NCBI GenBank assembly: GCA_028658405.1
Contig: JAKOGY010000003.1
Span: forward strand, 1-64,000
DNA: 64,000 nt
Direction: 5' to 3'
Source: Dolichospermum sp. ST_sed8
GTDB lineage: Bacteria > Cyanobacteriota > Cyanobacteriia > Cyanobacteriales > Nostocaceae
The number at the start of each line of letters is the position of its first letter. Within the stretch, counting starts at the first letter, position 1. Below the pieces are notes generated by a model. That model did no database searches, was not told where the DNA came from, and worked only from the letters and a program-made list of their open reading frames with translations. Shown one piece after another: positions 1 to 64,000 of the stretch. Both the position numbers and the translations under genes were made by a program.

Positions 1-69
1 TCCCTAACACAGCAGCAACGGTTAAGGGAATTTGTTGATCAACTAATTGAAGACTTGGACAAACAGTAA
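1..69 (+). CDS. C-terminal end of a gene cut by the window edge
   Basis: An open frame runs from the first base to a TAA at 67-69 and encodes 22 residues ending in EDLDKQ. The start lies outside the window. The fragment is charged and probably helical, but too short to assign to a family. That it is the tail of a real gene is an inference from the open frame only. Confidence 0.35.
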   Translation, partial: SLTQQQRLREFVDQLIEDLDKQ

Positions 70-252
70 CATAAGGATAGTTATGGGTAGAAATTATCAA
101 GCTGTTCCTATCCCTTGACTACGCTTCTAGTTTAATGTTTCCAATCGCCAGAATAATTTGTTAACTTTAATCTAGGCAGGTGGGTTTTATTTGTGTAGAT
201 GCGGTTTTGAACTGCCAGAATAATCTTTATTTAATCAGCAAGAAACATAATA

Positions 253-870
253 ATGGTACAATCAGCCCTAAAACTAATCACAGTTAATGAATTTATTGCT
301 CAGTATGGCGACAATAATCGCTATGAACTTATTGATGGGGAATTAATCGAGATGGAACCAACAGGACCTCATGAACAGGTATCATCTTTAATTGGGCGAA
401 AACTGAATGTAGAAATTGATCATCAAGACTTACCATACTTTATCCCCCATCGGTGTTTGATCAAACTATTGGGAACAAACACAGCCTTTCGTCCCGATGT
501 GATTGTATTAGACCAAACACAATTAATCAATGAACCATTATGGCAACAAGAACCTGTAATTACATTAGGAAAATCAATTAAACTAATTGCTGAAGTCGTG
601 AGTACAAACTGGCAAAATGATTATGCTCGCAAAGTTGAAGATTACGCCCTATTAGCTGTTCCTGAATATTGGATTGTAGATTATTTAGGCATTGGTGGTA
701 GAGAATATATTGGCAAAATCAAGCAGCCAACAGTGACAATTTGTCCATTAGTTGAAGACGAGTATCAAAAGCGATTGTTTCAAAACAATGATCCACTTGT
801 TTCCTCAATCTTTCCTAACTTGCAATTAACAGCAAAACAAGTCTTTGCGTCCGCTTGTGCTGTAACCTAA
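253..870 (+). CDS. Uma2-family putative restriction-endonuclease-like protein
   Basis: This 205-aa protein belongs to the Uma2 (DUF820) family, which is very abundant in cyanobacteria and has a PD-(D/E)xK nuclease-like fold. The N-terminal motif YELIDGELIEM, the RPDVIVLD acidic strand (about residues 79-86) and the EVVS...K..DY...VPEYWIVD block (about 116-143) are all present, so the presumed catalytic Asp, Glu and Lys are kept. It is followed by a convergent second Uma2 gene. The biological role of the family is not established. The family call is firm; the substrate is unknown. Confidence 0.85.
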   Translation: MVQSALKLITVNEFIAQYGDNNRYELIDGELIEMEPTGPHEQVSSLIGRKLNVEIDHQDLPYFIPHRCLIKLLGTNTAFRPDVIVLDQTQLINEPLWQQEPVITLGKSIKLIAEVVSTNWQNDYARKVEDYALLAVPEYWIVDYLGIGGREYIGKIKQPTVTICPLVEDEYQKRLFQNNDPLVSSIFPNLQLTAKQVFASACAVT

Positions 871-902
871 ATATTGGCAACAAATTGAGCAAATTTTTAG
901 CT

Positions 903-1469
903 TTATAAACTCAATATTTGTTGTACTGTTAAATCCAATTCAGGAAATGTCTGAGAAACAATTTTTTGATTATCTATAAATTCCACAACATTGTAAAATC
1001 CTTCATCTAATAATAATATAGAAACTTTAGCATTAATCGGATCTACAATCCAATATTCAGGGATTTCTCTAATCGCATATTCTGTCCGTTTTCGGCGATA
1101 ATCAGTATTTATCGAACCTTCACTCACAATTTCTACTACTAATAATGGCGCAGTTTCTAAAACCGCAGGAGCATCAGGAGGATTTTGTCGCCATTCTTCA
1201 CCCCTAATGACGGAAACATAAGGAATACGGGATTTATTTAAAGTCGTTTTTACGCCTACTGTACCAGGCATTACTAACCAGTCTAAACCTAAACGTTGAA
1301 TTTCTAAATAAAAAGCTATGTAAATTAAATTTATAATAGTAGCGTGTCGAAATACAGCCGGTGGCATTAATACTAATTCCCCATCAACTAATTCATATTT
1401 GTTATCTGTACCATCATTATAAGTTAGGTACTCTTCAAAAGTAAGACGTTTTAAGGTTGTTTGAATCAT
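903..1469 (-). CDS. Uma2-family protein, presumed catalytic Asp replaced
   Basis: This 188-aa Uma2-family protein has the usual YELVDGELVLM start, the LLVVEIVSEGS strand and the IPEYWIVDP ending. It differs from its neighbour at the acidic strand: the usual Pro-Asp before VSVI reads Pro-Tyr (RIPYVSVIRG, about residue 83). If this Asp is catalytic, as in the PD-(D/E)xK fold, the protein may be inactive as a nuclease. It is convergent with the first Uma2 gene and only about 33 bp from it, but the two are too different to be a recent duplication. Confidence 0.83.
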   Translation of the reverse strand: MIQTTLKRLTFEEYLTYNDGTDNKYELVDGELVLMPPAVFRHATIINLIYIAFYLEIQRLGLDWLVMPGTVGVKTTLNKSRIPYVSVIRGEEWRQNPPDAPAVLETAPLLVVEIVSEGSINTDYRRKRTEYAIREIPEYWIVDPINAKVSILLLDEGFYNVVEFIDNQKIVSQTFPELDLTVQQILSL

Positions 1470-1512
1470 AGATTTTTAGCTATATTTGGGGTTCATAACG
1501 AACTCAGAATTT

Positions 1513-1545
1513 AGATCCCCGACTTCTTCAAGAAGTCGGGGATCT
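1513..1545. repeat. Palindromic repeat, possible terminator of the ABC-F gene
   Basis: The sequence reads agatccccgacttctt, then its inverted complement, and lies within 3 bp of the ABC-F stop codon. The same arms occur at 26389-26422 and, split by a spacer, at 39886-39949. It could form a strong hairpin at the 3' end of the ABC-F transcript, but only a weak U-rich tail follows. Confidence 0.6.
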
Positions 1546-1547
1546 TC

Positions 1548-3242
1548 TTATTTCCCTTTTGCTCCAGCTTTTGCAGCTTTAGCGGCTTTTTTAGCGGCTT
1601 TGTCTGCTTCCATTGCTGCCAACTCCGCTTGTTCTTTCTCTTCGGCTTTCTTATCAAGATAGTAGTGATAATCTCCTAAATAAACGCGGAATTCACCATC
1701 ACGAATTTCGACGATTTTATTAGCTACTTGGGAGATAAAATAACGGTCATGGGAAACTACAAGGGCTGTACCGTCATAGTTTTGTAAAGCCTCTTCCATC
1801 ATTTCCTTCGCAGGAATATCTAAGTGGTTTGTCGGCTCATCTAAAATGATTAAATTCGCTGGCACTAAAAGCATTTTTGCCAAGGCTAACCGAGCTTTTT
1901 CACCTCCACTCAATGCCCCAACTTTCTTAAATACCATATCACCGGTAAATAAGAATCTTCCTAACAGTGTGCGGACTTCTTCATTTGTCCAGTCGGGAAC
2001 TTCATCATGGATAGTTTGCATGACGGTTTTATTTAAATCCAACGCTTCCGCTTGGTTTTGCTCAAAGTAACCAGGAATAACGTTGTGATCACCTAATTTA
2101 ACAATCCCTTCTGTGGGTGGTTCAACACCCATCATAATTTTTAACAATGTGGATTTACCCGCACCATTGGGACCGAGAAACGCAATTCTATCTCCTCTTT
2201 CGACTAGAAGATTTGCCGATAAAAACAGAATTTTCTCCCCATAAACATGAGTTAAATCCTTAATTTCTACTACTTCTCTACCGCTACGAGTTGCATCAGG
2301 AAAACGGAAATGCAGGGTTCTCATTCCCCCTGTTGGTGCTTCGATGCGTTCAATTTTATCTAGTTGCTTTTCTCTACTTTTAGCTTGGGTACTGCGAGTA
2401 GCACTAGCACGGAATTTTTCTACAAACGCTTGTTGTTTTTCTAATTCTTTTTGTTGACGTTCGTAAGCGTTCAGTTGTGCATACTGATTTTCCGCTTTCT
2501 GTTGGAGGTAGGATGAGTAATTACCAAGGTAAGAACTGGAAACACCCCGTTCAGTTTCGACAATTTGGTTACAAAGACGATCTAAAAATTCCCGGTCATG
2601 GGAAACTATCACCATTGGGGTAATTAAACCTCTCAGGTAATTTTCTAGCCACTCAATGGTTTCTAAATCTAAGTGGTTTGTCGGTTCATCCAGCAGTAAC
2701 AAGTCGGGTTTTTGCAGGAGAATTTTCCCTAAACTCATCCGCATTTGCCAACCACCAGAGAAGGCACTAACTAGGCGATCGCTATCTTCTAGCTGAAATC
2801 CCATCTCTGGTAATATCTTACCAATTCTGGAGTCTAAGTTATATCCATCTAAAGCTTCAAATTGACGCTGTAACCGATCTAACTGATGGATGAGTTCATC
2901 TAACTCGTCTGGATTAGCAGTTTCCATCTCATGAGGGATGTGAGCTAAAGCCTTCTGCACTTCGTTTGCTTCTTGAAAGACAGTCCAAAATTCTTCTCTG
3001 ACTGTGCGAGTGGGGTCAACCTCAAACTCTTGATTAAGATAAGCTATATGTAGGCTGGAGGGACGAACAATTTCTCCAGCGGTGGGTTCAATCTCCCCAG
3101 AGATAATTTTTAGTTGGGTGGATTTACCCGCACCGTTAACGCCAACCAAACCAATCCTATCTCCTGGTTTGACTTCCCAGTTGATATCTTTAAGAACTTC
3201 GCCTGTAGGATAAATTTTACTGATATGTTCTAATCGCAGCAT
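1548..3242 (-). CDS. ABC-F family ATPase (Uup/EttA-like)
   Basis: This 564-aa protein has two ABC ATPase domains and no membrane segment, the ABC-F layout. Members bind ribosomes or act in translation or antibiotic protection. Walker A motifs are GVNGAGKS (34-41) and GPNGAGKS (about 356); both LLLDEPTNHLDL-type Walker B motifs and the LSGGEKARLALAK signature (about 442) are intact. The interdomain linker is charged and helical, and the C-terminus is Lys/Ala-rich. The start at 3242 (MLRLEHISKIYP) is chosen over an in-frame ATG 57 bp upstream because family homology begins there. Which ABC-F subfamily it belongs to cannot be settled by eye. Confidence 0.9.
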   Translation of the reverse strand: MLRLEHISKIYPTGEVLKDINWEVKPGDRIGLVGVNGAGKSTQLKIISGEIEPTAGEIVRPSSLHIAYLNQEFEVDPTRTVREEFWTVFQEANEVQKALAHIPHEMETANPDELDELIHQLDRLQRQFEALDGYNLDSRIGKILPEMGFQLEDSDRLVSAFSGGWQMRMSLGKILLQKPDLLLLDEPTNHLDLETIEWLENYLRGLITPMVIVSHDREFLDRLCNQIVETERGVSSSYLGNYSSYLQQKAENQYAQLNAYERQQKELEKQQAFVEKFRASATRSTQAKSREKQLDKIERIEAPTGGMRTLHFRFPDATRSGREVVEIKDLTHVYGEKILFLSANLLVERGDRIAFLGPNGAGKSTLLKIMMGVEPPTEGIVKLGDHNVIPGYFEQNQAEALDLNKTVMQTIHDEVPDWTNEEVRTLLGRFLFTGDMVFKKVGALSGGEKARLALAKMLLVPANLIILDEPTNHLDIPAKEMMEEALQNYDGTALVVSHDRYFISQVANKIVEIRDGEFRVYLGDYHYYLDKKAEEKEQAELAAMEADKAAKKAAKAAKAGAKGK

Positions 3243-3854
3243 GAAGTGTTTCGTGGGTAGGAAAAGGGGCAAAGCTAACGCCGTATACAATCTTAACAAA
3301 ATTTAACGCCACATTTACATTTTTTTGACTATGAACATAAATTTTTTCCTAACCCAGCCGTAACTAATAGCAGTTTTTCTGATATTTAGACCTGATACTG
3401 AAATTTATGGCTGGGGATTGTGGGTAATCATCAAAAATATAGGTGCATTTGCCGGAAAATCGTCACCAATATCTATGTTTTCGCTGGATTCTTTCAGCAT
3501 TTACTACAGAAGTATTACACATTACAATTGAGATATTTTTCTAACCTCTTAGCTGTAGGATTGTTTTCCTATTTATAGGGTATTATTCCCGTTTTCAAGG
3601 AAATAATTGATTGATCAAAGGTTTTGACCGCTTTATTCTCTTGATATGGGTTTTATGCTGGTTAATTCTCAAGTTTATTTGCAGGTTAACAATAAATTAA
3701 TACTGATTTTTTTGGATAATTCAGATAGTAAAGCAACAATAATTAACATCTTAAATTAATAAAAATAGTCGAGAATGTATCTAGTAAGGTTGACAATTTA
3801 CACTCTTATAAAGAATTATCATAGTGAACCCGGATAGTCGTTGGTAGGCAAATT
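3243..3854. other. Intergenic region between divergent genes
   Basis: This 612-bp AT-rich stretch separates the divergently transcribed ABC-F and antiporter genes and must hold both promoters. I see no coding frame, tRNA or repeat family in it. Confidence 0.6.
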
Positions 3855-6047
3855 ATGCACACAGTTGTTCTCGTTCTAGTTGAGGTGTTAATTGTTATTG
3901 GACTCTCCCGACTTGTCGGACTGGGATTCAAATCAATTAAACAACCATTGGTAATTGGCGAAATCTTCGCCGGTATCATGCTTGGTCCCTCATTATTTGG
4001 TTTAATTGCTCCCAATTTAGCACATAGCCTGTTTCCACCAGAAACGATGCCTTATTTGAATGTTTTATCGCAAATAGGGCTAATATTTTTCATGTTTCTG
4101 ATTGGTTTGGAATTAAATCCCAAATATCTGAGTGGTAACTTAAAAACTGCCATTCTTATCTCCAATCTTAGTATTATTGTTCCCTTTGCTTCGGCTTTTG
4201 TCCTATCTTTACTGCTTTATCCCTTAGTTTCTAGTACCCATGTAACCTTTTTCCCTTTTGCCTTGTTTTTAGGGGCAGCAATGTCAATTACCGCCTTTCC
4301 AGTATTGGCGAGAATTATCACCGAGAATAACTTACAGGGAACTCGTTTAGGGACATTAGCCTTAACCTGCGCGGCTGTTGATGATGTCACAGCTTGGTGT
4401 ATTTTAGCCATAGCGATCGCCGTCGCTCGTCACGGTAGCATTGATCAACAAGCTGTTCTCACCATTATTGAAAGCATTGCTTATATTGCCTTCATGTTTA
4501 CAGTCGGACGGTGGTTTCTCAAACGTTTGAGTAAACATCATCGTCGGGCTGGGCGTTTGAGTCAATTGGTTTTGGCTGTAATTTATATGGGAGTTGTTTC
4601 CTCTGCCCTAATCACTGAATTTATCGGTATTCACCTAATTTTTGGCGCATTCTTATTAGGCGCAGTCATGCCCAAAGATGAAGAATTAGTCAGAGAATTA
4701 GCCATAAAAACTGAAGATTTTGTTCTCATCTTTCTGTTACCAATCTTCTTTGCCTACAGTGGTTTAAAGACACAAATTGGTTTACTCAACAGTCCTAAAT
4801 TATGGCTATTGTCTGCCTTGATTTTATTAGTAGCAATTGGAGGTAAATATACAGGTGCTTATGTAGCTGCTCGGATTAGTGGCATTGACAAACGCGAAGC
4901 TTCAGCCTTGGGTTGGTTAATGAATACTCGCGGTTTAACTGAGTTAATTGTCCTAAATATTGGTTTAGAGTTAGGCGTAATTACACCCTTACTTTTTACC
5001 ATGTTAGTAATTATGGCTTTGGTGACAACATTCATGACTTCACCATTGCTGGAATGGACATATCCCAAACGCCTGATCAGATTAGATATGGTTGAACCAG
5101 AGGCAGAAATACAACCAGAAACACCACCAGAAATCAAAGAACCTCAAATTATTCCATATCGGATGTTAGTCCCAGTGGCTAATCCCAGCGCCCAAAAAGG
5201 TTTGTTACAGTTAGCAACAGCGATCGCCGTTAACAACCGACAACCTGCTATTGTTTATCCCCTCAGTTTCATTGAACTCGAAGAAGACTATGGCTTTGAA
5301 AGTACCCCAACTGAAGCTGACAGACTCATTGCCGAACGTCGCCAAAAACTAGAAGAATTAATCAATACCCTAGAACCATCACTGACACGTTCCTGTATTC
5401 ATCCCATAGTTCGCATATCTAGCAATGTCGCCAGAGAAACAGCACAAATAGCCAAAATTGAACAACCAGATTTAGTTCTCGTAGGCTGGCATCGTCCAGC
5501 TTTTAGTAACAATCGTTTAGGGGGAAGAGTCGGACAAATTCTCAGCACTACACCAGTAGATGTAGCCGTATTTGTAGATAAAGGTGGCGATCGCTTAGAA
5601 AGTCTCTTAGTTCCTTACTCAGCTAACATTCATGACGATTTAGCATTAATTATCGCCTTGAGAATGCTCATTAACCGTGATACTTGTATGTTACAAGTTT
5701 TACAAGTATTTACAGGCACTCATGCCCAAGACGAATTAAGTTATGAACTCAACGCCATGATTGAACGATTACCCAAGACTGTCCGCGATCGCATTGAAAT
5801 CAAAACCGTTACATCCCCAGAACCAATCCAAGCCGTAATTGCTGCCTCAGAAAATGTTGATCTCACCATTGTTGGCACTAGCCGTCTGTGGGGAATTGAA
5901 CGCCAAACCCTGGGAAGATACACAGATCAACTAGCTATCCAATGTCGTTCTTCATTACTCATTACCCGTCGTTACAGTCAAGTTACCTCACACCTGACTG
6001 CCCTCTTACCAGCAGTTAATGCCCAAGAAGTAACCAGTAATTCATAA
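3855..6047 (+). CDS. CPA2-family cation:proton antiporter with stress-protein-like C-terminus
   Basis: This 730-aa membrane protein has an N-terminal Kef/NapA-type antiporter domain (about residues 1-400) of a dozen hydrophobic helices. It includes the FFMFLIGLELNP segment and the DDVTAWCILAI helix with the paired Asp typical of electrogenic CPA2 exchangers. A hydrophilic C-terminal half (about 430-710) looks like two universal-stress-protein-like units (PYRMLVPVANP... and LLVPYSANIHDD...). Likely role: Na+ or K+/H+ exchange at the plasma or thylakoid membrane. Ion specificity cannot be read from sequence. It appears monocistronic. Confidence 0.85.
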   Translation: MHTVVLVLVEVLIVIGLSRLVGLGFKSIKQPLVIGEIFAGIMLGPSLFGLIAPNLAHSLFPPETMPYLNVLSQIGLIFFMFLIGLELNPKYLSGNLKTAILISNLSIIVPFASAFVLSLLLYPLVSSTHVTFFPFALFLGAAMSITAFPVLARIITENNLQGTRLGTLALTCAAVDDVTAWCILAIAIAVARHGSIDQQAVLTIIESIAYIAFMFTVGRWFLKRLSKHHRRAGRLSQLVLAVIYMGVVSSALITEFIGIHLIFGAFLLGAVMPKDEELVRELAIKTEDFVLIFLLPIFFAYSGLKTQIGLLNSPKLWLLSALILLVAIGGKYTGAYVAARISGIDKREASALGWLMNTRGLTELIVLNIGLELGVITPLLFTMLVIMALVTTFMTSPLLEWTYPKRLIRLDMVEPEAEIQPETPPEIKEPQIIPYRMLVPVANPSAQKGLLQLATAIAVNNRQPAIVYPLSFIELEEDYGFESTPTEADRLIAERRQKLEELINTLEPSLTRSCIHPIVRISSNVARETAQIAKIEQPDLVLVGWHRPAFSNNRLGGRVGQILSTTPVDVAVFVDKGGDRLESLLVPYSANIHDDLALIIALRMLINRDTCMLQVLQVFTGTHAQDELSYELNAMIERLPKTVRDRIEIKTVTSPEPIQAVIAASENVDLTIVGTSRLWGIERQTLGRYTDQLAIQCRSSLLITRRYSQVTSHLTALLPAVNAQEVTSNS

Positions 6048-6231
6048 TTTTTACTAAGATAACTCTACAAAAAATGAACTGCTTGCAGCAGCGCCTCGCT
6101 ATCCAATCTTGTGGGATGGGCATCCTGCCAGTCCTTGTATTATCTAAACGTTAAAAGTCATAGCCAACAACACTTAGCCATTAGATATCATCAGATACTT
6201 ACCAGATGCCAAAGCAAAAAAACACTAAATT

Positions 6232-6906
6232 ATGAAAAATAGAACTAATCAAATTCTTCCATCTATTGGCGTAAGTTTATTTGGCTTAATTACTCTTACC
6301 CCTAACATCAGCATTGCCCAAACAGTCGCACAACTTAATGGTTGGGAATTTAACCCCAAAGCCCAGCAATTAGAAATCAACCTCTCAGCTACCGCAACAC
6401 CAAAGTATTTTTACTTACCTCAACCACCACGTCTAGTTCTCGATTTGCCTAATACCAAATTAGGTAAAGTCCTTACCCAAAAAGAATATTCAGGTGCAAT
6501 TCAGAGAATTCGTATTTCCCAACTTAATGAAAATATCACTCGGATAGTTCTTGATCTAGCACCAGAAACTCAGTTCCAACCCAACCAAGTACAACTTCAA
6601 CCTCTTTCCCGACAAAAACCCACGCGCTGGGTATTAAAACCCCATATTTCTTATTCTCCCGCCAACAGTCTTTTACTCACACCCTCTACTACACTACCAC
6701 CATCCACAAACCTGACAACTAACTCCCAACAACCCTTAATTACAGTACCACCTTTAAATTCTCAAAACCCTCCACCAATTATCAATTCACCTCTGCCTTC
6801 CGCTATGTTGACCACACCTTTAGGAAATAATAATATTTCCCCAAGTAACCCTAAAGAAATTCCCATTATCGAATTTGGTCAACCTTTACCCAGCCAAAAA
6901 TTTTAA
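6232..6906 (+). CDS. Exported AMIN-domain protein
   Basis: This 224-aa protein has a cleavable signal peptide (hydrophobic SIGVSLFGLITL, likely cut after SIAQ near residue 30). One AMIN domain follows (about 34-120; core ATPKYFYLPQPPRLVLDLP), then a low-complexity Pro/Thr/Asn/Ser-rich tail. AMIN domains target proteins to septal peptidoglycan, usually joined to amidases or secretins. No catalytic domain is present here, so it probably acts as a periplasmic cell-wall-binding protein. Its exact role is unknown. Confidence 0.75.
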   Translation: MKNRTNQILPSIGVSLFGLITLTPNISIAQTVAQLNGWEFNPKAQQLEINLSATATPKYFYLPQPPRLVLDLPNTKLGKVLTQKEYSGAIQRIRISQLNENITRIVLDLAPETQFQPNQVQLQPLSRQKPTRWVLKPHISYSPANSLLLTPSTTLPPSTNLTTNSQQPLITVPPLNSQNPPPIINSPLPSAMLTTPLGNNNISPSNPKEIPIIEFGQPLPSQKF

Positions 6907-7008
6907 ATTAACGGATTGCTCTACTGGTTTCTTCACCCAAAAATTTGTAACAATAGAAATTAGTTAGTTATTTTCTTCAATTTCTATATCTTTTGGCAGT
7001 TTTTAGAT

Positions 7009-7737
7009 ATGAGTAATTCCAGCAATTTTCGTGAAGCTTACCGTGAGGCCAGAACTCATGGCATCGTTGGACCCAATGTCATCGCTAACGCCCTGCCCTA
7101 TGTCGGTGGTGGATTGGTGCTGACAGCATTCGGAACTTATGGTGGTTTAGGTGTTATCCGCAATAACCCTGGACTCTTTTTTCCTACATTTATTGGAGCA
7201 GTAATTCTAGAGTTAATTTTGTTCTTCGTTGCCCAAAATGTGGCATCAAAAGGTAACAAAGCCCTAGCTTTACCCCTATTGGGTATTTACAGTCTCTTAT
7301 CTGGATATACCTTGAGTGGCTTGGTATTTGTGGCTTTGAGAACCCAAGGAGTAGGTATTCAAGGTATTGGTATTGCTGCTCTTAGTTGTGGCATTACCTT
7401 TATTGCTGCCCGAAAAATCGGTTCTAACCTTTCGGAAGCAGACGGTATGGCTTTGACGAAAACTATTAGCTTGGGCATTGTTGCCTTGTTGGTTGTTTGT
7501 CTTGTTCAGTTCGCTTTCGCTATATTTGGTGTTTACACACCCAGTTGGTTAGAAATCGGCATCTCTGGTATAGGTGTATTTCTCTTCGCAGGAGCATCAG
7601 TTGTTGATTTCTACATCCTGCCTCGTACCTACCGCAATGATGAATATTTACCAGCAGCTTTGTCAATGTACCTTACCTACATCAACTTATTTGTCTTTAT
7701 CTTACGCTTACTCATTGCTATCAATGGTCGTGATTAG
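7009..7737 (+). CDS. Bax inhibitor-1/YccA-family membrane protein
   Basis: This 242-aa protein has about seven hydrophobic segments (TMBIM/UPF0005 fold). Diagnostic features are the PLLGIYSLLSGYTLSGL region, the late Asp in ASVVDFYILPRTY, and the C-terminal ALSMYLTYINLFVFILRLL helix. Bacterial members are proposed to be pH-sensitive Ca2+ leak channels or FtsH-interacting proteins. It is followed directly by element copy 1. Confidence 0.85.
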   Translation: MSNSSNFREAYREARTHGIVGPNVIANALPYVGGGLVLTAFGTYGGLGVIRNNPGLFFPTFIGAVILELILFFVAQNVASKGNKALALPLLGIYSLLSGYTLSGLVFVALRTQGVGIQGIGIAALSCGITFIAARKIGSNLSEADGMALTKTISLGIVALLVVCLVQFAFAIFGVYTPSWLEIGISGIGVFLFAGASVVDFYILPRTYRNDEYLPAALSMYLTYINLFVFILRLLIAINGRD

Positions 7738-7775
7738 ATAAATTTGGGAATTGGGTAGTTTTCCTAACTCCTGAC

Positions 7776-8083
7776 TAGGGCTTGCTGATAGCGTAGCGTA
7801 AGCCATAGAAATCTTTTAATGAAGTAGGGGCGTATTGCAATACGCCCCTACAGGAATCAGTAGGGGCGTATAGCAATACGCCCTTACTGAACCACGAAGG
7901 AGCGAAGGACACGAAGGAAGAAGGAAGAGAAGAGTTGGGCAATTAGCCCTCGAATTTACATAGTTATTTGTTAAAATGCAAGGGTTTTAAACGTCTATTG
8001 TTAATAATCTTGCACTTTTTTGAGTGTAAAACTCTGTAAACCTTTATCTATCACTGCTTTTGTTTTCTTTTTTGCAAGCCCTA
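7776..8083 (+). mobile_element. TA-flanked miniature element, copy 1
   Basis: This 308-bp non-coding element starts TAGGGCTTGCTGATAGCG and ends GCAAGCCCTA, giving 10-bp inverted ends that include a TA at each side. Inside are two 36-bp units built on the palindrome gggcgtattgcaatacgccc, then a purine-rich block (ccacgaaggagcgaaggac), then a conserved AT-rich right part. Three further copies lie at 8759, 46840 and 57278. TA ends and lack of a transposase suggest a MITE moved by a Tc1/mariner-IS630 type enzyme; this is inferred. Confidence 0.7.
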
Positions 8084-8161
8084 ACTAATGACTAATGACC
8101 AATGACTAATGACTAATGACCAATGACTAATGACTAATGACTAATGACTAATGACTAATGC
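8084..8161. repeat. Heptamer tandem repeat (STRR), CTAATGA type
   Basis: About eleven tandem copies of a 7-bp unit, ctaatga alternating with ccaatga, lie between element copy 1 and the stop codon of the DUF3172 gene. Such short tandem heptamers are typical of heterocystous cyanobacteria. Confidence 0.85.
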
Positions 8162-8164
8162 TAT

Positions 8165-8704
8165 TTAAAATCTTTCCGTATCTTGGGGAGTTCCCACAGC
8201 CCCTGGTTGAGATAAAAAGAAATTTTGAGCCGATTCATTTTGATAGATACATCTAATATCTGGCTTTTCACTATTTAAGTCCCCTGTAAAGCCAAAGGTA
8301 TTCAGACGATTTTTACATTCTCGTACCTGATCTGATGTTACAAGTTTTTTATTTTCCAAAATCGCCCAGTTATTTTGTCGGATTACACATCCAGGACGCA
8401 TACTTGGCTGGGCAACAAAGACATTAAAGGGATTAAGAGTTACAAATAGTCTAGCATCCATAACCATTGCACTAGATCCAAACTGCACGCAAAGCTCAGG
8501 ATTTGGCGCTCTGGTGTCAATGAACTCACGGGAAGCCACATTTGATGAACTCAAGGTAGTTGTAGAACTAAACGCAATCCCAATCCCAATTCCCAAAATC
8601 ATCACCCCTCCTAAAAGGGCAATGGTAGCGAAGTTAAAGGTCGAGGATGAAAAAATAGAGGGTTTAGGGGTATTAGTTGATTTATTACTAGGTTTACGTC
8701 TCAT
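8165..8704 (-). CDS. DUF3172 family membrane-anchored protein
   Basis: This 179-aa cyanobacterial protein has a basic N-terminus (MRRKPSNKS), one transmembrane segment (about 26-48, ATIALLGGVMILGIGIGIAF) and an exported or lumenal domain. The domain carries conserved-looking ELCVQFGSSAMVMDARLFVTLNPF and three further Cys. I recognise it as DUF3172, of unknown function. The gene is isolated: element copies 1 and 2, inverted relative to each other, flank it on both sides. Confidence 0.75.
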   Translation of the reverse strand: MRRKPSNKSTNTPKPSIFSSSTFNFATIALLGGVMILGIGIGIAFSSTTTLSSSNVASREFIDTRAPNPELCVQFGSSAMVMDARLFVTLNPFNVFVAQPSMRPGCVIRQNNWAILENKKLVTSDQVRECKNRLNTFGFTGDLNSEKPDIRCIYQNESAQNFFLSQPGAVGTPQDTERF

Positions 8705-8758
8705 TTTTGCTTTCTTACCTTCATCTCAAGAGTGGTTTTTTAATTTTTCCCTTATATT

Positions 8759-9079
8759 TAAGGCTTGCATAAAAGAAAGTAAAAGCGTTGATAGATAAAG
8801 GTTTACAGGGTTTTATAAGCAAACAAGTGCAAGATTATTGACAATAGATATTTAAAACCCTTGCATTTTCACCTCTTCCTTCTTCCTTCTTCCTTCGTGT
8901 CCTTCGCTCCTTCGTGGTTCAATACGGGCGTATTGTCATACAGCCGTACTGATTCCTGTAGGGGCGTATTGTCATACAGCCGTACTGATTACTGTAGGGG
9001 CGTATTGCAATACGCCCCTACTAACCTTAACGAAAAGACTTTTATGGCTTACGCCACGCTACGCTATCAGCAAACCCTA
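8759..9079 (-). mobile_element. TA-flanked miniature element, copy 2 (inverted)
   Basis: This 321-bp copy is in the opposite orientation to copy 1. It reads TAAGGCTTGCATAAAAG at its left and GCAAACCCTA at its right, so each end has one mismatch to the consensus TAGGGCTTGC. It carries three 36-bp units (gggcgtattgtcatacagccg variants and one perfect gggcgtattgcaatacgccc palindrome) and the purine block in complement. Frames readable inside it are low-complexity and are not taken as genes. Confidence 0.7.
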
Positions 9080-9142
9080 TTTAAGTATGCCGAGTCTTGA
9101 GAATAATTATCCGCTATTTTCAATTTTAAAGAAAATTTAAAA

Positions 9143-9167
9143 TAAAAAAAAGCCCGCAATAGCGGAC
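9143..9167 (-). terminator. Rho-independent terminator of desB
   Basis: On the minus strand the sequence reads GTCCGC-TATT-GCGGGC (6-bp stem with one G-U pair) followed by eight T. It begins about 25 bp after the desB stop codon. Confidence 0.85.
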
Positions 9168-9192
9168 TTCCTGTATTTAAACAATTTACCGA

Positions 9193-10269
9193 CTACTTCG
9201 CATTCTGACTCTTAGAAGTGTAGTAAACCTTACTACCTGTATCGGGAACAAAATGACAACCGATAGCAGAATTCCATAAGGACTTCCAAACTGGTTCTTT
9301 TGATTCGTGGAAATATTCACCCATAATTGGTTTAATCGCTTCAGTCGCTTTCAACAAATTGTAATGAGGCATATTCAGGAAAATATGATGAGCAACATGA
9401 GTCCCGATATCATGGTGAATGTGGTTAAAAATTCCATAATTTCGGTCAACACTAGAAATTGCCCCTTTCAAAAATGTCCATTCTTCCCCACGATACCAAG
9501 GAATTCCGGGTTCAGTGTGGTGCAAGAAAGTCACCATATCCAACCAAATGATAAAGACAATGTATGGTCCAGCGTAGTATTTTAACAACGACATGAAACC
9601 AAATTGATAGGTGAATAAACCTAGCAAAGCTACCATACTAATCCAAAGTGTGGTGCTAGTGATAATGTCCCATTTTTCTGAAGGCTTAAACAGTGGGCTG
9701 CTGGGGGAAAAGTGAGAACCTTCTTTACCAGGAGAACGCTTGAATAAATATACTGGATAAGCCAATAAGAACAAATTAAAACGCCCTATTTTTTGCGACA
9801 AAGGCATTTCATCATATTCCGATTCAGAGACAGGATACCAGCTTTCATCATTCTCCAAGCTGCCTGTATTTTTATGGTGGGTTCTGTGGCTAATTCTCCA
9901 ACCATGATAAGGAACGAGAATGAAAGTATGGGTGATATGACCAACCAGATCATTTAACCATTTATGCTTAGAAAAAGATTGGTGTCCGCAGTCATGACCA
10001 ACTACAAACAAAGCCCAAAACATAGTTCCTTGCATTACCCAGAAAACTGGCCAAAAATACCAAGAATCTAGATAATTAGCCAGTGCATACAACGCAGCAA
10101 CAATGGCAACATCACGGAAGAAATAATAAAGTGATTTAGTTACACTAGGTTGAAAACATTCAGCGGGAATTGCAGCTTTTAAATCCTGAAGAGTAAACGG
10201 TAATTTCTCTTGACCTTCAGAAGATTCAGCACTAGAGTTTTGATTAAACTGGATTGTATCTAATTGCAC
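9193..10269 (-). CDS. desB: Acyl-lipid omega-3 (delta-15) fatty acid desaturase
   Basis: This 358-aa membrane di-iron desaturase introduces the omega-3 double bond into glycerolipid-bound C18 fatty acids. The three His boxes are HDCGH, HRTHH and HVAHH, separated by paired hydrophobic segments. The sequence LPFTLQDLKAAIPAECF near the N-terminus is typical of DesB. It is the last gene of a desC-desA-desB cluster on the same strand and ends in a clear terminator. The family is cold-induced in cyanobacteria; no such element is identified here. Confidence 0.92.
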   Translation of the reverse strand: MQLDTIQFNQNSSAESSEGQEKLPFTLQDLKAAIPAECFQPSVTKSLYYFFRDVAIVAALYALANYLDSWYFWPVFWVMQGTMFWALFVVGHDCGHQSFSKHKWLNDLVGHITHTFILVPYHGWRISHRTHHKNTGSLENDESWYPVSESEYDEMPLSQKIGRFNLFLLAYPVYLFKRSPGKEGSHFSPSSPLFKPSEKWDIITSTTLWISMVALLGLFTYQFGFMSLLKYYAGPYIVFIIWLDMVTFLHHTEPGIPWYRGEEWTFLKGAISSVDRNYGIFNHIHHDIGTHVAHHIFLNMPHYNLLKATEAIKPIMGEYFHESKEPVWKSLWNSAIGCHFVPDTGSKVYYTSKSQNAK

Positions 10270-10625
10270 TGGGTTGGTTGGTTAATTGTAAATTAAAAAT
10301 TATCGGTGAGGTAATATTTAGTTACCTCTGAAATTCAAACTGGAAAATATTGGCAATTTACCTAAACATTTTTAATTTTGGGTAATTGCCAAACTGAAAA
10401 AATTACAAAGGAAGGGAACAGGGAACAGATAAGAAACAAAAGTCGCTGAGTTTAAAGCTTAGTCAAAAAAAAGATGTTTTTTAAGATGCGTAGCCCGAAA
10501 AAAAACAGTGTAATTATTTCAATCTCATGTTTTTAAACATGAGTTTTTCCTGTTCCCTCTGAACTATGAAATTAGAAGTAAGTAATTAATAAATTTATAC
10601 TTCAAAATTCATCACTGATAGTTGA
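10270..10625. other. desA-desB spacer
   Basis: This 356-bp non-coding stretch holds the desB promoter and 5' leader. It contains a near-palindrome ctcatgtttttaaacatgag at 10524-10543, followed by a T-run on the plus strand. I see no small gene here. The spacer length suggests desB has its own promoter rather than depending on desA readthrough. Confidence 0.55.
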
Positions 10626-11684
10626 TTATTTCTCGGCACGATATCCGTCAAAAGTAATATAACCTATATCAGTTTTGTAAAGTTGACATTCATTAGTTAT
10701 TTTCTTCATCAAATCCCAAGAGAAGTTATATTCATCATGGAGATAAGGACTCCAGTTTTCTTTGATACTGCTATAAGCCAACCGTAAATTATAGGAAGGA
10801 ATAGCAGTTGAGATATGATGGGGAACATGAACATTAATATCGTGACAAAGAATTTCTACCCAACGCGGGTAATCACAATGAACTGTCCCAAATAACTGTG
10901 CTAAAGCTTCATTCCATTTATCAGCAGTTGAAAAAGGAACATCTGGAAGAGTGTGGTGAACAATAGTGAAGGTACTCATCCAAAAATGGTAAACCATCCA
11001 GGGAATAAACCAAAATTTGATAAAACCCCAAACACCAGTTGTGATCATCAGAGTTGGGAAAACAATAGCTGCAAATGCTACTACTACAGCTATAGACAGT
11101 TTGACACTATCATGATCTTTTTTCTGGAATTTCCGCAGATCAAAATGCACAGCCGCCCAATGTCCAATAGAACCTACCCACCAGAGACGTTTAGTCAGAA
11201 AAAACTCAAAGGAGGACTGACTATTGTTACCCCAACTTGCAAAAGTTTCTGTTCTAATAGGATGCCAAGCGTTATCTTCGTCTAGCTTGTTTGTATGTTT
11301 ATGGTGATGATTGTGTTTAATCCGCCAGCTATGAAAAGGGTAAATTAAGAACATCATGAAGAAATGTCCCACTAAATCATTTACCCAGCGACGTTTCGCA
11401 AAGGAACGGTGAGCGCAATCATGGCCAATGACAAAAAAACCTGTTAAAGCAGTTCCTGTAAAAATCCAAGCCAGGGGTAAAAGAAACCAAGGGGAAATAG
11501 CTATAAAATAATAGCCTAATGCAGCCATAGATAAACTGATAATTGCAGTTGTCCATGCTTTGCGGCTATTTTTCTGAAAACATTCCTTGGGAAGACTTTT
11601 GATAATATGTTTTAGTTTTATTTGGTCTTTACCAAGGTCTGTGGAGACCGCTTTTTCCTGACTTTTGATGATTGATGTAGTCAT
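10626..11684 (-). CDS. desA: Acyl-lipid omega-6 (delta-12) fatty acid desaturase
   Basis: This 352-aa membrane desaturase converts lipid-bound oleate to linoleate, using ferredoxin as electron donor in cyanobacteria. His boxes are HDCAH, HNHHH and HVPHH, the DesA pattern. The motif KHIIKSLPKECFQKNSRKAW near the N-terminus is characteristic. It lies between desC (upstream) and desB (downstream), with about 235 bp and 356 bp spacers. Confidence 0.92.
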   Translation of the reverse strand: MTTSIIKSQEKAVSTDLGKDQIKLKHIIKSLPKECFQKNSRKAWTTAIISLSMAALGYYFIAISPWFLLPLAWIFTGTALTGFFVIGHDCAHRSFAKRRWVNDLVGHFFMMFLIYPFHSWRIKHNHHHKHTNKLDEDNAWHPIRTETFASWGNNSQSSFEFFLTKRLWWVGSIGHWAAVHFDLRKFQKKDHDSVKLSIAVVVAFAAIVFPTLMITTGVWGFIKFWFIPWMVYHFWMSTFTIVHHTLPDVPFSTADKWNEALAQLFGTVHCDYPRWVEILCHDINVHVPHHISTAIPSYNLRLAYSSIKENWSPYLHDEYNFSWDLMKKITNECQLYKTDIGYITFDGYRAEK

Positions 11685-11855
11685 GAATACCTGAAAAACA
11701 ACAGACTGCTAGACAAGGTTACTAAAAAAAGTAACTTGACTTGCAAAGTTTTGTAACATTAATTTCTGAGATTATAGCAACCTAAGAACCACTTAGGATA
11801 GGTAATCAGCAATTAAATTTTTCTTTCTTCAAAATTGCTTTGGTTATAAACACAA

Positions 11856-11904
11856 AAAGTCAATAGTTTCCAGCCAAAAAATTGACTAGAAAACTATTGA
11901 CTTT
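11856..11904 (-). terminator. Hairpin terminator after desC
   Basis: Arms aaagtcaatagttt and aaactattgacttt form a 14-bp stem with a long loop, 16 bp after the desC stop. On the minus strand a T5 run follows. The arms could also act as an attenuator between desC and desA. Confidence 0.7.
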
Positions 11905-11919
11905 GATCATGAAATCTGT

Positions 11920-12735
11920 CTATGCCTTTTTCTCTGCTAGTTTAACGTTTGTAGCTAGACCTAGTAATTGTAATAACTGAATAGTCATCCAAGTCATATC
12001 AATTTCCCACCATTCCAAACCATGACGCGCAGAGTATTGAAACGCATGGTGGTTATTGTGCCAACCTTCACCAAAAACTAGGATAGCAACCCACCAACAA
12101 TTAGTTGACTGGTCACCAGAATCATAAGTGCGGTAACCAAACTTATGAGTAGCACTATTTACTAACCAAGTACAGTGATAAACCCAAATAATTCTTACGA
12201 AAATTCCCCAAACTACCGTTGGCCAGCCACCAAAGTAATATAGGACTAAGCCTAAGGCAATTTGTAAGAAAATGAAATTTTTCTGTAAAAACTGATAAAC
12301 TGGGTCATCAATAATGTCTTTAGTGAAGCGAGGAACTTGACTGTGAGCGGGAGCGAAATGAATCATCCAACCCATGTGACTCCACCAGAAACCTTGATTT
12401 GAATCATGGGGATCAGATTCGGTATCAGAATGTAGGTGGTGAATCCGATGTGTACCTACCCATTCAATTGGACCACCTTCACAAGATAGTGTCCCAAAAA
12501 TCACCAAGACATACTCTAGCCATTTTGGTGTTTGAAAACTCCGGTGAGTAACAAGACGGTGATATCCCAAAGTAATACCTAAACCTCCAGTCACCCAGTA
12601 GAGCAATAAAGCAACACCTATTGCTCTCCAGCTAAAATTGCTAGGAATCAAGGCAAATAGAGCACCGACGTGCAATGAAACGAAAAATAGGGTATTAACC
12701 CAGTTAATGGGAGGTTTAGAAGTAGCAATTGTCAT
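11920..12735 (-). CDS. desC: Acyl-lipid delta-9 fatty acid desaturase
   Basis: This 271-aa membrane desaturase makes the first (delta-9) double bond in lipid-bound stearate. It has the acyl-CoA/acyl-lipid delta-9 His pattern: HRLVTH (59-64), HRIHH (about 96-100) and HNNHH (about 226-230). The C-terminal WEIDMTWMTIQLLQLLGLA is typical of cyanobacterial DesC. It is first in the desC-desA-desB cluster and divergent from the methionine gamma-lyase-like gene, with 65 bp between the two starts. Confidence 0.92.
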   Translation of the reverse strand: MTIATSKPPINWVNTLFFVSLHVGALFALIPSNFSWRAIGVALLLYWVTGGLGITLGYHRLVTHRSFQTPKWLEYVLVIFGTLSCEGGPIEWVGTHRIHHLHSDTESDPHDSNQGFWWSHMGWMIHFAPAHSQVPRFTKDIIDDPVYQFLQKNFIFLQIALGLVLYYFGGWPTVVWGIFVRIIWVYHCTWLVNSATHKFGYRTYDSGDQSTNCWWVAILVFGEGWHNNHHAFQYSARHGLEWWEIDMTWMTIQLLQLLGLATNVKLAEKKA

Positions 12736-12800
12736 GCAGTAACCTGAATAGAAATTGTGCAGCTTAGTCTGCGCGATCCGAAAATCCGCATATCTATTTT

Positions 12801-14054
12801 ATGTTTTTGAATGAGGAAATGATGAACAGCTTTGAACAGTTGCGGGAAGCAGAACAGGCACTATTAGAAATTTTTTCTGGTATTGACGCTCAGGTCAAGC
12901 ATAATCTTAAACAAGTATTAGATGCCTTTCGTCATCATCGAGTAGGCGCACACCATTTTGCAGGAGTAAGTGGCTACGGACACGATGATTTAGGACGAGA
13001 AACTTTAGATCAAGTTTTTGCCCAGGTAATGGGTGCTGAAGCTGCTGTAGTGCGAGTGCAGTTTGTTTCGGGAACTCATGCGATCGCTTGTGCGTTGTAT
13101 GGTGTACTTCGTCCTGGAGATGAAATGTTAGCAGTGGCAGGTTCTCCCTACGATACTTTAGAAGAGGTAATTGGCTTAAGAGGGAAAGGCCAAGGTTCTC
13201 TTATTGATTTTGGCATAAAATACCGCCAATTGGAACTAACTTCCGAAGGAAAAATAGATTGGCAGACTTTAAACACTAGCATTACTGAAAACACAAAGTT
13301 AGTTTTAATTCAACGTTCCTGCGGATATTCATGGCGGCCAAGCCTCTCCATAGCCGATATCGAGAAAATTGTTTACATAGTTAAACAGCAAAATCCCCAC
13401 ACAGTCTGTTTTGTAGATAACTGTTATGGCGAATTCATAGAAACCCAAGAACCAACTCATGTTGGTGCTGACTTAATAGCCGGGTCATTGATTAAAAATC
13501 CTGGAGGAACAGTCGTGAGTGCCGGTGGTTATATTGCAGGTAAAGCAGACCTAGTAGAAGCTGCTGCTTGTCGCTTAACAGCCCCCGGTATAGGTAGCGA
13601 AGGAGGCGCAACCTTCGACCAAAACCGTCTATTATTCCAAGGATTATTTTTAGCCCCGCAAATGGTAGGGGAAGCTATGAAAGGAACATACCTGACAGGA
13701 TACGTATTTGACAAACTCGGATATCCAGTCAACCCGCCACCATTAGCGCCCAGAGGAGATGTGATTCAAGCGATTAAACTCGGTTCAGCTAAAAAACTGA
13801 TCGCCTTCTGCAAAGCCATTCAACAGTCTTCACCTATCGGATCTTATCTCGACCCCATACCAGATGATATGCCAGGCTATGAAAGCCAAGTAGTCATGGC
13901 TGGGGGAACATTTATTGAAGGCAGTACCTTGGAATTATCAGCCGATGGTCCACTAAGAGAGCCTTATATTGTCTATTGCCAAGGGGGGACTCATTGGACT
14001 CATGTATCTATTGCATTAGAAGCGGCTATTGATGCTGTGGTAAATATAGAATAA
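12801..14054 (+). CDS. Methionine gamma-lyase family PLP enzyme (aluminium-resistance-protein type)
   Basis: This 417-aa protein belongs to the Cys/Met metabolism PLP group often labelled aluminium resistance protein. Motifs: AVVRVQFVSGTHAIACALYGVLRPGD (cofactor phosphate region), CFVDNCYGEF (PLP-binding Asp) and LIAGSLIKNPGGTVVSAGGYIAG (Schiff-base Lys). The true start may be 12819 or 12822 (MMNSFEQLREAEQ), since an extra seven residues precede the usual N-terminus. The physiological substrate is uncertain. Confidence 0.85.
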   Translation: MFLNEEMMNSFEQLREAEQALLEIFSGIDAQVKHNLKQVLDAFRHHRVGAHHFAGVSGYGHDDLGRETLDQVFAQVMGAEAAVVRVQFVSGTHAIACALYGVLRPGDEMLAVAGSPYDTLEEVIGLRGKGQGSLIDFGIKYRQLELTSEGKIDWQTLNTSITENTKLVLIQRSCGYSWRPSLSIADIEKIVYIVKQQNPHTVCFVDNCYGEFIETQEPTHVGADLIAGSLIKNPGGTVVSAGGYIAGKADLVEAAACRLTAPGIGSEGGATFDQNRLLFQGLFLAPQMVGEAMKGTYLTGYVFDKLGYPVNPPPLAPRGDVIQAIKLGSAKKLIAFCKAIQQSSPIGSYLDPIPDDMPGYESQVVMAGGTFIEGSTLELSADGPLREPYIVYCQGGTHWTHVSIALEAAIDAVVNIE

Positions 14055-14154
14055 TGCTAACGCAAAGGCGCAAAGGTGAAAAAATGAGATAGCTAAGGAA
14101 GTTGTTGACGCTGCGGACAAGATTCATCCAGAGTTAGCGCGTCACGCTACCCTA

Positions 14155-14622
14155 TCAGACATTTTTAGCAGTCATTTTATCTAACAAAAGACTTACCTTT
14201 TTCGCTCTTTCTGGTTGACGCTGTTTTTGCAATAATTCCTTTGCTTGAACTAAATTACTTTTTGCTTCAGTTTCCTGTTGTTCCTGCATGAGAATATTTG
14301 CTAAACGTAAATAAGCATCAGGATTTTTAGGACTGCTATCAATTACTTCACAGAATAACGCTTTTGCTTCGGGAATTTGTCCCTTGTGATTTAAAATATC
14401 TCCTAACAGCAAGCGTACCATATCATTGGTAGAGTTGATAGCAATGACTTTTCTAAAAACTATTTCGGCATTTTCATAATCTTTGGCTTGATAAAAATTG
14501 ATGCCCTTCTGAAATAAATTCGAGGTAATCAATGTTTTGATACTCAAATAACCAAGGATAACAAGACCAGCAATGACTACAGAAATGGCGATAATATCAG
14601 ATGTGGGAAATGTTTCTAACAT
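14155..14622 (-). CDS. Membrane-anchored TPR protein
   Basis: This 155-aa protein has one N-terminal transmembrane helix (about 10-30, IAISVVIAGLVILGYLSI) and about three tetratricopeptide repeats (GINFYQAKDYENAEIVFRKV; LLLGDILNHKGQIPEAKALF; AYLRLANILMQEQQETEAKS). It begins 4 bp after the stop of the phytyltransferase gene on the same strand, so the two are probably co-transcribed. TPR proteins mediate protein contacts; a role in organising the tocopherol enzymes is possible but not shown. Confidence 0.78.
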   Translation of the reverse strand: MLETFPTSDIIAISVVIAGLVILGYLSIKTLITSNLFQKGINFYQAKDYENAEIVFRKVIAINSTNDMVRLLLGDILNHKGQIPEAKALFCEVIDSSPKNPDAYLRLANILMQEQQETEAKSNLVQAKELLQKQRQPERAKKVSLLLDKMTAKNV

Positions 14623-14626
14623 GAGT

Positions 14627-15568
14627 TTAAGCTAATAAACAGGAAATGGGGAAAATTAAATATTCAATGAAAAACAATTTCCAGATAAATTGATAGAAAT
14701 TAGTAATGGCTTTTTTGTCTTGTAAATCAACTCCAGCACCTTGCCACCACATCACAATTAAAGCTACTGTATGAGTGATTAATACAAAAATACTGTTAAC
14801 TTCAGCAAGATGTAATAATCCTACTAAAATCATGCCTGCATAACAAATTGTGATTACCCAAAGTGCGAGACTAAATACTTTTTGTTGTCCGAGTTGGAGC
14901 GTGAAAGTTGTGATATTGTAGGTTTTATCTCCTTCCATATCAGGAATATCTTTGAAAATAGCGATCGCAAATGTAAATACTAAGATAAACACCGTTAAAG
15001 CCCAGACTGCACCCGGTATTCCTTGGCTTCTTTGCAACACCCAACTAAAATGCAAAAACAAACCTAAATTAACAACTGTTCCCCGCACCGAAAAAATGCA
15101 CAAAGCTGCCCAAAAAGGAAACTGTTTTAACCGAATTGGTGGTAAAGAATAAGCCGTACCAATTGCTAAACTTATCCCTACCATTCCCATTAAAAATGGT
15201 CCAGTTAGCCATGCTAAAGCTAAAGCAACAATACCAGCAATAATAACAATTAATTGTCCTTGTCCTTTGGTAAATTCTCCTGACGCTAAAGGTAAATCAG
15301 GTTTATTGATTTTATCAATGTCAATATCTTCTAATTGATTCAAACCAACAATATAAATATTGCCACTTATGCAAGCAATCCATGTTGCTAAAATTTGACT
15401 AATATGCGAACTAGAAAATGGTGTAGAAGTGACACCAAGGGTAATTAAATATAAACCCAATACACTCAAACTTGTTCCCATGATTGTATGGGGACGGGAA
15501 AATTTCCAAAAAGCATAAAACCAATTTTTTGGAGAAATAGCCGGATTTTGTTGATAAAACTGATTCAT
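14627..15568 (-). CDS. Homogentisate phytyltransferase (tocopherol biosynthesis)
   Basis: This 313-aa UbiA-family prenyltransferase has about eight to nine membrane helices. It carries both Asp-rich motifs, NQLEDIDIDKINKPDLP and KDIPDMEGDKTYNITTF, which bind prenyl diphosphate through Mg2+. FSRPHTIMGTSLSVLGLYLI near the N-terminus matches the cyanobacterial phytyltransferase that joins homogentisate and phytyl diphosphate, the committed step of vitamin E synthesis. The gamma-tocopherol methyltransferase gene just upstream on the same strand supports this. Confidence 0.85.
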   Translation of the reverse strand: MNQFYQQNPAISPKNWFYAFWKFSRPHTIMGTSLSVLGLYLITLGVTSTPFSSSHISQILATWIACISGNIYIVGLNQLEDIDIDKINKPDLPLASGEFTKGQGQLIVIIAGIVALALAWLTGPFLMGMVGISLAIGTAYSLPPIRLKQFPFWAALCIFSVRGTVVNLGLFLHFSWVLQRSQGIPGAVWALTVFILVFTFAIAIFKDIPDMEGDKTYNITTFTLQLGQQKVFSLALWVITICYAGMILVGLLHLAEVNSIFVLITHTVALIVMWWQGAGVDLQDKKAITNFYQFIWKLFFIEYLIFPISCLLA

Positions 15569-15737
15569 TTTTTGTTGTTTTTTGTTATCTGCATCTAAAG
15601 AGGTTTGGATTTACAGGATATTGCAGGTAAGTAAAGTACAAATTTTAAATCAAAATGCAAACACTACTGATGCTTTTACTCCTGACTCGGTGACTCCTGA
15701 TTTCTGATTTCTGACTCGGTGACTCCTGAATTCTCCT

Positions 15738-16580
15738 CTATTTTGTCCCGCGTAATAATCCAAACCGAATTAATCCGCTTTCATAACCTCGACGCATTAA
15801 CCCTAAAGATAATGCCCCCTGAATTGTAGTCCAACCAGCCATTAATAAACCTATAAACGCTTGGGGTGTAAAAGCCGAATCAATTACTACATTCCAGAAA
15901 GGAGCAACAGCGGTGGACCAATCAGCCGTGCGAATATTATTTAATGGTAATTGCCAAGCGATCGCTTCATACTCTGCTAAAGAAATAACATAGGGTAAAC
16001 AATAAACTCGATAAATATCTTCTAACTGCTTTTGCTCATCCTGTGTCAGTGCTAACTTGTCCGTATTCCGATGACACCAAGTTACCATAATCAAAGTCCC
16101 ACCGGGTTTCAATACGCGATAGCACTCTTGCAAAAACTTAGTTTTATCTGGCATATGTTCACCACTTTCCAGTGACCACACCAAATCAAAAGAATTATCC
16201 TCAAAAGGCATTTCTTGAGCATTGGCAACCATGAATCTAGTTTTCTGACTCAAATTCATTGCCAAAGACCTTTCTGTGGCTCTAGCAGCTTGTACAGGAC
16301 TGAGTGTAATTCCTGTTGCATTTGCCCCAAACTTATCAGCTAAGTATAAAGAACTACCACCGATTCCACAACCCACATCCAGGATATTTTCAGCGCCCTT
16401 AACATCTGCCCACTTTAGCAGTTCTTCAATTAAATCAATTTGTGCTTGACGGCGTTCTTTTACCTGTTTTCCATCTGCACCATAATAACCGTGGTGCATA
16501 TGTTCCCCCCAAATTTGTTCCCACAAACCAGAAGAAGCATCGTAAAATTGCTGAATTTGTTTGTAAAGTATTTGACTCAT
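15738..16580 (-). CDS. Gamma-tocopherol methyltransferase
   Basis: This 280-aa SAM-dependent methyltransferase has the AdoMet motif ILDVGCGIGGSSLYLA and the family signature YDASSGLWEQIWGEHMHHGYYG-like N-terminus. The ORF extends 11 codons further upstream, but 16580 (MSQILYKQIQQFY) fits the cyanobacterial family length and is preferred. It methylates gamma- to alpha-tocopherol. MPBQ/MSBQ methyltransferase is the main alternative, but the N-terminal block argues for the gamma-TMT type. It is clustered with homogentisate phytyltransferase. Confidence 0.85.
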   Translation of the reverse strand: MSQILYKQIQQFYDASSGLWEQIWGEHMHHGYYGADGKQVKERRQAQIDLIEELLKWADVKGAENILDVGCGIGGSSLYLADKFGANATGITLSPVQAARATERSLAMNLSQKTRFMVANAQEMPFEDNSFDLVWSLESGEHMPDKTKFLQECYRVLKPGGTLIMVTWCHRNTDKLALTQDEQKQLEDIYRVYCLPYVISLAEYEAIAWQLPLNNIRTADWSTAVAPFWNVVIDSAFTPQAFIGLLMAGWTTIQGALSLGLMRRGYESGLIRFGLLRGTK

Positions 16581-16759
16581 GAATTTAGTGATAAAAAATG
16601 ACAGGAAATTCAAAAAAAACTTATTTCTAGGCTACCATCTATGTTTTTAATTAGATAGGGATATTTTTCTACCTGGGAATAACTCATTAATTCTACCTTG
16701 GGAAAATGTCAAAATAGCCTAATGCCTGAAAATTTATTCATTTTTGATGTTTAATTATT

Positions 16760-18115
16760 ATGACTGTTGCGCGGACAATTTGTTTGGGATTTGTCGTTGT
16801 CATTCTCTTAGGAGCCATTCTCTTGACAATGCCTTTCTCTACTGGTAATGGTAATTGGAATGACCCAATTGTTGCCCTATTTACTTCAACTTCAGCGGTT
16901 TGCGTTACAGGTTTAGCAGTGGTAGATACTGGCACTGAATTTTCCTTTTTAGGTCAGTTGTTTATTGCCCTATTAGCACAAATTGGCGGTTTAGGTTATA
17001 TGACAACTACCACATTTTTAATGTTGTTAATTGGTAGAAAATTTGATCTCAGACAAAAAGTAGCAATTCAACAAGCTTTAGACCGTCCAGGCATGAGTGG
17101 TAGTACGCAAATTATCCGTTCGATTATTGCGACTACCTTATTGTTTGAACTCACGGGAGTATTTTTATTAATGATAGTTTTTGTTCCCGAAAAAGGTTGG
17201 CAAGAAGGAACTTGGTTAGCAATTTTTCATAGTGTTAGTGCTTGGAATAATGCTGGATTTAGTTTATTCAAAGACAATTTAATGAGTTATCAATCTTCTC
17301 CTTTAGTTATTGTCACAATTGGCTGTTTAATCATCTTTGGTGGGATTGGTTATCAGGTAATTTTGGATATGTATTTGTGGTTACGAAATAGTTTTAGTTA
17401 TCAAAGTAATCGCATCATCAAAAAAACAAGTTGTTTAATATTTTCCCTAGATTTTAAAGTCGCTACTAGCACAACATTGATCTTGTTAGTAGTAGGAACA
17501 ATTGCCTTATTTCTGATAGAAATTAGAAACGATAGTACCTTGGGACAATTAAATTTATCTGATAAAATATTAGGAGCTTGGTTTCAGTCAGTCAGCACCA
17601 GAACTGCTGGTTTTAATAGTATTGACATTGGTAAAATGACTAATGCCGGGTTATTTATTATGATTGCTTTGATGTTTATTGGTGCAAGTCCTGGAGGGAC
17701 AGGAGGAGGAATCAAAACCACTACTTTACGAGTGCTTACCAGTTGTACAAATGCAATTTTGCAAGGTAAAGAAGAGGTACTATTATATAATCGCAAAATT
17801 GCCATCTCATTGATTTTAAAAGCTGTTGGTGTGGTATTTGGTTCACTAGCAACAGTGATTGTTGCCACGGTTTTAATTAGTCTTACAGACCCCAAATTGG
17901 CTTTTATTCAAATTCTCTTTGAAGTCGTATCAGCCTTTGGCACAGTAGGTCTTTCCACAGGGATTACAGCTAGTGTTTCCACCGCAGCAAAATTAATTTT
18001 AATTCTTATGATGTATATTGGCCGAGTTGGTGTTTTATTATTAATGTCATCCATATTAGGTGATCCTCGTCCTACCAGAATTCACTATCCCGAAGAAAAT
18101 CTATTGGTTGGATAA
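16760..18115 (+). CDS. ktrB: KtrB-type potassium transporter subunit (TrkH family)
   Basis: This 451-aa membrane protein has the four-fold M1-P-M2 repeat of the Trk/Ktr/HKT family. Pore loops with selectivity glycines are visible: FTSTSAVCVTGLAV, HSVSAWNNAGFSLF, QSVSTRTAGFNSID and EVVSAFGTVGLSTGI. The glycine-rich gate region SPGGTGGGIKTTT is also present. In cyanobacteria KtrB works with the RCK subunit KtrA in Na+-dependent K+ uptake. A KtrA-like gene follows 73 bp downstream. Confidence 0.9.
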   Translation: MTVARTICLGFVVVILLGAILLTMPFSTGNGNWNDPIVALFTSTSAVCVTGLAVVDTGTEFSFLGQLFIALLAQIGGLGYMTTTTFLMLLIGRKFDLRQKVAIQQALDRPGMSGSTQIIRSIIATTLLFELTGVFLLMIVFVPEKGWQEGTWLAIFHSVSAWNNAGFSLFKDNLMSYQSSPLVIVTIGCLIIFGGIGYQVILDMYLWLRNSFSYQSNRIIKKTSCLIFSLDFKVATSTTLILLVVGTIALFLIEIRNDSTLGQLNLSDKILGAWFQSVSTRTAGFNSIDIGKMTNAGLFIMIALMFIGASPGGTGGGIKTTTLRVLTSCTNAILQGKEEVLLYNRKIAISLILKAVGVVFGSLATVIVATVLISLTDPKLAFIQILFEVVSAFGTVGLSTGITASVSTAAKLILILMMYIGRVGVLLLMSSILGDPRPTRIHYPEENLLVG

Positions 18116-18187
18116 TCACTAATTACCAATTACCAATTACCAATTACCAATTACCAATTACCAATTACCAATTACCAATTACCAAAT
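18116..18187. repeat. Heptamer tandem repeat (STRR), ATTACCA type
   Basis: About ten copies of attacca fill almost the whole ktrB-ktrA spacer and run to 1 bp before the ktrA start codon. As a result ktrA has no visible Shine-Dalgarno sequence. Confidence 0.9.
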
Positions 18188-18188
18188 T

Positions 18189-18884
18189 ATGAACCTTTCA
18201 TCATTAAAATTTCTTCGCAGTTTACGTAAAGATAACCACCAATTTGCTGTAATTGGGTTGGGTCGTTTTGGTCGTTCTGTATGTTCAACACTGCATAATT
18301 TAGGTTATCAAGTGTTAGCTACAGATATTGACGAAAAACGGGTTTCAGAAGCCTTAAATGAAGAAATAGTTGGTCATGCTTTACAACTTGATTCAACCGA
18401 ACCAGCAGCACTTAAAGAAGCCGGAATTTTTGAATTTGATACCGTAATTATAGCTATTGGTAATTACGTTCAGGAAAGTATTATTACTACCTTAAATGTG
18501 AAAGAAGGTGGTGTACCTCACGTAGTTGCAAAAGCTTCTAGTGAAGTTCACCGTAAATTATTAAACCGAGTAGGAGCAGATCATGTAGTATTTCCTGAAT
18601 ATGAAGCTGGTTGTGCTTTAGCACGCACACTGACTAAACCAGGAATTTTAGAAAGATTTGATCTTGACCCAGATAACAGTATTGTTGAGTTAATTGTCCC
18701 TGATGAATTTAATGGAAAAACCATTGCTGAACTCCAACTTCGTAACCGCTATGGTTTAAATATGTTGGCTGTAAGTCATGATGGTAAATTTATCATTAAT
18801 CCCGAACCAACTAAACGTTTAGAAAAAGGTTCTGCAATGGTAGTAATTGGTTGCAATAAAGATATTAATCGTTTACCAATTTGA
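18189..18884 (+). CDS. ktrA: KtrA-type RCK regulatory subunit of potassium uptake (TrkA family)
   Basis: This 231-aa cytosolic protein has an RCK_N Rossmann domain (FAVIGLGRFGRSVCSTL, nucleotide-binding GxGxxG; later ATDIDEKRV) and an RCK_C domain (about 150-230, IVELIVPDEFNGKTIAEL). Octameric KtrA rings gate KtrB in response to ATP/ADP and c-di-AMP or similar ligands in known systems. It is downstream of ktrB on the same strand, separated only by a heptamer repeat. Confidence 0.88.
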   Translation: MNLSSLKFLRSLRKDNHQFAVIGLGRFGRSVCSTLHNLGYQVLATDIDEKRVSEALNEEIVGHALQLDSTEPAALKEAGIFEFDTVIIAIGNYVQESIITTLNVKEGGVPHVVAKASSEVHRKLLNRVGADHVVFPEYEAGCALARTLTKPGILERFDLDPDNSIVELIVPDEFNGKTIAELQLRNRYGLNMLAVSHDGKFIINPEPTKRLEKGSAMVVIGCNKDINRLPI

Positions 18885-18888
18885 GGGA

Positions 18889-18966
18889 ATGGGGAACAGG
18901 GAACAGGGAACAGGGAATAGGGAATAGGGAATAGGGAATAGGGAATAGGGAATAGGGAATAGGGAA
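18889..18966. repeat. Heptamer tandem repeat (STRR), GGGAATA/GGGAACA type
   Basis: About eleven 7-bp units, first gggaaca then gggaata, start right after the ktrA stop codon. Confidence 0.85.
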
Positions 18967-19093
18967 AAATTTTACCAATGACTAATGACCAATTATTTAT
19001 TTGGTGTCAAATTAGGTAAAGTAATTTCTACAGGTTTCAGAGTATTTAACTGAGTCTCATCTAAATTAGATTATCCATTACTTCATCAAAAAT

Positions 19094-20224
19094 TCATAAT
19101 TTAATACTTTTCCCTTCTGGTAAAATCAGCATGGCATCACCAAAAGAATAAAAGCGATATTCAGCAGCAATGGCTTGTTGATAAATTTCTAATAATCTTT
19201 CTCTACCAATCAAAGCACTAACCAGCATCAATAAACTAGAACGGGGTAAATGAAAATTGGTAATTAAACCCTCCACAACTTGCCATTTATAACCAGGAGA
19301 AATAAACAAATTTGTTTTCCCCACATAAGGCTGTAAATCCCCCGATTGTGCCGCACCCTCCAAAGCCCTTACCGCTGTTGTCCCCACCGCAATAATGCGC
19401 CCACCAGCAGCCTGGGTAGCCCGAATTTGCTCAACGGTATCAGGGGGAACTTCAATCCATTCTTCGTGCATTGCATGGGTAGTAATATCTTCTACTTCCA
19501 CTGGGCGAAAAGTACCGACACCGACATGAAGAGTAATAAAGGCTTGATTAATGCCACAACTACGCAGCTTTTCTAATAATTCAGGTGTGAAATGTAACCC
19601 TGCTGTTGGCGCAGCGATCGCTCCCTGAACATCTGCATACACCGTCTGATACTGTTCATCAGCAGCGGTAGAAGCCGTGATATAAGGAGGTAGGGGAATC
19701 TGTCCAAACTTCCCTAACACCTGTACTAAAGGAACGGCTGCGGGTAAATCGAACTGTAACAAGCGTCCCCCAGTTTCTGGATCTGATTCTACAACAGTCG
19801 CCCTCAATTCCTGTTGTTTTCCATCTTTCCCCGCTGTAAAAATAATCTCACTACCCACCGTAAACCGCTTACCAGGTTTCACCAAAGCCAACCAACAATT
19901 ATGTCGTCGTTCCTCCAACAGCAACACCTCCACCCCAGCACCCGTAGACTTACAGCCGTATAACCGCGCGGGAATTACTTTGGTGTTATTCATCACAAGT
20001 AAATCCCCTGGTTTTAGCAGTTCAGATAAATCACGAAAAATGTGATGTAGCGGTGGTATAGTCTTAGCAGTTTCAGGAGAATCTACCACCAATAACCGCG
20101 AACTATCTCTAGGAACAGCAGGATTTTGGGCAATTAGTCCTGGTGGAAGTTCGTAATCATAACCAGATAATAAACAATCTAAATTTACATTTTCGGCTTT
20201 TGCTTGTCGTATTTTTGGTTTCAT
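19094..20224 (-). CDS. queA: S-adenosylmethionine:tRNA ribosyltransferase-isomerase
   Basis: This 376-aa enzyme transfers and isomerises the ribose of AdoMet onto 7-aminomethyl-7-deazaguanine in tRNA, giving epoxyqueuosine. Family motifs seen: [67 protein letters not shown] and [18 protein letters not shown]. The length is slightly above the usual 340-360 because of an N-terminal extension of about 22 residues ([13 protein letters not shown]), so a start inside is possible. Confidence 0.93.
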
Positions 20225-20564
20225 ATTAATTAAGTAATTTATCCGTAGGGGCGCAGGGCCTGCGCCCAGTCAGTTATCATTAGATATCTGGTATAAATTA
20301 AATATGCGTGATCTAAAACCCTTGTAGAGACGTTCCATGGAACGTCTCTACATTCATTGCTACCAGATGTCTATTGGGAATAGAAAAAATTCCTATTCCC
20401 TATTCCCTATTCCCTATTCCCTATTCCCTATTCCCTATTCCCAGATTGGGTAAATCTCCCCATAAAAAAACGGGTGCTTTTACCCTACCGGGAACTCCAC
20501 TCCATTCACGAAGATAGATAGGTAGAACTAAATTTAATCCCATATCCCATAAGACAATAAGACA
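20225..20564. repeat. Intergenic cluster of palindromes and a heptamer repeat
   Basis: This 340-bp spacer contains a GC-rich palindrome gggcgcagggcctgcgccc (20248-20266) and a perfect 30-bp palindrome centred on ccatgg (20323-20352; arms tgtagagacgttcc). It also has about seven tandem tattccc units (20391-20443). No gene is seen in it. Confidence 0.75.
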
Positions 20565-20957
20565 ATGATGGAATACTTGTACTATCTAGGAAATGCCAGC
20601 CTTACTTTGAGAATTGTTCAATATTTACACGGTAGACCTCAACTTCCCGTTTCCTTTGTAAGTGTAATTCATCAAATTGATGGTTGGGTAGTCAGAATTA
20701 AACTCAAAGACACAGTGTCAGATCAACAAGATGGGGATTTTCGAGCTTTTCTTAATGAATTAGGAATTAGCTATCAGCCACCAATGAGAGTCCAAATGGC
20801 ACTTTGGAGTTTAGAAGCCGGACAAACGCCTGTAGACGTGATGCGCCGCTACCAAGTAGCGATTGTTTCTCATGGTAGCCCGGAAAGAGAAGAAATTGAA
20901 GCATTTAGACAACAGTTTGTTCGCGGTTTGGGTTACTGTCCGGAAACATTGGCCTAA
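20565..20957 (+). CDS. Conserved hypothetical protein, 130 aa
   Basis: A soluble, compact 130-aa protein that I do not recognise by name. It looks like a real gene: no low complexity, and an ordered pattern of strands (VSFVSVIHQIDGWVVRIKL) and helices (PVDVMRRYQVAIVSHGSPEREEIEAFRQQFV). A second ATG lies one codon downstream. It stands alone between queA and the yraN gene. I know of no function. Confidence 0.65.
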   Translation: MMEYLYYLGNASLTLRIVQYLHGRPQLPVSFVSVIHQIDGWVVRIKLKDTVSDQQDGDFRAFLNELGISYQPPMRVQMALWSLEAGQTPVDVMRRYQVAIVSHGSPEREEIEAFRQQFVRGLGYCPETLA

Positions 20958-21021
20958 GCAATTCAAAATTCAAACTTGTTTGCATAGTGTTAGGAAGTAA
21001 AAAATAATTATCCTCTCATAT

Positions 21022-21465
21022 TTATTGTTGGTCAAAAGCTGCTTCAATGTATTGTTGTAGCTTAAACTCATATCCAGATATAGATAAACGCTCTAAAAAT
21101 TTTTCGGCAATGATTTTTTTAGTTTCTAGTTGATAGTGAACAAGAGCCACATCAAAGCGACAAGAATAATCAGCTTTTTGGGGATATTCAGCTAAAAATA
21201 TTTCCGCCGTCCGCCATATTTTTGCTTGTTTTTGGGGAGTAATGGCATTTTTTCCCCCTTCATCCCAATTACCAGAACTTCGGGTTTTTACTTCTACAAA
21301 AGCCAGCATTGTGTCTTGATATTGGGCAATAATATCAATTTCTCCCCAACGACACGAAAAGCGACGATGCAAAATTTCCCAACCTGTAGATTGTAACCAT
21401 TTAGCGACTAGGTCTTCACCTATGTTACCAATATCTGCATAATTAAATGGAGAAGGATTAGACAT
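21022..21465 (-). CDS. YraN/UPF0102 family endonuclease-like protein
   Basis: This 147-aa protein of the YraN family has a PD-(D/E)xK-like fold. Visible motifs are [33 protein letters not shown] (Glu and Asp of the active site) and FVEVKTRSS (ExK). The C-terminal [11 protein letters not shown] segment also fits. The cellular role is not firmly known; links to recombination or Holliday junction processing have been proposed. The gene is divergent from the pentapeptide gene, with only 14 bp between start codons. Confidence 0.88.
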
Positions 21466-21479
21466 TACTTAACAATACC

Positions 21480-21983
21480 ATGAATACTAGCTATCGCAAT
21501 TTGACAACTATACTCAGTTTATTACTTTGGGTAATCATTTCCACCACAGCCTTAGCGGGTTTTGTGCCTTCTGCTTTAGCACTAGAATATAACAAAGAAA
21601 TTCTTGTCGGATCTGATTTTTCTGAACGCGATTTAACAGATTCCAGTTTTACTAAAGCAAATCTTCGCTACAGTAATTTTACTAATGCTAATCTCAGTGG
21701 TGTCGAATTTTTTGCAGCCAATCTAGAATCAGCCAATTTACAGGGAGCAAACCTAACTAATGCTACATTAGATTCAGCGCGTTTAATTAAAGCCAATTTA
21801 ACCAACGCCAATTTAGAAGGGGCATTTGCGGCTAACGCCAGATTTGATGGCGCTATAATTGACGGAGCAGATTTTACTGATGTATTATTGCGTCGAGATG
21901 AACAAAATAAACTTTGTAAACTAGCAAAAGGCACTAATCCCGTAACAGGTAGAAAAACAAAAGAAACCTTATATTGTCCTTAG
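21480..21983 (+). CDS. Exported pentapeptide-repeat protein
   Basis: This 167-aa protein has a signal peptide (hydrophobic ILSLLLWVIISTTALAGFV; likely cut after ALA near residue 35). It then has about fifteen A(D/N)LXX pentapeptides (for example SNFTNANLSGVEFFAANL) that form a right-handed quadrilateral beta-helix. The C-terminal LCKLAKGTNPVTGRKTKETLYC carries two Cys that may form a disulfide, as in thylakoid-lumen pentapeptide proteins. Lumenal or periplasmic location is inferred; function unknown. Confidence 0.82.
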   Translation: MNTSYRNLTTILSLLLWVIISTTALAGFVPSALALEYNKEILVGSDFSERDLTDSSFTKANLRYSNFTNANLSGVEFFAANLESANLQGANLTNATLDSARLIKANLTNANLEGAFAANARFDGAIIDGADFTDVLLRRDEQNKLCKLAKGTNPVTGRKTKETLYCP

Positions 21984-22155
21984 AAGATACTATATCCAGA
22001 TCCCCAATTGCTCAAAAAAAATTCGATCACTGTAGGGTGGGCATTGCCCACCGTAAGCAAATTTTACCAAACAATCCCCGATCTACATATATACCAGGAA
22101 TTAAACATATTTCTATATACTCTAAATAATTCAATAATATTGGAGAAAATAGCGG

Positions 22156-23556
22156 ATGCTAAAGCCGATAGAAATGTGCCTAAAACTCTTTCAATCAAAG
22201 CTGTCACGGTACATAGTTACCTGGGTATTTACCAGTATTGTTGTTATTGAAATCGCAATTTTAATACCGTCTTATTTTCGACGGCAAGATGAGTTACTTT
22301 CTAATTTAGAGAATGTTTCTAATGAAGTTTTTTCATCCCTAGTTTATCGCATTCAACAGGGAGCAAATTCTCAAGAAATTCTTGACCTGACAAGTCGCAA
22401 ACTCAAACCTGGTTCTGTGATTTTAGGTGGAGCAATTTACCAAACTAATGGACAGTTAGTGGGAACATTCGGCGAAAAACCCAGTATTTTATACAATTAC
22501 CTCAGTGAACCGAAAATGATTCGGGTACAAGTCCAAAATGGCACACGCTATGATGTGGCTTGGACAGCTTCCATGTTGGCAGAAAAATATGTATTAATTA
22601 TTCGTCATAATTCTGTGGCTGTAAAAGAGGAATTATTTGCTTTTTCTTTGAGGATAGCAGGGTTGATATTTATTATTTCAGTTTTTGTGACTCTAACTAC
22701 TACATTAACTTTGGGAGTAACAGTAATTAGACCAATTTTACAGTTACGAGATGATTTGATAATTGCCGGAGAAGCTATTACTAATGATAGTAATGATCCA
22801 ATTTTTTCTACCATGTCTAAAAAACGTCAGGATGAAATGGGTGAGGTGATATTAGCATTTTACCAAATGTTTGCCAGGGTCAGACAAGAAATTTATGAAC
22901 GTCAACAAGTAGAAATTTGTTTACGTCATGAGCAAGAAAAATCAGAGCAATTGCTATTAAATATTCTTCCCGCAGAAATAGCTCAACAATTAAAACAGCA
23001 ACAAAGTGCAATTGCTAATCGGTTTGATGAAGTAACAATTCTTTTTGCTGATATTGTCAACTTTACAGAATTAGCTGCTCAAATTTCACCCATAGAATTA
23101 GTTAACTCTTTAAATCAGATTTTTTCCTGTTTTGACAGATTAGCCCAAACCTATGGATTAGAAAAAATCAAAACTATTGGTGATGCTTATATGGTAGTCG
23201 GTGGTTTACCTAATCCTCACCCAGATCATGCTGTGGCTGTCGCTAAAATGGCACTGGATATGCAGCAAGAAATTACTAAATTTAAAACCGCTACAGGTGA
23301 AAATTTTCAAATCCGCATTGGCATGAATACGGGTTCTGTAGTTGCTGGAGTTATCGGCTTAAAAAAGTTTAGTTATGATTTATGGGGAGACGCAGTAAAT
23401 CTAGCCAGTCGCATGGAATCTCATGGGATTCCTGGGAAAATTCAAGTCTCGGAAGTTACTTATTTATTAATTAAAGATGAGTTTCAATTAGAAGAACGGG
23501 GCATAATTAAAGTTAAGGGAAGGGGAGAATTAACTACTTATTTTTTAATTGCTTGA
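22156..23556 (+). CDS. Membrane-bound class III adenylate/guanylate cyclase
   Basis: This 466-aa protein has a transmembrane helix near residues 18-38, an extracytoplasmic sensor of about 120 residues, a second helix (about 168-192) and a HAMP-like linker. A class III cyclase domain follows (about 280-466). Metal-binding Asp are in ILFADIVNF (about 296) and KTIGDAYM (about 342). The Lys in KIKTIGD and the Asp of FSYDLWGDAVNLASRM favour ATP over GTP, so cAMP is the likely product. The sensor domain ligand is unknown. Confidence 0.85.
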   Translation: MLKPIEMCLKLFQSKLSRYIVTWVFTSIVVIEIAILIPSYFRRQDELLSNLENVSNEVFSSLVYRIQQGANSQEILDLTSRKLKPGSVILGGAIYQTNGQLVGTFGEKPSILYNYLSEPKMIRVQVQNGTRYDVAWTASMLAEKYVLIIRHNSVAVKEELFAFSLRIAGLIFIISVFVTLTTTLTLGVTVIRPILQLRDDLIIAGEAITNDSNDPIFSTMSKKRQDEMGEVILAFYQMFARVRQEIYERQQVEICLRHEQEKSEQLLLNILPAEIAQQLKQQQSAIANRFDEVTILFADIVNFTELAAQISPIELVNSLNQIFSCFDRLAQTYGLEKIKTIGDAYMVVGGLPNPHPDHAVAVAKMALDMQQEITKFKTATGENFQIRIGMNTGSVVAGVIGLKKFSYDLWGDAVNLASRMESHGIPGKIQVSEVTYLLIKDEFQLEERGIIKVKGRGELTTYFLIA

Positions 23557-23604
23557 TTAGACAATTTTAATTATAATAGAAAATATACTTAATTTCAAAA
23601 AATT

Positions 23605-23697
23605 GTAGGTTGGGTTAAGCGACAGCGCAACCCAACAAAGTATTGAAATGTTAGGGTATTGAAAGTGTTGGGTAACATGAGCGTCAACCCAACCTAC
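23605..23697. repeat. Inverted repeat TGTAGGTTGGGTT...AACCCAACCTACA type
   Basis: Outer arms gtaggttgggtt and aacccaacctac, with inner partial copies (gcaacccaac, gtgttgggt), form a nested hairpin between the cyclase and the adenylyltransferase genes. Related short forms occur near 49592-49629. It is a common cyanobacterial intergenic repeat. Confidence 0.65.
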
Positions 23698-23726
23698 GAT
23701 TTTAAAAAAGTGAAATTTTGGAAAAT

Positions 23727-24608
23727 ATGAATCAGGGCAAAATCTTACTTGAACCAGGCACATTATGGACAAGGATCAAAAAAACAACGGAACTGGCTTT
23801 AAAATCTGGGGCATTAAAATCTATTCCTACAAAATTGGAAATTATTGAACAAAATGGTGTAAAATTTGTTGTCAGAATTTTAGAAAATATCAACCGTAAA
23901 ATCGCTGAACAAAAAAAACGAGATCATGAAGTTGCTAAAACTGGTAAAGAATTTAATCCTTTTTTACCCTACGAAGTAGATTTATTTGTAGCTGATATCT
24001 CTCCTACTCATGTTTGTATTTTAAATAAATTCAATGTTGTTGATTATCACTTGTTAATTATCACTCGCGCTTTTGAATCACAGGAAAATTTACTTACCCT
24101 AGAAGACTTTACAGCAACGGGAGCCTGTTTAGAAGAGTTTGAAGGTTTAGTATTTTATAATGGTGGTAAACTTGCCGGTGCGAGTCAACCACATAAACAT
24201 TTGCAAATTGTTCCTTTTGCGGAAACAGATATTCCTATTTCACCACTTTTAAAAGCAGCAAAATTAGAAACCGCTATTGGAAGTATACCAGAATTTCCTT
24301 TTGTCCACGCTTTTACTAATCTTGATATGGGAGAAAGTGCCGAAATAACTTTAGAAAAATATCATACTTTACTGCAAACTGTGGGAATTAAACCCCTAGA
24401 AAATAATATCCAATCAGGAGCATATAATCTTTTAATGACACGAAAATGGATGTTAATTGTCCCTCGACAATATGACGAGTTTGAGACAATTTCTGTCAAC
24501 TCATTAGGATTTGCAGGTGCATTATTGGTAAAGAATCAAGAACAAATGCAGTTACTCAAAGATATCACCCCTATTAACCTTTTAAGTAAAGTTGCTTTTT
24601 GTAAATAA
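23727..24608 (+). CDS. ATP adenylyltransferase (Ap4A phosphorylase) family protein
   Basis: This 293-aa protein of the HIT superfamily is of the Ap4A phosphorylase type. The N-terminal domain includes NPFLPYEVDLFVADISPTHVCILNKFNVVDYHLLIITR. The catalytic HIT-like motif is QPHKHLQIVPF, preceded by FYNGGKLAGASQ. It probably phosphorolyses Ap4A to ADP and ATP (or sulfate analogues). The frame is open from a TTG three codons upstream, but the ATG at 23727 is preferred. Confidence 0.85.
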   Translation: MNQGKILLEPGTLWTRIKKTTELALKSGALKSIPTKLEIIEQNGVKFVVRILENINRKIAEQKKRDHEVAKTGKEFNPFLPYEVDLFVADISPTHVCILNKFNVVDYHLLIITRAFESQENLLTLEDFTATGACLEEFEGLVFYNGGKLAGASQPHKHLQIVPFAETDIPISPLLKAAKLETAIGSIPEFPFVHAFTNLDMGESAEITLEKYHTLLQTVGIKPLENNIQSGAYNLLMTRKWMLIVPRQYDEFETISVNSLGFAGALLVKNQEQMQLLKDITPINLLSKVAFCK

Positions 24609-24826
24609 CAAACTTGAATTTAGAGATTTCCAAATAATACAAGACTATACTTTAGGTAAGAAATTTTTTCTTCTCTGCGTCCTCTGTGCCTCTGTGGTTC
24701 GTTAAAAAAGAGTTTTAGTTTAACAATCAAACTTAAAAACACACAGAATAAAGTAGAGGTTATTCTAGAAATAGATTTTTGACACTCTCCTTCTTCAATC
24801 TAATTAATTAAAAAAAGAGAAAAATC

Positions 24827-26377
24827 ATGGAATCTCTAGACATAAAATGGATACGCGCCCAGTTTCCCGCACTGACACAAACAATCAACGAAAAACCAGC
24901 GATTTTCTTTGATGGACCCGGTGGAACACAAGTACCCGGTGGAGTATTAGACGCAATTAGTGATTATTTAGTTAGATCAAATGCTAATGCTCACGGTGTT
25001 TTTGCTACGAGTATGCGAACAGATGCCTTGATTATTTCTGCTAGGGCTGCGATCGCCGACTTCCTAGGATGCGATAATGATGAAGTAGTATTTGGCGCAA
25101 ATATGACCACCCTCACCTTCTCCGTGAGTCGCGCTATCGGGAGAGAATTACAACCAGGTGATGAAATCATTGTCACAAACTTAGACCACGCAGCCAATAT
25201 TTCCCCCTGGTATGCATTAGAAGAAAAAGGTGTAATTATTCGTCCTGTTGATATCAATATTACCAACTGTACATTAGATTTAAAAGATTTAGAACAGAAG
25301 ATAAATTCTCGGACAAAATTAGTCGCAGTCACCTATGCTTCTAACGCCGTCGGCACAATTAATGATATTACCAAAATAACAAAACTAGCCCATAATGTCG
25401 GGGCTTTAGTATATGTTGATGCAGTCCATTATGCTCCCCATGCACCGATTAATGTTCATCATTTAGACTGTGATTTTCTAGCCTGTTCCGCTTATAAATT
25501 CTTTGCTCCTCATGTCGGAATTCTCTACGGAAAAAAAGAACATTTAGCCAGATTTTCGCCTTATAAAGTTAAACCCGCCTCAGAAGAAGTTCCTTCCAGA
25601 TGGGAAACAGGAACTTTAAATCATGAAGGTTTAGCCGGATTAGTAGCAGCAATTAATTATTTAGCAAAATTAGGTTGTCATGTTTCCCCAACCTTAGATA
25701 ATGAATTACTTTCCTCTTTAATGGAAGCCGATAAAGAAGGCTTAACAACCTTCCATTGTCCGCGATTTCTGACAGAAACAGCACAACCAAACCATGAACT
25801 AGCATCAGCTTATCATAGTCGTCGAGCTGCTTTAGTTGCAGCAATGTCAGCCATTCAACAATATGAAAGAGAATTAAGTAAAAAGCTGATTTCAGGATTG
25901 CTAAAAATCCCTGGTTTAACCTTATATGGAATTACCGAACCCAGCCAATTTACATGGCGTACACCCACAGTATCTATCCGCATAGAAGGAAAAACACCAG
26001 CAACCATAGCAACCATATTAGGAGAAAAGGGAATATTTGCTTGGTACGGAAATTTCTATCCCACATTCCGCACCCTGGGGTGTCACATAGTATTATCACT
26101 TGATTTTCTCTTGATTTTTGGATACAAATTATGCCTCGTCGGCATCATGTATCCGTTAATTCATTGAGATTCGATATATAATACATCCTCATTTCATCAT
26201 AAAAAACAGTAAAAACCGATTGTGACAGTTGAGGGTGCGGAAGATAGGTTCTATGCAATTAACCTCACCGAAAAATTAGACGTAGAAACATCTGGTGGCT
26301 TATTGAGAATTGGTTTAGCCCATTACAACACAGTTGAAGAAATTGATCAACTCTTGCAAGCCTTGAATGAAATTTAA
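24827..26377 (+). pseudogene. Cysteine desulfurase-like PLP enzyme gene, interrupted by a 189-bp element
   Basis: The gene encodes an aminotransferase class V protein of the cysteine desulfurase-like type. Motifs: IFFDGPGGTQVPGGVLDAI near residue 25, VFGANMTTLTFSVSRAIG, VYVDAVHYAPHAPINV and the Schiff-base region LACSAYKFFAPHVGILYG. After codon 411 (Tyr of GNFY) an insertion at 26060-26248 adds 36 foreign codons and a TGA at 26165-26167. The lost tail (AINLTEKLDV...LLQALNEI, 40 residues, stop 26375-26377) is intact beyond it and in frame once the insert and one TTCTAT copy are removed. The truncated 446-residue product lacks the end of the small domain and is probably inactive. Confidence 0.88.
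26060..26248. mobile_element. 189-bp miniature inverted-repeat element inserted in a gene
   Basis: Its ends match over 21 of 28 positions as inverted repeats. The shared cores are TTCCGCACCCT and TGTCACA (left from 26060, right ending 26248). It is flanked by a direct 6-bp duplication TTCTAT at 26054-26059 and 26249-26254. A central hairpin (ggataca...atgcc/ggcat...tgtatcc, 26120-26154) is visible. No transposase is encoded. Which IS family mobilised it is not determined. Confidence 0.85.
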
Positions 26378-26388
26378 AAAAACTCTAC

Positions 26389-26422
26389 CAGATCCCCGAC
26401 TTCTTAAAGAAGTCGGGGATCT
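26389..26422. repeat. Palindromic repeat AGATCCCCGACTTCTT
   Basis: This is the same palindrome as at 1513-1545, arms agatccccgacttctt and complement, placed just after the original end of the desulfurase-like gene. It may act as that gene's terminator. Confidence 0.65.
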
Positions 26423-26479
26423 AAATCTTGGATTCCAAAAAGTGATTACTAGGTGGCACTTAGTAATAACCTATTTATT

Positions 26480-26641
26480 TTAGGATGGTAATGTTACCAG
26501 AGGCTGAGTAATAATTTTTCTGTTTCTAGCTATCTGTTTTTTTCTTAAATCTTTACAAATTTCATGCAAATCATAATTAAAAGATTTAGCGTGTTCTTCT
26601 CGGATTTTATAAATTTCCTCTAATACTTCATCTTTCCACAT
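26480..26641 (-). CDS. 53-aa partner protein of a PIN-domain toxin (putative antitoxin)
   Basis: A short frame of 53 codons starts 3 bp after the stop of the PIN gene on the same strand. It encodes MWKDEVLEEIYKIREEHA followed by SFNYDLHEICKDLRKKQ and a Ser/Pro tail. The layout (small charged helical protein directly after a PIN gene) recurs in cyanobacteria, and this protein may be the antitoxin or an accessory. The partner function is inferred from position. Confidence 0.6.
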   Translation of the reverse strand: MWKDEVLEEIYKIREEHAKSFNYDLHEICKDLRKKQIARNRKIITQPLVTLPS

Positions 26642-26643
26642 AG

Positions 26644-27117
26644 TTAGTCTCCCATAAGTTCATAAGGTGTACAGATTGTTGGTAATTCATATCCAGATTG
26701 AATACTAATTTGTGAGAGTTTTTTCTGTATTTGTGCATTAGCAATATGTTTACAGTTCCATGTTAACAAATAATCTACTTTATAAATAGTAGCTAAGGCA
26801 ATATGTAAGGCATCATCAGATGCTTTAGGAGGAAGATTGCTTTTTGTGAGAAATTGCTGGGCTAATTCTTCCACTGTTTCGTTGAGTTCTAGTAATGGTA
26901 ATTCATTGATTAGATCAAGTCGTTTAGTAGCTATTTCTTGATCTCCTCTGGCTAATTCCTCTAAAACTACTTCAGAGATATATAGAGTAAAATTTTGCCG
27001 TCGAGTATCCCACCAACTCTGTGTAATTACTGAATTTGAGGCAGTTATTAGATTAGTGCTTGGTCTAATTGTCAGATAGCCAATAATACTGGTGTCAAGA
27101 TAGAGACTTTCAATCAT
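26644..27117 (-). CDS. PIN-domain protein (VapC-like toxin)
   Basis: This 157-aa PIN-domain putative RNase has the conserved acidic residues in SLYLDTSIIGYL (Asp near residue 8), SEVVLEELARGD (Glu) and ASDDALHIALATIYKVDYLLTWN (the paired Asp and the later Trp-Asn position usual in this subgroup). Such proteins are generally ribonucleases in VapBC-type toxin-antitoxin pairs. A 53-aa gene follows with 2 bp between stop and start. Confidence 0.8.
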   Translation of the reverse strand: MIESLYLDTSIIGYLTIRPSTNLITASNSVITQSWWDTRRQNFTLYISEVVLEELARGDQEIATKRLDLINELPLLELNETVEELAQQFLTKSNLPPKASDDALHIALATIYKVDYLLTWNCKHIANAQIQKKLSQISIQSGYELPTICTPYELMGD

Positions 27118-27203
27118 TATTAAATATTTAAAAAAATCGTTTATTCTCGCATCATATCATGCCTATAAACAAGCGATTCTATAGTGCTTACCCAAGAAAC
27201 TAA

Positions 27204-27377
27204 CTCCAAATTGATGCCAATGGTGACGGTCAAATTGGCTATGCAATCATCTAAAATGCTGGGAATAGCATCTTTCTCAAAGACGCAACCAACAAATACT
27301 CCGCCCAAACCGGAAATACAACCCCCATTGCTATCAAAAATGGCGGACAACAAATTTACCAGAACATTGGCTCTTAA
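27204..27377 (+). pseudogene. Decayed fragment of a repeat-type secreted protein
   Basis: In one frame the sequence reads LQIDANGDGQIGYAII, a stop (TAA), NAGNSIFLKDATNKYSAQTG, then TTPIAIKNGGQQIYQNIGS and a stop. The DANGDG piece resembles a Ca2+-binding loop, and the rest looks like part of a beta-rich repeat found in large secreted cyanobacterial proteins. There is no start codon or full domain, so this is a remnant. Both strands have open frames here, but with no family resemblance. Confidence 0.45.
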
Positions 27378-27478
27378 TTGAGGTTTACGGAGGATATTTG
27401 AGGGTAATGTCTGTAGGGGATAAATTCCCCTTATGGCTTACCCTGCGTGAAACAAGCCAAAAATTGTTAATTTTCGAT

Positions 27479-29752
27479 TCATCCACAGTCCTCAGCCTCA
27501 CAAACACGACGGACATTGAGAATATCACTCATTTTTTTGAGTTGAACAAATAAATGTTCCAATTGAGAACAATCGCGGACATCAATTCCCAAATCCATCA
27601 AAGCGGGTTGTCCTAGAGAAGTTTTCACTTGAGCATGACGAACATTGATGCCTTGGTCACTCAACCGTGATAACACATCTTTTAATACTCCCACACGGTC
27701 CATTGCCTCAATTTGTAAATTAATCGGATAAGTATGAGGACGGCCACGATTTTCCATAGCTAAGTTCCAACGCACTGGAACTAAACGCTCATGTTCAACA
27801 GGATCTACATTATGACAGCCTTGGCGATGAATAGAAATTCCTCTTCCCCGTGTAACTACACCCACAATTGGTTCACCGGGAATGGGAGTACAACAGCCAG
27901 CGACATGATGAGCTAAACCCTCCATCCCAATTATTGGGGAATCACTAGCACGGGAAGTAATCAGTGGTGTATCCCGTGAGGTTTTTGGTGTTGGTTCTTT
28001 GGCGATAAATGGAACGACATCAGTAACAGGTTGTCTGGCTTTGACGACTTCCCGCCAACGGTTCAGCACTAAGTTTGAGGTAATTTCCCCATAACCCAAC
28101 CCAGCAAGTAAATCTTCCACACTGTGATAGTTACATTTTTCGGCGACGGTGTGCATAGCGTCGGATTTGAGCAAACTCTCAAAACCAGTTTTTCCCAATT
28201 CCTTCTCTAATAAATCTCTACCTCTAGCAACATTTTCTTCCCGGCGCGATCGCTTGTACCATTGTTTAATCCGATACTTCGCCGCTGAAGTGCTAACAAA
28301 ATTTAACCAATCTAAACTGGGATGACAATTCTTTTGGGTAATAATATCGACAATATCCCCATTACGCAGTCGTGTTGACAAAGGAACAATGCGCCCATTC
28401 ACTCGCGCCCCTGCACAGTGGTTTCCGACTTCTGTATGAATCCGATAGGCAAAATCTATACTTGTAGAACTGGGACTTAACGGAACAACATCCCCCTTAG
28501 GGGTGAAGACGTAAACGTCATCTTCAAATAAATTGTCCTTAACACTATCTAAGTATTCTTGAGCATCTTTTAAATCACTTTGCCAATCTAGCAATTGGCG
28601 CAACCAAGTAAACTTTTCATCAGAGCCTGTTAAATCAGCATTATCAGAACCACCACTTTCTTTATACTTCCAATGGGCGGCAATTCCATACTCCGCGATA
28701 TGGTGCATCTCTAAGGTGCGAATTTGTACTTCCAGCGGGCGGCCAGTCAAGCCAATTACCCCCGTATGCAAGGACTGATAATGGTTTGGTTTAGGCAGTC
28801 CAATATAATCTTTAAATCTACCAGGGATGGGACGAAAAGAATCATGAACCACTGCCAAAGCTCGATAGCATTCTTCATTAGTTTGGACAATAATTCGCAG
28901 TGCCGCCAAATCGTAAATTTCATGAAATTCCTTTTGCTGCCGCTGCATTTTCTGATAAATGCTATAAAGGTGTTTAGGACGACCGTTAATTTCTAAACAA
29001 TTAATACCCGCTTTCAGTAACCGCCGGCGCAAAGTATCCGTAGCCTTGAGTAATTTTTCTTCCCGTGCCGTACGTTTTTCAGCTACACTTTGCTGGGTTG
29101 CGCGATAGGCTTCTGGGTCTAAATATTTAAATGCTAAATCCTCTAATTCCCATTTAATTTGCCAAATTCCCAACCGATTCGCCAAAGGGGCAAAAATATC
29201 TCGTGTTTCCTGGGCGCTGCGTTGACGACTAGCTTCTGACATATATTGGAGAGTCCGCATATTATGCAAACGGTCTGCCAGTTTTACCACAATTACGCGA
29301 ATATCTTGCGCCATGGCCAAAAACATTCGCCGGAAATTTTCCGCTTGACTTTCAGTTTTGCTAGTAAAATTTATTTTCGATAGCTTGGTAACACCTTCTA
29401 CCAGTAGCCGCACTTCTGGTCCAAAACGTGCCTCTATATCTTCAACTGTAATTTCTGTATCTTCAACTACATCATGGAGTAAGCCGGCTGCTATCATAGC
29501 TGGACTACCACCTAATTCACGGAGTGTTTCCGCTACAGCAACAGGATGGGCAATATACGGTTCTCCCGATTTACGAATTTGACCCCCATGTAGTTCGTAT
29601 GCAAACTGAAATGCCCGACAAATTAAGGCGTTCCCGTTATACGTTCGATCTTCTTCTTCTGTAAGTATTGGTGCTTGTGGTTCAATTAAACATTTGTTAA
29701 GCCAATCTGGAAGAATGACATCAACGGGGGGTTTGATAGTTACAGTACTCAT
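27479..29752 (-). CDS. spoT: Bifunctional (p)ppGpp synthetase/hydrolase (RelA/SpoT)
   Basis: This 757-aa stringent-response enzyme has an HD hydrolase domain (HPVAVAETL about 68; LLHDVVEDTEI about 91; KLADRLHNMRTL about 157) and a synthetase domain (GRPKHLYSIYQKM about 258; GLPKPNHYQSLHTGV about 320). A TGS domain (VFTPKGDVVPL about 420) and a C-terminal ACT domain (about 680-755) follow. Both catalytic centres look intact, as expected for the single long Rel in cyanobacteria. It is divergent from the PatD-like gene. Confidence 0.95.
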   Translation of the reverse strand: MSTVTIKPPVDVILPDWLNKCLIEPQAPILTEEEDRTYNGNALICRAFQFAYELHGGQIRKSGEPYIAHPVAVAETLRELGGSPAMIAAGLLHDVVEDTEITVEDIEARFGPEVRLLVEGVTKLSKINFTSKTESQAENFRRMFLAMAQDIRVIVVKLADRLHNMRTLQYMSEASRQRSAQETRDIFAPLANRLGIWQIKWELEDLAFKYLDPEAYRATQQSVAEKRTAREEKLLKATDTLRRRLLKAGINCLEINGRPKHLYSIYQKMQRQQKEFHEIYDLAALRIIVQTNEECYRALAVVHDSFRPIPGRFKDYIGLPKPNHYQSLHTGVIGLTGRPLEVQIRTLEMHHIAEYGIAAHWKYKESGGSDNADLTGSDEKFTWLRQLLDWQSDLKDAQEYLDSVKDNLFEDDVYVFTPKGDVVPLSPSSTSIDFAYRIHTEVGNHCAGARVNGRIVPLSTRLRNGDIVDIITQKNCHPSLDWLNFVSTSAAKYRIKQWYKRSRREENVARGRDLLEKELGKTGFESLLKSDAMHTVAEKCNYHSVEDLLAGLGYGEITSNLVLNRWREVVKARQPVTDVVPFIAKEPTPKTSRDTPLITSRASDSPIIGMEGLAHHVAGCCTPIPGEPIVGVVTRGRGISIHRQGCHNVDPVEHERLVPVRWNLAMENRGRPHTYPINLQIEAMDRVGVLKDVLSRLSDQGINVRHAQVKTSLGQPALMDLGIDVRDCSQLEHLFVQLKKMSDILNVRRVCEAEDCG

Positions 29753-30033
29753 AAAATAAAAAAGGTAATTGGTGGATAGGTTGACAGATAAGCATAAATT
29801 GACAGCACCTCTATAAATAGATGCTGTTGCAAAAGAAACAAAGTTGGACAGATAATGTCTAATCGTCTGTAGTCATCATCCCTTGAAGGTTGCTCGAAAC
29901 ATAATCAAAAAACCTATTGACGACAAACCAAGCCTCAAAGTAAGATTTGAGACTTATGACTTTGACCTGAAAAAGAAAGTTTGGTTATATAAGAAAATTT
30001 TCTTGACATTAATACTATCTTAACTAGCAACAG

Positions 30034-30384
30034 ATGTCTTTTAATTGTGATAAATATCAGGAATTGGCAACATTTATAGATGAGTTCCGAGCTAATGTAA
30101 CGGGAAATAAACTCAATGCTGGGGAATTAAGAGAGAATTTAGCCCAGTTGCAGGAATTTTTTGGACAACAAATAGTCCCTTTGGTTGATGCTAATTCACG
30201 GGAACAATCTTATAAAACCGAAATAAATAAGCAGTTGCGACTGTTGGAAGTAGATATGATGTTTCTCCAAGGTGCAAGACAGTCAACAACATCACAGTCT
30301 CGGTTGAAAACCATTGAAGAACGCATTGATACTTTGATTAGATATTGTCAAGCTATTACCCAGGCAGTAGAAGAGAAGGAATAA
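30034..30384 (+). CDS. PatD-like heterocyst frequency control protein
   Basis: This 116-aa all-helical soluble protein includes FNCDKYQELATFIDEFRANV, QIVPLVDANSREQSYKTEIN and QLRLLEVDMMFLQGARQ. I recognise it tentatively as the PatD family of filamentous cyanobacteria, in which PatD interacts with FtsZ and influences heterocyst frequency. The start is the first ATG after a spacer of about 280 bp shared with the ppGpp synthetase gene. The name rests on memory of the family. Confidence 0.6.
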   Translation: MSFNCDKYQELATFIDEFRANVTGNKLNAGELRENLAQLQEFFGQQIVPLVDANSREQSYKTEINKQLRLLEVDMMFLQGARQSTTSQSRLKTIEERIDTLIRYCQAITQAVEEKE

Positions 30385-30627
30385 TAAGCCATAAATATAC
30401 TGAAATTCGATGAATTTGTTTCACGCAGAGGCACTCCAGAGGAACAAGAGTTTTTTTAATCTATATGTTTCGCCTATGATTGTGCAAAAATGAATCTAAC
30501 TGTTTTTTGTTTATATATAACCGATGGTTTGGTAAACAGGGCATAAATTACAGTGTAGCAGTTGTATCTTCCTTTACGATACATCTCTCTAGAATTAATT
30601 CAATCTGTTTATTTTTTAAAATATATT

Positions 30628-32559
30628 ATGCACATTTCCCGGTTTAAAGTGAAGAATTTTAAGTTATTTCAAGATGTTGAAGTAGTGTTTAATCCGACTC
30701 TTAGCATTTTTACTGGAGTTAATAATTCAGGAAAAACTACACTACTACAAGCGTTATCTTTATGGCATGAATGTTTCACTAAATTAATTAGAAAAGCCCT
30801 TAGAGCAACTGATAATTACAGAAGAAATGATTATATTTTAGGAACTACTCAAGACAAATATTTTGATCAAATTAATAGTGTTTTGAGTCCTAATTTTGAA
30901 GATATTTTTTATCAAAGAGATAAAAACAATAAAATTGAATTATCCGCGACACTTGCCAATGATAATGAAGAAATCACAATATGTTTTAAAATTAGTAGTT
31001 CAGGACGTAACTATGTAATTGAATTACTTGATTATAGAAGTTATGATTTTCATAAATTGAATAGTTTTTTCCAGAATTTACCCTCTCCTTTTAGTTTTTA
31101 CTATACCTCACCTTCTAGTGCAATTCGCCAAATAGAAAGATTCGTAACACCCCCACAAATCCAAGAATCTATTATCAATCGTGATTCATCAAGGGTTATT
31201 CGTAATCGGTTATATCAACTTTTTTATAATACTTCTGATCCTTCTTTGTTTAGCAGTTTTTTAGAGGCTCTATCTTTTATTCTTTACAATCGAATTCAGA
31301 ACATGAATATTTCTACCGTTAGCCAAATGCAAAAAGATGTAACAGTTTTATTTAACTTTAAACATAATGAAATAGACATTGAAAAAGATATTGCACTTCT
31401 AGGTAGTGGCAGTTTACAAATTATTGAAATTTTACTAAATCTTTATCATCCTTCTTCTATTCAAAAAGACTTAAATTTAATTCTTTTGGATGAACCTGAT
31501 AGTCATATTCATAGAGAAATTCAGAGTCGTTTGTTAAAAATATTAGTGCAATTCTCCCAAAGAAATCAAATTTTTATCACAACTCATAACGAAGCGTTAA
31601 TTCGTAGTGCGAATTTGTCTAATTTATTCCATCTTGATGGTCAACCTACAGGTATATATAAAACCATAGATAGTAATAATCTGATAGCAGTAAATTCGCG
31701 CTTTTCTGGTATTTATCCCTCTCAAGTTAATCCGGTTATTAGTGCATTAGGAATGGTAAGTGGGTTAGATTTTTTAAATGCCATTGAATCAGATACTCTA
31801 ATCTTTGTTGAAGGTGCAGATGATGCACAAGTAATTGATATCTTACTAAAGCAGAATATTAGTAATCATAAAAAATATGTTTATTGGGTTTTAGGAGGAG
31901 TTAGTGAAGTTTCTGAGAGAATTTTACATTACAAAACCGTTTTTTCGGAAGTTAAAAATAATCAAACACTTTGGGAGAAATCTATATTAATAATAGACAG
32001 AGATTTTTTGATTGACACTCATCAATCTGGACTTATTAATGAGTTTCAAGATAAAATTAATTTAAAATCTTATATTTGGTCTGCTTACACATTTGAATCA
32101 ACTCTATTTACTGATATACCAAAATTAGCTCGACTTTTAAACAAATGGTTATTAAAAAAAGGTGCGAATGTTGATGTTAATGTTTTGGAAAATGAGTTGC
32201 AGACTAATTATTTGAATTATCAATCTATTTTAGCCGACCGCTATAATGATCAGAAATATGAGAAGGTAGCATTTTGGTATAAAAATCTTCAAATTAAATT
32301 AAATACTATCTTAGACAATAAATATATGAAAGCTAATGACCAACAACTAAATACTAATGTACGTCAGCACGTTAATAACTGTTTTACAAATAAATATCTT
32401 TTTAAATTGATGACAAAAGATGATGTAGAAACTGTTATTTCCGCTGCTTTACAGCCTCATGGAATTAGTTTTGATGTAAAAACTGAATTTATTGAATTAA
32501 TTGAGCAAGTAGATATATCACTTTGGTTTGATGAGTGGAATTTTTTAAATTCAATTTAG
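30628..32559 (+). CDS. OLD-like ATPase with TOPRIM/DUF4435-type nuclease domain
   Basis: This 643-aa protein has an SMC-like AAA ATPase module: Walker A GVNNSGKTT (30-38), signature LLGSGSLQIIEILL (about 257), Walker B LILLDEPDSHIH (about 284) and H-loop ITTHNEALI (about 316). A TOPRIM-like part follows (IFVEGADDAQVIDILL about 392; ILIIDRDF about 454; then YTFESTLF). The acidic residues expected for metal binding are present. OLD/Gabija/PARIS-type proteins with this architecture act in phage defence. The ATG at 30628 is preferred over an upstream TTG. It is AT-rich, suggesting an accessory gene. Confidence 0.8.
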   Translation: MHISRFKVKNFKLFQDVEVVFNPTLSIFTGVNNSGKTTLLQALSLWHECFTKLIRKALRATDNYRRNDYILGTTQDKYFDQINSVLSPNFEDIFYQRDKNNKIELSATLANDNEEITICFKISSSGRNYVIELLDYRSYDFHKLNSFFQNLPSPFSFYYTSPSSAIRQIERFVTPPQIQESIINRDSSRVIRNRLYQLFYNTSDPSLFSSFLEALSFILYNRIQNMNISTVSQMQKDVTVLFNFKHNEIDIEKDIALLGSGSLQIIEILLNLYHPSSIQKDLNLILLDEPDSHIHREIQSRLLKILVQFSQRNQIFITTHNEALIRSANLSNLFHLDGQPTGIYKTIDSNNLIAVNSRFSGIYPSQVNPVISALGMVSGLDFLNAIESDTLIFVEGADDAQVIDILLKQNISNHKKYVYWVLGGVSEVSERILHYKTVFSEVKNNQTLWEKSILIIDRDFLIDTHQSGLINEFQDKINLKSYIWSAYTFESTLFTDIPKLARLLNKWLLKKGANVDVNVLENELQTNYLNYQSILADRYNDQKYEKVAFWYKNLQIKLNTILDNKYMKANDQQLNTNVRQHVNNCFTNKYLFKLMTKDDVETVISAALQPHGISFDVKTEFIELIEQVDISLWFDEWNFLNSI

Positions 32560-32606
32560 GGTTTTAAGTTACTATTTCGTGTATATTTTAGATAAAGGAT
32601 AGTTAT

Positions 32607-33854
32607 ATGTTTACCAGAATCCGTCGTCTTTTAAGTCAGTTGTTTAATAACTCTCGGACAGTTAACAACGAACCACTCAATAAAGTGAGTTTGATTGTCA
32701 TTATTTTAGTTGATATTTTTATTTTAATTAACGTTTTTACAGGTTTGGGTAATATTAGTCAATGGCATCTTAGCCCAAATCAAGCTTATCCATGTTATTC
32801 AGAATGGAACAATTACAAAACACAAACTACCAAAAATAAAGATTATGAATTTTTGAGAAGTTCATTACCTTATGGTAACAATCAGCAAAGAATTAGGCAA
32901 ACATATCAAGACACAGAAATTGGACATTTAGGTAAGGTTTCGGAAATATGTTTGAATTATGGTGAATCTAAAGATAAACTGAATAATCCTCAAAATCAGG
33001 AAATTCTCACGACAATAAATCAGACACAAGATCAGATTAATAAACTTGAACAAGCAAATACTACTATTCGTAATCAATATGATTCGACACTATTAGAAAA
33101 AATTGCTGGACAGTCTTCCGAAAATTCCATTAATCAGGTTCGCGCAGAAAAAGCCAAACAGGAATTAACGCAAAATAGCCAGAAAATTTCCAAATTGAAA
33201 CAGGAAATTGCTAATTTGCAAAATCAACTGTTGACAAAACCTGAAAGTATTAATTTACTGTCTTTTGTCAAAGATGAAACTAAATTCAATCAAGTTGCCA
33301 AAGGATATAAAGACGCATCATTTTGGTATCCTAGTATTCAATTAGTTTTTCAGGCTATCTTTTTACTGCCGCTAATTCTCATGGCATTATTAGTTAATAA
33401 TTTTAGCCAAAGTAAAGGATATGGATTAATAGCGTTAATTAGCTGGCATTTGCTGGTTATATTTATCATTCCCCTAATTCTGAAAGTATTTGAATTTCTG
33501 CAAGTTGGTGCAATATTCCAACTCTTATTTAATATAATTAGTTTCTTCTTTGGTGGTTTAGTTTTCCTCATTAGTTACGCGTATATTTTGCTAATTCCCC
33601 TGGTTGGTTTTGGCATGATTAAATTCTTCCAAACAGTTGTATTTAATCCTAAATTTCAGGTAGTTAGCAGAATTCAAAAATCACGCTGCATTCGGTGTGC
33701 TAAGAAAATTCGTCCTCAAGATAACCACTGTCCCCACTGCGGTTATTATCAATATGTGGAATGTCATAATTGTCATAATTTAACTTATAAAGAATTACCT
33801 TATTGTCATCATTGTGGTGCTGATCAAAATGTTGCTACCGGAGGACGGAGTTAA
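32607..33854 (+). CDS. Membrane protein with coiled coil and C-terminal double zinc ribbon
   Basis: This 415-aa protein has a transmembrane helix near 28-48, a soluble region and a coiled coil (about 130-205, QTQDQINKLEQANTTIRN...). Three or four helices follow at about 240-350, then two zinc ribbons at the C-terminus (CIRCAKKIRPQDNHCPHC; CHNCHNLTYKELPYCHHC). It starts 47 bp after the ATPase/TOPRIM gene on the same strand, with a spaced RBS-like aaaggatag. I do not recognise a family for the whole protein. A functional link to the upstream ATPase is suggested only by proximity. Confidence 0.65.
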   Translation: MFTRIRRLLSQLFNNSRTVNNEPLNKVSLIVIILVDIFILINVFTGLGNISQWHLSPNQAYPCYSEWNNYKTQTTKNKDYEFLRSSLPYGNNQQRIRQTYQDTEIGHLGKVSEICLNYGESKDKLNNPQNQEILTTINQTQDQINKLEQANTTIRNQYDSTLLEKIAGQSSENSINQVRAEKAKQELTQNSQKISKLKQEIANLQNQLLTKPESINLLSFVKDETKFNQVAKGYKDASFWYPSIQLVFQAIFLLPLILMALLVNNFSQSKGYGLIALISWHLLVIFIIPLILKVFEFLQVGAIFQLLFNIISFFFGGLVFLISYAYILLIPLVGFGMIKFFQTVVFNPKFQVVSRIQKSRCIRCAKKIRPQDNHCPHCGYYQYVECHNCHNLTYKELPYCHHCGADQNVATGGRS

Positions 33855-34024
33855 AAATTTCAAAAGGTATAAGTAAGTAGGCATAATTAAATATAATATG
33901 GGCAGGCAGGATGCCCACCCCACAATATAATAAGAAACTTAGCAAAATTAAACTTAACAACATATTTCTACCCCTATTTATTAGATATTATTGAGTTATT
34001 AATTTAAATCTAGGTAGACAATTT

Positions 34025-34360
34025 ATGTCATCCATTACCAATGTCACGGAAGCCACATTTAAGCAAGAAGTGTTAGAAAGTCAAACTCCTGTTTTAGTTG
34101 ATTTTTGGGCCCCTTGGTGTGGCCCTTGTAAAATGCTGTCTCCTGTGGTGGAAGAAGTGGCTGCGGAATATGAGGGACAGATAAAAGTAGTAAAATTGAA
34201 TACTGATCAAAATCCCACTGTTGCTAGTCATTACGGGATTCGCAGTATTCCCACTTTGATGGTATTTCAGGGGGGAAGACAAATCAAAACAGTAGTTGGT
34301 GCTGTTCCTAAAACTACGTTATCTGCTACTTTAGATAAGTATATTACCGCACGGTCATAG
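34025..34360 (+). CDS. trxA: Thioredoxin
   Basis: This 111-aa m-type thioredoxin has the active site WCGPCK at residues 31-36 and the cis-Pro in RSIPTLMVF. It is a general dithiol reductant receiving electrons from ferredoxin- or NADPH-thioredoxin reductase. The length is typical. It is monocistronic; a repeat around gggcaggcaggatgcccacc lies upstream (33900). Confidence 0.93.
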
Positions 34361-34381
34361 TTAAAAACATGGGGAATTTAT

Positions 34382-34411
34382 GTCGTAAATCTCCCTGTTA
34401 GGGATTGAAAC
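34382..34411 (+). repeat. Single CRISPR-repeat-like unit
   Basis: The 3' part ctccctgttagggattgaaac resembles the 3' half of common cyanobacterial type I/III CRISPR direct repeats (ending ...AGGGATTGAAAC, with the small ccct/aggg stem). Only one unit is present and no spacer array or cas gene is seen. It may be a relic of an array or chance similarity. Confidence 0.3.
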
Positions 34412-34553
34412 TCCGTATTTACCTCCTCTGCGTCTGAAGCGTGAGAAAAAAATATTCTGTAATCCTATTAACAAATAACTAACAACCAGTTAATTGAACT
34501 GCCTACAAAAAAACGTTACTCTAAGCGCAGAGGACAAAACAGAGGAGAATACC

Positions 34554-35219
34554 ATGACTTCAAACACCCAAATCAAAGCATTAGACGTACCCAGCGCCAT
34601 AGTACAACGTCGTTCTATCAAAACCTTCAAACCAGATCCTATCTCCCCAGAACTACTCAAGCAACTGGTAGAATTAACCGTGGCTGCACCCAGTAGTTTC
34701 AACGTCCAATCGTGGAGAATAGTTTTAGTTGAAGACGAAGCCCAAAAAGAAGCATTATGTGCAGCTTCTTGGAATCAAAAGCAAATTATTCAAGCCCCTG
34801 TTACATTTGTTTTCGCTGCTGACGCTGCTGCGGGAGAAAAAGACATAACACCCATTTTAGAACAAGGTGCAGCCACTGGGGCTTGGAATGAGGGAACAGT
34901 TAATTACTTTAGAGGTGCAATTCCCCAATTTCAAGCAGGGTTAGGAGACAAGCGCCGGGAATACGCCATTAAAGATGCAATGATAGCTGCTACAAGTTTA
35001 GTATTAGCGGCGGAAAGCTTGGGTTTATCTACCTGCTTCATGAATGGTTGGATTGAGGATCAAGTTAAAGCCATTATTGGCGCGGAAAATAATGCAGATA
35101 TAGCTATTGCTGTGTTAGTACCTGTAGGTTATGCAGCCGAACCTCGGTTAAATCCCGGCCGTCTACCATTATCGGTTAATGTATCGGTAGATAAATTAGA
35201 TAATCCCTATCAAGGTTAA
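34554..35219 (+). CDS. Nitroreductase family FMN oxidoreductase
   Basis: This 221-aa FMN-dependent NAD(P)H oxidoreductase has the RRSIKTFKPDPI motif and APSSFNVQSWRIV (FMN binding), then AAESLGLSTCFMNGW and VPVGYAAEPR. The start at 34554 follows a good RBS (gaggag, 7 bp spacing); an upstream TTG gives an unlikely extension. The substrate is unknown. Confidence 0.87.
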   Translation: MTSNTQIKALDVPSAIVQRRSIKTFKPDPISPELLKQLVELTVAAPSSFNVQSWRIVLVEDEAQKEALCAASWNQKQIIQAPVTFVFAADAAAGEKDITPILEQGAATGAWNEGTVNYFRGAIPQFQAGLGDKRREYAIKDAMIAATSLVLAAESLGLSTCFMNGWIEDQVKAIIGAENNADIAIAVLVPVGYAAEPRLNPGRLPLSVNVSVDKLDNPYQG

Positions 35220-35969
35220 TTAGGGATTTGGGGGATTAGGTGGGTATTTGTAAATGCAGATATGGGTAGTGAATTAAATTTTTTTCTCACGCAAAGGAGC
35301 AAAGGAAGAAATAATGTGATATAAATTTGTGAAAGTTGCTGTCAACTCCCATACTTTTTGAGTTTCTAGATGATTCTTTCTTTCTTCTGACTTCTACCTA
35401 CTATAAAAACTATATATTTCGGTTTTTTAAATTACAAAGTGATAATTTTTTATTGTACATCAATAAACATAAAAATAGTTGGTTTTGCTTTACAAATATT
35501 GTAATACAGCAAAGATCAAAATCTGTTGCTGACTCTCTCATTAATTCTAGAAGTTCTACTTTTAGTTTTGATGACAATTCATAAAAATTTACGTAACCTA
35601 AAAATTAGGTCTGGTAAATTCAACCTCTAACAGTGATTTAGTTTAGCTACATCCATAATTACTGTTGTTTGCAGGTATGAAGAAATAACTATTGCAGCAA
35701 ACTCACACTAATTTTATCAAATAATTTATTGATATCAGTGAGTGAGTATCTAGCAATTATTTAAGTTTGGCTAAGAGGTTGTTTGAAAAGTTTTGAGTGG
35801 TGATTTTAGGTACTTACTGATCCCCCCTAACCCCCCTTAAAAAGGGGGGAACTAGAGTCAAAGTCCCCCTTTTTAAGGGGGATTTAGGGGGATCTGAAAA
35901 TATTTGATACACCATGAGAGACTTTTAAAACATCCTCTAAGGAGTAGTAACTAAGTCTGGGAGAATTTA
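35220..35969. other. Upstream region of the oxidase operon with a long inverted repeat
   Basis: About 750 bp without a convincing gene. It contains a large inverted repeat at 35819-35894 (arms start gatcccccctaacccccct and end agggggatttagggggatc), a common cyanobacterial hairpin. The operon promoter is expected here. I found no good match to an NtcA site (GTAN8TAC). An 82-codon frame at 35336-35584 is Phe/Ser-rich without family features and is not taken as a gene. Confidence 0.6.
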
Positions 35970-36470
35970 ATGCTGGATTTTTTCACTTCATTGAATGAGC
36001 ATAATTTACCATATCCAGATCCTTTACATCCTATCGTGGTTCACTTCGTAATTGCGATGGTTCTCTTTTCTGTTTTCTGTGATTTTGCTGGTTATGTAAC
36101 TGGTAAAACTACTTTGTTTGAGGTGAGTTGGTGGAATATGTGTATTGCCACAGTTGCTATTTTTGTGGCAATTATTTTTGGTCAATTTGAGGCTGGTTTA
36201 GCTAAACCCTACGAACTTGCTAAATCAGTTTTAAATGTGCATACTCTCATTGGTTGGTCATTGTCGGGAATTATCGCAGCATTTACTGCTTGGCGTTATG
36301 TTTTGCGGAGTCGTAACCCGAAAAAACTCCCTTTTCATTACATAGCTATGGCAGTTTTATTAACAGCACTAGTTGGGTTTCAAGTATATCTCGGTGATGA
36401 ACTTGTATGGGTGTATGGCTTACACACCGTACCTGTTGTGGAAGCGGTAAAGGATGGAATCTTGCCATGA
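35970..36470 (+). CDS. DUF2231 membrane protein, first of two
   Basis: This 166-aa protein has four transmembrane helices. The opening PDPLHPIVVHFVIAMVLFSVFCDFAGY and later HTLIGWSLSGIIAAFTAWRY carry conserved His residues of DUF2231. It overlaps the next gene by 4 bp (ATGA) and begins an operon with oxidase subunits II, I and III. The conserved His pairs suggest possible heme or metal contact; a role in oxidase electron input or assembly is inferred from context. Confidence 0.8.
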   Translation: MLDFFTSLNEHNLPYPDPLHPIVVHFVIAMVLFSVFCDFAGYVTGKTTLFEVSWWNMCIATVAIFVAIIFGQFEAGLAKPYELAKSVLNVHTLIGWSLSGIIAAFTAWRYVLRSRNPKKLPFHYIAMAVLLTALVGFQVYLGDELVWVYGLHTVPVVEAVKDGILP

Positions 36471-37078
36471 ATTCAGAATTACTAGACCAAATTAGTCAGC
36501 AAATGGGTGCAAATGGTTTACCCTATGCCATTCCCATTCATCCTAATTTAGTGCATCTCACATTAGGTTTATTCATCATTGCCATTATCTTTGATATTTT
36601 AGGTGTCTTCTTCCCTTTGGAAAAATGGCTATTCAGATTTTTGGGAATTAAAGTTGAACGTTCTCAATTATTTGATGTGGGTTGGTACAACATTTTTGCT
36701 GCGGCTGTGATTACATTTTTCACAGTTGGTGCAGGTTTTTATGAAATGTTATTAGCAGCCCCACCAGCAGATATCAAAAGTCCTTGGGGAATGTTAGCAA
36801 TGCCCACAATGATGTGGCATGGTGTCGGTGGTGTATTACTACTGGCTCTCATTGTTGGTATGACTTTTTGGCGAGGTTGGCAACGTTATGTTATCGGCAA
36901 ACACGAAGAGAGAGAAGTACAAATTTCTTATCTGTTTGTTGGTGTAGTTATTATGTTGCTGATGTATTTTCATGGCACATTAGGAGCGCACCTAGCAGCA
37001 GATTTTGGTGTTCACAATACAGCGGATAAATTACTACGAGCAGGACAAGATATTAATCAGGTATTTGGTAATAAGTAA
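36467..37078 (+). CDS. DUF2231 membrane protein, second of two
   Basis: This 203-aa protein has four transmembrane helices and the same family features (AIPIHPNLVHLTLGLFIIAIIFDILG; MMWHGVGGVLLLALIVGM; YFHGTLGAHLAADFGVH). The start ATG at 36467 overlaps the preceding stop as ATGA, indicating translational coupling. With its neighbour it forms a paired module ahead of coxBAC. The family's biochemical function is not known to me. Confidence 0.8.
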   Translation: MNSELLDQISQQMGANGLPYAIPIHPNLVHLTLGLFIIAIIFDILGVFFPLEKWLFRFLGIKVERSQLFDVGWYNIFAAAVITFFTVGAGFYEMLLAAPPADIKSPWGMLAMPTMMWHGVGGVLLLALIVGMTFWRGWQRYVIGKHEEREVQISYLFVGVVIMLLMYFHGTLGAHLAADFGVHNTADKLLRAGQDINQVFGNK

Positions 37079-37113
37079 AGCAAGAAACAACTGACAACTA
37101 ACAACTGACTACC

Positions 37114-38040
37114 ATGAATATGCGGCAAGTTTTAAACTTTTTGACCATAGTTACTGGAGCAGTTGCTGTTACTCTTACTAGTCTCTGGATTGGTAAACAG
37201 GCTTATTATTGGCTACCTCCCCAAGCGGCTGCTGAATCTCATCTGATTGATGATTTATTTAGCTTTTTGGTAACATTAGGATCTTTAATTTTCCTGGGAG
37301 TAACTGCTACTCTCTTCTATTCCATCGCTTTTCATCGCGCGAAAGCTAATGATTTAAGTGATGGTCCCCACATTGAAGGTAACGTTACTTTAGAAGTAAT
37401 TTGGACAGCAATCCCGGTGATGTTGGTGTTGTGGATTGCGGGTTATAGTTACCAAGTTTACGAAGAAATGGGTATTCAGGGACCATCTCACCAGATACAC
37501 CTACATAATCCTATGAAGACGGAAACCGCCTATGCTGTGGTAGATCCAGCTTCAGAAACTGCAATAGCTGAGGACTTAGAACACATTGATGTGTCAGCTA
37601 AACAGTGGGCTTGGGTGTTTCATTACCCAGAAAACAATGTTACCAGTACCGAATTACACTTACCAAGCGATCGCCGTGTCCGTCTAAATCTACATTCAGA
37701 AGACGTACTTCATGGCTTTTATATCCCCGCTTTTCGCCTCAAACAAGACATTATTCCTGGTAACGACCTCGACTTTGAATTTACCCCCATTCGCTCCGGT
37801 GCATATAGCCTAACGGACTCTCAGTATAGCGGTACATACTTTGCCACCATGCGAGCCAAGGTCATTGTGGAAACTCCAGAAGAGTATCACCAGTGGTTAA
37901 CAAAAGCTGGCAGTCAGAAACCCAGCCCAGCCCCTAACCAAGCGGCTTCTGAATATGCCCAAAAACTAGAAAATGGCATTAACAGCGGTTGGAAAAGCGT
38001 TGAACCCGCAACCCCACCCTTAGTCAATTTCTCTGGTTAA
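37114..38040 (+). CDS. Heme-copper oxidase subunit II lacking the CuA site
   Basis: This 308-aa protein has two N-terminal transmembrane helices and a cupredoxin domain. The first copper-ligand position is kept (His200 in LHGFYIPAFRLKQD), but the usual CxxxC...H stretch reads LTDSQYSGTYFATM (233-246). Asp235, Ser239 and Phe243 replace Cys, Cys and His, so CuA cannot form. Such subunits occur in alternative respiratory terminal oxidases (ARTO/Cox3 type) thought to use quinol or another donor. It sits in an operon with two DUF2231 genes, subunit I and subunit III. Confidence 0.88.
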   Translation: MNMRQVLNFLTIVTGAVAVTLTSLWIGKQAYYWLPPQAAAESHLIDDLFSFLVTLGSLIFLGVTATLFYSIAFHRAKANDLSDGPHIEGNVTLEVIWTAIPVMLVLWIAGYSYQVYEEMGIQGPSHQIHLHNPMKTETAYAVVDPASETAIAEDLEHIDVSAKQWAWVFHYPENNVTSTELHLPSDRRVRLNLHSEDVLHGFYIPAFRLKQDIIPGNDLDFEFTPIRSGAYSLTDSQYSGTYFATMRAKVIVETPEEYHQWLTKAGSQKPSPAPNQAASEYAQKLENGINSGWKSVEPATPPLVNFSG

Positions 38041-38219
38041 CTAACTTTTGTCTGAAATGGCTAACGCCTCCCGTTAGGGATACAGGATTTCCAGGATTTA
38101 AGGATTTTCAGGATTTTATTTATTGGTATTTTTTAAATCTTGTTCATCTTTCTAATCCTCAGCATCCTGATATGGCCACGCCATCAGACATTTAATCCCA
38201 ATTTCCTATTCTTTAACTA

Positions 38220-39872
38220 ATGACTAACATCCCCATTCATATTGGTGGTGAGCCACATCACCACGAACCGCCTCAAACCTGGAGAACATACTTCAGCTTT
38301 AGCACAGACCATAAAGTCATCGGTATCCAATACCTCGTTACCTCCTTTATGTTCTTCCTGGTTGGCGGTATCTTCGCCATGATTTTGCGCGGAGAACTCA
38401 TCACCCCTGAATCCGACTTAATAGACCGCACAGTATACAATGCCATGTTCACCATGCACGGAACAGTTATGCTGTTTCTGTGGACATTTCCCTCCCTTGT
38501 TGGTTTAGCTAACTACCTTGTACCCCTGATGATTGGGGCGCGAGATATGGCATTTCCCCGCTTGAACGCCGTCGCTTTTTGGATGGTTCCTGTGGTGGGA
38601 ATTCTCCTCATGGCCAGCTTCTTCGTTCCCGGTGGACCTGCTCAATCTGGTTGGTGGGCATATCCCCCCGTTAGTACCCAAAACCCCACCGGAAACTTGA
38701 TTAACGGTCAAGTTCTTTGGTTATTAGCAGTGGCGATTTCCGGTGTCTCTTCCATTATGGGTGCGGTGAATTTTGTCACCACCATTGTGAAAATGCGAGC
38801 GCCGGGAATGGGTTTCTTTAGAATGCCCCTCTTTGTTTGGGCAGTATTTAGCGCCCAAATTATCCAATTATTTGGCCTGCCAGCTTTAACAGCCGGTGCA
38901 GTCATGTTGCTATTAGATATTACAGTCGGGACTGCCTTTTTTGACCCCACCAAAGGCGGAAATCCGGTAATGTTCCAGCATTATTTCTGGTTCTATTCTC
39001 ACCCAGCGGTTTATGTAATCATTTTGCCAGTGTTCGGGATTTTCTCAGAAATCTTCCCGGTTTATTCTCGCAAACCTTTATTTGGTTACAAAGTCGTTGC
39101 CATCTCTTCAATGTTGATTGCTGTAGTTAGCGGCATTGTTTGGGTACACCATATGTATGTAAGTGGTACTCCTGGCTGGCTACGGTTATTTTTCATGGTG
39201 ACAACCATGTTTGTATCTATTCCCACAGGGATTAAGGTATTTGCTTGGGTAGCAACTATTTGGGGCGGTAAAATTCGGCTAAATACACCCATGTTATTTG
39301 CTTTGGGTGCTTTGGTAATGTTTGTGTTTGCTGGGATTACAGGAATTATGCTTTCTTCTGTACCAGTAGATGTTCACGTTAACAATACCTATTTTGTAGT
39401 TGGACATTTCCATTATGTTCTCTATGGAACTGTGACTATGGGACTGTATGCAGCTATCTATCATTGGTTCCCCAAAATGACTGGAAGAATGTTCCACGAA
39501 GGTTGGGGAAAAGTCCATTTTTGGTTAGCTTTTATCGGCACAAATTTGAATTTTCTACCTATGCACCCATTAGGTTTGCAAGGGATGTTGCGCCGTGTTG
39601 CTTCCTATTCTCCAGATTTAGTTGGTTGGAATATTGTGGCTAGTTTGGGTGGTTTTCTGTTAGGAATGTCCACTCTTCCTTTCATCTTCAATATGTTAAT
39701 TTCTTGGATGGACGGAGAGCCAGCTACTGATAATCCTTGGAGAGCAATTGGTTTGGAATGGACTATTTCTTCTCCTCCTCCTGTTGAGAATTTTGAAGAA
39801 ATTCCGATTGTCACTTGCGAACCTTATGGTTATGGCAAATCTGAATTAATGGTATCTGCTGAACATGAGTAA
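38220..39872 (+). CDS. Heme-copper oxidase subunit I
   Basis: This 550-aa protein with about twelve helices has all heme-copper ligands visible: FTMHGTVMLFLW (low-spin heme His), SHPAVYVIILP (CuB His near 260 with the cross-linked Tyr near 264), VHHMYVSG (two CuB His) and VGHFHYVLYG (high-spin and low-spin heme His). It reduces O2 to water with proton pumping. Paired with a CuA-less subunit II, its electron donor may be a quinol rather than cytochrome c6. Confidence 0.93.
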   Translation: MTNIPIHIGGEPHHHEPPQTWRTYFSFSTDHKVIGIQYLVTSFMFFLVGGIFAMILRGELITPESDLIDRTVYNAMFTMHGTVMLFLWTFPSLVGLANYLVPLMIGARDMAFPRLNAVAFWMVPVVGILLMASFFVPGGPAQSGWWAYPPVSTQNPTGNLINGQVLWLLAVAISGVSSIMGAVNFVTTIVKMRAPGMGFFRMPLFVWAVFSAQIIQLFGLPALTAGAVMLLLDITVGTAFFDPTKGGNPVMFQHYFWFYSHPAVYVIILPVFGIFSEIFPVYSRKPLFGYKVVAISSMLIAVVSGIVWVHHMYVSGTPGWLRLFFMVTTMFVSIPTGIKVFAWVATIWGGKIRLNTPMLFALGALVMFVFAGITGIMLSSVPVDVHVNNTYFVVGHFHYVLYGTVTMGLYAAIYHWFPKMTGRMFHEGWGKVHFWLAFIGTNLNFLPMHPLGLQGMLRRVASYSPDLVGWNIVASLGGFLLGMSTLPFIFNMLISWMDGEPATDNPWRAIGLEWTISSPPPVENFEEIPIVTCEPYGYGKSELMVSAEHE

Positions 39873-39885
39873 TTTGTCAATATTT

Positions 39886-39949
39886 AGATCCCCGACTTCT
39901 TTTTGATTTTGTGAATAAGTTAGGAATTTATAACAGAAGTCGGGGATCT
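39886..39949. repeat. Split copy of the AGATCCCCGACTTCT palindrome
   Basis: Arms agatccccgacttct and agaagtcggggatct are separated by a 33-bp AT-rich spacer. They lie between subunit I and subunit III and may act as a partial terminator or mRNA-stabilising hairpin inside the operon. Unsplit versions lie at 1513 and 26389. Confidence 0.65.
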
Positions 39950-39980
39950 TATTTCTCACTAATCTCTTCAATTGGAAATT

Positions 39981-40586
39981 ATGATGGATAGTTCTGTTTC
40001 TCCTGATGAATTAGATCATGTTAGTCATGAGCATGGACATGATGAAGAAGGCAGTAAAATGTTTGGTTTTATTGTTTTTCTGTTGTCGGAAAGTGTAATC
40101 TTTTTAAGTTTCTTTACTGGTTATATTGTCTACAAAACTACTGCTGTTAATTGGTTGCCGGCTGGTGTTTCTGGTTTGGAAATCAAAGAACCAAGCATTA
40201 ATACAGTTGTTTTGGTTGCTAGTAGTTTTGTGATTTTCTTTGCAGAAAAGGCATTAGAAAAACATGACTTGAAAACTTATCGTTTGCTGTTGTTTTTAAC
40301 AATGGCTATGGGTAGTTATTTCCTCTATGGACAAGCAGTGGAATGGAGTCAACTAGAATTTGGCTTTACTTCTGGTACTTTTGGAGGAATGTTTTATCTA
40401 TTAACTGGTTTTCACGGTTTGCACGTTTTTACCGGGATTCTCTTACAGTCAATAGTGTTATTTCGTTCTTTCCTTCCAGGTAACTTTGATAATGGCCATT
40501 TCGGCATAAATGCCACTTCTTTGTTTTGGCACTTTGTTGATGTTATCTGGATTGTTTTGTTTCTACTTATTTACGTTTGGCAGTAG
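39981..40586 (+). CDS. Heme-copper oxidase subunit III
   Basis: This 201-aa protein has five transmembrane helices and an acidic/His-rich N-terminus (DELDHVSHEHGHDEEGSK). Typical motifs are FLLSESVIFLSFFTGYIVYK, YLLTGFHGLHVFTGILLQ and SLFWHFVDVIWIVLFLLIYVW. The first ATG after a weak RBS (ttggaaatt) is taken; a second ATG follows directly. It completes the operon of the alternative oxidase. Confidence 0.9.
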   Translation: MMDSSVSPDELDHVSHEHGHDEEGSKMFGFIVFLLSESVIFLSFFTGYIVYKTTAVNWLPAGVSGLEIKEPSINTVVLVASSFVIFFAEKALEKHDLKTYRLLLFLTMAMGSYFLYGQAVEWSQLEFGFTSGTFGGMFYLLTGFHGLHVFTGILLQSIVLFRSFLPGNFDNGHFGINATSLFWHFVDVIWIVLFLLIYVWQ

Positions 40587-40691
40587 AGATTTTAGTAGCA
40601 AAAAATCAATAAATTATGTAGGGGTTTAGCATTGCTAAACCCTTATTCATGTATTTATATAATTATTTCAAAAACTCCTCGATTACCTATT

Positions 40692-40916
40692 TTAAAGTAA
40701 GTTTCTAAATTCTTCTCTATCTAATTGACAATCACGGAGTATTTGTGTCATTAATCCAGTTCCAATTGTTTCACCAGCATGGACTGGAACAACGGTTCTT
40801 CTCCCATCACTGTGTACAAGAATATGATGACTTCCTCGCACTCTGATGACTTCAAAACCTGCTTTACAAAGTGCTGCTATGACTTCTTTTCCTGTTAAAC
40901 TTGGTAATTTACTCAT
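40692..40916 (-). CDS. hicA: HicA-type mRNA interferase toxin
   Basis: This 74-aa dsRBD-like toxin of the HicA/YcfA family has catalytic His in VRGSHHILVH (near residues 30-31) and the start SLTGKEVIAALCKAGF. It overlaps the upstream hicB gene by 4 bp (ATGA). It cleaves mRNA when not bound by HicB. The pair looks intact. Confidence 0.88.
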   Translation of the reverse strand: MSKLPSLTGKEVIAALCKAGFEVIRVRGSHHILVHSDGRRTVVPVHAGETIGTGLMTQILRDCQLDREEFRNLL

Positions 40917-41128
40917 ACTTCAATTGCAATTCTTTGCACACCTACAAATTCCAGAGATTCTGTTTGATTTTCATCTACTTCTAAACACAGTTCTATTGCT
41001 TCTCTAATTCTTTCCATTAGTTCATCTAAAGATTTTGCTTGGGTATGACAACCAGGGATACTAGGTACAGATGCGACAAAGTAACCATCAGCATCTCGTT
41101 CAATAATTACATTAAATTCTCTACTCAT
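40913..41128 (-). CDS. hicB: HicB-type antitoxin
   Basis: This 71-aa protein has a partial RNase-H-like HicB fold: NVIIERDADGYFVASVPSIPGCHTQ, then SLDELMERIREAIELCLEV. It neutralises HicA and autorepresses the pair. The gene order hicB-hicA on the minus strand, with overlapping stop and start, fits a cyanobacterial HicBA module. No separate DNA-binding domain is present in this short form. Confidence 0.85.
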   Translation of the reverse strand: MSREFNVIIERDADGYFVASVPSIPGCHTQAKSLDELMERIREAIELCLEVDENQTESLEFVGVQRIAIEV

Positions 41129-41191
41129 TTGGGTATGGGGATTTTGTTGATATAGTTTATTTTAAAGCATAATCCTATTTCACAAAATTAT

Positions 41192-41464
41192 CTATTTGGG
41201 AAAATAGCGATAAATTTCTTTTCGGTGTAAAACTCTTTCAAAAATTAATGTTTCACTATCAAAAATAATACCAAGACGATAATCACCTATGGGAATCCGA
41301 TAAGCATTATCATATCCCTAAAGCTTTTTGATATTTGTGATTTCTTCAAAACTTGATATTTCGATTATTTCTGTAAAAGCAAATTTCTTAATAGACGCAT
41401 AGTAAGGTGTACTTTTGAGTGCTTTCAAATCTTTAATAAAACTTGGTAGATACTGGGTATTCAC
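41192..41464 (-). pseudogene. RelE/ParE-family toxin gene with an in-frame stop
   Basis: Read from a GTG at 41464, which overlaps the antitoxin stop, the frame gives NTQYLPSFIKDLKALKST...FEEITNIKKL, a TAG at 41318-41320 (codon 49), then GYDNAYRIPIGDYRLGIIFD and LIFERVLHRKEIYRYFPK to the stop at 41192. The second half is a clear ParE/RelE-type ending (RIxxGDYRLG; R..KEIY..FP). One substitution in the TAG codon would restore a 90-aa toxin. The toxin is therefore probably dead while its antitoxin remains. Confidence 0.75.
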
Positions 41465-41664
41465 TCTTTTTCTAGTTCTGCTAAAGCTTCATCAATATTT
41501 AATGGTTTCTCATTTTCTACTTCTTTCGTAGCTAGAATAAGTCCTTCATCTTCTATAGCTTCTAGCAACCTGAGATAGTCTTGAAAATCCATAACTACTT
41601 TTTTGATATTACCTTCAATATCAGTAATCAATTCTTGAGCGAAGGGATATTGATTAGTTTGCAT
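41461..41664 (-). CDS. Antitoxin of a ParE/RelE-type pair
   Basis: This 67-aa protein (TNQYPFAQELITDIEGNIKK; VVMDFQDYLRLLEAIEDEGL; LNIDEALAELEKE) matches the small antitoxins that sit before cyanobacterial RelE/ParE toxins. Its TGA stop overlaps the GTG start of the broken toxin gene. With the toxin frame interrupted, this may be a free-standing antitoxin. Confidence 0.75.
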   Translation of the reverse strand: MQTNQYPFAQELITDIEGNIKKVVMDFQDYLRLLEAIEDEGLILATKEVENEKPLNIDEALAELEKE

Positions 41665-41850
41665 TTTGTTTATATAGGATTAGTATTTTACTATTTACAT
41701 TTAATGTAGCATATTTTTATCAGGCTAGAAAAGAATAGAATTAATTTTCGGTTCGTAGTAGATACTTTAACTGACGTGCTGACTACGAGATTATTTTACA
41801 AAGTTAACTGCTAAAGGTTAAGTATTTGTATAGAATTTATCATAATACCT

Positions 41851-42834
41851 TCACACGAATAAGTTAATATTGCTAAGTTGGGTCATACTTTTACCTTCCA
41901 CCATAACTGTATCCCGAAATAATTTGTGGAATGCAGAACGTTGATTATCAGGTATTTGCTCCCATTTAATTGGGGATATCGCCATATTTTCAACATTAAT
42001 TGCTAATATATTAGACAAAATTATTTTTCTTTTATTAACACTTTTTTCTTGAATTTGATTCATTAAAGGGGATAAATATTTCTTATGTTTACGTAAGCAA
42101 CTTAACAAAACATATGTTTTGCCATTTTGTGGAAATATTGTTATATACAAATATTTCATATCCGTTTCTAAATCCGAAAAGTTATTGATATCTTTTCCAT
42201 TTAAATCTTTTTCAAGAGTAAATGCCGAAGAAACAGCAATATGATACTCATGATAAAATTTCATAATTCGAGTATAAATTATGTCGAAGTTATCTTCTTC
42301 TAAAGCACTATTAAATAGTTGTTTATCCTGTTCTAGTTGGTATAGTGTTACTTTTTGATTTCTCTGAAAGTTTCCCAGGAAAGCCTTCCTATCTTGAGGT
42401 AACTGACTAATTGCTGAATCAACCAATTTCACTGCCATTTTTTTAGCATGGTACTCTTTTGCTAATGCTCTATATACAAAAAGAAATTGTTGTTCTTCGT
42501 TTCCATCATAGTAGTCATGTGACTCGATTGGCAAAAAAAGTTTACAATCATGATCTCCGCAAAACCCTGTAAAGGTAGTTGCTTTTTTTCTTCCAGTTCT
42601 AGATAGCAATAACTTGATATCATTGTTATCGTTATCTTCTGTTACTGAAAAACATAATACTTCACCATTATGTGAAATTTTTTTAAGAATTCTATTATTT
42701 TGTATTGAGTGAGCAAATATTATTTTTGATGAACAATTACTGTCTTTGTGAAAACACTCTTTCACATAAGCCTGCTTTTTTATTTCTCCAAGCCATTGAG
42801 TGGCATCTCCTTTTCTCGATTTTATATTGTTCAT
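41851..42834 (-). CDS. Uncharacterised Cys/His-motif protein (possible HNH-like nuclease), 327 aa
   Basis: I do not recognise a named family. The N-terminal third has a likely zinc site: Cys27 and Cys34 (CFHKDSNCS), an AHSIQ motif (41-45), and Cys92/His95 in TFTGFCGDHDCKLFLPIES. Spaced Cys pairs with a central His-containing helix resemble the treble-clef/HNH arrangement. The remainder is helical (YRALAKEYHAKKMAVKL) and then mixed. It lies between toxin-antitoxin genes and a small antitoxin-like gene, upstream of a DNA methylase. A nuclease or defence role is inference. Confidence 0.6.
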   Translation of the reverse strand: MNNIKSRKGDATQWLGEIKKQAYVKECFHKDSNCSSKIIFAHSIQNNRILKKISHNGEVLCFSVTEDNDNNDIKLLLSRTGRKKATTFTGFCGDHDCKLFLPIESHDYYDGNEEQQFLFVYRALAKEYHAKKMAVKLVDSAISQLPQDRKAFLGNFQRNQKVTLYQLEQDKQLFNSALEEDNFDIIYTRIMKFYHEYHIAVSSAFTLEKDLNGKDINNFSDLETDMKYLYITIFPQNGKTYVLLSCLRKHKKYLSPLMNQIQEKSVNKRKIILSNILAINVENMAISPIKWEQIPDNQRSAFHKLFRDTVMVEGKSMTQLSNINLFV

Positions 42835-42888
42835 TACCGTAATGATCCCCTTGTATGTATCTTTATATATTATCCTAATGACAGGTGC

Positions 42889-43110
42889 TTATACAATATT
42901 CTGAATATCACGCGCTGGTATTTCATCTGCTGTTAAAGTCACCACTTCACCATCTCGCAAAATACTAATTGATTCTCCTAATCTGCGATGTCTTTCTATT
43001 GCATTTGCAATAGCAAATTTCACACCAGCATCAATTTTTTGATGTAACTCTGTAACGGGAACATGAGATTTATTATCTTGCTGTAATTTGATTCCAGATT
43101 CCGTATTCAT
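42889..43110 (-). CDS. Small conserved cyanobacterial protein (antitoxin-like), 73 aa
   Basis: This 73-aa protein includes AIANAIERHRRLGESISILRDGEVVTLTADEI and ends RDIQNIV. Short proteins with this HRRLGESI..WRDGKVV pattern are widespread in cyanobacteria near Uma2 or toxin-like genes. Function unknown; an antitoxin or regulator role is possible. It is transcribed in the same direction as the 327-aa gene, about 55 bp upstream of it. Confidence 0.65.
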   Translation of the reverse strand: MNTESGIKLQQDNKSHVPVTELHQKIDAGVKFAIANAIERHRRLGESISILRDGEVVTLTADEIPARDIQNIV

Positions 43111-43322
43111 AAATAATCACTTCCCTAATTGTTAATAAAATCCTAGTTTTAATCCTGTTAATCCTTAAATCCTGGATATCCTGATATGGCTAACGCCACG
43201 CTTCGCTATCAGACAGTTTCCCAAACTAGCGACTTACGTTTTAGGAATTGCATGAATTAAGATCATAATTGTTAGATCCATCACAAGCTATACTAAAATT
43301 TAATCCCTTATTTGTGTTTTCT

Positions 43323-44108
43323 ATGGTTGTAACTGCTTCGACCACCAAGATCACCTGGGAACTTTTACCAGAAGACTTCATTTTAGACGATGAACCCGTG
43401 GATAATGTCAATCAACCCAGTCTAGCCGCAGCATTAACAGAAAGCCTAGAACTTGCTGGCAAACTTCCAGAAACCTCCCTCTCTACGACCAATTACGGCA
43501 TCTGTGCCACCGTAAATGGTAAATTTGTCATCAAAGCTCCTGACTGGGCTTACGTGCCACAAATTACAGTGCCTAGAGAGCAAGTTCAACGTAGTTACAC
43601 TCCCAATAAACAGGGACAAATCCCTGCGGTAGTAATGGAGTTTCTTTCCGATACAGATGGAAGTGAATATTCCAATAAGCATACTTATCCTCCTGGAAAA
43701 TGGTTTTTTTATGAACAAGTTTTAAAAGTTCCTAACTACATCATTTTTGAACCAAACAGTGGGGAATTAGAAGTACATCAATTAGATAACAATGGACATT
43801 ATAAATTGTCTTCACATCACGAAAATCAGCGTTACTGGTTAGCGGAGATGGAATTATTTATTGGTGTGTGGGAAGGAAAGCGCGAAAATCGTCAAGGTTA
43901 TTGGTTACGCTGGTGGGATCAAGATAATAATTTGTTGCTTTGGGGTTCTGAGTTAGTCCAACAAGAACGAATTGCTAAAGAACAAGAACGACTTGCTAAG
44001 GAAACTGCACAACAACAAGTTAACCTAGAACGACTTGCTAAAGAAGCTGCATTAAAACGCCTAGAAGAGTTAGAAAAACGCCTTATAGATGCGGGTATTT
44101 CCGACTAA
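43323..44108 (+). CDS. Uma2-family protein with C-terminal coiled coil
   Basis: This 261-aa Uma2-family protein has the long-form layout: ITWELLPEDFILDDEPVDN at the start, FVIKAPDWAYVP with the presumed catalytic Asp, VVMEFLSDTDGSEY (Glu), then KWFFYEQVLKVPNYIIFEP. The tail is a coiled coil of repeated ERIAKEQERLAKE/RLAKEAA units. The ATG at 43323 is preferred over a TTG 54 bp upstream. Function unestablished. Confidence 0.82.
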   Translation: MVVTASTTKITWELLPEDFILDDEPVDNVNQPSLAAALTESLELAGKLPETSLSTTNYGICATVNGKFVIKAPDWAYVPQITVPREQVQRSYTPNKQGQIPAVVMEFLSDTDGSEYSNKHTYPPGKWFFYEQVLKVPNYIIFEPNSGELEVHQLDNNGHYKLSSHHENQRYWLAEMELFIGVWEGKRENRQGYWLRWWDQDNNLLLWGSELVQQERIAKEQERLAKETAQQQVNLERLAKEAALKRLEELEKRLIDAGISD

Positions 44109-44277
44109 CTTCTATTCATTCGTTAACAAATGACAGCTATTAATATAGCGAGCGGTATGCACTCTTTGTGAGATACATCCTAAGCCCCCTCCTCGCTTGC
44201 GGGGAGGGGGTTGGGGGTGGGGTTTTTATATCTCACTCAACCGATAACCGCTATGGTACAACTCGTGAAACAATAAA

Positions 44278-45450
44278 ATGATCAATAACAAACCTATTTG
44301 CATTTCCCTATTTACAGGTGCTTTTGGCTTAGATTTAGGACTAGAACAAGCCGGATTTCATACTGTTAGTGTAGTAGAAAAAGACCGGGATGCAGTTAAA
44401 ACAATTGCTCTTAATAGACCTTATCTCCAAGAAAGTGCTATTCCCAGAGAATTAGAAAAAGTAAGTTCCCAGGAATTACTGGAAGAAGGAGGAAAAGTTT
44501 TAAATCTAGGTCGCGCTTTAGTTCCTGGGGAGGTAGACTTAGTAACAGGTGGTCCCCCTTGTCAGCCATTTAGCACCGCAGGAAAACGCGGTTCAGTAAT
44601 GGACCCTCGCGGTAGTTTATTTATGGACTTTATTCGCATTGTTAAAGAAGTCCAACCCCGCTTTTTTTTGATGGAAAATGTTAGAGGTTTACTTTCTGCT
44701 TCTTTGCGTCATAGACCAATAAATCAACGCGGAAAAGATTACCCAGCTTTAGAACCTGATGAAATGAATGGTGCAGCTTTAAAGATAGTTTTAGCAGAAA
44801 TGAAGGAATTAGGCTATAACGTAGTTTATAACCTTTTAGAAACAGCAGATTATGGTGTTCCTCAAAATAGATTACGGGTAGTTTTTATTGGTTCTAGAGA
44901 TGGTGAATCTTCTACATTTCCTCTAGCTAAATATAGCAAAGATGGTAAATTTTTACCAAAATGGATAACGTTAAAAGATGCGTTAACAGATTTTGTGGAT
45001 ATTCAACCAGAATTTATGCGTTATTCAGAAAATCGTCTCAAGTTTCTAAGATTATTAAAAGCAGGACAAAATTGGAAATATTTACCAAAAGAATTACAAG
45101 CCGAAGCAATGGGAGGTGCTTATAATTCTGGTGGGGGAAAAGTTGGTTTTTACAGAAGATTATCTTGGGATAAACCTTCTCCAACTATCACAACTTGTCC
45201 TCACCAAAAAGCTACAGATATGTGTCACCCTGTAGAACTTCGTCCTTTAACTGTGCGCGAGTCTGCGAAAATTCAAACTTTTCCTGATGATTGGATTTTT
45301 CATGGTTCAATAAGTTCTAAGTATAAACAAATTGGTAATGCAGTTCCGGTGTTACTTGCTAAAGAACTTGGTGATCATATTTTGAATTTAATGCAGGGAA
45401 ATAAACCACAGGGAAAAGAAATTACTAAACAACTATCACTATTTTTATAA
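44278..45450 (+). CDS. DNA (cytosine-5) methyltransferase
   Basis: This 390-aa C5 methylase has motifs in order: SLFTGAFGLDLGLEQAGF (I), TGGPPCQPFSTAGKRG (IV, catalytic Cys95), FLMENVRGLL (VI), DYGVPQNRLRVVFIGSR (VIII), a target-recognition region (about 215-310, with WDKPSPTITT), and QIGNAVPVLLAKELG (X). No restriction endonuclease is recognisable next to it, so it may be an orphan methylase of the kind common in filamentous cyanobacteria. The target site cannot be read by eye. Confidence 0.93.
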   Translation: MINNKPICISLFTGAFGLDLGLEQAGFHTVSVVEKDRDAVKTIALNRPYLQESAIPRELEKVSSQELLEEGGKVLNLGRALVPGEVDLVTGGPPCQPFSTAGKRGSVMDPRGSLFMDFIRIVKEVQPRFFLMENVRGLLSASLRHRPINQRGKDYPALEPDEMNGAALKIVLAEMKELGYNVVYNLLETADYGVPQNRLRVVFIGSRDGESSTFPLAKYSKDGKFLPKWITLKDALTDFVDIQPEFMRYSENRLKFLRLLKAGQNWKYLPKELQAEAMGGAYNSGGGKVGFYRRLSWDKPSPTITTCPHQKATDMCHPVELRPLTVRESAKIQTFPDDWIFHGSISSKYKQIGNAVPVLLAKELGDHILNLMQGNKPQGKEITKQLSLFL

Positions 45451-45531
45451 AAAAAATATTTATTTCTCAATTTTCCACAAAATCATCATTTTTTGGGTCT
45501 TTACCCCATCAAACCAGAATTTTATCCCAAA

Positions 45532-45627
45532 ATGAAATATTAAACTCATCACAGCGATCGCTCAACTCATACAATAGAAGATAGATTATTGCGAATTGTA
45601 TAGTTAGGGATTATAGCTGTTATGGCT
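45532..45627 (+). promoter_or_regulatory. Promoter/leader of the ABC ATPase gene, duplicated at 57591-57686
   Basis: The 90 bp before the ABC ATPase start plus ATGGCT recur inverted at 57591-57686, with one mismatch in 96 bp. The segment includes a HIP1 site (gcgatcgc) and an AT-rich stretch with a tatagtt just before the start codon. It is the promoter by position; no mapped elements are claimed. Confidence 0.7.
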
Positions 45628-46641
45628 GCCGCCGTTTTCATCGAAAATCTAAAAAAAAGCTACGGTAATGTAGTCGCAGTTCAGGATGTCTCCTTTCAGG
45701 TACAACCTGGAGAAATATTTGGTTTACTTGGCCCCAACGGAGCGGGAAAAACAACCACTCTCCGGGCATTGTGTACGCTGACAACCCCTGACGCTGGCAA
45801 AATTGAAGTTTCCGGCATTTCAGTATTAGAATACCCCAAATTAGCCCGGCAAAAACTGGGTTATGTAGCGCAGGAAGTAGCCTTGGATAAAGTGCTAACT
45901 GGCCGGGAGTTACTACAATTACAAGCCGCGCTTTATCATATTCCCGGTGCGCTGATTAAACAGCGAATTAACACTATTTTAGATTTGCTGGGTTTACAAG
46001 AATACGCAGATAAAAAAACCGGTACTTATTCCGGTGGTTTACGTAAACGGTTAGATTTGGCTGCTGGGTTACTTCATGCACCAGATGTGTTGGTATTAGA
46101 TGAACCAACGGTAGGATTGGATATTGAAAGCCGGGTTGTAGTCTGGGATTTCTTGCGTCAGTTGCGGGCTGCGGGAACTACCGTAGTCATTACCAGCCAT
46201 TATTTAGAAGAAGTTGACGCTTTAGCTGATAGGGTGGCAATTATAGATAGAGGTTTGGTTATTGCTAATGGTACACCATCTCAGTTAAAAGATCAGGTAG
46301 GAGGCGATCGCATAACTTTAAGAATCCGCGAATTTTTACCCAGCGACGAAGCCGAAACTGCAAAAAACCTTTTAGTAGCATTACCCTTTGTCCAAGAAAT
46401 CATCATCAACAGCGCCCAAGGTAACTCCCTAAATTTGGTAGTCACACCCCAAAATGACGCTTTGATAACTATTCAACAGGCGTTAAATAATGCCAACTTA
46501 CCCATTTTTGGTATTGCCCAATCTCGTCCTAGTTTAGATGATGTTTACCTAGCAGCCACCGGAAAAACCTTAATGGATGCCGAATTAGCTGCCGTAGCCA
46601 ATCGTGATCCTAAAGCCGAGAAAAAGCAGAACATGAGATAG
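45622..46641 (+). CDS. ABC transporter ATP-binding protein (DrrA/CcmA-like exporter type)
   Basis: This 339-aa single ATPase has Walker A GPNGAGKTT (about 34), signature YSGGLRKRLDLA (about 135), Walker B VLVLDEPTVGLD and H-loop ITSHYLEEVD. A C-terminal extension of about 110 residues is typical of multidrug or natural-product exporter ATPases. A partner permease would be expected downstream, but none is present in the window, where element copy 3 and a tRNA follow. Its promoter is duplicated at 57.6 kb. Confidence 0.88.
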   Translation: MAAAVFIENLKKSYGNVVAVQDVSFQVQPGEIFGLLGPNGAGKTTTLRALCTLTTPDAGKIEVSGISVLEYPKLARQKLGYVAQEVALDKVLTGRELLQLQAALYHIPGALIKQRINTILDLLGLQEYADKKTGTYSGGLRKRLDLAAGLLHAPDVLVLDEPTVGLDIESRVVVWDFLRQLRAAGTTVVITSHYLEEVDALADRVAIIDRGLVIANGTPSQLKDQVGGDRITLRIREFLPSDEAETAKNLLVALPFVQEIIINSAQGNSLNLVVTPQNDALITIQQALNNANLPIFGIAQSRPSLDDVYLAATGKTLMDAELAAVANRDPKAEKKQNMR

Positions 46642-46839
46642 AAAAAAACACCAATTTTGTTTTTTCAATTAATACGTAGGGTGGGCAATGCCCACCAAAA
46701 CCAGCTATAAAATAAAAATCGCGCTAATTTTTCACTAACTAGTACCGCAAGGCGGAATTAAGAATTTAGAATTTAGAATGAATACAGTATAAGCTTTTCA
46801 CTGATTCGGAATGGTTCATTAACTTACGCCGTACTGTAC

Positions 46840-47269
46840 TAGGGCTTGTTAAAAGCATTAATAGATAAAGGTTTACAGAGTTTTACACAAAAAAAAGTAC
46901 AAAATTATTAACAATAGATGTTTAAAACCCTTGCATTTTAACTAAAAATAACCGCGTAAACTCGAGGGCTAATTGCCCAACTCTTCTCTTCCTTCTTCCT
47001 TCTTTCTTCGTGTCCTTCGCTCCTTCGTGGTTCAGTAGGGGCGTATTGCTATACGCCCCTACTGAATCCTGCGCGGGCGTATTGCAATACACCCTTACTG
47101 ACTCCTGCGCGAGCGTATTGCTATACGCCCCTACTGAATCCTGCGCGGGCGTATTGCTATACGCCCCTACTGAATCCTGCGCGGGTGTATTGCTATACGC
47201 CCCTACTGAATCCTGCGCGGGGGTATTGCTATACGCCCCTTCACGAAAAGACCTTTTCAGCAAACCCTA
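46840..47269 (-). mobile_element. TA-flanked miniature element, copy 3 (longest)
   Basis: This 430-bp copy is inverted relative to copy 1; its left end is TAGGGCTTGT and its right end GCAAACCCTA. It carries about six tandem 36-bp units (gggcgtattgctatacgccc + ctactgaatcctgcgc), which explains the extra length. An artefactual frame through the 36-bp units reads as 12-residue AYSNTPAQDSVG repeats and is not a gene. It sits between the ABC ATPase gene and tRNA-Ser. Confidence 0.72.
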
Positions 47270-47353
47270 AATAATTGTACCCAAAATAACAGCAAGCCTA
47301 ATTTATATCAGACCGAATTCTCTGCGACTCTGAGGGCTAAAAAAATTACTCAA

Positions 47354-47438
47354 CGGAGAGGGGGAGATTCGAACTCCCGGAAGCTTTCACTTCACCTGAT
47401 TTCAAGTCAGGCGCATTCGACCACTCTGCCACCTCTCC
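47354..47438 (-). tRNA. tRNA-Ser (anticodon TGA)
   Basis: On the minus strand the cloverleaf reads: acceptor GGAGAGG, D arm, anticodon stem CCTGA with loop CTTGAAA (anticodon TGA), long variable arm GTGAAGTGAAAGCTTCC, T arm GGGAGTTCGAATCTCCC, acceptor CCTCTCC and discriminator G. The long variable arm confirms the Ser class. No CCA is encoded. Confidence 0.95.
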
Positions 47439-47496
47439 AGGTTATTTGCCAGGATTGTGCAATACAAAAACTGACAAATAAAACCATAACATATAA

Positions 47497-48426
47497 TTAC
47501 AGAATTTGCACTACTGAAATCGAAGAATTATAAAAAACCTCCTCAGCCGCGACCTGGAAGTCTTTACCCACCCAAACCAGAGAGGCTTTTGTGACTACAC
47601 CATCCTCCAAAGAAACCAGAGAAAAATTCCGTAACTTGATACCGTTCTCCTGAATAATCCGGGGAACAGTAGCCGCATTTAGGTAAATTGTTCCCTCTGG
47701 ACTTCTAAACACAGCCTTGCGTTGCAGTTTCTTAGTATGGCGCAGAGTCCGGTGCATATGTCCAAAGGTGACGAGAGAAACATTTTTCTTCAGGTTAAGA
47801 CTTTGAGAAATAGCTTCAGCAAAATCAGGATCACCAAAATCACCGCCAATGGGATGCCAATCTTTGCCACAAGGGTCCTGGGCGCGATCGCCTAAACCAC
47901 TTGGTCCATTGTGTCCGAGAAAAATAATATTGTCACAAGTAACACTTCTGACTACTTTAACGATTTTATCTGCGGATTCTTCTAAATTAGACACACCATA
48001 GCGTTCTTGACACAGTTGGGCAAATCGCCATTCAGGTCCTCCCCAGGTAAAAGGACGACCACCCACCACCGTTAAATTCCAAGCTGGAAAATCCAACTTC
48101 CCATAACCGACATGGGACACTCCCAATAAATCTAATTGTTCTTGTACCCAGTCTTCCTTGGTGCGGTCATAAGGACATTTTTTGCGTCCCCATTCAGTCG
48201 CCGAGTACCAGGCATCGTGGTTGCCCATAACAGCCGCTTTGGGAATATCTAGGGAAGCGATCGCTTTTACCACTTCTACCGATTCATTCCCGAAATCACC
48301 GACAAATAGCGCCAAGTCAACACCAAGCTGCTTGAGTGCTATACCGTCTTCTACTTCCCATTGGTCGTGAACATCGCCAATTACAGCAATTTTCAAGGTT
48401 ATTGATTGAGTTTTCTGACTGGTCAT
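47497..48426 (-). CDS. Metallophosphoesterase (cyanobacterial TIGR04168-like)
   Basis: This 309-aa calcineurin-like phosphoesterase has all metal motifs present: IGDVHDQW, FVGDFGNE, VMGNHDAWYS, FLGHNGPSG and TFGHMHRT. The length and motif spacing match a conserved cyanobacterial/plant family of unknown substrate, which I recall as TIGR04168. It is divergent from nadA with about 150 bp between them. Confidence 0.87.
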   Translation of the reverse strand: MTSQKTQSITLKIAVIGDVHDQWEVEDGIALKQLGVDLALFVGDFGNESVEVVKAIASLDIPKAAVMGNHDAWYSATEWGRKKCPYDRTKEDWVQEQLDLLGVSHVGYGKLDFPAWNLTVVGGRPFTWGGPEWRFAQLCQERYGVSNLEESADKIVKVVRSVTCDNIIFLGHNGPSGLGDRAQDPCGKDWHPIGGDFGDPDFAEAISQSLNLKKNVSLVTFGHMHRTLRHTKKLQRKAVFRSPEGTIYLNAATVPRIIQENGIKLRNFSLVSLEDGVVTKASLVWVGKDFQVAAEEVFYNSSISVVQIL

Positions 48427-48577
48427 GCCACTTTAAAAAGCCGTATATCTCCAGGATATGAAACTAAGCCGGATTTGGAAATAAATTGCTAAGGTTGATC
48501 CTCCACTATTTTTGGTAAAAACTACTATAATTAAATGCACAAGATAATATAACTTTACAAAAAAGCAGTTCCTAATT

Positions 48578-49543
48578 GTGTTTACAACTACACTTACTCA
48601 ACCAAAACCAGGTACTCTGCCATTAGATCTATTTGCTGCCATTGCAGATCTAAAAACAGAACTCAATGCGGTAATATTAGCCCACTACTATCAAGATCCT
48701 GATATCCAAGATATTGCCGACTTTATTGGCGATTCCTTACAATTAGCTAAAGCCGCAGCTAATACCAAAGCAGATGTAATTGTATTTGCTGGTGTTCACT
48801 TCATGGCCGAAACAGCCAAAATCCTCAATCCTGATAAATTGGTATTGCTACCAGATATCAATGCCGGTTGTTCTTTAGCAGATAGTTGTCCACCAAAAGA
48901 GTTTGCTGCCTTCAAAGCTTCACACCCAGACCATTTGGTAATTTCTTATATTAACTGCTCCGCCGAAATTAAGGCCATGAGCGATATTATCTGTACCAGT
49001 TCCAACGCTGTGAAGATTGTCCAGCAAATACCCCAGGAACAGCCGATTATTTTCGCCCCAGATCGTAACTTGGGACGGTATGTAATTGAACAAACCGGAC
49101 GGGAAATGCTGTTATGGCAAGGTAGCTGTATAGTTCATGAGACATTTTCCGAAAAGAAAATAGTCCAGTTAAAAATTACACATCCTCATGCAGAAGCGAT
49201 CGCTCACCCAGAATGTGAAACCAGCGTCTTGCGTCACGCCAGCTTTATTGGCTCTACAGCCGCCTTACTCAACTATTGTCAAACCAGCCCTAGTCAGGAG
49301 TTTATCGTGGCTACAGAGCCAGGAATCATTCACCAAATGCAAAAACTAGCACCCAATAAACACTTTGTTCCTGCCCCCCCGCAAAGTGATTGTAACTGTA
49401 ACGAATGTCCATTTATGCGGCTAAATACCTTAGAAAAGCTGTATTTAGCGATGAAAAACCGCACTCCAGAAATCACATTATCAAAAGAAATTCGCCTAGC
49501 TGCGCTGCGACCAATGCAAAGGATGTTAAAGATGAGTGTGTAG
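48578..49543 (+). CDS. nadA: Quinolinate synthase A
   Basis: This 321-aa 4Fe-4S enzyme condenses iminoaspartate with dihydroxyacetone phosphate to quinolinate in de novo NAD synthesis. Motifs: [60 protein letters not shown] and the C-terminal [17 protein letters not shown] with a cluster Cys. It starts with GTG at 48578; no alternative ATG gives the full N-terminus. Confidence 0.94.
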
Positions 49544-49652
49544 TTATAATTTACAAGAATAACTGCATTGCTGAATCGAATCTAAAAAAATTGTAGGTTA
49601 AGTTAAACAAAGTAAAACTCAACCTACATAATTCAATTTTCTACAATTAATC

Positions 49653-50474
49653 TCAAGAAGTTTGATTACCAGATTTTTCCGTAACCTGTCTTACCGCTTC
49701 AATATCCACAGCTAACCTTGCAGCTATTTCTTCCACAGTCAAACCCAATTCTAATAACAGCGGTACTGTTTCTAACTTACCTTCTAACTTACCTTCTAAC
49801 TTACCTTCTACTTTTGCATCTTCGGCCACTTCTCGGAAATACCGTGTTTGCTTTAATTCATCTAGAGTAAACATTGCTTCAATCTCCTGACGAGTTAAAT
49901 TAGTTAACTTATAAACCAAGATTGTCTCTAACAATTCTAGAACTTTCTGTCTTTTACTGGCATCTGTTAATTGTTTTCGGGTTTTTTGAATCAACTGCCT
50001 GGTATGGTCAATTGCAGTTTCTTCTTTTTCCACAACTAGTTTGACCATTCCCAACCCTACAGAATTATTGGTTGTGACTTCCAACTCATCCAAATAAATC
50101 AACGTGACTTGCTGACTCATTAGCAAACCCCGGTACTGCATTGGCACACCAGGATCTAAGCTACGTTTAGCAAAAATCGCTACTGCATGAAAATCATTTT
50201 TTGGTTGATATTGATTCAGATAAACAAAGATTTCTGTAAATAGTTTCCAGTAAAAATCCGCCTTTGGTTGAAATTGAACCTCTACAAAGTAAATAGGTTG
50301 TTCAGGAATATCCGAAGCAGGTACAAACAAACCATCAAAACGAAATGCTAGTTCCTTAATTTCTACAGATGTAAATTGATATACTTCTGCTTCTGTAGCT
50401 GGCTTACCAATCAATTCAAACAGGATACTCGGCAAAGTCTGAAATAGTTGATAGAATATAGTATCAGTTTTCAC
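49653..50474 (-). CDS. Rpn-family (DUF2887) nuclease-like protein
   Basis: This 273-aa protein of the recombination-promoting nuclease/putative transposase group (PD-(D/E)xK superfamily) has FRFDGLFVP (Asp), YFVEVQFQPKADFYWKLFTEIFVYL (Glu-x-Gln), and a helical C-terminus. The tail includes a tandem KLEGKLEGKLE made of aacttaccttct repeats at about 49778-49807, plus an HTH-like ELGLTVEEIAARLAVDIEAV. These genes are frequent in cyanobacteria, and their role is unclear. Confidence 0.82.
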   Translation of the reverse strand: MKTDTIFYQLFQTLPSILFELIGKPATEAEVYQFTSVEIKELAFRFDGLFVPASDIPEQPIYFVEVQFQPKADFYWKLFTEIFVYLNQYQPKNDFHAVAIFAKRSLDPGVPMQYRGLLMSQQVTLIYLDELEVTTNNSVGLGMVKLVVEKEETAIDHTRQLIQKTRKQLTDASKRQKVLELLETILVYKLTNLTRQEIEAMFTLDELKQTRYFREVAEDAKVEGKLEGKLEGKLETVPLLLELGLTVEEIAARLAVDIEAVRQVTEKSGNQTS

Positions 50475-50508
50475 AATTTTTAAGTTGTTTTACATTAGTT
50501 GAGAAATA

Positions 50509-51399
50509 TTAAGATTTACTTTTTTCAGCTTCTTTCTGGGCAGCCTCACTAAATTTTTTATACAACTTAGTTCTAATCTGTGCTTCTTGATAGCGGCTAT
50601 GACTAGGTGAAACCTGACTCATTAAATCAGAAGCCCGTTGCCAATTAGCAGCCAATTCCAACCACTGAGTTGAAGTTATAGCCGTTTTACCAGCCGCCGT
50701 AGCCTGGTTAGCCAGTCGCACAGAAGCTGCAAATGGATCATTAGATGAATGAGAAAAACTTTGGCTAAGAGGACGATTTGACGATTCTGGCTGTTTCTGG
50801 TCTGCTGTTTGGGAAGATTGAGAACTTGTTAATGGTAAGATATTTTTCAGTGGATTACCTAACCAAGAATCTAGCAACCAAGCTAGTAAAATAACTGAAG
50901 ATAAGCCAGAAACCCCTATAAATAAAGTTTTAACTGAAATTTTGCCCTGATCTTGATTCTTCAGTAAAGATTGGGGTTTTGTTAAAATAGGTGTTCTTGA
51001 TTTGGTATAAGTTTCAGCTAAATCTGAAAATAACCGCTTAAACAAATTTGGTTGAGATACAGTAATTTCCTGTGACCACAGTAATTGACTATCAACATCA
51101 CGGTTAATTTCTTCCAACCATAATAATTGGTCTTCTCGAACAATTCGACTATTGATATTAACTCGACAAATGTGACGCGGTGCAAGTGAGTCCAAAATTT
51201 CTTTAATTTTTGGCACTAAAGTAGATTGTTCCAGTTGCTTTATCGTAGCCGCTTCACACAAAAGTTGTAAAATACCATTGGCAAAAATTGCTCTAGTTCT
51301 GACACCAGAGATAACTAGCTTTTCATTCAAGACTTGAATAATCGCCGCAACGCTGCCCTGGTGAGCTTGCCAAGCGATATCATTTATTCTATCTACCAT
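50509..51399 (-). CDS. Uncharacterised single-pass membrane protein, 296 aa
   Basis: The cytosolic N-terminal domain (about 1-125; VDRINDIAWQAHQGSVAAIIQVLN, then AILQLLCEAATIK-like helices and HICRVNINSRIV) is a conserved cyanobacterial module I cannot name. One transmembrane helix lies near 168-190 (FIGVSGLSSVILLAWLLDSW). The extracytoplasmic part is low-complexity, then helical (WLELAANWQRASDLMSQV). The ATG at 51399 is preferred over one 48 bp upstream because the recognisable domain starts there. Confidence 0.6.
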   Translation of the reverse strand: MVDRINDIAWQAHQGSVAAIIQVLNEKLVISGVRTRAIFANGILQLLCEAATIKQLEQSTLVPKIKEILDSLAPRHICRVNINSRIVREDQLLWLEEINRDVDSQLLWSQEITVSQPNLFKRLFSDLAETYTKSRTPILTKPQSLLKNQDQGKISVKTLFIGVSGLSSVILLAWLLDSWLGNPLKNILPLTSSQSSQTADQKQPESSNRPLSQSFSHSSNDPFAASVRLANQATAAGKTAITSTQWLELAANWQRASDLMSQVSPSHSRYQEAQIRTKLYKKFSEAAQKEAEKSKS

Positions 51400-51570
51400 T
51401 TTATATTTAGTGATAGCTCTCACACACCCTGACCTCTGAACTAACATAACCTAAGTTGCTAGTAACTGGACTTTAGGCAGGGAAAAGGTAATTGGTAAAA
51501 ATTATTGCTTCTTGCCTTTTGCCTTTTGCCAACTAGCAACTTACGTTAATATACATTCAATTTACATATA

Positions 51571-52704
51571 TCAATTGTAAATTTGAGCAACTCTATATTC
51601 TATTTGCTCAAGTGCGAATTGCCACACTTGATAACCTGCTGGGGATAAATGCAATCCATCCGTAGTTAATTCAGGACGCAAGTTACCATCAGTATCCGTA
51701 AACCAGTTATGAATATTCAGATAATTAGCCCCTTGCTTTTGAGCAATTACAGCAAGTTGGGCATTAATATAACGAATTCGACTATTAGCGATTTTCCCAG
51801 AGCGTACAGGTAAGATAGATTGAACAATAATCTGACTGGTAGCATGACTCTGACGTAAACGGTGAATAATCCGCGAGGAATTTAGCAAAATTGATTTGTC
51901 AGTAGCACCCTTACGTAAATCATTAATCCCAATCATTAAATAAATTACATCAGGCTTAGTTGCCGAAAATGCTGACAATCTTTTAGAAACCCCCTCGGAA
52001 GTATCACCAGATATACCTTGATTCAGCCATAATTTACCCGTAGGTAGTTTATCTTTAGGAAACCACAAACTTAAAGAATCACCTACCAAAATACTCAAAC
52101 GGTTTACACCTTGACCCTTGGTGATAGCTTTAGCTTCCATAGCTAAAAGGCTCTTCCAGTCTTGATAACTTAGTTTATATACTTTGTCTGACTCCCAGGA
52201 TGATTCTGAATGTTCATCATTATCAGTGCGCGTATAAATGTGACCAGTTCTCAATGCTGTTAATCTTTGCTGGTAGAGTTGACCACCAGAAACAGGTGAT
52301 TGAGTTGGAGTTATTTGGGAATTAAAGTTAAATGATGATTTTATTGGTGTTGATAATCCACGCTGTCTAAATTCTGATAATAAAATTCCCAAACTGGGGA
52401 GGTTTTTCCTGATTGCTGATGATTGTTCAACCTTCGACAGAGTTTGTCTACTAAATTCTGGTGATGATGTATCAATCTTGGCAATACTCTTCCTAAAGGG
52501 GGAAGACTTTTCAGTTTGATTACTAAATTCAGGTACAGCAATTTGACGGGGAGAAATTTTTTCGCTGTCGTAAGATTGAAAACCCTGTGCTAAATCCAAC
52601 AAGGATAGAGAATCTTTTGGCAGATTAGGGCTTTGGGGAATTGTTGATGTTGGGATTACCAATCCTGTTAACAAGCCTGCGGCCAACAGATAAGGTTCAC
52701 TCAT
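51571..52704 (-). CDS. SGNH/GDSL-family hydrolase
   Basis: This 377-aa protein has a short hydrophobic N-terminus (LLAAGLLTGLVIP), a Ser/Gln-rich linker to about residue 185, and an SGNH hydrolase domain. Block I is ILVGDSLSLWF (nucleophile Ser), block III IYLMIGINDLRKG (Asn) and block V DGLHLSPAGYQVW (Asp and His). It is probably an exported or periplasmic esterase/acyl hydrolase; substrate unknown. It is transcribed in the same direction as the membrane protein downstream. Confidence 0.85.
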   Translation of the reverse strand: MSEPYLLAAGLLTGLVIPTSTIPQSPNLPKDSLSLLDLAQGFQSYDSEKISPRQIAVPEFSNQTEKSSPFRKSIAKIDTSSPEFSRQTLSKVEQSSAIRKNLPSLGILLSEFRQRGLSTPIKSSFNFNSQITPTQSPVSGGQLYQQRLTALRTGHIYTRTDNDEHSESSWESDKVYKLSYQDWKSLLAMEAKAITKGQGVNRLSILVGDSLSLWFPKDKLPTGKLWLNQGISGDTSEGVSKRLSAFSATKPDVIYLMIGINDLRKGATDKSILLNSSRIIHRLRQSHATSQIIVQSILPVRSGKIANSRIRYINAQLAVIAQKQGANYLNIHNWFTDTDGNLRPELTTDGLHLSPAGYQVWQFALEQIEYRVAQIYN

Positions 52705-53845
52705 CGTTGTTTTGTTCCTTGTGCGTATTCACTACTTTTTCTTATGACAGCGTTAACTAAGTGAATTCAGGAAGATTTCGATTTCTGTCTATTTTTCTAG
52801 TTCACAATATTTAACATTGTTAAGGAATAGAACGCTATTAGATCCGCTTAACTATCATCCATGCTGTTAAGTTAGGATTAAAAGATACTAAAAATGAAAA
52901 TTTATAACTTGAAAAGACTTGCCACATCTAGCTTATAGCGTTTTATGTGTTTTTATCTCACCATCATTTTCTCATGTCTTATTCCTTGATCATCTACTAA
53001 ATTTGAAGTTTCATACTTTTGATAGATGACAATTATTAATGATTTATGATTTAGGTCGTAACAAAAATTAACAAATAATTATTCCAGTATCAATTTTCGT
53101 TTGTAAAAAAATAGAGCTAAAAAGCTGGAAGTCTTAATTTATAAGGTCTAAATAGCATCTTATTTTTTAAAATAGATATGTTTATTAATACCTGTTAGTT
53201 TCAAAGCCTGACTATTAATCCAATCAAAAATATGTCATATTATTATGCAATTTTAGCAATATATTGATATGCAATAAAATAAGAAAATCGTGGAAATGCT
53301 TGCTACAGAAGAGTTGTAACTCCATTCAAACTATCCCTTGATGATCTAGTAAATTCGGTGTTTCATCCATCAAAAGGATGAAAATTATGCATTATTTGTA
53401 ACGTTGGTTATAAAAAAAATCAATAAATCAGTATATTGATATCAATTTTCGCTTGTAAAAAAATAGAGCTAGAAAGCTGAAAAGTCTAATATATAAGGTT
53501 TAAACAGCATATTATTTTTTTTTAGGCAGGTACGTTTATTTATACTTATTCACTTAAATATTTTACTATTAATACAAATAAAAATATGTGATTTTATTGT
53601 GTAATTTTAATAACATAACTATGTGCAGCAAAATAAGTAAATCTTGAAAATGCTTGCTACAGAAGAGTTATGTCCGTAGTCAGAAAGTTAGATTTGCAGA
53701 ATTATTGAGTCTGTTTGCTATTCATAGTCTGGACTAGACATATAAAGATTTATCGAAACTAAAGTAGATCAGTTCTGGGGATATAGAATAACTTCGCAAA
53801 AAGTGCTACTATTCATCTGATGTCATTAATGTTTTCTTTTATCCC
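52705..53845. repeat. Long AT-rich non-coding region with a diverged ~352-bp direct duplication
   Basis: Two units, about 52984-53335 and 53336-53690, align at a constant offset of 352-354 bp. Shared stretches include caattttcg(t/c)ttgtaaaaaa, atagagcta(a/g)aaagctg, and atgcttgctacagaagagtt. The units have drifted and hold no open frame. The rest of the stretch shows no gene. Confidence 0.75.
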
Positions 53846-54040
53846 GTGGCTAGAGCTAGTACAGCAATCGGTGTATCTCCCATCATTAAGGAGATTGTGC
53901 AAAAACAGGCACATTCAACTCGCTTAACCTTGAAAGAGGTTATTCTCATGGGAATGTTGGCAATTGATAAGTTAGATGATCAAAATTGTCAAGAATTGGC
54001 AGATCAAGTTCATCAAATGCAGGTTAATGGTGAAATCTAG
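53846..54040 (+). CDS. Small hypothetical protein, 64 aa
   Basis: A GTG-started frame encodes ARASTAIGVSPIIKEIVQKQAH...TRLTLKEVILMGMLAIDKLDDQN and a short tail. It is predicted helical. The pattern TRLTLKEVILMGML could be a DNA-binding-like or ribbon-helix-helix helix, but I do not recognise it. It lies at the end of the duplicated AT-rich region. A real gene is likely because of ordered amphipathic helices, though no function can be offered. Confidence 0.5.
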   Translation: MARASTAIGVSPIIKEIVQKQAHSTRLTLKEVILMGMLAIDKLDDQNCQELADQVHQMQVNGEI

Positions 54041-54131
54041 AACTGCTGGCCAGAGTCTTAAATTCAAAGTCTCAAGCCTCGAGTTCACAAGCTAAAAGAT
54101 AGCCAGGGTGGTATTGTGATTTATCAAATCT

Positions 54132-54450
54132 CTACTCTTGGCTAAAACAATAGCAATTTCCCATTAAATAGTTCTCATTCAGTTCCAAAATTAACCACCG
54201 GTGTTGCTGATTTTTAGTAACAACTGCCGTTGTGTTAGAACCAGCGAAGGGATCTAGAATTAGATACCCTTCATGTCTAAAAAACTTAATAAAAAACTCA
54301 GATAAACCCTGAGAAACGGTCTTGGATAAGGTTTAATTCCTGCTTGTTTACAGCGGTGGAAATAAGCAATATTAGACTTTATGTTCGCAATCTTCAGCAA
54401 ATTTTGCTGAATTGCCCCTGATATTCCTTTAGGAATTGAGCAGAAATATC
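54132..54450 (-). pseudogene. Decayed C-terminal fragment of a DNA methyltransferase
   Basis: Minus-strand reading gives ISGAIQQNLLKIANIKSNIAYFHRC... with KQAGIKPYPRP in one frame (to about 54330). After a frameshift it continues as VSQGLSEFFIKFFRHEGYLILDPFAGSNTTAVV and HRWLILELNENY, ending at a TAG (54132-54134). LDPFAGSNTT is the AdoMet-binding motif I of amino-methyltransferases of the HPARFP...PEFFIKF type. No N-terminal part is left. This is a dead methylase, probably once part of a restriction system. Confidence 0.75.
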
Positions 54451-54639
54451 ATGTCCAAGTCGTAAAATATTTTAGCCTTATAGCCGTTTTTGAGTAGTTT
54501 TGCATACTCTGGCTATAAGGCTTTGATATTTTTTAATTATTTATTTGGGTTCTGATTTAAGAATTATGCTGATTTCTGATATTTAGTGTTAATGATTGTG
54601 AGTTAAAAAGTTTGACAAAAATAGTTAAGAAATAAAAAT

Positions 54640-55365
54640 TCAAAATAATGCCATTATCGCAGCGGGAGAACCAGAACCTCCTTTCAACCGGAGAATCCCA
54701 ATGATTAAGGTAGTACCTTGGGGTGGTAAATTATCTAAGTTGGTGAGGTTTTCGATCACAATTAGTGATCGCTCCAAGAGCAACCGATTAATAGTAAAAT
54801 TGGCATCTTGCCCAGAATCTACACCGTGAGTATCTATGCCCACTCCAGCAATTTGCCTGTGTATAATTAAAAACTCAGTCGCTTCTTGGCTAAAACCGGG
54901 AAAGTGCATCTTTCCTTGTATATCTTGGTTAAAAAACGCTTTTTGATTTGACCATTTTTCTTGCCAACCAGTATATAGTATGACCAAATTACCTGCGGGA
55001 ATTTGCCCAAATTGAGTTTCCCAAGTTTGAATATCACTAACAGTCAAGACATAATCAAAATCCACTGCCGCTTGTTTGCAAATATTGATAACTATAGCAG
55101 GTACTATGAGGGATGATGCTGGATATTGGTCAATACTTACACCGTTTGCATAGAAGCTATTGGGGGCGTTAATATGAGTGGCGCTATGTTCTCCCAAAGA
55201 AAAGCCTCGTAAGTAATAACCATCATCCTGAATTTCTGCAACACTAGTAAATTCTACGGTCGGATCACCAGGCCATTTGGGTATATCTGTATCAATCAGA
55301 TGGCTGAGATGAATAACGCGAGAGTAACTAATATTACTTGATAGGTGAGAATTTTTGCTAGTCAA
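54640..55365 (-). CDS. Cyclase-family protein (kynurenine formamidase-like)
   Basis: This 241-aa protein of the metal-dependent cyclase/kynurenine formamidase fold starts HLSHLIDTDIPKWPGDPTVEF and has the metal motif region GEHSATHINAPNSFYANG. The usual HxGTHxDxP reads HSATHINAP, so Asp is replaced by Asn. Later TGWQEKW, GVGIDTHGVDSG and a C-terminal LPPQGTTLIIGILRLKGGSG match. The substrate is unknown; the Asp-to-Asn change may affect metal binding. Confidence 0.82.
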   Translation of the reverse strand: MTSKNSHLSSNISYSRVIHLSHLIDTDIPKWPGDPTVEFTSVAEIQDDGYYLRGFSLGEHSATHINAPNSFYANGVSIDQYPASSLIVPAIVINICKQAAVDFDYVLTVSDIQTWETQFGQIPAGNLVILYTGWQEKWSNQKAFFNQDIQGKMHFPGFSQEATEFLIIHRQIAGVGIDTHGVDSGQDANFTINRLLLERSLIVIENLTNLDNLPPQGTTLIIGILRLKGGSGSPAAIMALF

Positions 55366-56016
55366 AGGGATTTATTCCTAATTTGATGACATTTTCATAA
55401 ATAAGCCCCCAAGCCTTTTCACTTCAAGGTAATTGGGGGGGGATTTTAATGTTGCAGCAAAAAGTGAATTTAATATCATTAAACAGTGAAAAAGTTAAGC
55501 TTTAAATAAGGAATAGTTAATTTTAGATAAACTTTTTTAAAATTAGGATTATAGGAATCCGGTTTGATTTTTTATCTAGGGAATCTGTAAATAATTCCTT
55601 CTTGATCACTTGCCTCAAAATTAGCATTTAATTGTTTAGCTTTTTTGTCTAAATATATTTTTTTGAATGTTTTCATAGATTTTATTTTCACAAGATTTAC
55701 AACTACTATAGGACTAATATTTGATTTTTGAAATATACTATTGGTGGGCATTGCCCACCAAAACCCTTATCCGGTGGGCAATGCCCACCCTACTTATCAT
55801 TTATGATTTCTATATATGCTACTGGTATACAACAGGAAAAGATTTACACACTAATAGCATTTTAGGTAGGGAATTGTTACCGATTTTTAGTGAAATGTAA
55901 AGATTTGTAAAACATCAGGTAAGTTTTGAAAATTAGACTGAGAAACAAAAGAACAGATACTTGAAAACACTGTTTATATATCTAAACTCTTCTACCTTAT
56001 CTGCCAGAAATTAAAT
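55366..56016. other. AT-rich intergenic region upstream of the symporter
   Basis: This 651-bp stretch has no convincing gene. It has a loose hairpin at 55402-55442 (cccccaagcc/ggtaattgggggg) and two copies of the ggtgggca(t/a)tgcccacc palindrome (about 55743-55790), also found at 22029, 33899 and 46677. Confidence 0.55.
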
Positions 56017-57276
56017 ATGAGAAAAACTGCGTTGAAAAAATATAAATCATGGAAGCATATTCCTTTAGCATTGCAGATTGTCATTGCGATCATTTTAGCC
56101 GTAATCCTGGGGACTTTGCTGGGTAGTCAATCAGCAAATAATGCTGATTTAATCAATCACTTGGTTATCCCCTGTAACTTAATACTCAAGGCTCTGAGGG
56201 CATTGGCAACACCACTGATTATGTTAGCCATACTTCACTCATTTCTCACTGCCGATATCCCTGGTAAAGCTGGTCGCCGTTTGGCTGTGCTGCTACTCAC
56301 AAATACGACTGTAGCCATCTTCATTGGCCTTTTTGTCGCCAATGTTCTACAACCCGGTTCATGGGGTCGTCTTGCTCCTCCAGTCAGCAAAGAAGCATTA
56401 ATAACTAAGACTTTCGATCCTTGGTCACTAATCCAAGATATTGTCCCGGATTCAGTTCTTAAACCTCTGGTTGACAACAACGTTATTCAACTGATTTTTC
56501 TGGCTTTAGCTTTTGGGATAGTTTTACGTGGCTTGAAAGCACAGCAAATATCTGAAGATAAAACAGATTACCAAGTCATTGAAGGGGTAATCACAATCTT
56601 GTTTGCAGCAGTTATCCGCATTTTGCACTGGATTATCGCTTTAGTTCCATTGGCTGTTTTTGGAATTGTGGCGAAAACCGTTGCCCTTCAGGGTTTTGCA
56701 CCATTTAAAGCTCTGGGTGCGTTCATTTTGGCAGTATTATTAGCTTTGTTTTTGCAAGCTTGTTATTATTTGCTGCGGGTGAAGTTTGGTTCTTGGGTAA
56801 AGCCAAAAAGCTTGTTGCGTGGGGGTTCTGAAGCTTTATTAACAGCCTTTTCTACGGCTTCTTCAACGGCAACAACACCTATTACTTTTGAGGCTTTGCT
56901 GAAAAAAATTGGTTTGCGGGAGTCTTCCGCTTCTCTAGGGGCGCTGGTTGGTAGCAATTTTAATAATGATGGTACTGCTCTGTATGAGGCTATGTCAGCA
57001 TTATTTATTGCCCAAGTGTTGGGGTTGCATCTTTCTTTACCACAGCAGTTGATTGTTGTTCTCACATCTATTTTTGCTTCTGTGGGTGCAGCAGGTATTC
57101 CAGAAGCTGGTTTGGTAACAATGACTCTGGTATTTACTTCTGTTGGTTTACCTACTGAATATATTGCTTTATTAGTAACTGTGGACTGGTTTCTTGATCG
57201 TTGTCGCACTGCTATTAATGTTATGGGTGATATGACTGTTAGTTGTTTACTTGATGGTAAACATCGTAAAGTTTAG
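56017..57276 (+). CDS. Dicarboxylate/amino acid:cation symporter (DAACS family)
   Basis: This 419-aa membrane protein of the GltP/DctA type has eight helices plus re-entrant loops. The Ser/Thr-rich hairpin is AFSTASSTATTPITFEAL, the NMDGT-like motif is FNNDGTALYEAMSALFIAQ, and late Asp residues lie in TVDWFLDRCRTAINVMGDM. It imports glutamate, aspartate or C4-dicarboxylates with Na+ or H+. Element copy 4 begins 2 bp after its stop codon. Confidence 0.9.
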   Translation: MRKTALKKYKSWKHIPLALQIVIAIILAVILGTLLGSQSANNADLINHLVIPCNLILKALRALATPLIMLAILHSFLTADIPGKAGRRLAVLLLTNTTVAIFIGLFVANVLQPGSWGRLAPPVSKEALITKTFDPWSLIQDIVPDSVLKPLVDNNVIQLIFLALAFGIVLRGLKAQQISEDKTDYQVIEGVITILFAAVIRILHWIIALVPLAVFGIVAKTVALQGFAPFKALGAFILAVLLALFLQACYYLLRVKFGSWVKPKSLLRGGSEALLTAFSTASSTATTPITFEALLKKIGLRESSASLGALVGSNFNNDGTALYEAMSALFIAQVLGLHLSLPQQLIVVLTSIFASVGAAGIPEAGLVTMTLVFTSVGLPTEYIALLVTVDWFLDRCRTAINVMGDMTVSCLLDGKHRKV

Positions 57277-57277
57277 T

Positions 57278-57597
57278 TAGGGCTTGCTGATAACGTCGCG
57301 TGGCGTAAGCCATAAAAGTCTTTTCGTGAAGGTAGGGGCGTATTGCAATACGCCCCTACTCCAATACGCCATTACTCCAATAGGTCTTTGCTGCAATACG
57401 CCCTTACTGAACCACGAAGGAGCGAAGGACACGAAGGAAGAAGGAAGAGAAGATTTGGGCAATTAGTCCTCGAATTTACGCGGGTATTTTTAGTTAAAAT
57501 GCCAGGGTTTTAAACATCTATTGTAATTTTGCTTTGCGTGTAAACCTCTGTAAATTTTTATCTATCAATGCTTTTACTTTCTTTTTTGCAAGCCATA
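57278..57597 (+). mobile_element. TA-flanked miniature element, copy 4
   Basis: This 320-bp copy is in the same orientation as copy 1. Its left end is TAGGGCTTGCTGATAACG and its right end GCAAGCCATA (one change from consensus). It holds a perfect gtaggggcgtattgcaatacgcccctac palindrome and degraded 36-bp units. Its right end overlaps the inverted copy of the ABC ATPase promoter (ATGGCT is shared), so element and duplicated sequence are joined here. Confidence 0.72.
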
Positions 57598-57686
57598 ACA
57601 GCTATAATCCCTAACTATACAATTCGCAACAATCTATCTTCTATTGTATGAGTTGAGCGATCGCTGTGATGAGTTTAATATTTCAT
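57591..57686 (-). repeat. Inverted duplicate of the ABC ATPase promoter and start codon
   Basis: The reverse complement matches 45532-45627 at 95 of 96 positions (one A/G difference). It contains the promoter, leader, ATG and second codon of the ABC gene but no coding body. Outside this window the flanks diverge completely. Confidence 0.9.
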
Positions 57687-58105
57687 AGTCCCTTTAGGGC
57701 TGAGTTACTGACATGGAGATAAAAATACAAGGAACGAAAATAGGCGTTAGAGTTAATTAATCATCTGAATTTGGACTTACATCGTCTGTAATCTTGCCAG
57801 ATACAGGTTTAACGAACTTGACTATAAGTGGATTTAAGTTAGGCTGAAAGCGTCTCAATTTTATCAGTTACAATTGTGAATAGATAGGGGAAGCTCAAAT
57901 ATAAATTTTAGTACCTCCGTCTTCTCAGATTATTCTGAGCAATTGAATTGTTTGATACTGCTGAAAGTATAATTATCCACTAACCTAAGCGAAACAACTC
58001 ATGAACAACTAAAAATTGTATTATATATCCTACAATGCCAGTTCATGAGAAAATCTAAAGAAAATATAAAATAAACTCAACTGACTGTGGTGTCTGGAGA
58101 AAAAA
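57687..58105. other. Intergenic region with no recognised gene
   Basis: About 420 bp between the promoter duplicate and the DUF1815-like gene. No frame, RNA gene or strong repeat was seen. The RBS-like ctggaga at 58095-58099 belongs to the next gene. Confidence 0.5.
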
Positions 58106-58495
58106 GTGTTTTTAAGACTAGCAAACGAACATAGACAATTTGTGCAAGATTTGGTAATGAACCTGCAAGCCTTAGCGGTTGTCCTAGAACGGCACGGTTA
58201 TCCGGCTTCCTGCTATACTTGCGGCAATCAGATGAATAGTGCATCCTTTATGGTGAGCTTAGGAGACAATCATCTAATTCGCTTTTTAGTATCAGATTAT
58301 GGTATTACCTGGACAGAAATGCGTGATGATCGAGAGTTAATGAAGTTAGAAGGCGCAGAAGCGATTAGCCAGTTAGAAGAACTAGCTACTCTTGTTAAAC
58401 AATCAATGCAAACTGTGAAAGATATTGAATATTCATCTCCAAAGAGTAAGCGAATTTTACAGAATCCTGTGGGAAGTGTAAAAAGCCACCGATAG
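58106..58495 (+). CDS. DUF1815-like conserved cyanobacterial protein
   Basis: This 129-aa soluble protein includes NEHRQFVQDLVMNLQALAVVLERHGY, SCYTCGNQMNSASFMVSLGD and IRFLVSDYGITWTEMRDDREL. I recall this as DUF1815, a cyanobacterial family of unknown function. The GTG start at 58106 is supported by GGAGA at a 6-bp spacing. A CxxC pair (CYTCG) could bind metal or be redox active. The C-terminal 30 residues are basic and less conserved. Confidence 0.7.
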   Translation: MFLRLANEHRQFVQDLVMNLQALAVVLERHGYPASCYTCGNQMNSASFMVSLGDNHLIRFLVSDYGITWTEMRDDRELMKLEGAEAISQLEELATLVKQSMQTVKDIEYSSPKSKRILQNPVGSVKSHR

Positions 58496-58642
58496 CAGAC
58501 TGAAACTATGTTTAAATTTCAGTTTGCTATTTTTTACTATCTGTTAGGAATAACTGTACTGAACATCCTGACAGCCTTGAAACTATTGATTTTGCAGGCT
58601 AACAAACTCCTCTGTTGGCCTGTTATAAATTCGTAGTCGTCC

Positions 58643-59470
58643 CTAATTATTGATAGAATTTACTGATGTAGGAATTTGAGGGATCTTAATTTCTAAAAAA
58701 TCGTTATCTTTGAGAATTTGATAAAGATTGACATTTTCCTCTAACAAACAAGCATGACCGCTATGGGGTAGGATAAACGTCTGAGTATTTGGTATTATAT
58801 CTGCTAATCTGACGATTTCACTCACAGAAGGTAATAAGCGATCGCCACCACTACCAATCAGTAATACTGGTTGTGTTAACTGCTTTAATGCTTCTTGATC
58901 AACTTGGAAATCTCGCAATAATGACAAATGCCAATTAACAGTTGCTGGAGGAAGGGAACGCATCGCTGTGAGTAACATTAGGCGATCGCTTTGAGCAATC
59001 CGTTCTAATGATGCCAGAAACGGTAACAAACCCAATGCACCAATATTAAATAGGGATGATGGCACAAAGTGAGTAACCTGGGTTATCCAATTAAACCAAG
59101 GGCGCTGCTGCAAAGATGAAGCGGGATTAATTAAGATAATACGTTTAAATAACTGCGGTGATTGGGTTGCTACTTTCATTGCTAAACAACCACCAAAAGA
59201 TTCACCACAAAGGTAGATTGTCCGTTGACAGCTTTTTTTCAACTCCGCATGAATCAAGTCTAAAACATTCTTTGCTAAAACATCCCAGGTAGTCAAGTAA
59301 TTTTTGGGTATAGCCAAGCAACGAACATCTAAACTTTTTGCTAATTCAGGGATTTGGGTTTGCAACAATTCACCAGTTCCATCCATTCCTGGCAAATAGA
59401 TAAATAATGGAGAATCTGATTTTACTGGTTTTGGAGTCAAAAAACAAGGTTTAGGTTCAACTGCTGGCAT
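58643..59470 (-). CDS. Alpha/beta hydrolase
   Basis: This 275-aa alpha/beta-fold protein has the LFIYLPGMDGTGELLQTQ N-terminal strand-loop, the nucleophile elbow GESFGGCLA (Ser in GxSxG), and LLIGSGGDRLLPSVSEI with the later catalytic His in LPHSGHACLLEE. It resembles the hydrolase half of phytyl ester synthase/diacylglycerol acyltransferase proteins, but no acyltransferase domain follows. Substrate uncertain. Confidence 0.8.
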   Translation of the reverse strand: MPAVEPKPCFLTPKPVKSDSPLFIYLPGMDGTGELLQTQIPELAKSLDVRCLAIPKNYLTTWDVLAKNVLDLIHAELKKSCQRTIYLCGESFGGCLAMKVATQSPQLFKRIILINPASSLQQRPWFNWITQVTHFVPSSLFNIGALGLLPFLASLERIAQSDRLMLLTAMRSLPPATVNWHLSLLRDFQVDQEALKQLTQPVLLIGSGGDRLLPSVSEIVRLADIIPNTQTFILPHSGHACLLEENVNLYQILKDNDFLEIKIPQIPTSVNSINN

Positions 59471-60201
59471 TTTATTGATTTTTCTTCGTCTATTCTATTT
59501 TTAACTTTACCGTTTCTGTTATCTAAATGGGCATTGGTGCAGAATTTTTATTTTTCTTCTCTTCACTAAAATCAACCTTTCCAGACAAAAAATAACCCAC
59601 TCTGAAACCATGATTACAGAATTGATGGCGATTTGTATTCATCATATATAAATATATGGAAGCGTTAAATCCTTTTAACTGGCAATAGTTTCATATTGGC
59701 ATTACAAATAATAATATAGCCTTCCGAAACGATTGATCAACTTCAATCAAATAGGATTGCTATATATAAAGCAGTGATAAATCTCTATGTTGCTAGTACA
59801 GAAAGGCCGAGTTGAAAATTAAACCTTCCTCTTGTTTTATTTGGGAAGATATTTAATATCGAAACTAACAGTTTTGTCAATTATTACTTGGAGTATCTGA
59901 TATGCAAAATTATAGCTACACAATTGCTTGTATCGCTAGAGTTTAGATTAGTGTATTCTCTGTAACTACTAATCAAACAAACAGGTTTTACGATGATTAT
60001 TAGTAAATACTTTCTCTGATTTAGCAACAAATCAGGTGAATTTATAGAAGTAATCAAGCAATTTTTCAGTCTATAAACTCATGATCATTCAGGAGGAATT
60101 TGAAAAAAACAGTAGCAATGTTATATAATTGCGTAGTTTTGTCTAGTAATCTAGATTATTAATAGAGAAAACTGATTAATAATAATTTGCTTTTATTTTC
60201 C
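59471..60201. other. Intergenic region upstream of metG
   Basis: About 730 bp of AT-rich sequence without a convincing gene. An aggagg at 60091-60096 is followed by a very short frame, which is probably chance. No T-box-like structure was recognised before metG. Confidence 0.5.
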
Positions 60202-61797
60202 ATGAATTTTGTGAATAAAACAGAAAACACTTTTGCACTGACAACACCACTATACTATGTCAACGATATCCCCCATATTGGCAGTGCTTATACAACTATA
60301 GCAGCGGATGTAGTAGCTAGATTTAATCGTTTGCAGGGAAATCAAGTGCTACTAATTACGGGTACAGATGAACACGGACAAAAAATTCAGCGTTCAGCAG
60401 CAAGTTTAGGAAAAGCACCACAAGATTTTTGTGATGAAATTGTCCCCAGTTTTGTCAGCTTGTGGGATTTACTCGATATTCAATATGACCGCTTTAGTCG
60501 CACTACTGCACCTCGTCACCAAGCGATAGTTAACGAGTTCTTTGGGCGAGTTTGGGAAAAAGGTGATATCTACCAAGGAGAACAAAAGGGTTGGTACTGC
60601 GTTTCCTGTGAAGAATTTAAGGAAGAGCGAGATTTACTAGCAGATAAACACTGTCCTATACATACTAACAAGCAAGTAGAGTGGCGAGATGAGCAGAACT
60701 ATTTCTTCCGCTTGTCTAAATATCAAACCCAGCTAGAGGAATTTTTCCAATCCCACCCAGATTTTATCCAACCTATCAGCAGACGAAATGAAGTTTTCAA
60801 TTTTGTCGCTCAAGGTTTACAGGATTTTTCGATTTCGCGGGTAAATCTTGATTGGGGTTTTCCTGTACCTGTTGATTCTAAACATACCTTATATGTCTGG
60901 TTTGATGCTTTGCTGGGTTATGTAACAGCATTGTTAGAACCAGATGCAGAACCAACCTTAGCCAATGCTTTACAAACATGGTGGCCGATTAATTTGCACT
61001 TGATTGGTAAAGATATTTTACGCTTTCATGCTGTTTACTGGCCTGCAATGTTGATGTCAGCGGATTTACCCTTACCAGAAAGAGTATTTGGACACGGTTT
61101 TTTAACTAAAGATGGTCAGAAAATGGGGAAGACTTTAGGCAATACCCTCAACCCTATCACTTTAGTTGAAAAATATGGTAGTGATGCCGTTCGTTATTAC
61201 TTCCTTAAGGAAATTGAATTTGGGAAGGATGGCGATTTTAATGAGATTAGGTTCATTAATGTTTTAAATGCAGATTTAGCGAATGATTTAGGTAATTTAT
61301 TAAATCGCACTTTAAACATGGTGAAGAAATACTGCGCTAGTCAAGTACCGTCCATTAACCAATCAGAAATTCCGGCTGAAAATCCTTTAAAAGCAATGGG
61401 GTTACAGTTAGGAGAAAAGGTGAAACAAGCATATACAGCATTAGCTTTTAATGAAGCCTGTAACTATGTTTTATCTCTGGTGCAAGCCAGTAATAAGTTT
61501 ATTGATGATCAGGCTCCTTGGTCATTATATAAACAAGATAAGCAGAAGGAAGTGGAAGTGGTGCTATATACGGTTCTGGAATCGGTGAGACTAGCGGCTT
61601 ATCTTTTATCCCCAATTATTCCTAATATCAGCAGTGATATTTATCAACAATTAGGCTGGGGAATTGATTTTAATAAACAAAAAGAAAGTGCGATTTTAAC
61701 TCCTTTTTGTACCCATTCCACTTATGGAATATTATCCGATAAACAACATTTGGGAACACCTAAACCAGTTTTTCAACGGATAGAAACATCAAAATAA
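60202..61797 (+). CDS. metG: Methionyl-tRNA synthetase
   Basis: This 531-aa class I aminoacyl-tRNA synthetase has the HIGH-like motif PHIGS (24-28) and a zinc-binding connective knob with Cys pairs (YCVSCEEF about 133; HCPIH about 150). The KMSKS-like loop is KMGKTLGN (about 306) in DGQKMGKTLGNTLNP. The ATG at 60202 is preferred over a TTG five codons upstream. It lacks the C-terminal tRNA-binding appendix, as in many cyanobacteria. Confidence 0.95.
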   Translation: MNFVNKTENTFALTTPLYYVNDIPHIGSAYTTIAADVVARFNRLQGNQVLLITGTDEHGQKIQRSAASLGKAPQDFCDEIVPSFVSLWDLLDIQYDRFSRTTAPRHQAIVNEFFGRVWEKGDIYQGEQKGWYCVSCEEFKEERDLLADKHCPIHTNKQVEWRDEQNYFFRLSKYQTQLEEFFQSHPDFIQPISRRNEVFNFVAQGLQDFSISRVNLDWGFPVPVDSKHTLYVWFDALLGYVTALLEPDAEPTLANALQTWWPINLHLIGKDILRFHAVYWPAMLMSADLPLPERVFGHGFLTKDGQKMGKTLGNTLNPITLVEKYGSDAVRYYFLKEIEFGKDGDFNEIRFINVLNADLANDLGNLLNRTLNMVKKYCASQVPSINQSEIPAENPLKAMGLQLGEKVKQAYTALAFNEACNYVLSLVQASNKFIDDQAPWSLYKQDKQKEVEVVLYTVLESVRLAAYLLSPIIPNISSDIYQQLGWGIDFNKQKESAILTPFCTHSTYGILSDKQHLGTPKPVFQRIETSK

Positions 61798-62004
61798 TCA
61801 AAATTTTTTGGGAACTGCGACTTCCTTTCCAAAGATTCGGGGACTTACTTACAGCTTATGGCTATTTAAGGGAGTAAATAATTGATGTGGTTTTACTACT
61901 GATTTTATGACTTCTGATGTATTGTCCCCGAAAACTTATCATAAGCAATTCTAACAATTAGGTAGTTAGGATTTTCTATCAGAACAGGGATAACAATATA
62001 AGGT

Positions 62005-62643
62005 ATGACAACAATGTTGAATAATTTTGAAAACGACTCAATTTTTACACCAGAACAAGTTTTGGAAAATCGAGGTCGGGTAGCTATCTTTATTGATGGC
62101 TCGAACTTATTTTATGCGGCGCTGCAACTAGGAATCGAAATTGATTATACTAAGTTATTGTGCCGTTTAACTGGAGGATCAAGGCTGTTACGGGCTTTTT
62201 TCTACACAGGGGTAGATCGGACAAATGAGAAGCAACAGGGCTTTTTGTTGTGGATGCGTCGCAATGGTTATAGAGTCATTGCTAAGGATTTGGTACAACT
62301 GCCAGATGGCTCTAAAAAAGCTAACTTAGATGTAGAAATAGCTGTTGATATGATGGCCTTGTGCGATTCCTATGATACCGCAGTTTTAGTTAGCGGTGAC
62401 GGCGATTTGGCTTATGCGGTTAATTCTGTGAGTTATCGTGGTGTTAGAGTCGAGGTGGTGAGTTTACGTTCTATGACTAGTGATAGTTTAATTAATGTGA
62501 GCGATCGCTATATTGATTTAGAAGCTATCAAAGAAGATATCCAAAAAACTCCCCGTCAAAGTTATCCATATCGGCCATTGTCTAGTATGGGCTTTTTAGA
62601 TGATCATCGAGACAGCAATAGACATATAGAAGTTCCAGAATAA
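62005..62643 (+). CDS. NYN-domain protein (LabA/DUF88-like)
   Basis: This 212-aa protein has a NYN (PIN-like) domain: RVAIFIDGSNLFYAALQLGIEID, then KKANLDVEIAVDMMAL and TAVLVSGDGDLAYAVNSVSYRGVRVEVVS. The conserved acidic residues (Asp of IDGSN, Asp of ANLDVEI, Asp of SGDGDL) that coordinate metal in PIN-like RNases are present. LabA in Synechococcus affects circadian output; RNA processing is a possible role. It overlaps lptC by one base (TAATG). Confidence 0.87.
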   Translation: MTTMLNNFENDSIFTPEQVLENRGRVAIFIDGSNLFYAALQLGIEIDYTKLLCRLTGGSRLLRAFFYTGVDRTNEKQQGFLLWMRRNGYRVIAKDLVQLPDGSKKANLDVEIAVDMMALCDSYDTAVLVSGDGDLAYAVNSVSYRGVRVEVVSLRSMTSDSLINVSDRYIDLEAIKEDIQKTPRQSYPYRPLSSMGFLDDHRDSNRHIEVPE

Positions 62644-63887
62644 TGCAATATTCACAAGGTAGGGAGAATGGAAAACAAGATGCAAAACATCAGAGGGGAA
62701 CTAAAAATCATTCTCCCCACTTCTATTCATTTTTTGAGTTCAGATTACCAGCTAATTTAGTTTACCTACCTTTGATATTTTTCCTGGCTTTATGTTTATC
62801 TGCTTGCGGAAATCCATCAACTACCACATCAAAACCTGCTGCTTCATCTCCCAAAGAAGACGATACTAAGTTAACTTTTTTTGGTGTGGCTTTAGAACAA
62901 TTTGATGAGGTAGGGAGGCCAATTTGGAAAGTTAAAGCCAAAGAAGCAAAATATACTACAGATAAACAAATAGGTCAGGCACAAAATCCGGAAGGGGAAC
63001 TTTACCAAGATGGAAAAGTTGTTTACCAAATTAAAGCAGAAAAAGCTGACATTAAGCAAGATGGTAAGCAACTATTTCTTCAAGGTAAAATTGTCGCTAC
63101 AGATCCCCGGAATGGGATTGTCTTCAAAGGTAATGAGTTAGAATGGCGGCCTCAAGAAGATTTATTGATTATTCGCAATCAATTAAATGGTAGCCACAAG
63201 CAATTACAAGCAGTAGCCCAAGAAGCTAGGGTAAAAACCCGTGAACAACGGGTAGAATTTTCAGGAGGAATAGTTGCAAAATCCACAGATCCACAGTTGC
63301 AAATGCAGACGGAGCATTTAATGTGGCATATTAAGGAGGAGAAATTATTTAGCGATCGCCCCATTCAAATAGAAAGATATAAAGATAACAAAATTACTGG
63401 ACGTGGTACTGGTAAAGCGGCAGAAATTAACTTAAAAACTCAAATTGCGACTCTTAAACCACAGGCACAATTAGAGTTAATAGATCCACAGATCCAAATT
63501 ATCAGTAACTCCATAACCTGGAATATTAACAAAGAAAATATCACAACAAATTCTCCCATTCGGATATTCCAAGTTGCTGATAATGTAACTGTCACTGCTA
63601 ATCAGGGACAAATGCAAATACCCACAAAAACAGCATATCTAACAGGTAATGTTCATGCAGTTGGGAACCGTCGTCAGTCTTTAAAATCAAATCAACTTAC
63701 CTGGTATTTAGATAAAAAATCGTTAGAAGCCCAAGGAAATGTAGTTTATAGTCAAATTGAACCAAAATTAACTTTTCAAGGGGAAACAGCCCTTGGTAAT
63801 TTAGAAACAGAACATATTGTTGTTAAAGGTGGTAATTCTTCTGGACGCAGAGTAGTAACGGAAATTATCCCCCAGGAAAATAGGTGA
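62643..63887 (+). CDS. lptC: LPS export periplasmic protein LptC
   Basis: This 414-aa protein has a long polar N-terminus, then a hydrophobic signal/anchor ending in LFLALCLSACG-like lipobox (LALCLSACGN; Cys near residue 56). LptC/OstA-like beta-jellyroll repeats follow (FGVALEQFDEVGRPIWKVKA; then two more, about 150-400). It belongs to the Lpt bridge that carries lipopolysaccharide to the outer membrane. Three repeats are longer than enterobacterial LptC but typical of cyanobacteria. The start overlaps the preceding stop codon. Confidence 0.85.
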   Translation: MQYSQGRENGKQDAKHQRGTKNHSPHFYSFFEFRLPANLVYLPLIFFLALCLSACGNPSTTTSKPAASSPKEDDTKLTFFGVALEQFDEVGRPIWKVKAKEAKYTTDKQIGQAQNPEGELYQDGKVVYQIKAEKADIKQDGKQLFLQGKIVATDPRNGIVFKGNELEWRPQEDLLIIRNQLNGSHKQLQAVAQEARVKTREQRVEFSGGIVAKSTDPQLQMQTEHLMWHIKEEKLFSDRPIQIERYKDNKITGRGTGKAAEINLKTQIATLKPQAQLELIDPQIQIISNSITWNINKENITTNSPIRIFQVADNVTVTANQGQMQIPTKTAYLTGNVHAVGNRRQSLKSNQLTWYLDKKSLEAQGNVVYSQIEPKLTFQGETALGNLETEHIVVKGGNSSGRRVVTEIIPQENR

Positions 63888-63888
63888 C

Positions 63889-63945
63889 AGGTAATAGGTA
63901 ATAGGTAATAGGTAATAGGTAATTGGTAATTGGTAATAGGGAGAA
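63889..63945. repeat. Heptamer tandem repeat (STRR), TAGGTAA type
   Basis: About seven to eight 7-bp units (taggtaa, later ttggtaa) begin right after the lptC stop codon. Confidence 0.85.
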
Positions 63946-64000
63946 AAATTTTCTTCTTTCTTCCTCCTGGCTCGGTGACTCGGTGACTCCTAACTCCTAA

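What the first reader, a model, noticed from the sequence alone, without database searches (positions are those of the whole stretch)
57588..57686. Inverted copy of a promoter fused to a mobile element end, 12 kb from the original
Seen: 57591-57686 is the reverse complement of 45532-45627 with one mismatch, covering the promoter, leader and first two codons of the ABC ATPase gene. Its edge coincides with the right end of element copy 4. Element copy 3 lies 0.2 kb after the ABC gene in inverse orientation. A possible history is insertion at the TA next to the ABC start codon, followed by duplication or an inversion between copies 3 and 4. A second active promoter now points towards the symporter in antisense.
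Basis: partly seen in the sequence, partly recalled or inferred. Interest (0 to 1): 0.68.

Follow-up and report, generated by a model that had tools for sequence, protein, structure and literature searches.

The report
Promoter relic beside an inverted block
A 96-base second copy of a transporter gene's start region in a bloom-forming cyanobacterium is a scar left when mobile elements flipped and re-joined a 10-kb piece of chromosome; it is real and unusually readable, but of a known kind.

Summary
57591-57686 is the reverse complement of 45532-45627 (96 nt, 1 mismatch). The genome has only these two copies, and all 15 congeners have one full copy. The genome belongs to the Dolichospermum/Anabaena/Aphanizomenon group.

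In all 8 congeners where the neighbouring block lies within 7 kb of the ABC gene, it has the opposite relative orientation. Element copies 3 and 4 carry mismatched flanks, although intact copies have 6-bp TANNTA target duplications. Undoing the inversion restores symporter-TAGTTA-element-TA[second MITE]TAGTTA-ABC, and the joined flanks match the empty site in the nearest relative. This is the classic sign of recombination between two inverted element copies.

The 96 bp is a relic of a second ABC upstream region cut at two mobile-element joints: a MITE end at the start codon, and TCAT, the target of an IS200/IS605-like element, followed by 27 bp of that element's right end and then a block that is elsewhere in relatives. 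Copy 2 keeps the ancestral base at the mismatch.

Antisense promoter activity was not shown. How the leader doubled is unresolved. An ordinary kind of rearrangement, well preserved.

The parts
45532..45627 (+). Native copy: promoter/leader plus ATGGCT of the ABC ATPase gene; carries the derived A at the single mismatch
   Evidence: upstream continuation TCATTTTGGGAT (reverse strand) shared with congeners
45622..46641 (+). ABC transporter ATPase (ABC_tran + DrrA1-3_C)
   Evidence: intact in all 16 genomes of the genus
46642..46741 (+). Rest of the ancestral ABC-symporter intergenic region, ending in CACTAACTA (reverse complement TAGTTAGTG)
   Evidence: matches the G011 intergenic region
46742..46839 (+). 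Second MITE family (GTACCGC...GTAC, TA-flanked), sitting in the TA of the TAGTTA target duplication
   Evidence: 47 matches in own genome
46842..47267 (-). MITE copy 3; right end faces the ABC gene, left end faces the tRNA gene; flanks mismatched
47268..57279 (.). Inverted 10-kb block (tRNA gene, phosphoesterase, nadA ... cyclase, dicarboxylate symporter)
   Evidence: opposite relative orientation in 8 of 8 congeners where block and ABC gene are adjacent
56017..57276 (+). Sodium:dicarboxylate symporter (SDF); convergent with and next to the ABC gene in relatives
57280..57595 (+). MITE copy 4; left flank TAGTTA, right flank TAACAG, terminal base A instead of C
57591..57686 (-). Second copy of the ABC leader (relic); ancestral G at the mismatch; inner edge AGCC shared with the MITE end, outer edge TCAT
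57687..57713 (+). 27-bp right-end remnant of an IS200/IS605-like (TnpB-type) element whose target is TCAT
57714..63966 (+). DUF1815-metG-lptC block, located elsewhere in relatives (about 21 kb before the tRNA gene in G011, further away or on another contig in others)

Best explanation
57591-57686 is a relic of a second copy of the ABC gene's upstream region, trapped at a chromosomal rearrangement joint. SHOWN: (1) In the ancestor the symporter was convergent with the ABC gene. A MITE inserted between them at TAGTTA, and a second MITE then inserted in that duplication. (2) The 10-kb block from the tRNA gene to the symporter is now inverted and flanked by two MITE copies whose target duplications are exchanged, as recombination between two inverted copies would leave. 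(3) The relic ends inside a MITE end at the ABC start codon and, on the other side, at TCAT followed by 27 bp of an IS200/IS605-like right end and then the displaced DUF1815-metG block. INFERRED: the leader existed twice because two chromosome copies of a polyploid cell, or a duplicative inversion, contributed to the final chromosome. The redundant ABC body was removed at the MITE joint, and the IS200/IS605-like element brought in or joined the DUF1815 block. The relic probably has no selected function.
For: Synteny: opposite orientation of the block relative to the ABC gene in 8 of 8 congeners where both are within 7 kb. TSD rule: 8 copies with identical 6-bp TANNTA flanks, versus 2/6 for copy 4 and 3/6 for copy 3 in place. 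Un-inverted flanks align with the empty site of G011 over 111 nt with a single TAGTTA. Second MITE family flanked by TA. IS200/IS605-like left ends follow TCAT (T 26, C 21, A 25, T 25 of 27), and the right end matches 57687-57713. Two copies only in this genome, one full copy in each of 15 congeners. Copy 2 carries the base found in almost all relatives.
Against: No genome with an intermediate arrangement was found. The second target duplication (TATTTA on the tRNA side of copy 3) has no partner at copy 4, so only one of the two expected exchanged pairs is restored. The step that put a second leader beside the MITE end is not observed. The TCAT match at the outer edge could be chance (about 1 in 256). 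The assembly is a 532-contig draft.
Confidence: 0.72

Rival explanations
1. Duplicative inversion (staggered breaks, or DNA duplication associated with inversion): the whole ABC-leader segment was copied in inverse orientation to both ends of the inverted block in one event, and one copy was later reduced to 96 bp.
For: Gives a leader at both ends of the block in exactly the observed orientations; the relic lies on the symporter side in the ancestral orientation. The process is known (PMC3355041, PMC8963470).
Against: If MITE copy 4 had been duplicated along with the leader, copies 3 and 4 should be about as alike as the two leaders (99%), but they share 86% over the matched 200 nt and differ at the right end. 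The restored TAGTTA pair points to recombination between different copies.
Confidence: 0.3
2. Simple history of the first reader: MITE inserted at the TA of the ABC start codon in a duplicated copy, then inversion between copies 3 and 4, with no role for other elements.
For: Copy 4's right end abuts TA next to the start codon; another copy (L083) has the same C-to-A terminal base and a perfect duplication.
Against: No matching duplication (TAGTTA versus TAACAG); TAACAG is not a TANNTA target; AGCC is shared by element end and start codon, so a microhomology or recombination joint is possible; the IS200/IS605-like right end at the other edge is ignored.
Confidence: 0.2
3. Selected relocation: the copy is a working promoter that makes an antisense RNA against the symporter.
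For: All conserved columns of the upstream region, including TACAAT, are retained; orientation is towards the symporter.
Against: A consensus scan gives promoter-like hits at about chance rate; 316 bp of MITE with strong inverted repeats lies in between; the copy is young (1/96), so its intactness needs no selection.
Confidence: 0.06
4. Assembly artefact at repeats.
For: Draft genome of 532 contigs; MITEs and IS ends are abundant and some contigs end in them.
Against: Other copies of the MITE are mostly under 90% alike, the 96-bp repeat is shorter than typical reads, and the exchanged target duplication and IS joint would not be produced by a misassembly. The segments that flank these joints in relatives lie on other contigs, as expected if the joints are real.
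Confidence: 0.05

Closest known systems
Inversion by ectopic recombination between inverted transposon copies with exchanged target duplications (described for Drosophila, PMC3355041)
   Same: Inverted block flanked by two inverse copies of one element; flanks exchanged; undoing the inversion restores a duplication and an empty site
   Different: Only one of two duplication pairs is restored; here the elements are bacterial MITEs and one joint carries a 96-bp leader relic
[quoted passage not shown] Helicobacter pylori, Thermus; described in PMC8963470 citing Furuta et al. 2011)
   Same: Single-copy DNA found in inverse orientation at both ends of an inversion, with gene birth or death at a breakpoint; in the Thermus case a breakpoint near a gene start
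   Different: The duplicated stretch is only 96 bp now, is bounded by mobile-element ends on both sides, and MITE recombination left its own signature
IS200/IS605 family (TnpA/TnpB elements)
   Same: Tetranucleotide target next to the left end, subterminal hairpin at the right end, TnpB-like ORF in a full-length relative

Membership tests
Transposon-mediated (ectopic recombination) inversion | Block inverted relative to relatives | tested here: met
   8 of 8 congeners with adjacency
Transposon-mediated (ectopic recombination) inversion | Inverse copies of one element at both breakpoints | tested here: met
Transposon-mediated (ectopic recombination) inversion | Exchanged target-site duplications | tested here: inconclusive
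   Met for TAGTTA; the other pair (TATTTA/TAACAG) does not match
DNA duplication associated with inversion | Originally single-copy DNA in inverse orientation at both ends of the inverted block | tested here: met
DNA duplication associated with inversion | No repeat-mediated recombination needed at the breakpoints | tested here: not met
   MITE copies at both breakpoints, restored target duplication
IS200/IS605-type element at 57687-57713 | Short fixed target before the left end, no target duplication | tested here: met
   TCAT before most of 27 left ends; TCAT at 57683-57686
IS200/IS605-type element at 57687-57713 | Right-end subterminal hairpin | tested here: met
   CTCAGTCCCTTTAGGGCTGAG in family members; partial in the remnant
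IS200/IS605-type element at 57687-57713 | Y1 transposase (tnpA) gene | not tested
   Only a TnpB-like ORF was seen in related loci, recognised by eye and not scanned
Active antisense promoter | Transcription start at the copy | not testable with these tools
   Consensus scan at chance level

The most novel reading that the evidence does not exclude
A promoter-leader module became portable by being framed by a MITE end and an IS200/IS605-type end, and its relocated copy now drives an antisense transcript through the MITE into the symporter gene.
Probability: 0.05. Interest if true: 0.45.

Novelty: new member of a known kind. Interest (0 to 1): 0.22.

Why it matters
It is a base-level record of how two or three unrelated small mobile elements together rearranged a cyanobacterial chromosome: which element inserted where, which copies recombined, and what scrap of a gene stayed behind. 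It shows that a displaced promoter copy can be a breakpoint scar rather than a regulatory invention, and gives a simple test, exchanged target duplications, for reading such scars in draft genomes.

Tried and rejected
A third copy or dispersed repeat: rejected, only two copies in the genome. An RNA family at the leader: nothing plausible in Rfam; the listed hits are the tRNA region and microRNA models on the tandem repeats inside copy 3. A single duplication of MITE plus leader: disfavoured because copies 3 and 4 differ far more than the leaders. Finding the reciprocal joints in this genome: the segments flanking both joints in relatives map to other short contigs (C258, C311) that end without giving the partner joint. 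G011 also diverges from the other congeners right after TCAT upstream of the leader, but whether that is a decayed IS insertion could not be decided. The genome contigs pattern scan names the group but leaves out the window's own genome.

Full report
Observation. The window contains a 96-nt inverted repeat, 45532-45627 and 57591-57686, with one mismatch. It spans the upstream region and ATGGCT of an ABC ATPase gene (45622-46641). The assembly has no third copy. All 15 other genomes of the genus have one full copy upstream of the ABC gene. Named records with the same leader are Dolichospermum, Anabaena and Aphanizomenon.

Which copy is older. At the single mismatch, copy 2 has the base found in nearly all relatives (GATTGTTGCG). 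The copy at the ABC gene has the derived base (GATTATTGCG), which otherwise appears only in G009. Beyond 45532 the native copy continues as in other congeners; copy 2 does not.

Gene order. In G011 (the nearest relative), G009, G014, G002 and G015 the symporter gene or its remnant is next to and convergent with the ABC gene; in G013 the symporter is missing but the cyclase and its upstream region lie there in the same orientation. Comparing strands of the cyclase gene and the ABC gene across the genus, all 8 genomes with both within 7 kb (G001, G002, G005, G009, G011, G013, G014, G015) have the relative orientation opposite to this genome. The block 57714-67389 follows directly here but lies before the tRNA gene in G011 (its end is some 18-21 kb away), much further away in G009, and on another contig in several others.

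MITE signature. The element at 57280-57595 (copy 4) and 46842-47267 (copy 3) belongs to a family with dozens of copies in this genome. Full copies elsewhere have matching 6-bp flanks of form TANNTA (TAAATA, TACTTA, TATATA, TATTTA, TAACTA, TAGTTA). In place, copies 3 and 4 do not: copy 4 has TAGTTA and TAACAG, and copy 3 has TATTTA on the tRNA side and TA plus a second MITE on the ABC side. That second MITE (46742-46839) is flanked by TA in its family. Undoing the inversion gives symporter-TAGTTA-element-TA[second MITE]TAGTTA-ABC. Joining the flanks and keeping one TAGTTA gives a 111-nt stretch that matches G011's uninterrupted site. Exchanged target duplications at chimeric copies are the textbook sign of inversion by recombination between inverse transposon copies (PMC3355041).

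The outer edge. After ATTTCAT at 57686 come 27 bases (AGTCCCTTTAGGGCTGAGTTACTGACA) that equal the right end of a dispersed element. Related loci carry an ORF that reads as TnpB, and the element's left ends follow TCAT in most of 27 cases. TCAT therefore marks the joint as one of IS200/IS605 type. To its right, native DUF1815 upstream sequence begins at 57714.

How the leader doubled. A single inversion between copies 3 and 4 does not create a second leader. Either two chromosome copies of one cell contributed, or the inversion was duplicative, as in DNA duplication associated with inversion (PMC8963470). If MITE copy 4 had been duplicated with the leader, copies 3 and 4 should be about 99% alike; they are 86% alike over the matched 200 nt and differ at the right end. 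The right half of copy 4 is therefore a different insertion, or recombined with one. The shared AGCC at the joint (57591-57594) also allows a microhomology joint. These steps are inference.

Function. The copy keeps every conserved column of the upstream region, including TACAAT. Promoter-like matches are no more frequent than expected by chance in either region. No transcript data were available. Absence of decay is expected for so recent a copy. I regard the antisense promoter as possible but unlikely to matter.

Verdict. It is a well-preserved scar of known processes.

Noticed in passing
45570-45603: The leader holds a dyad TACAAT...ATTGTA, so the consensus scan sees a -10-like hexamer on both strands; the stretch from TACAAT to the ATG is almost invariant across the genus and one other genus of the family.
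   Followed up: partly
47034-47245: MITE copy 3 contains a 36-bp tandem array (GTAGGGGCGTATTGC units) absent or shorter in the other copies.
   Followed up: no
L101:11477-11882: In the nearest relative G011 the symporter gene has lost most of its length (only its last 252 bp remain), so the symporter is dispensable there.
   Followed up: no
L101:13285-13310: In G011 the sequence upstream of the leader also departs from that of other congeners right after TCAT, the IS200/IS605-like target, so this site may be a recurrent breakpoint.
   Followed up: partly
L013-L018, just upstream of the leader: A subgroup of congeners has a hairpin (GATCCCCGACTTCTT...AAGAAGTCGGGGATC) placed right before the conserved leader, another rearrangement at this gene start.
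   Followed up: no
52980-53670: Two direct repeats (76% identical, spacing about 352 bp) between the SGNH hydrolase and cyclase genes, conserved in relatives.
   Followed up: no
7780-9084: Copies 1 and 2 of the MITE lie in inverse orientation 0.7 kb apart and could invert the segment between them.
   Followed up: no
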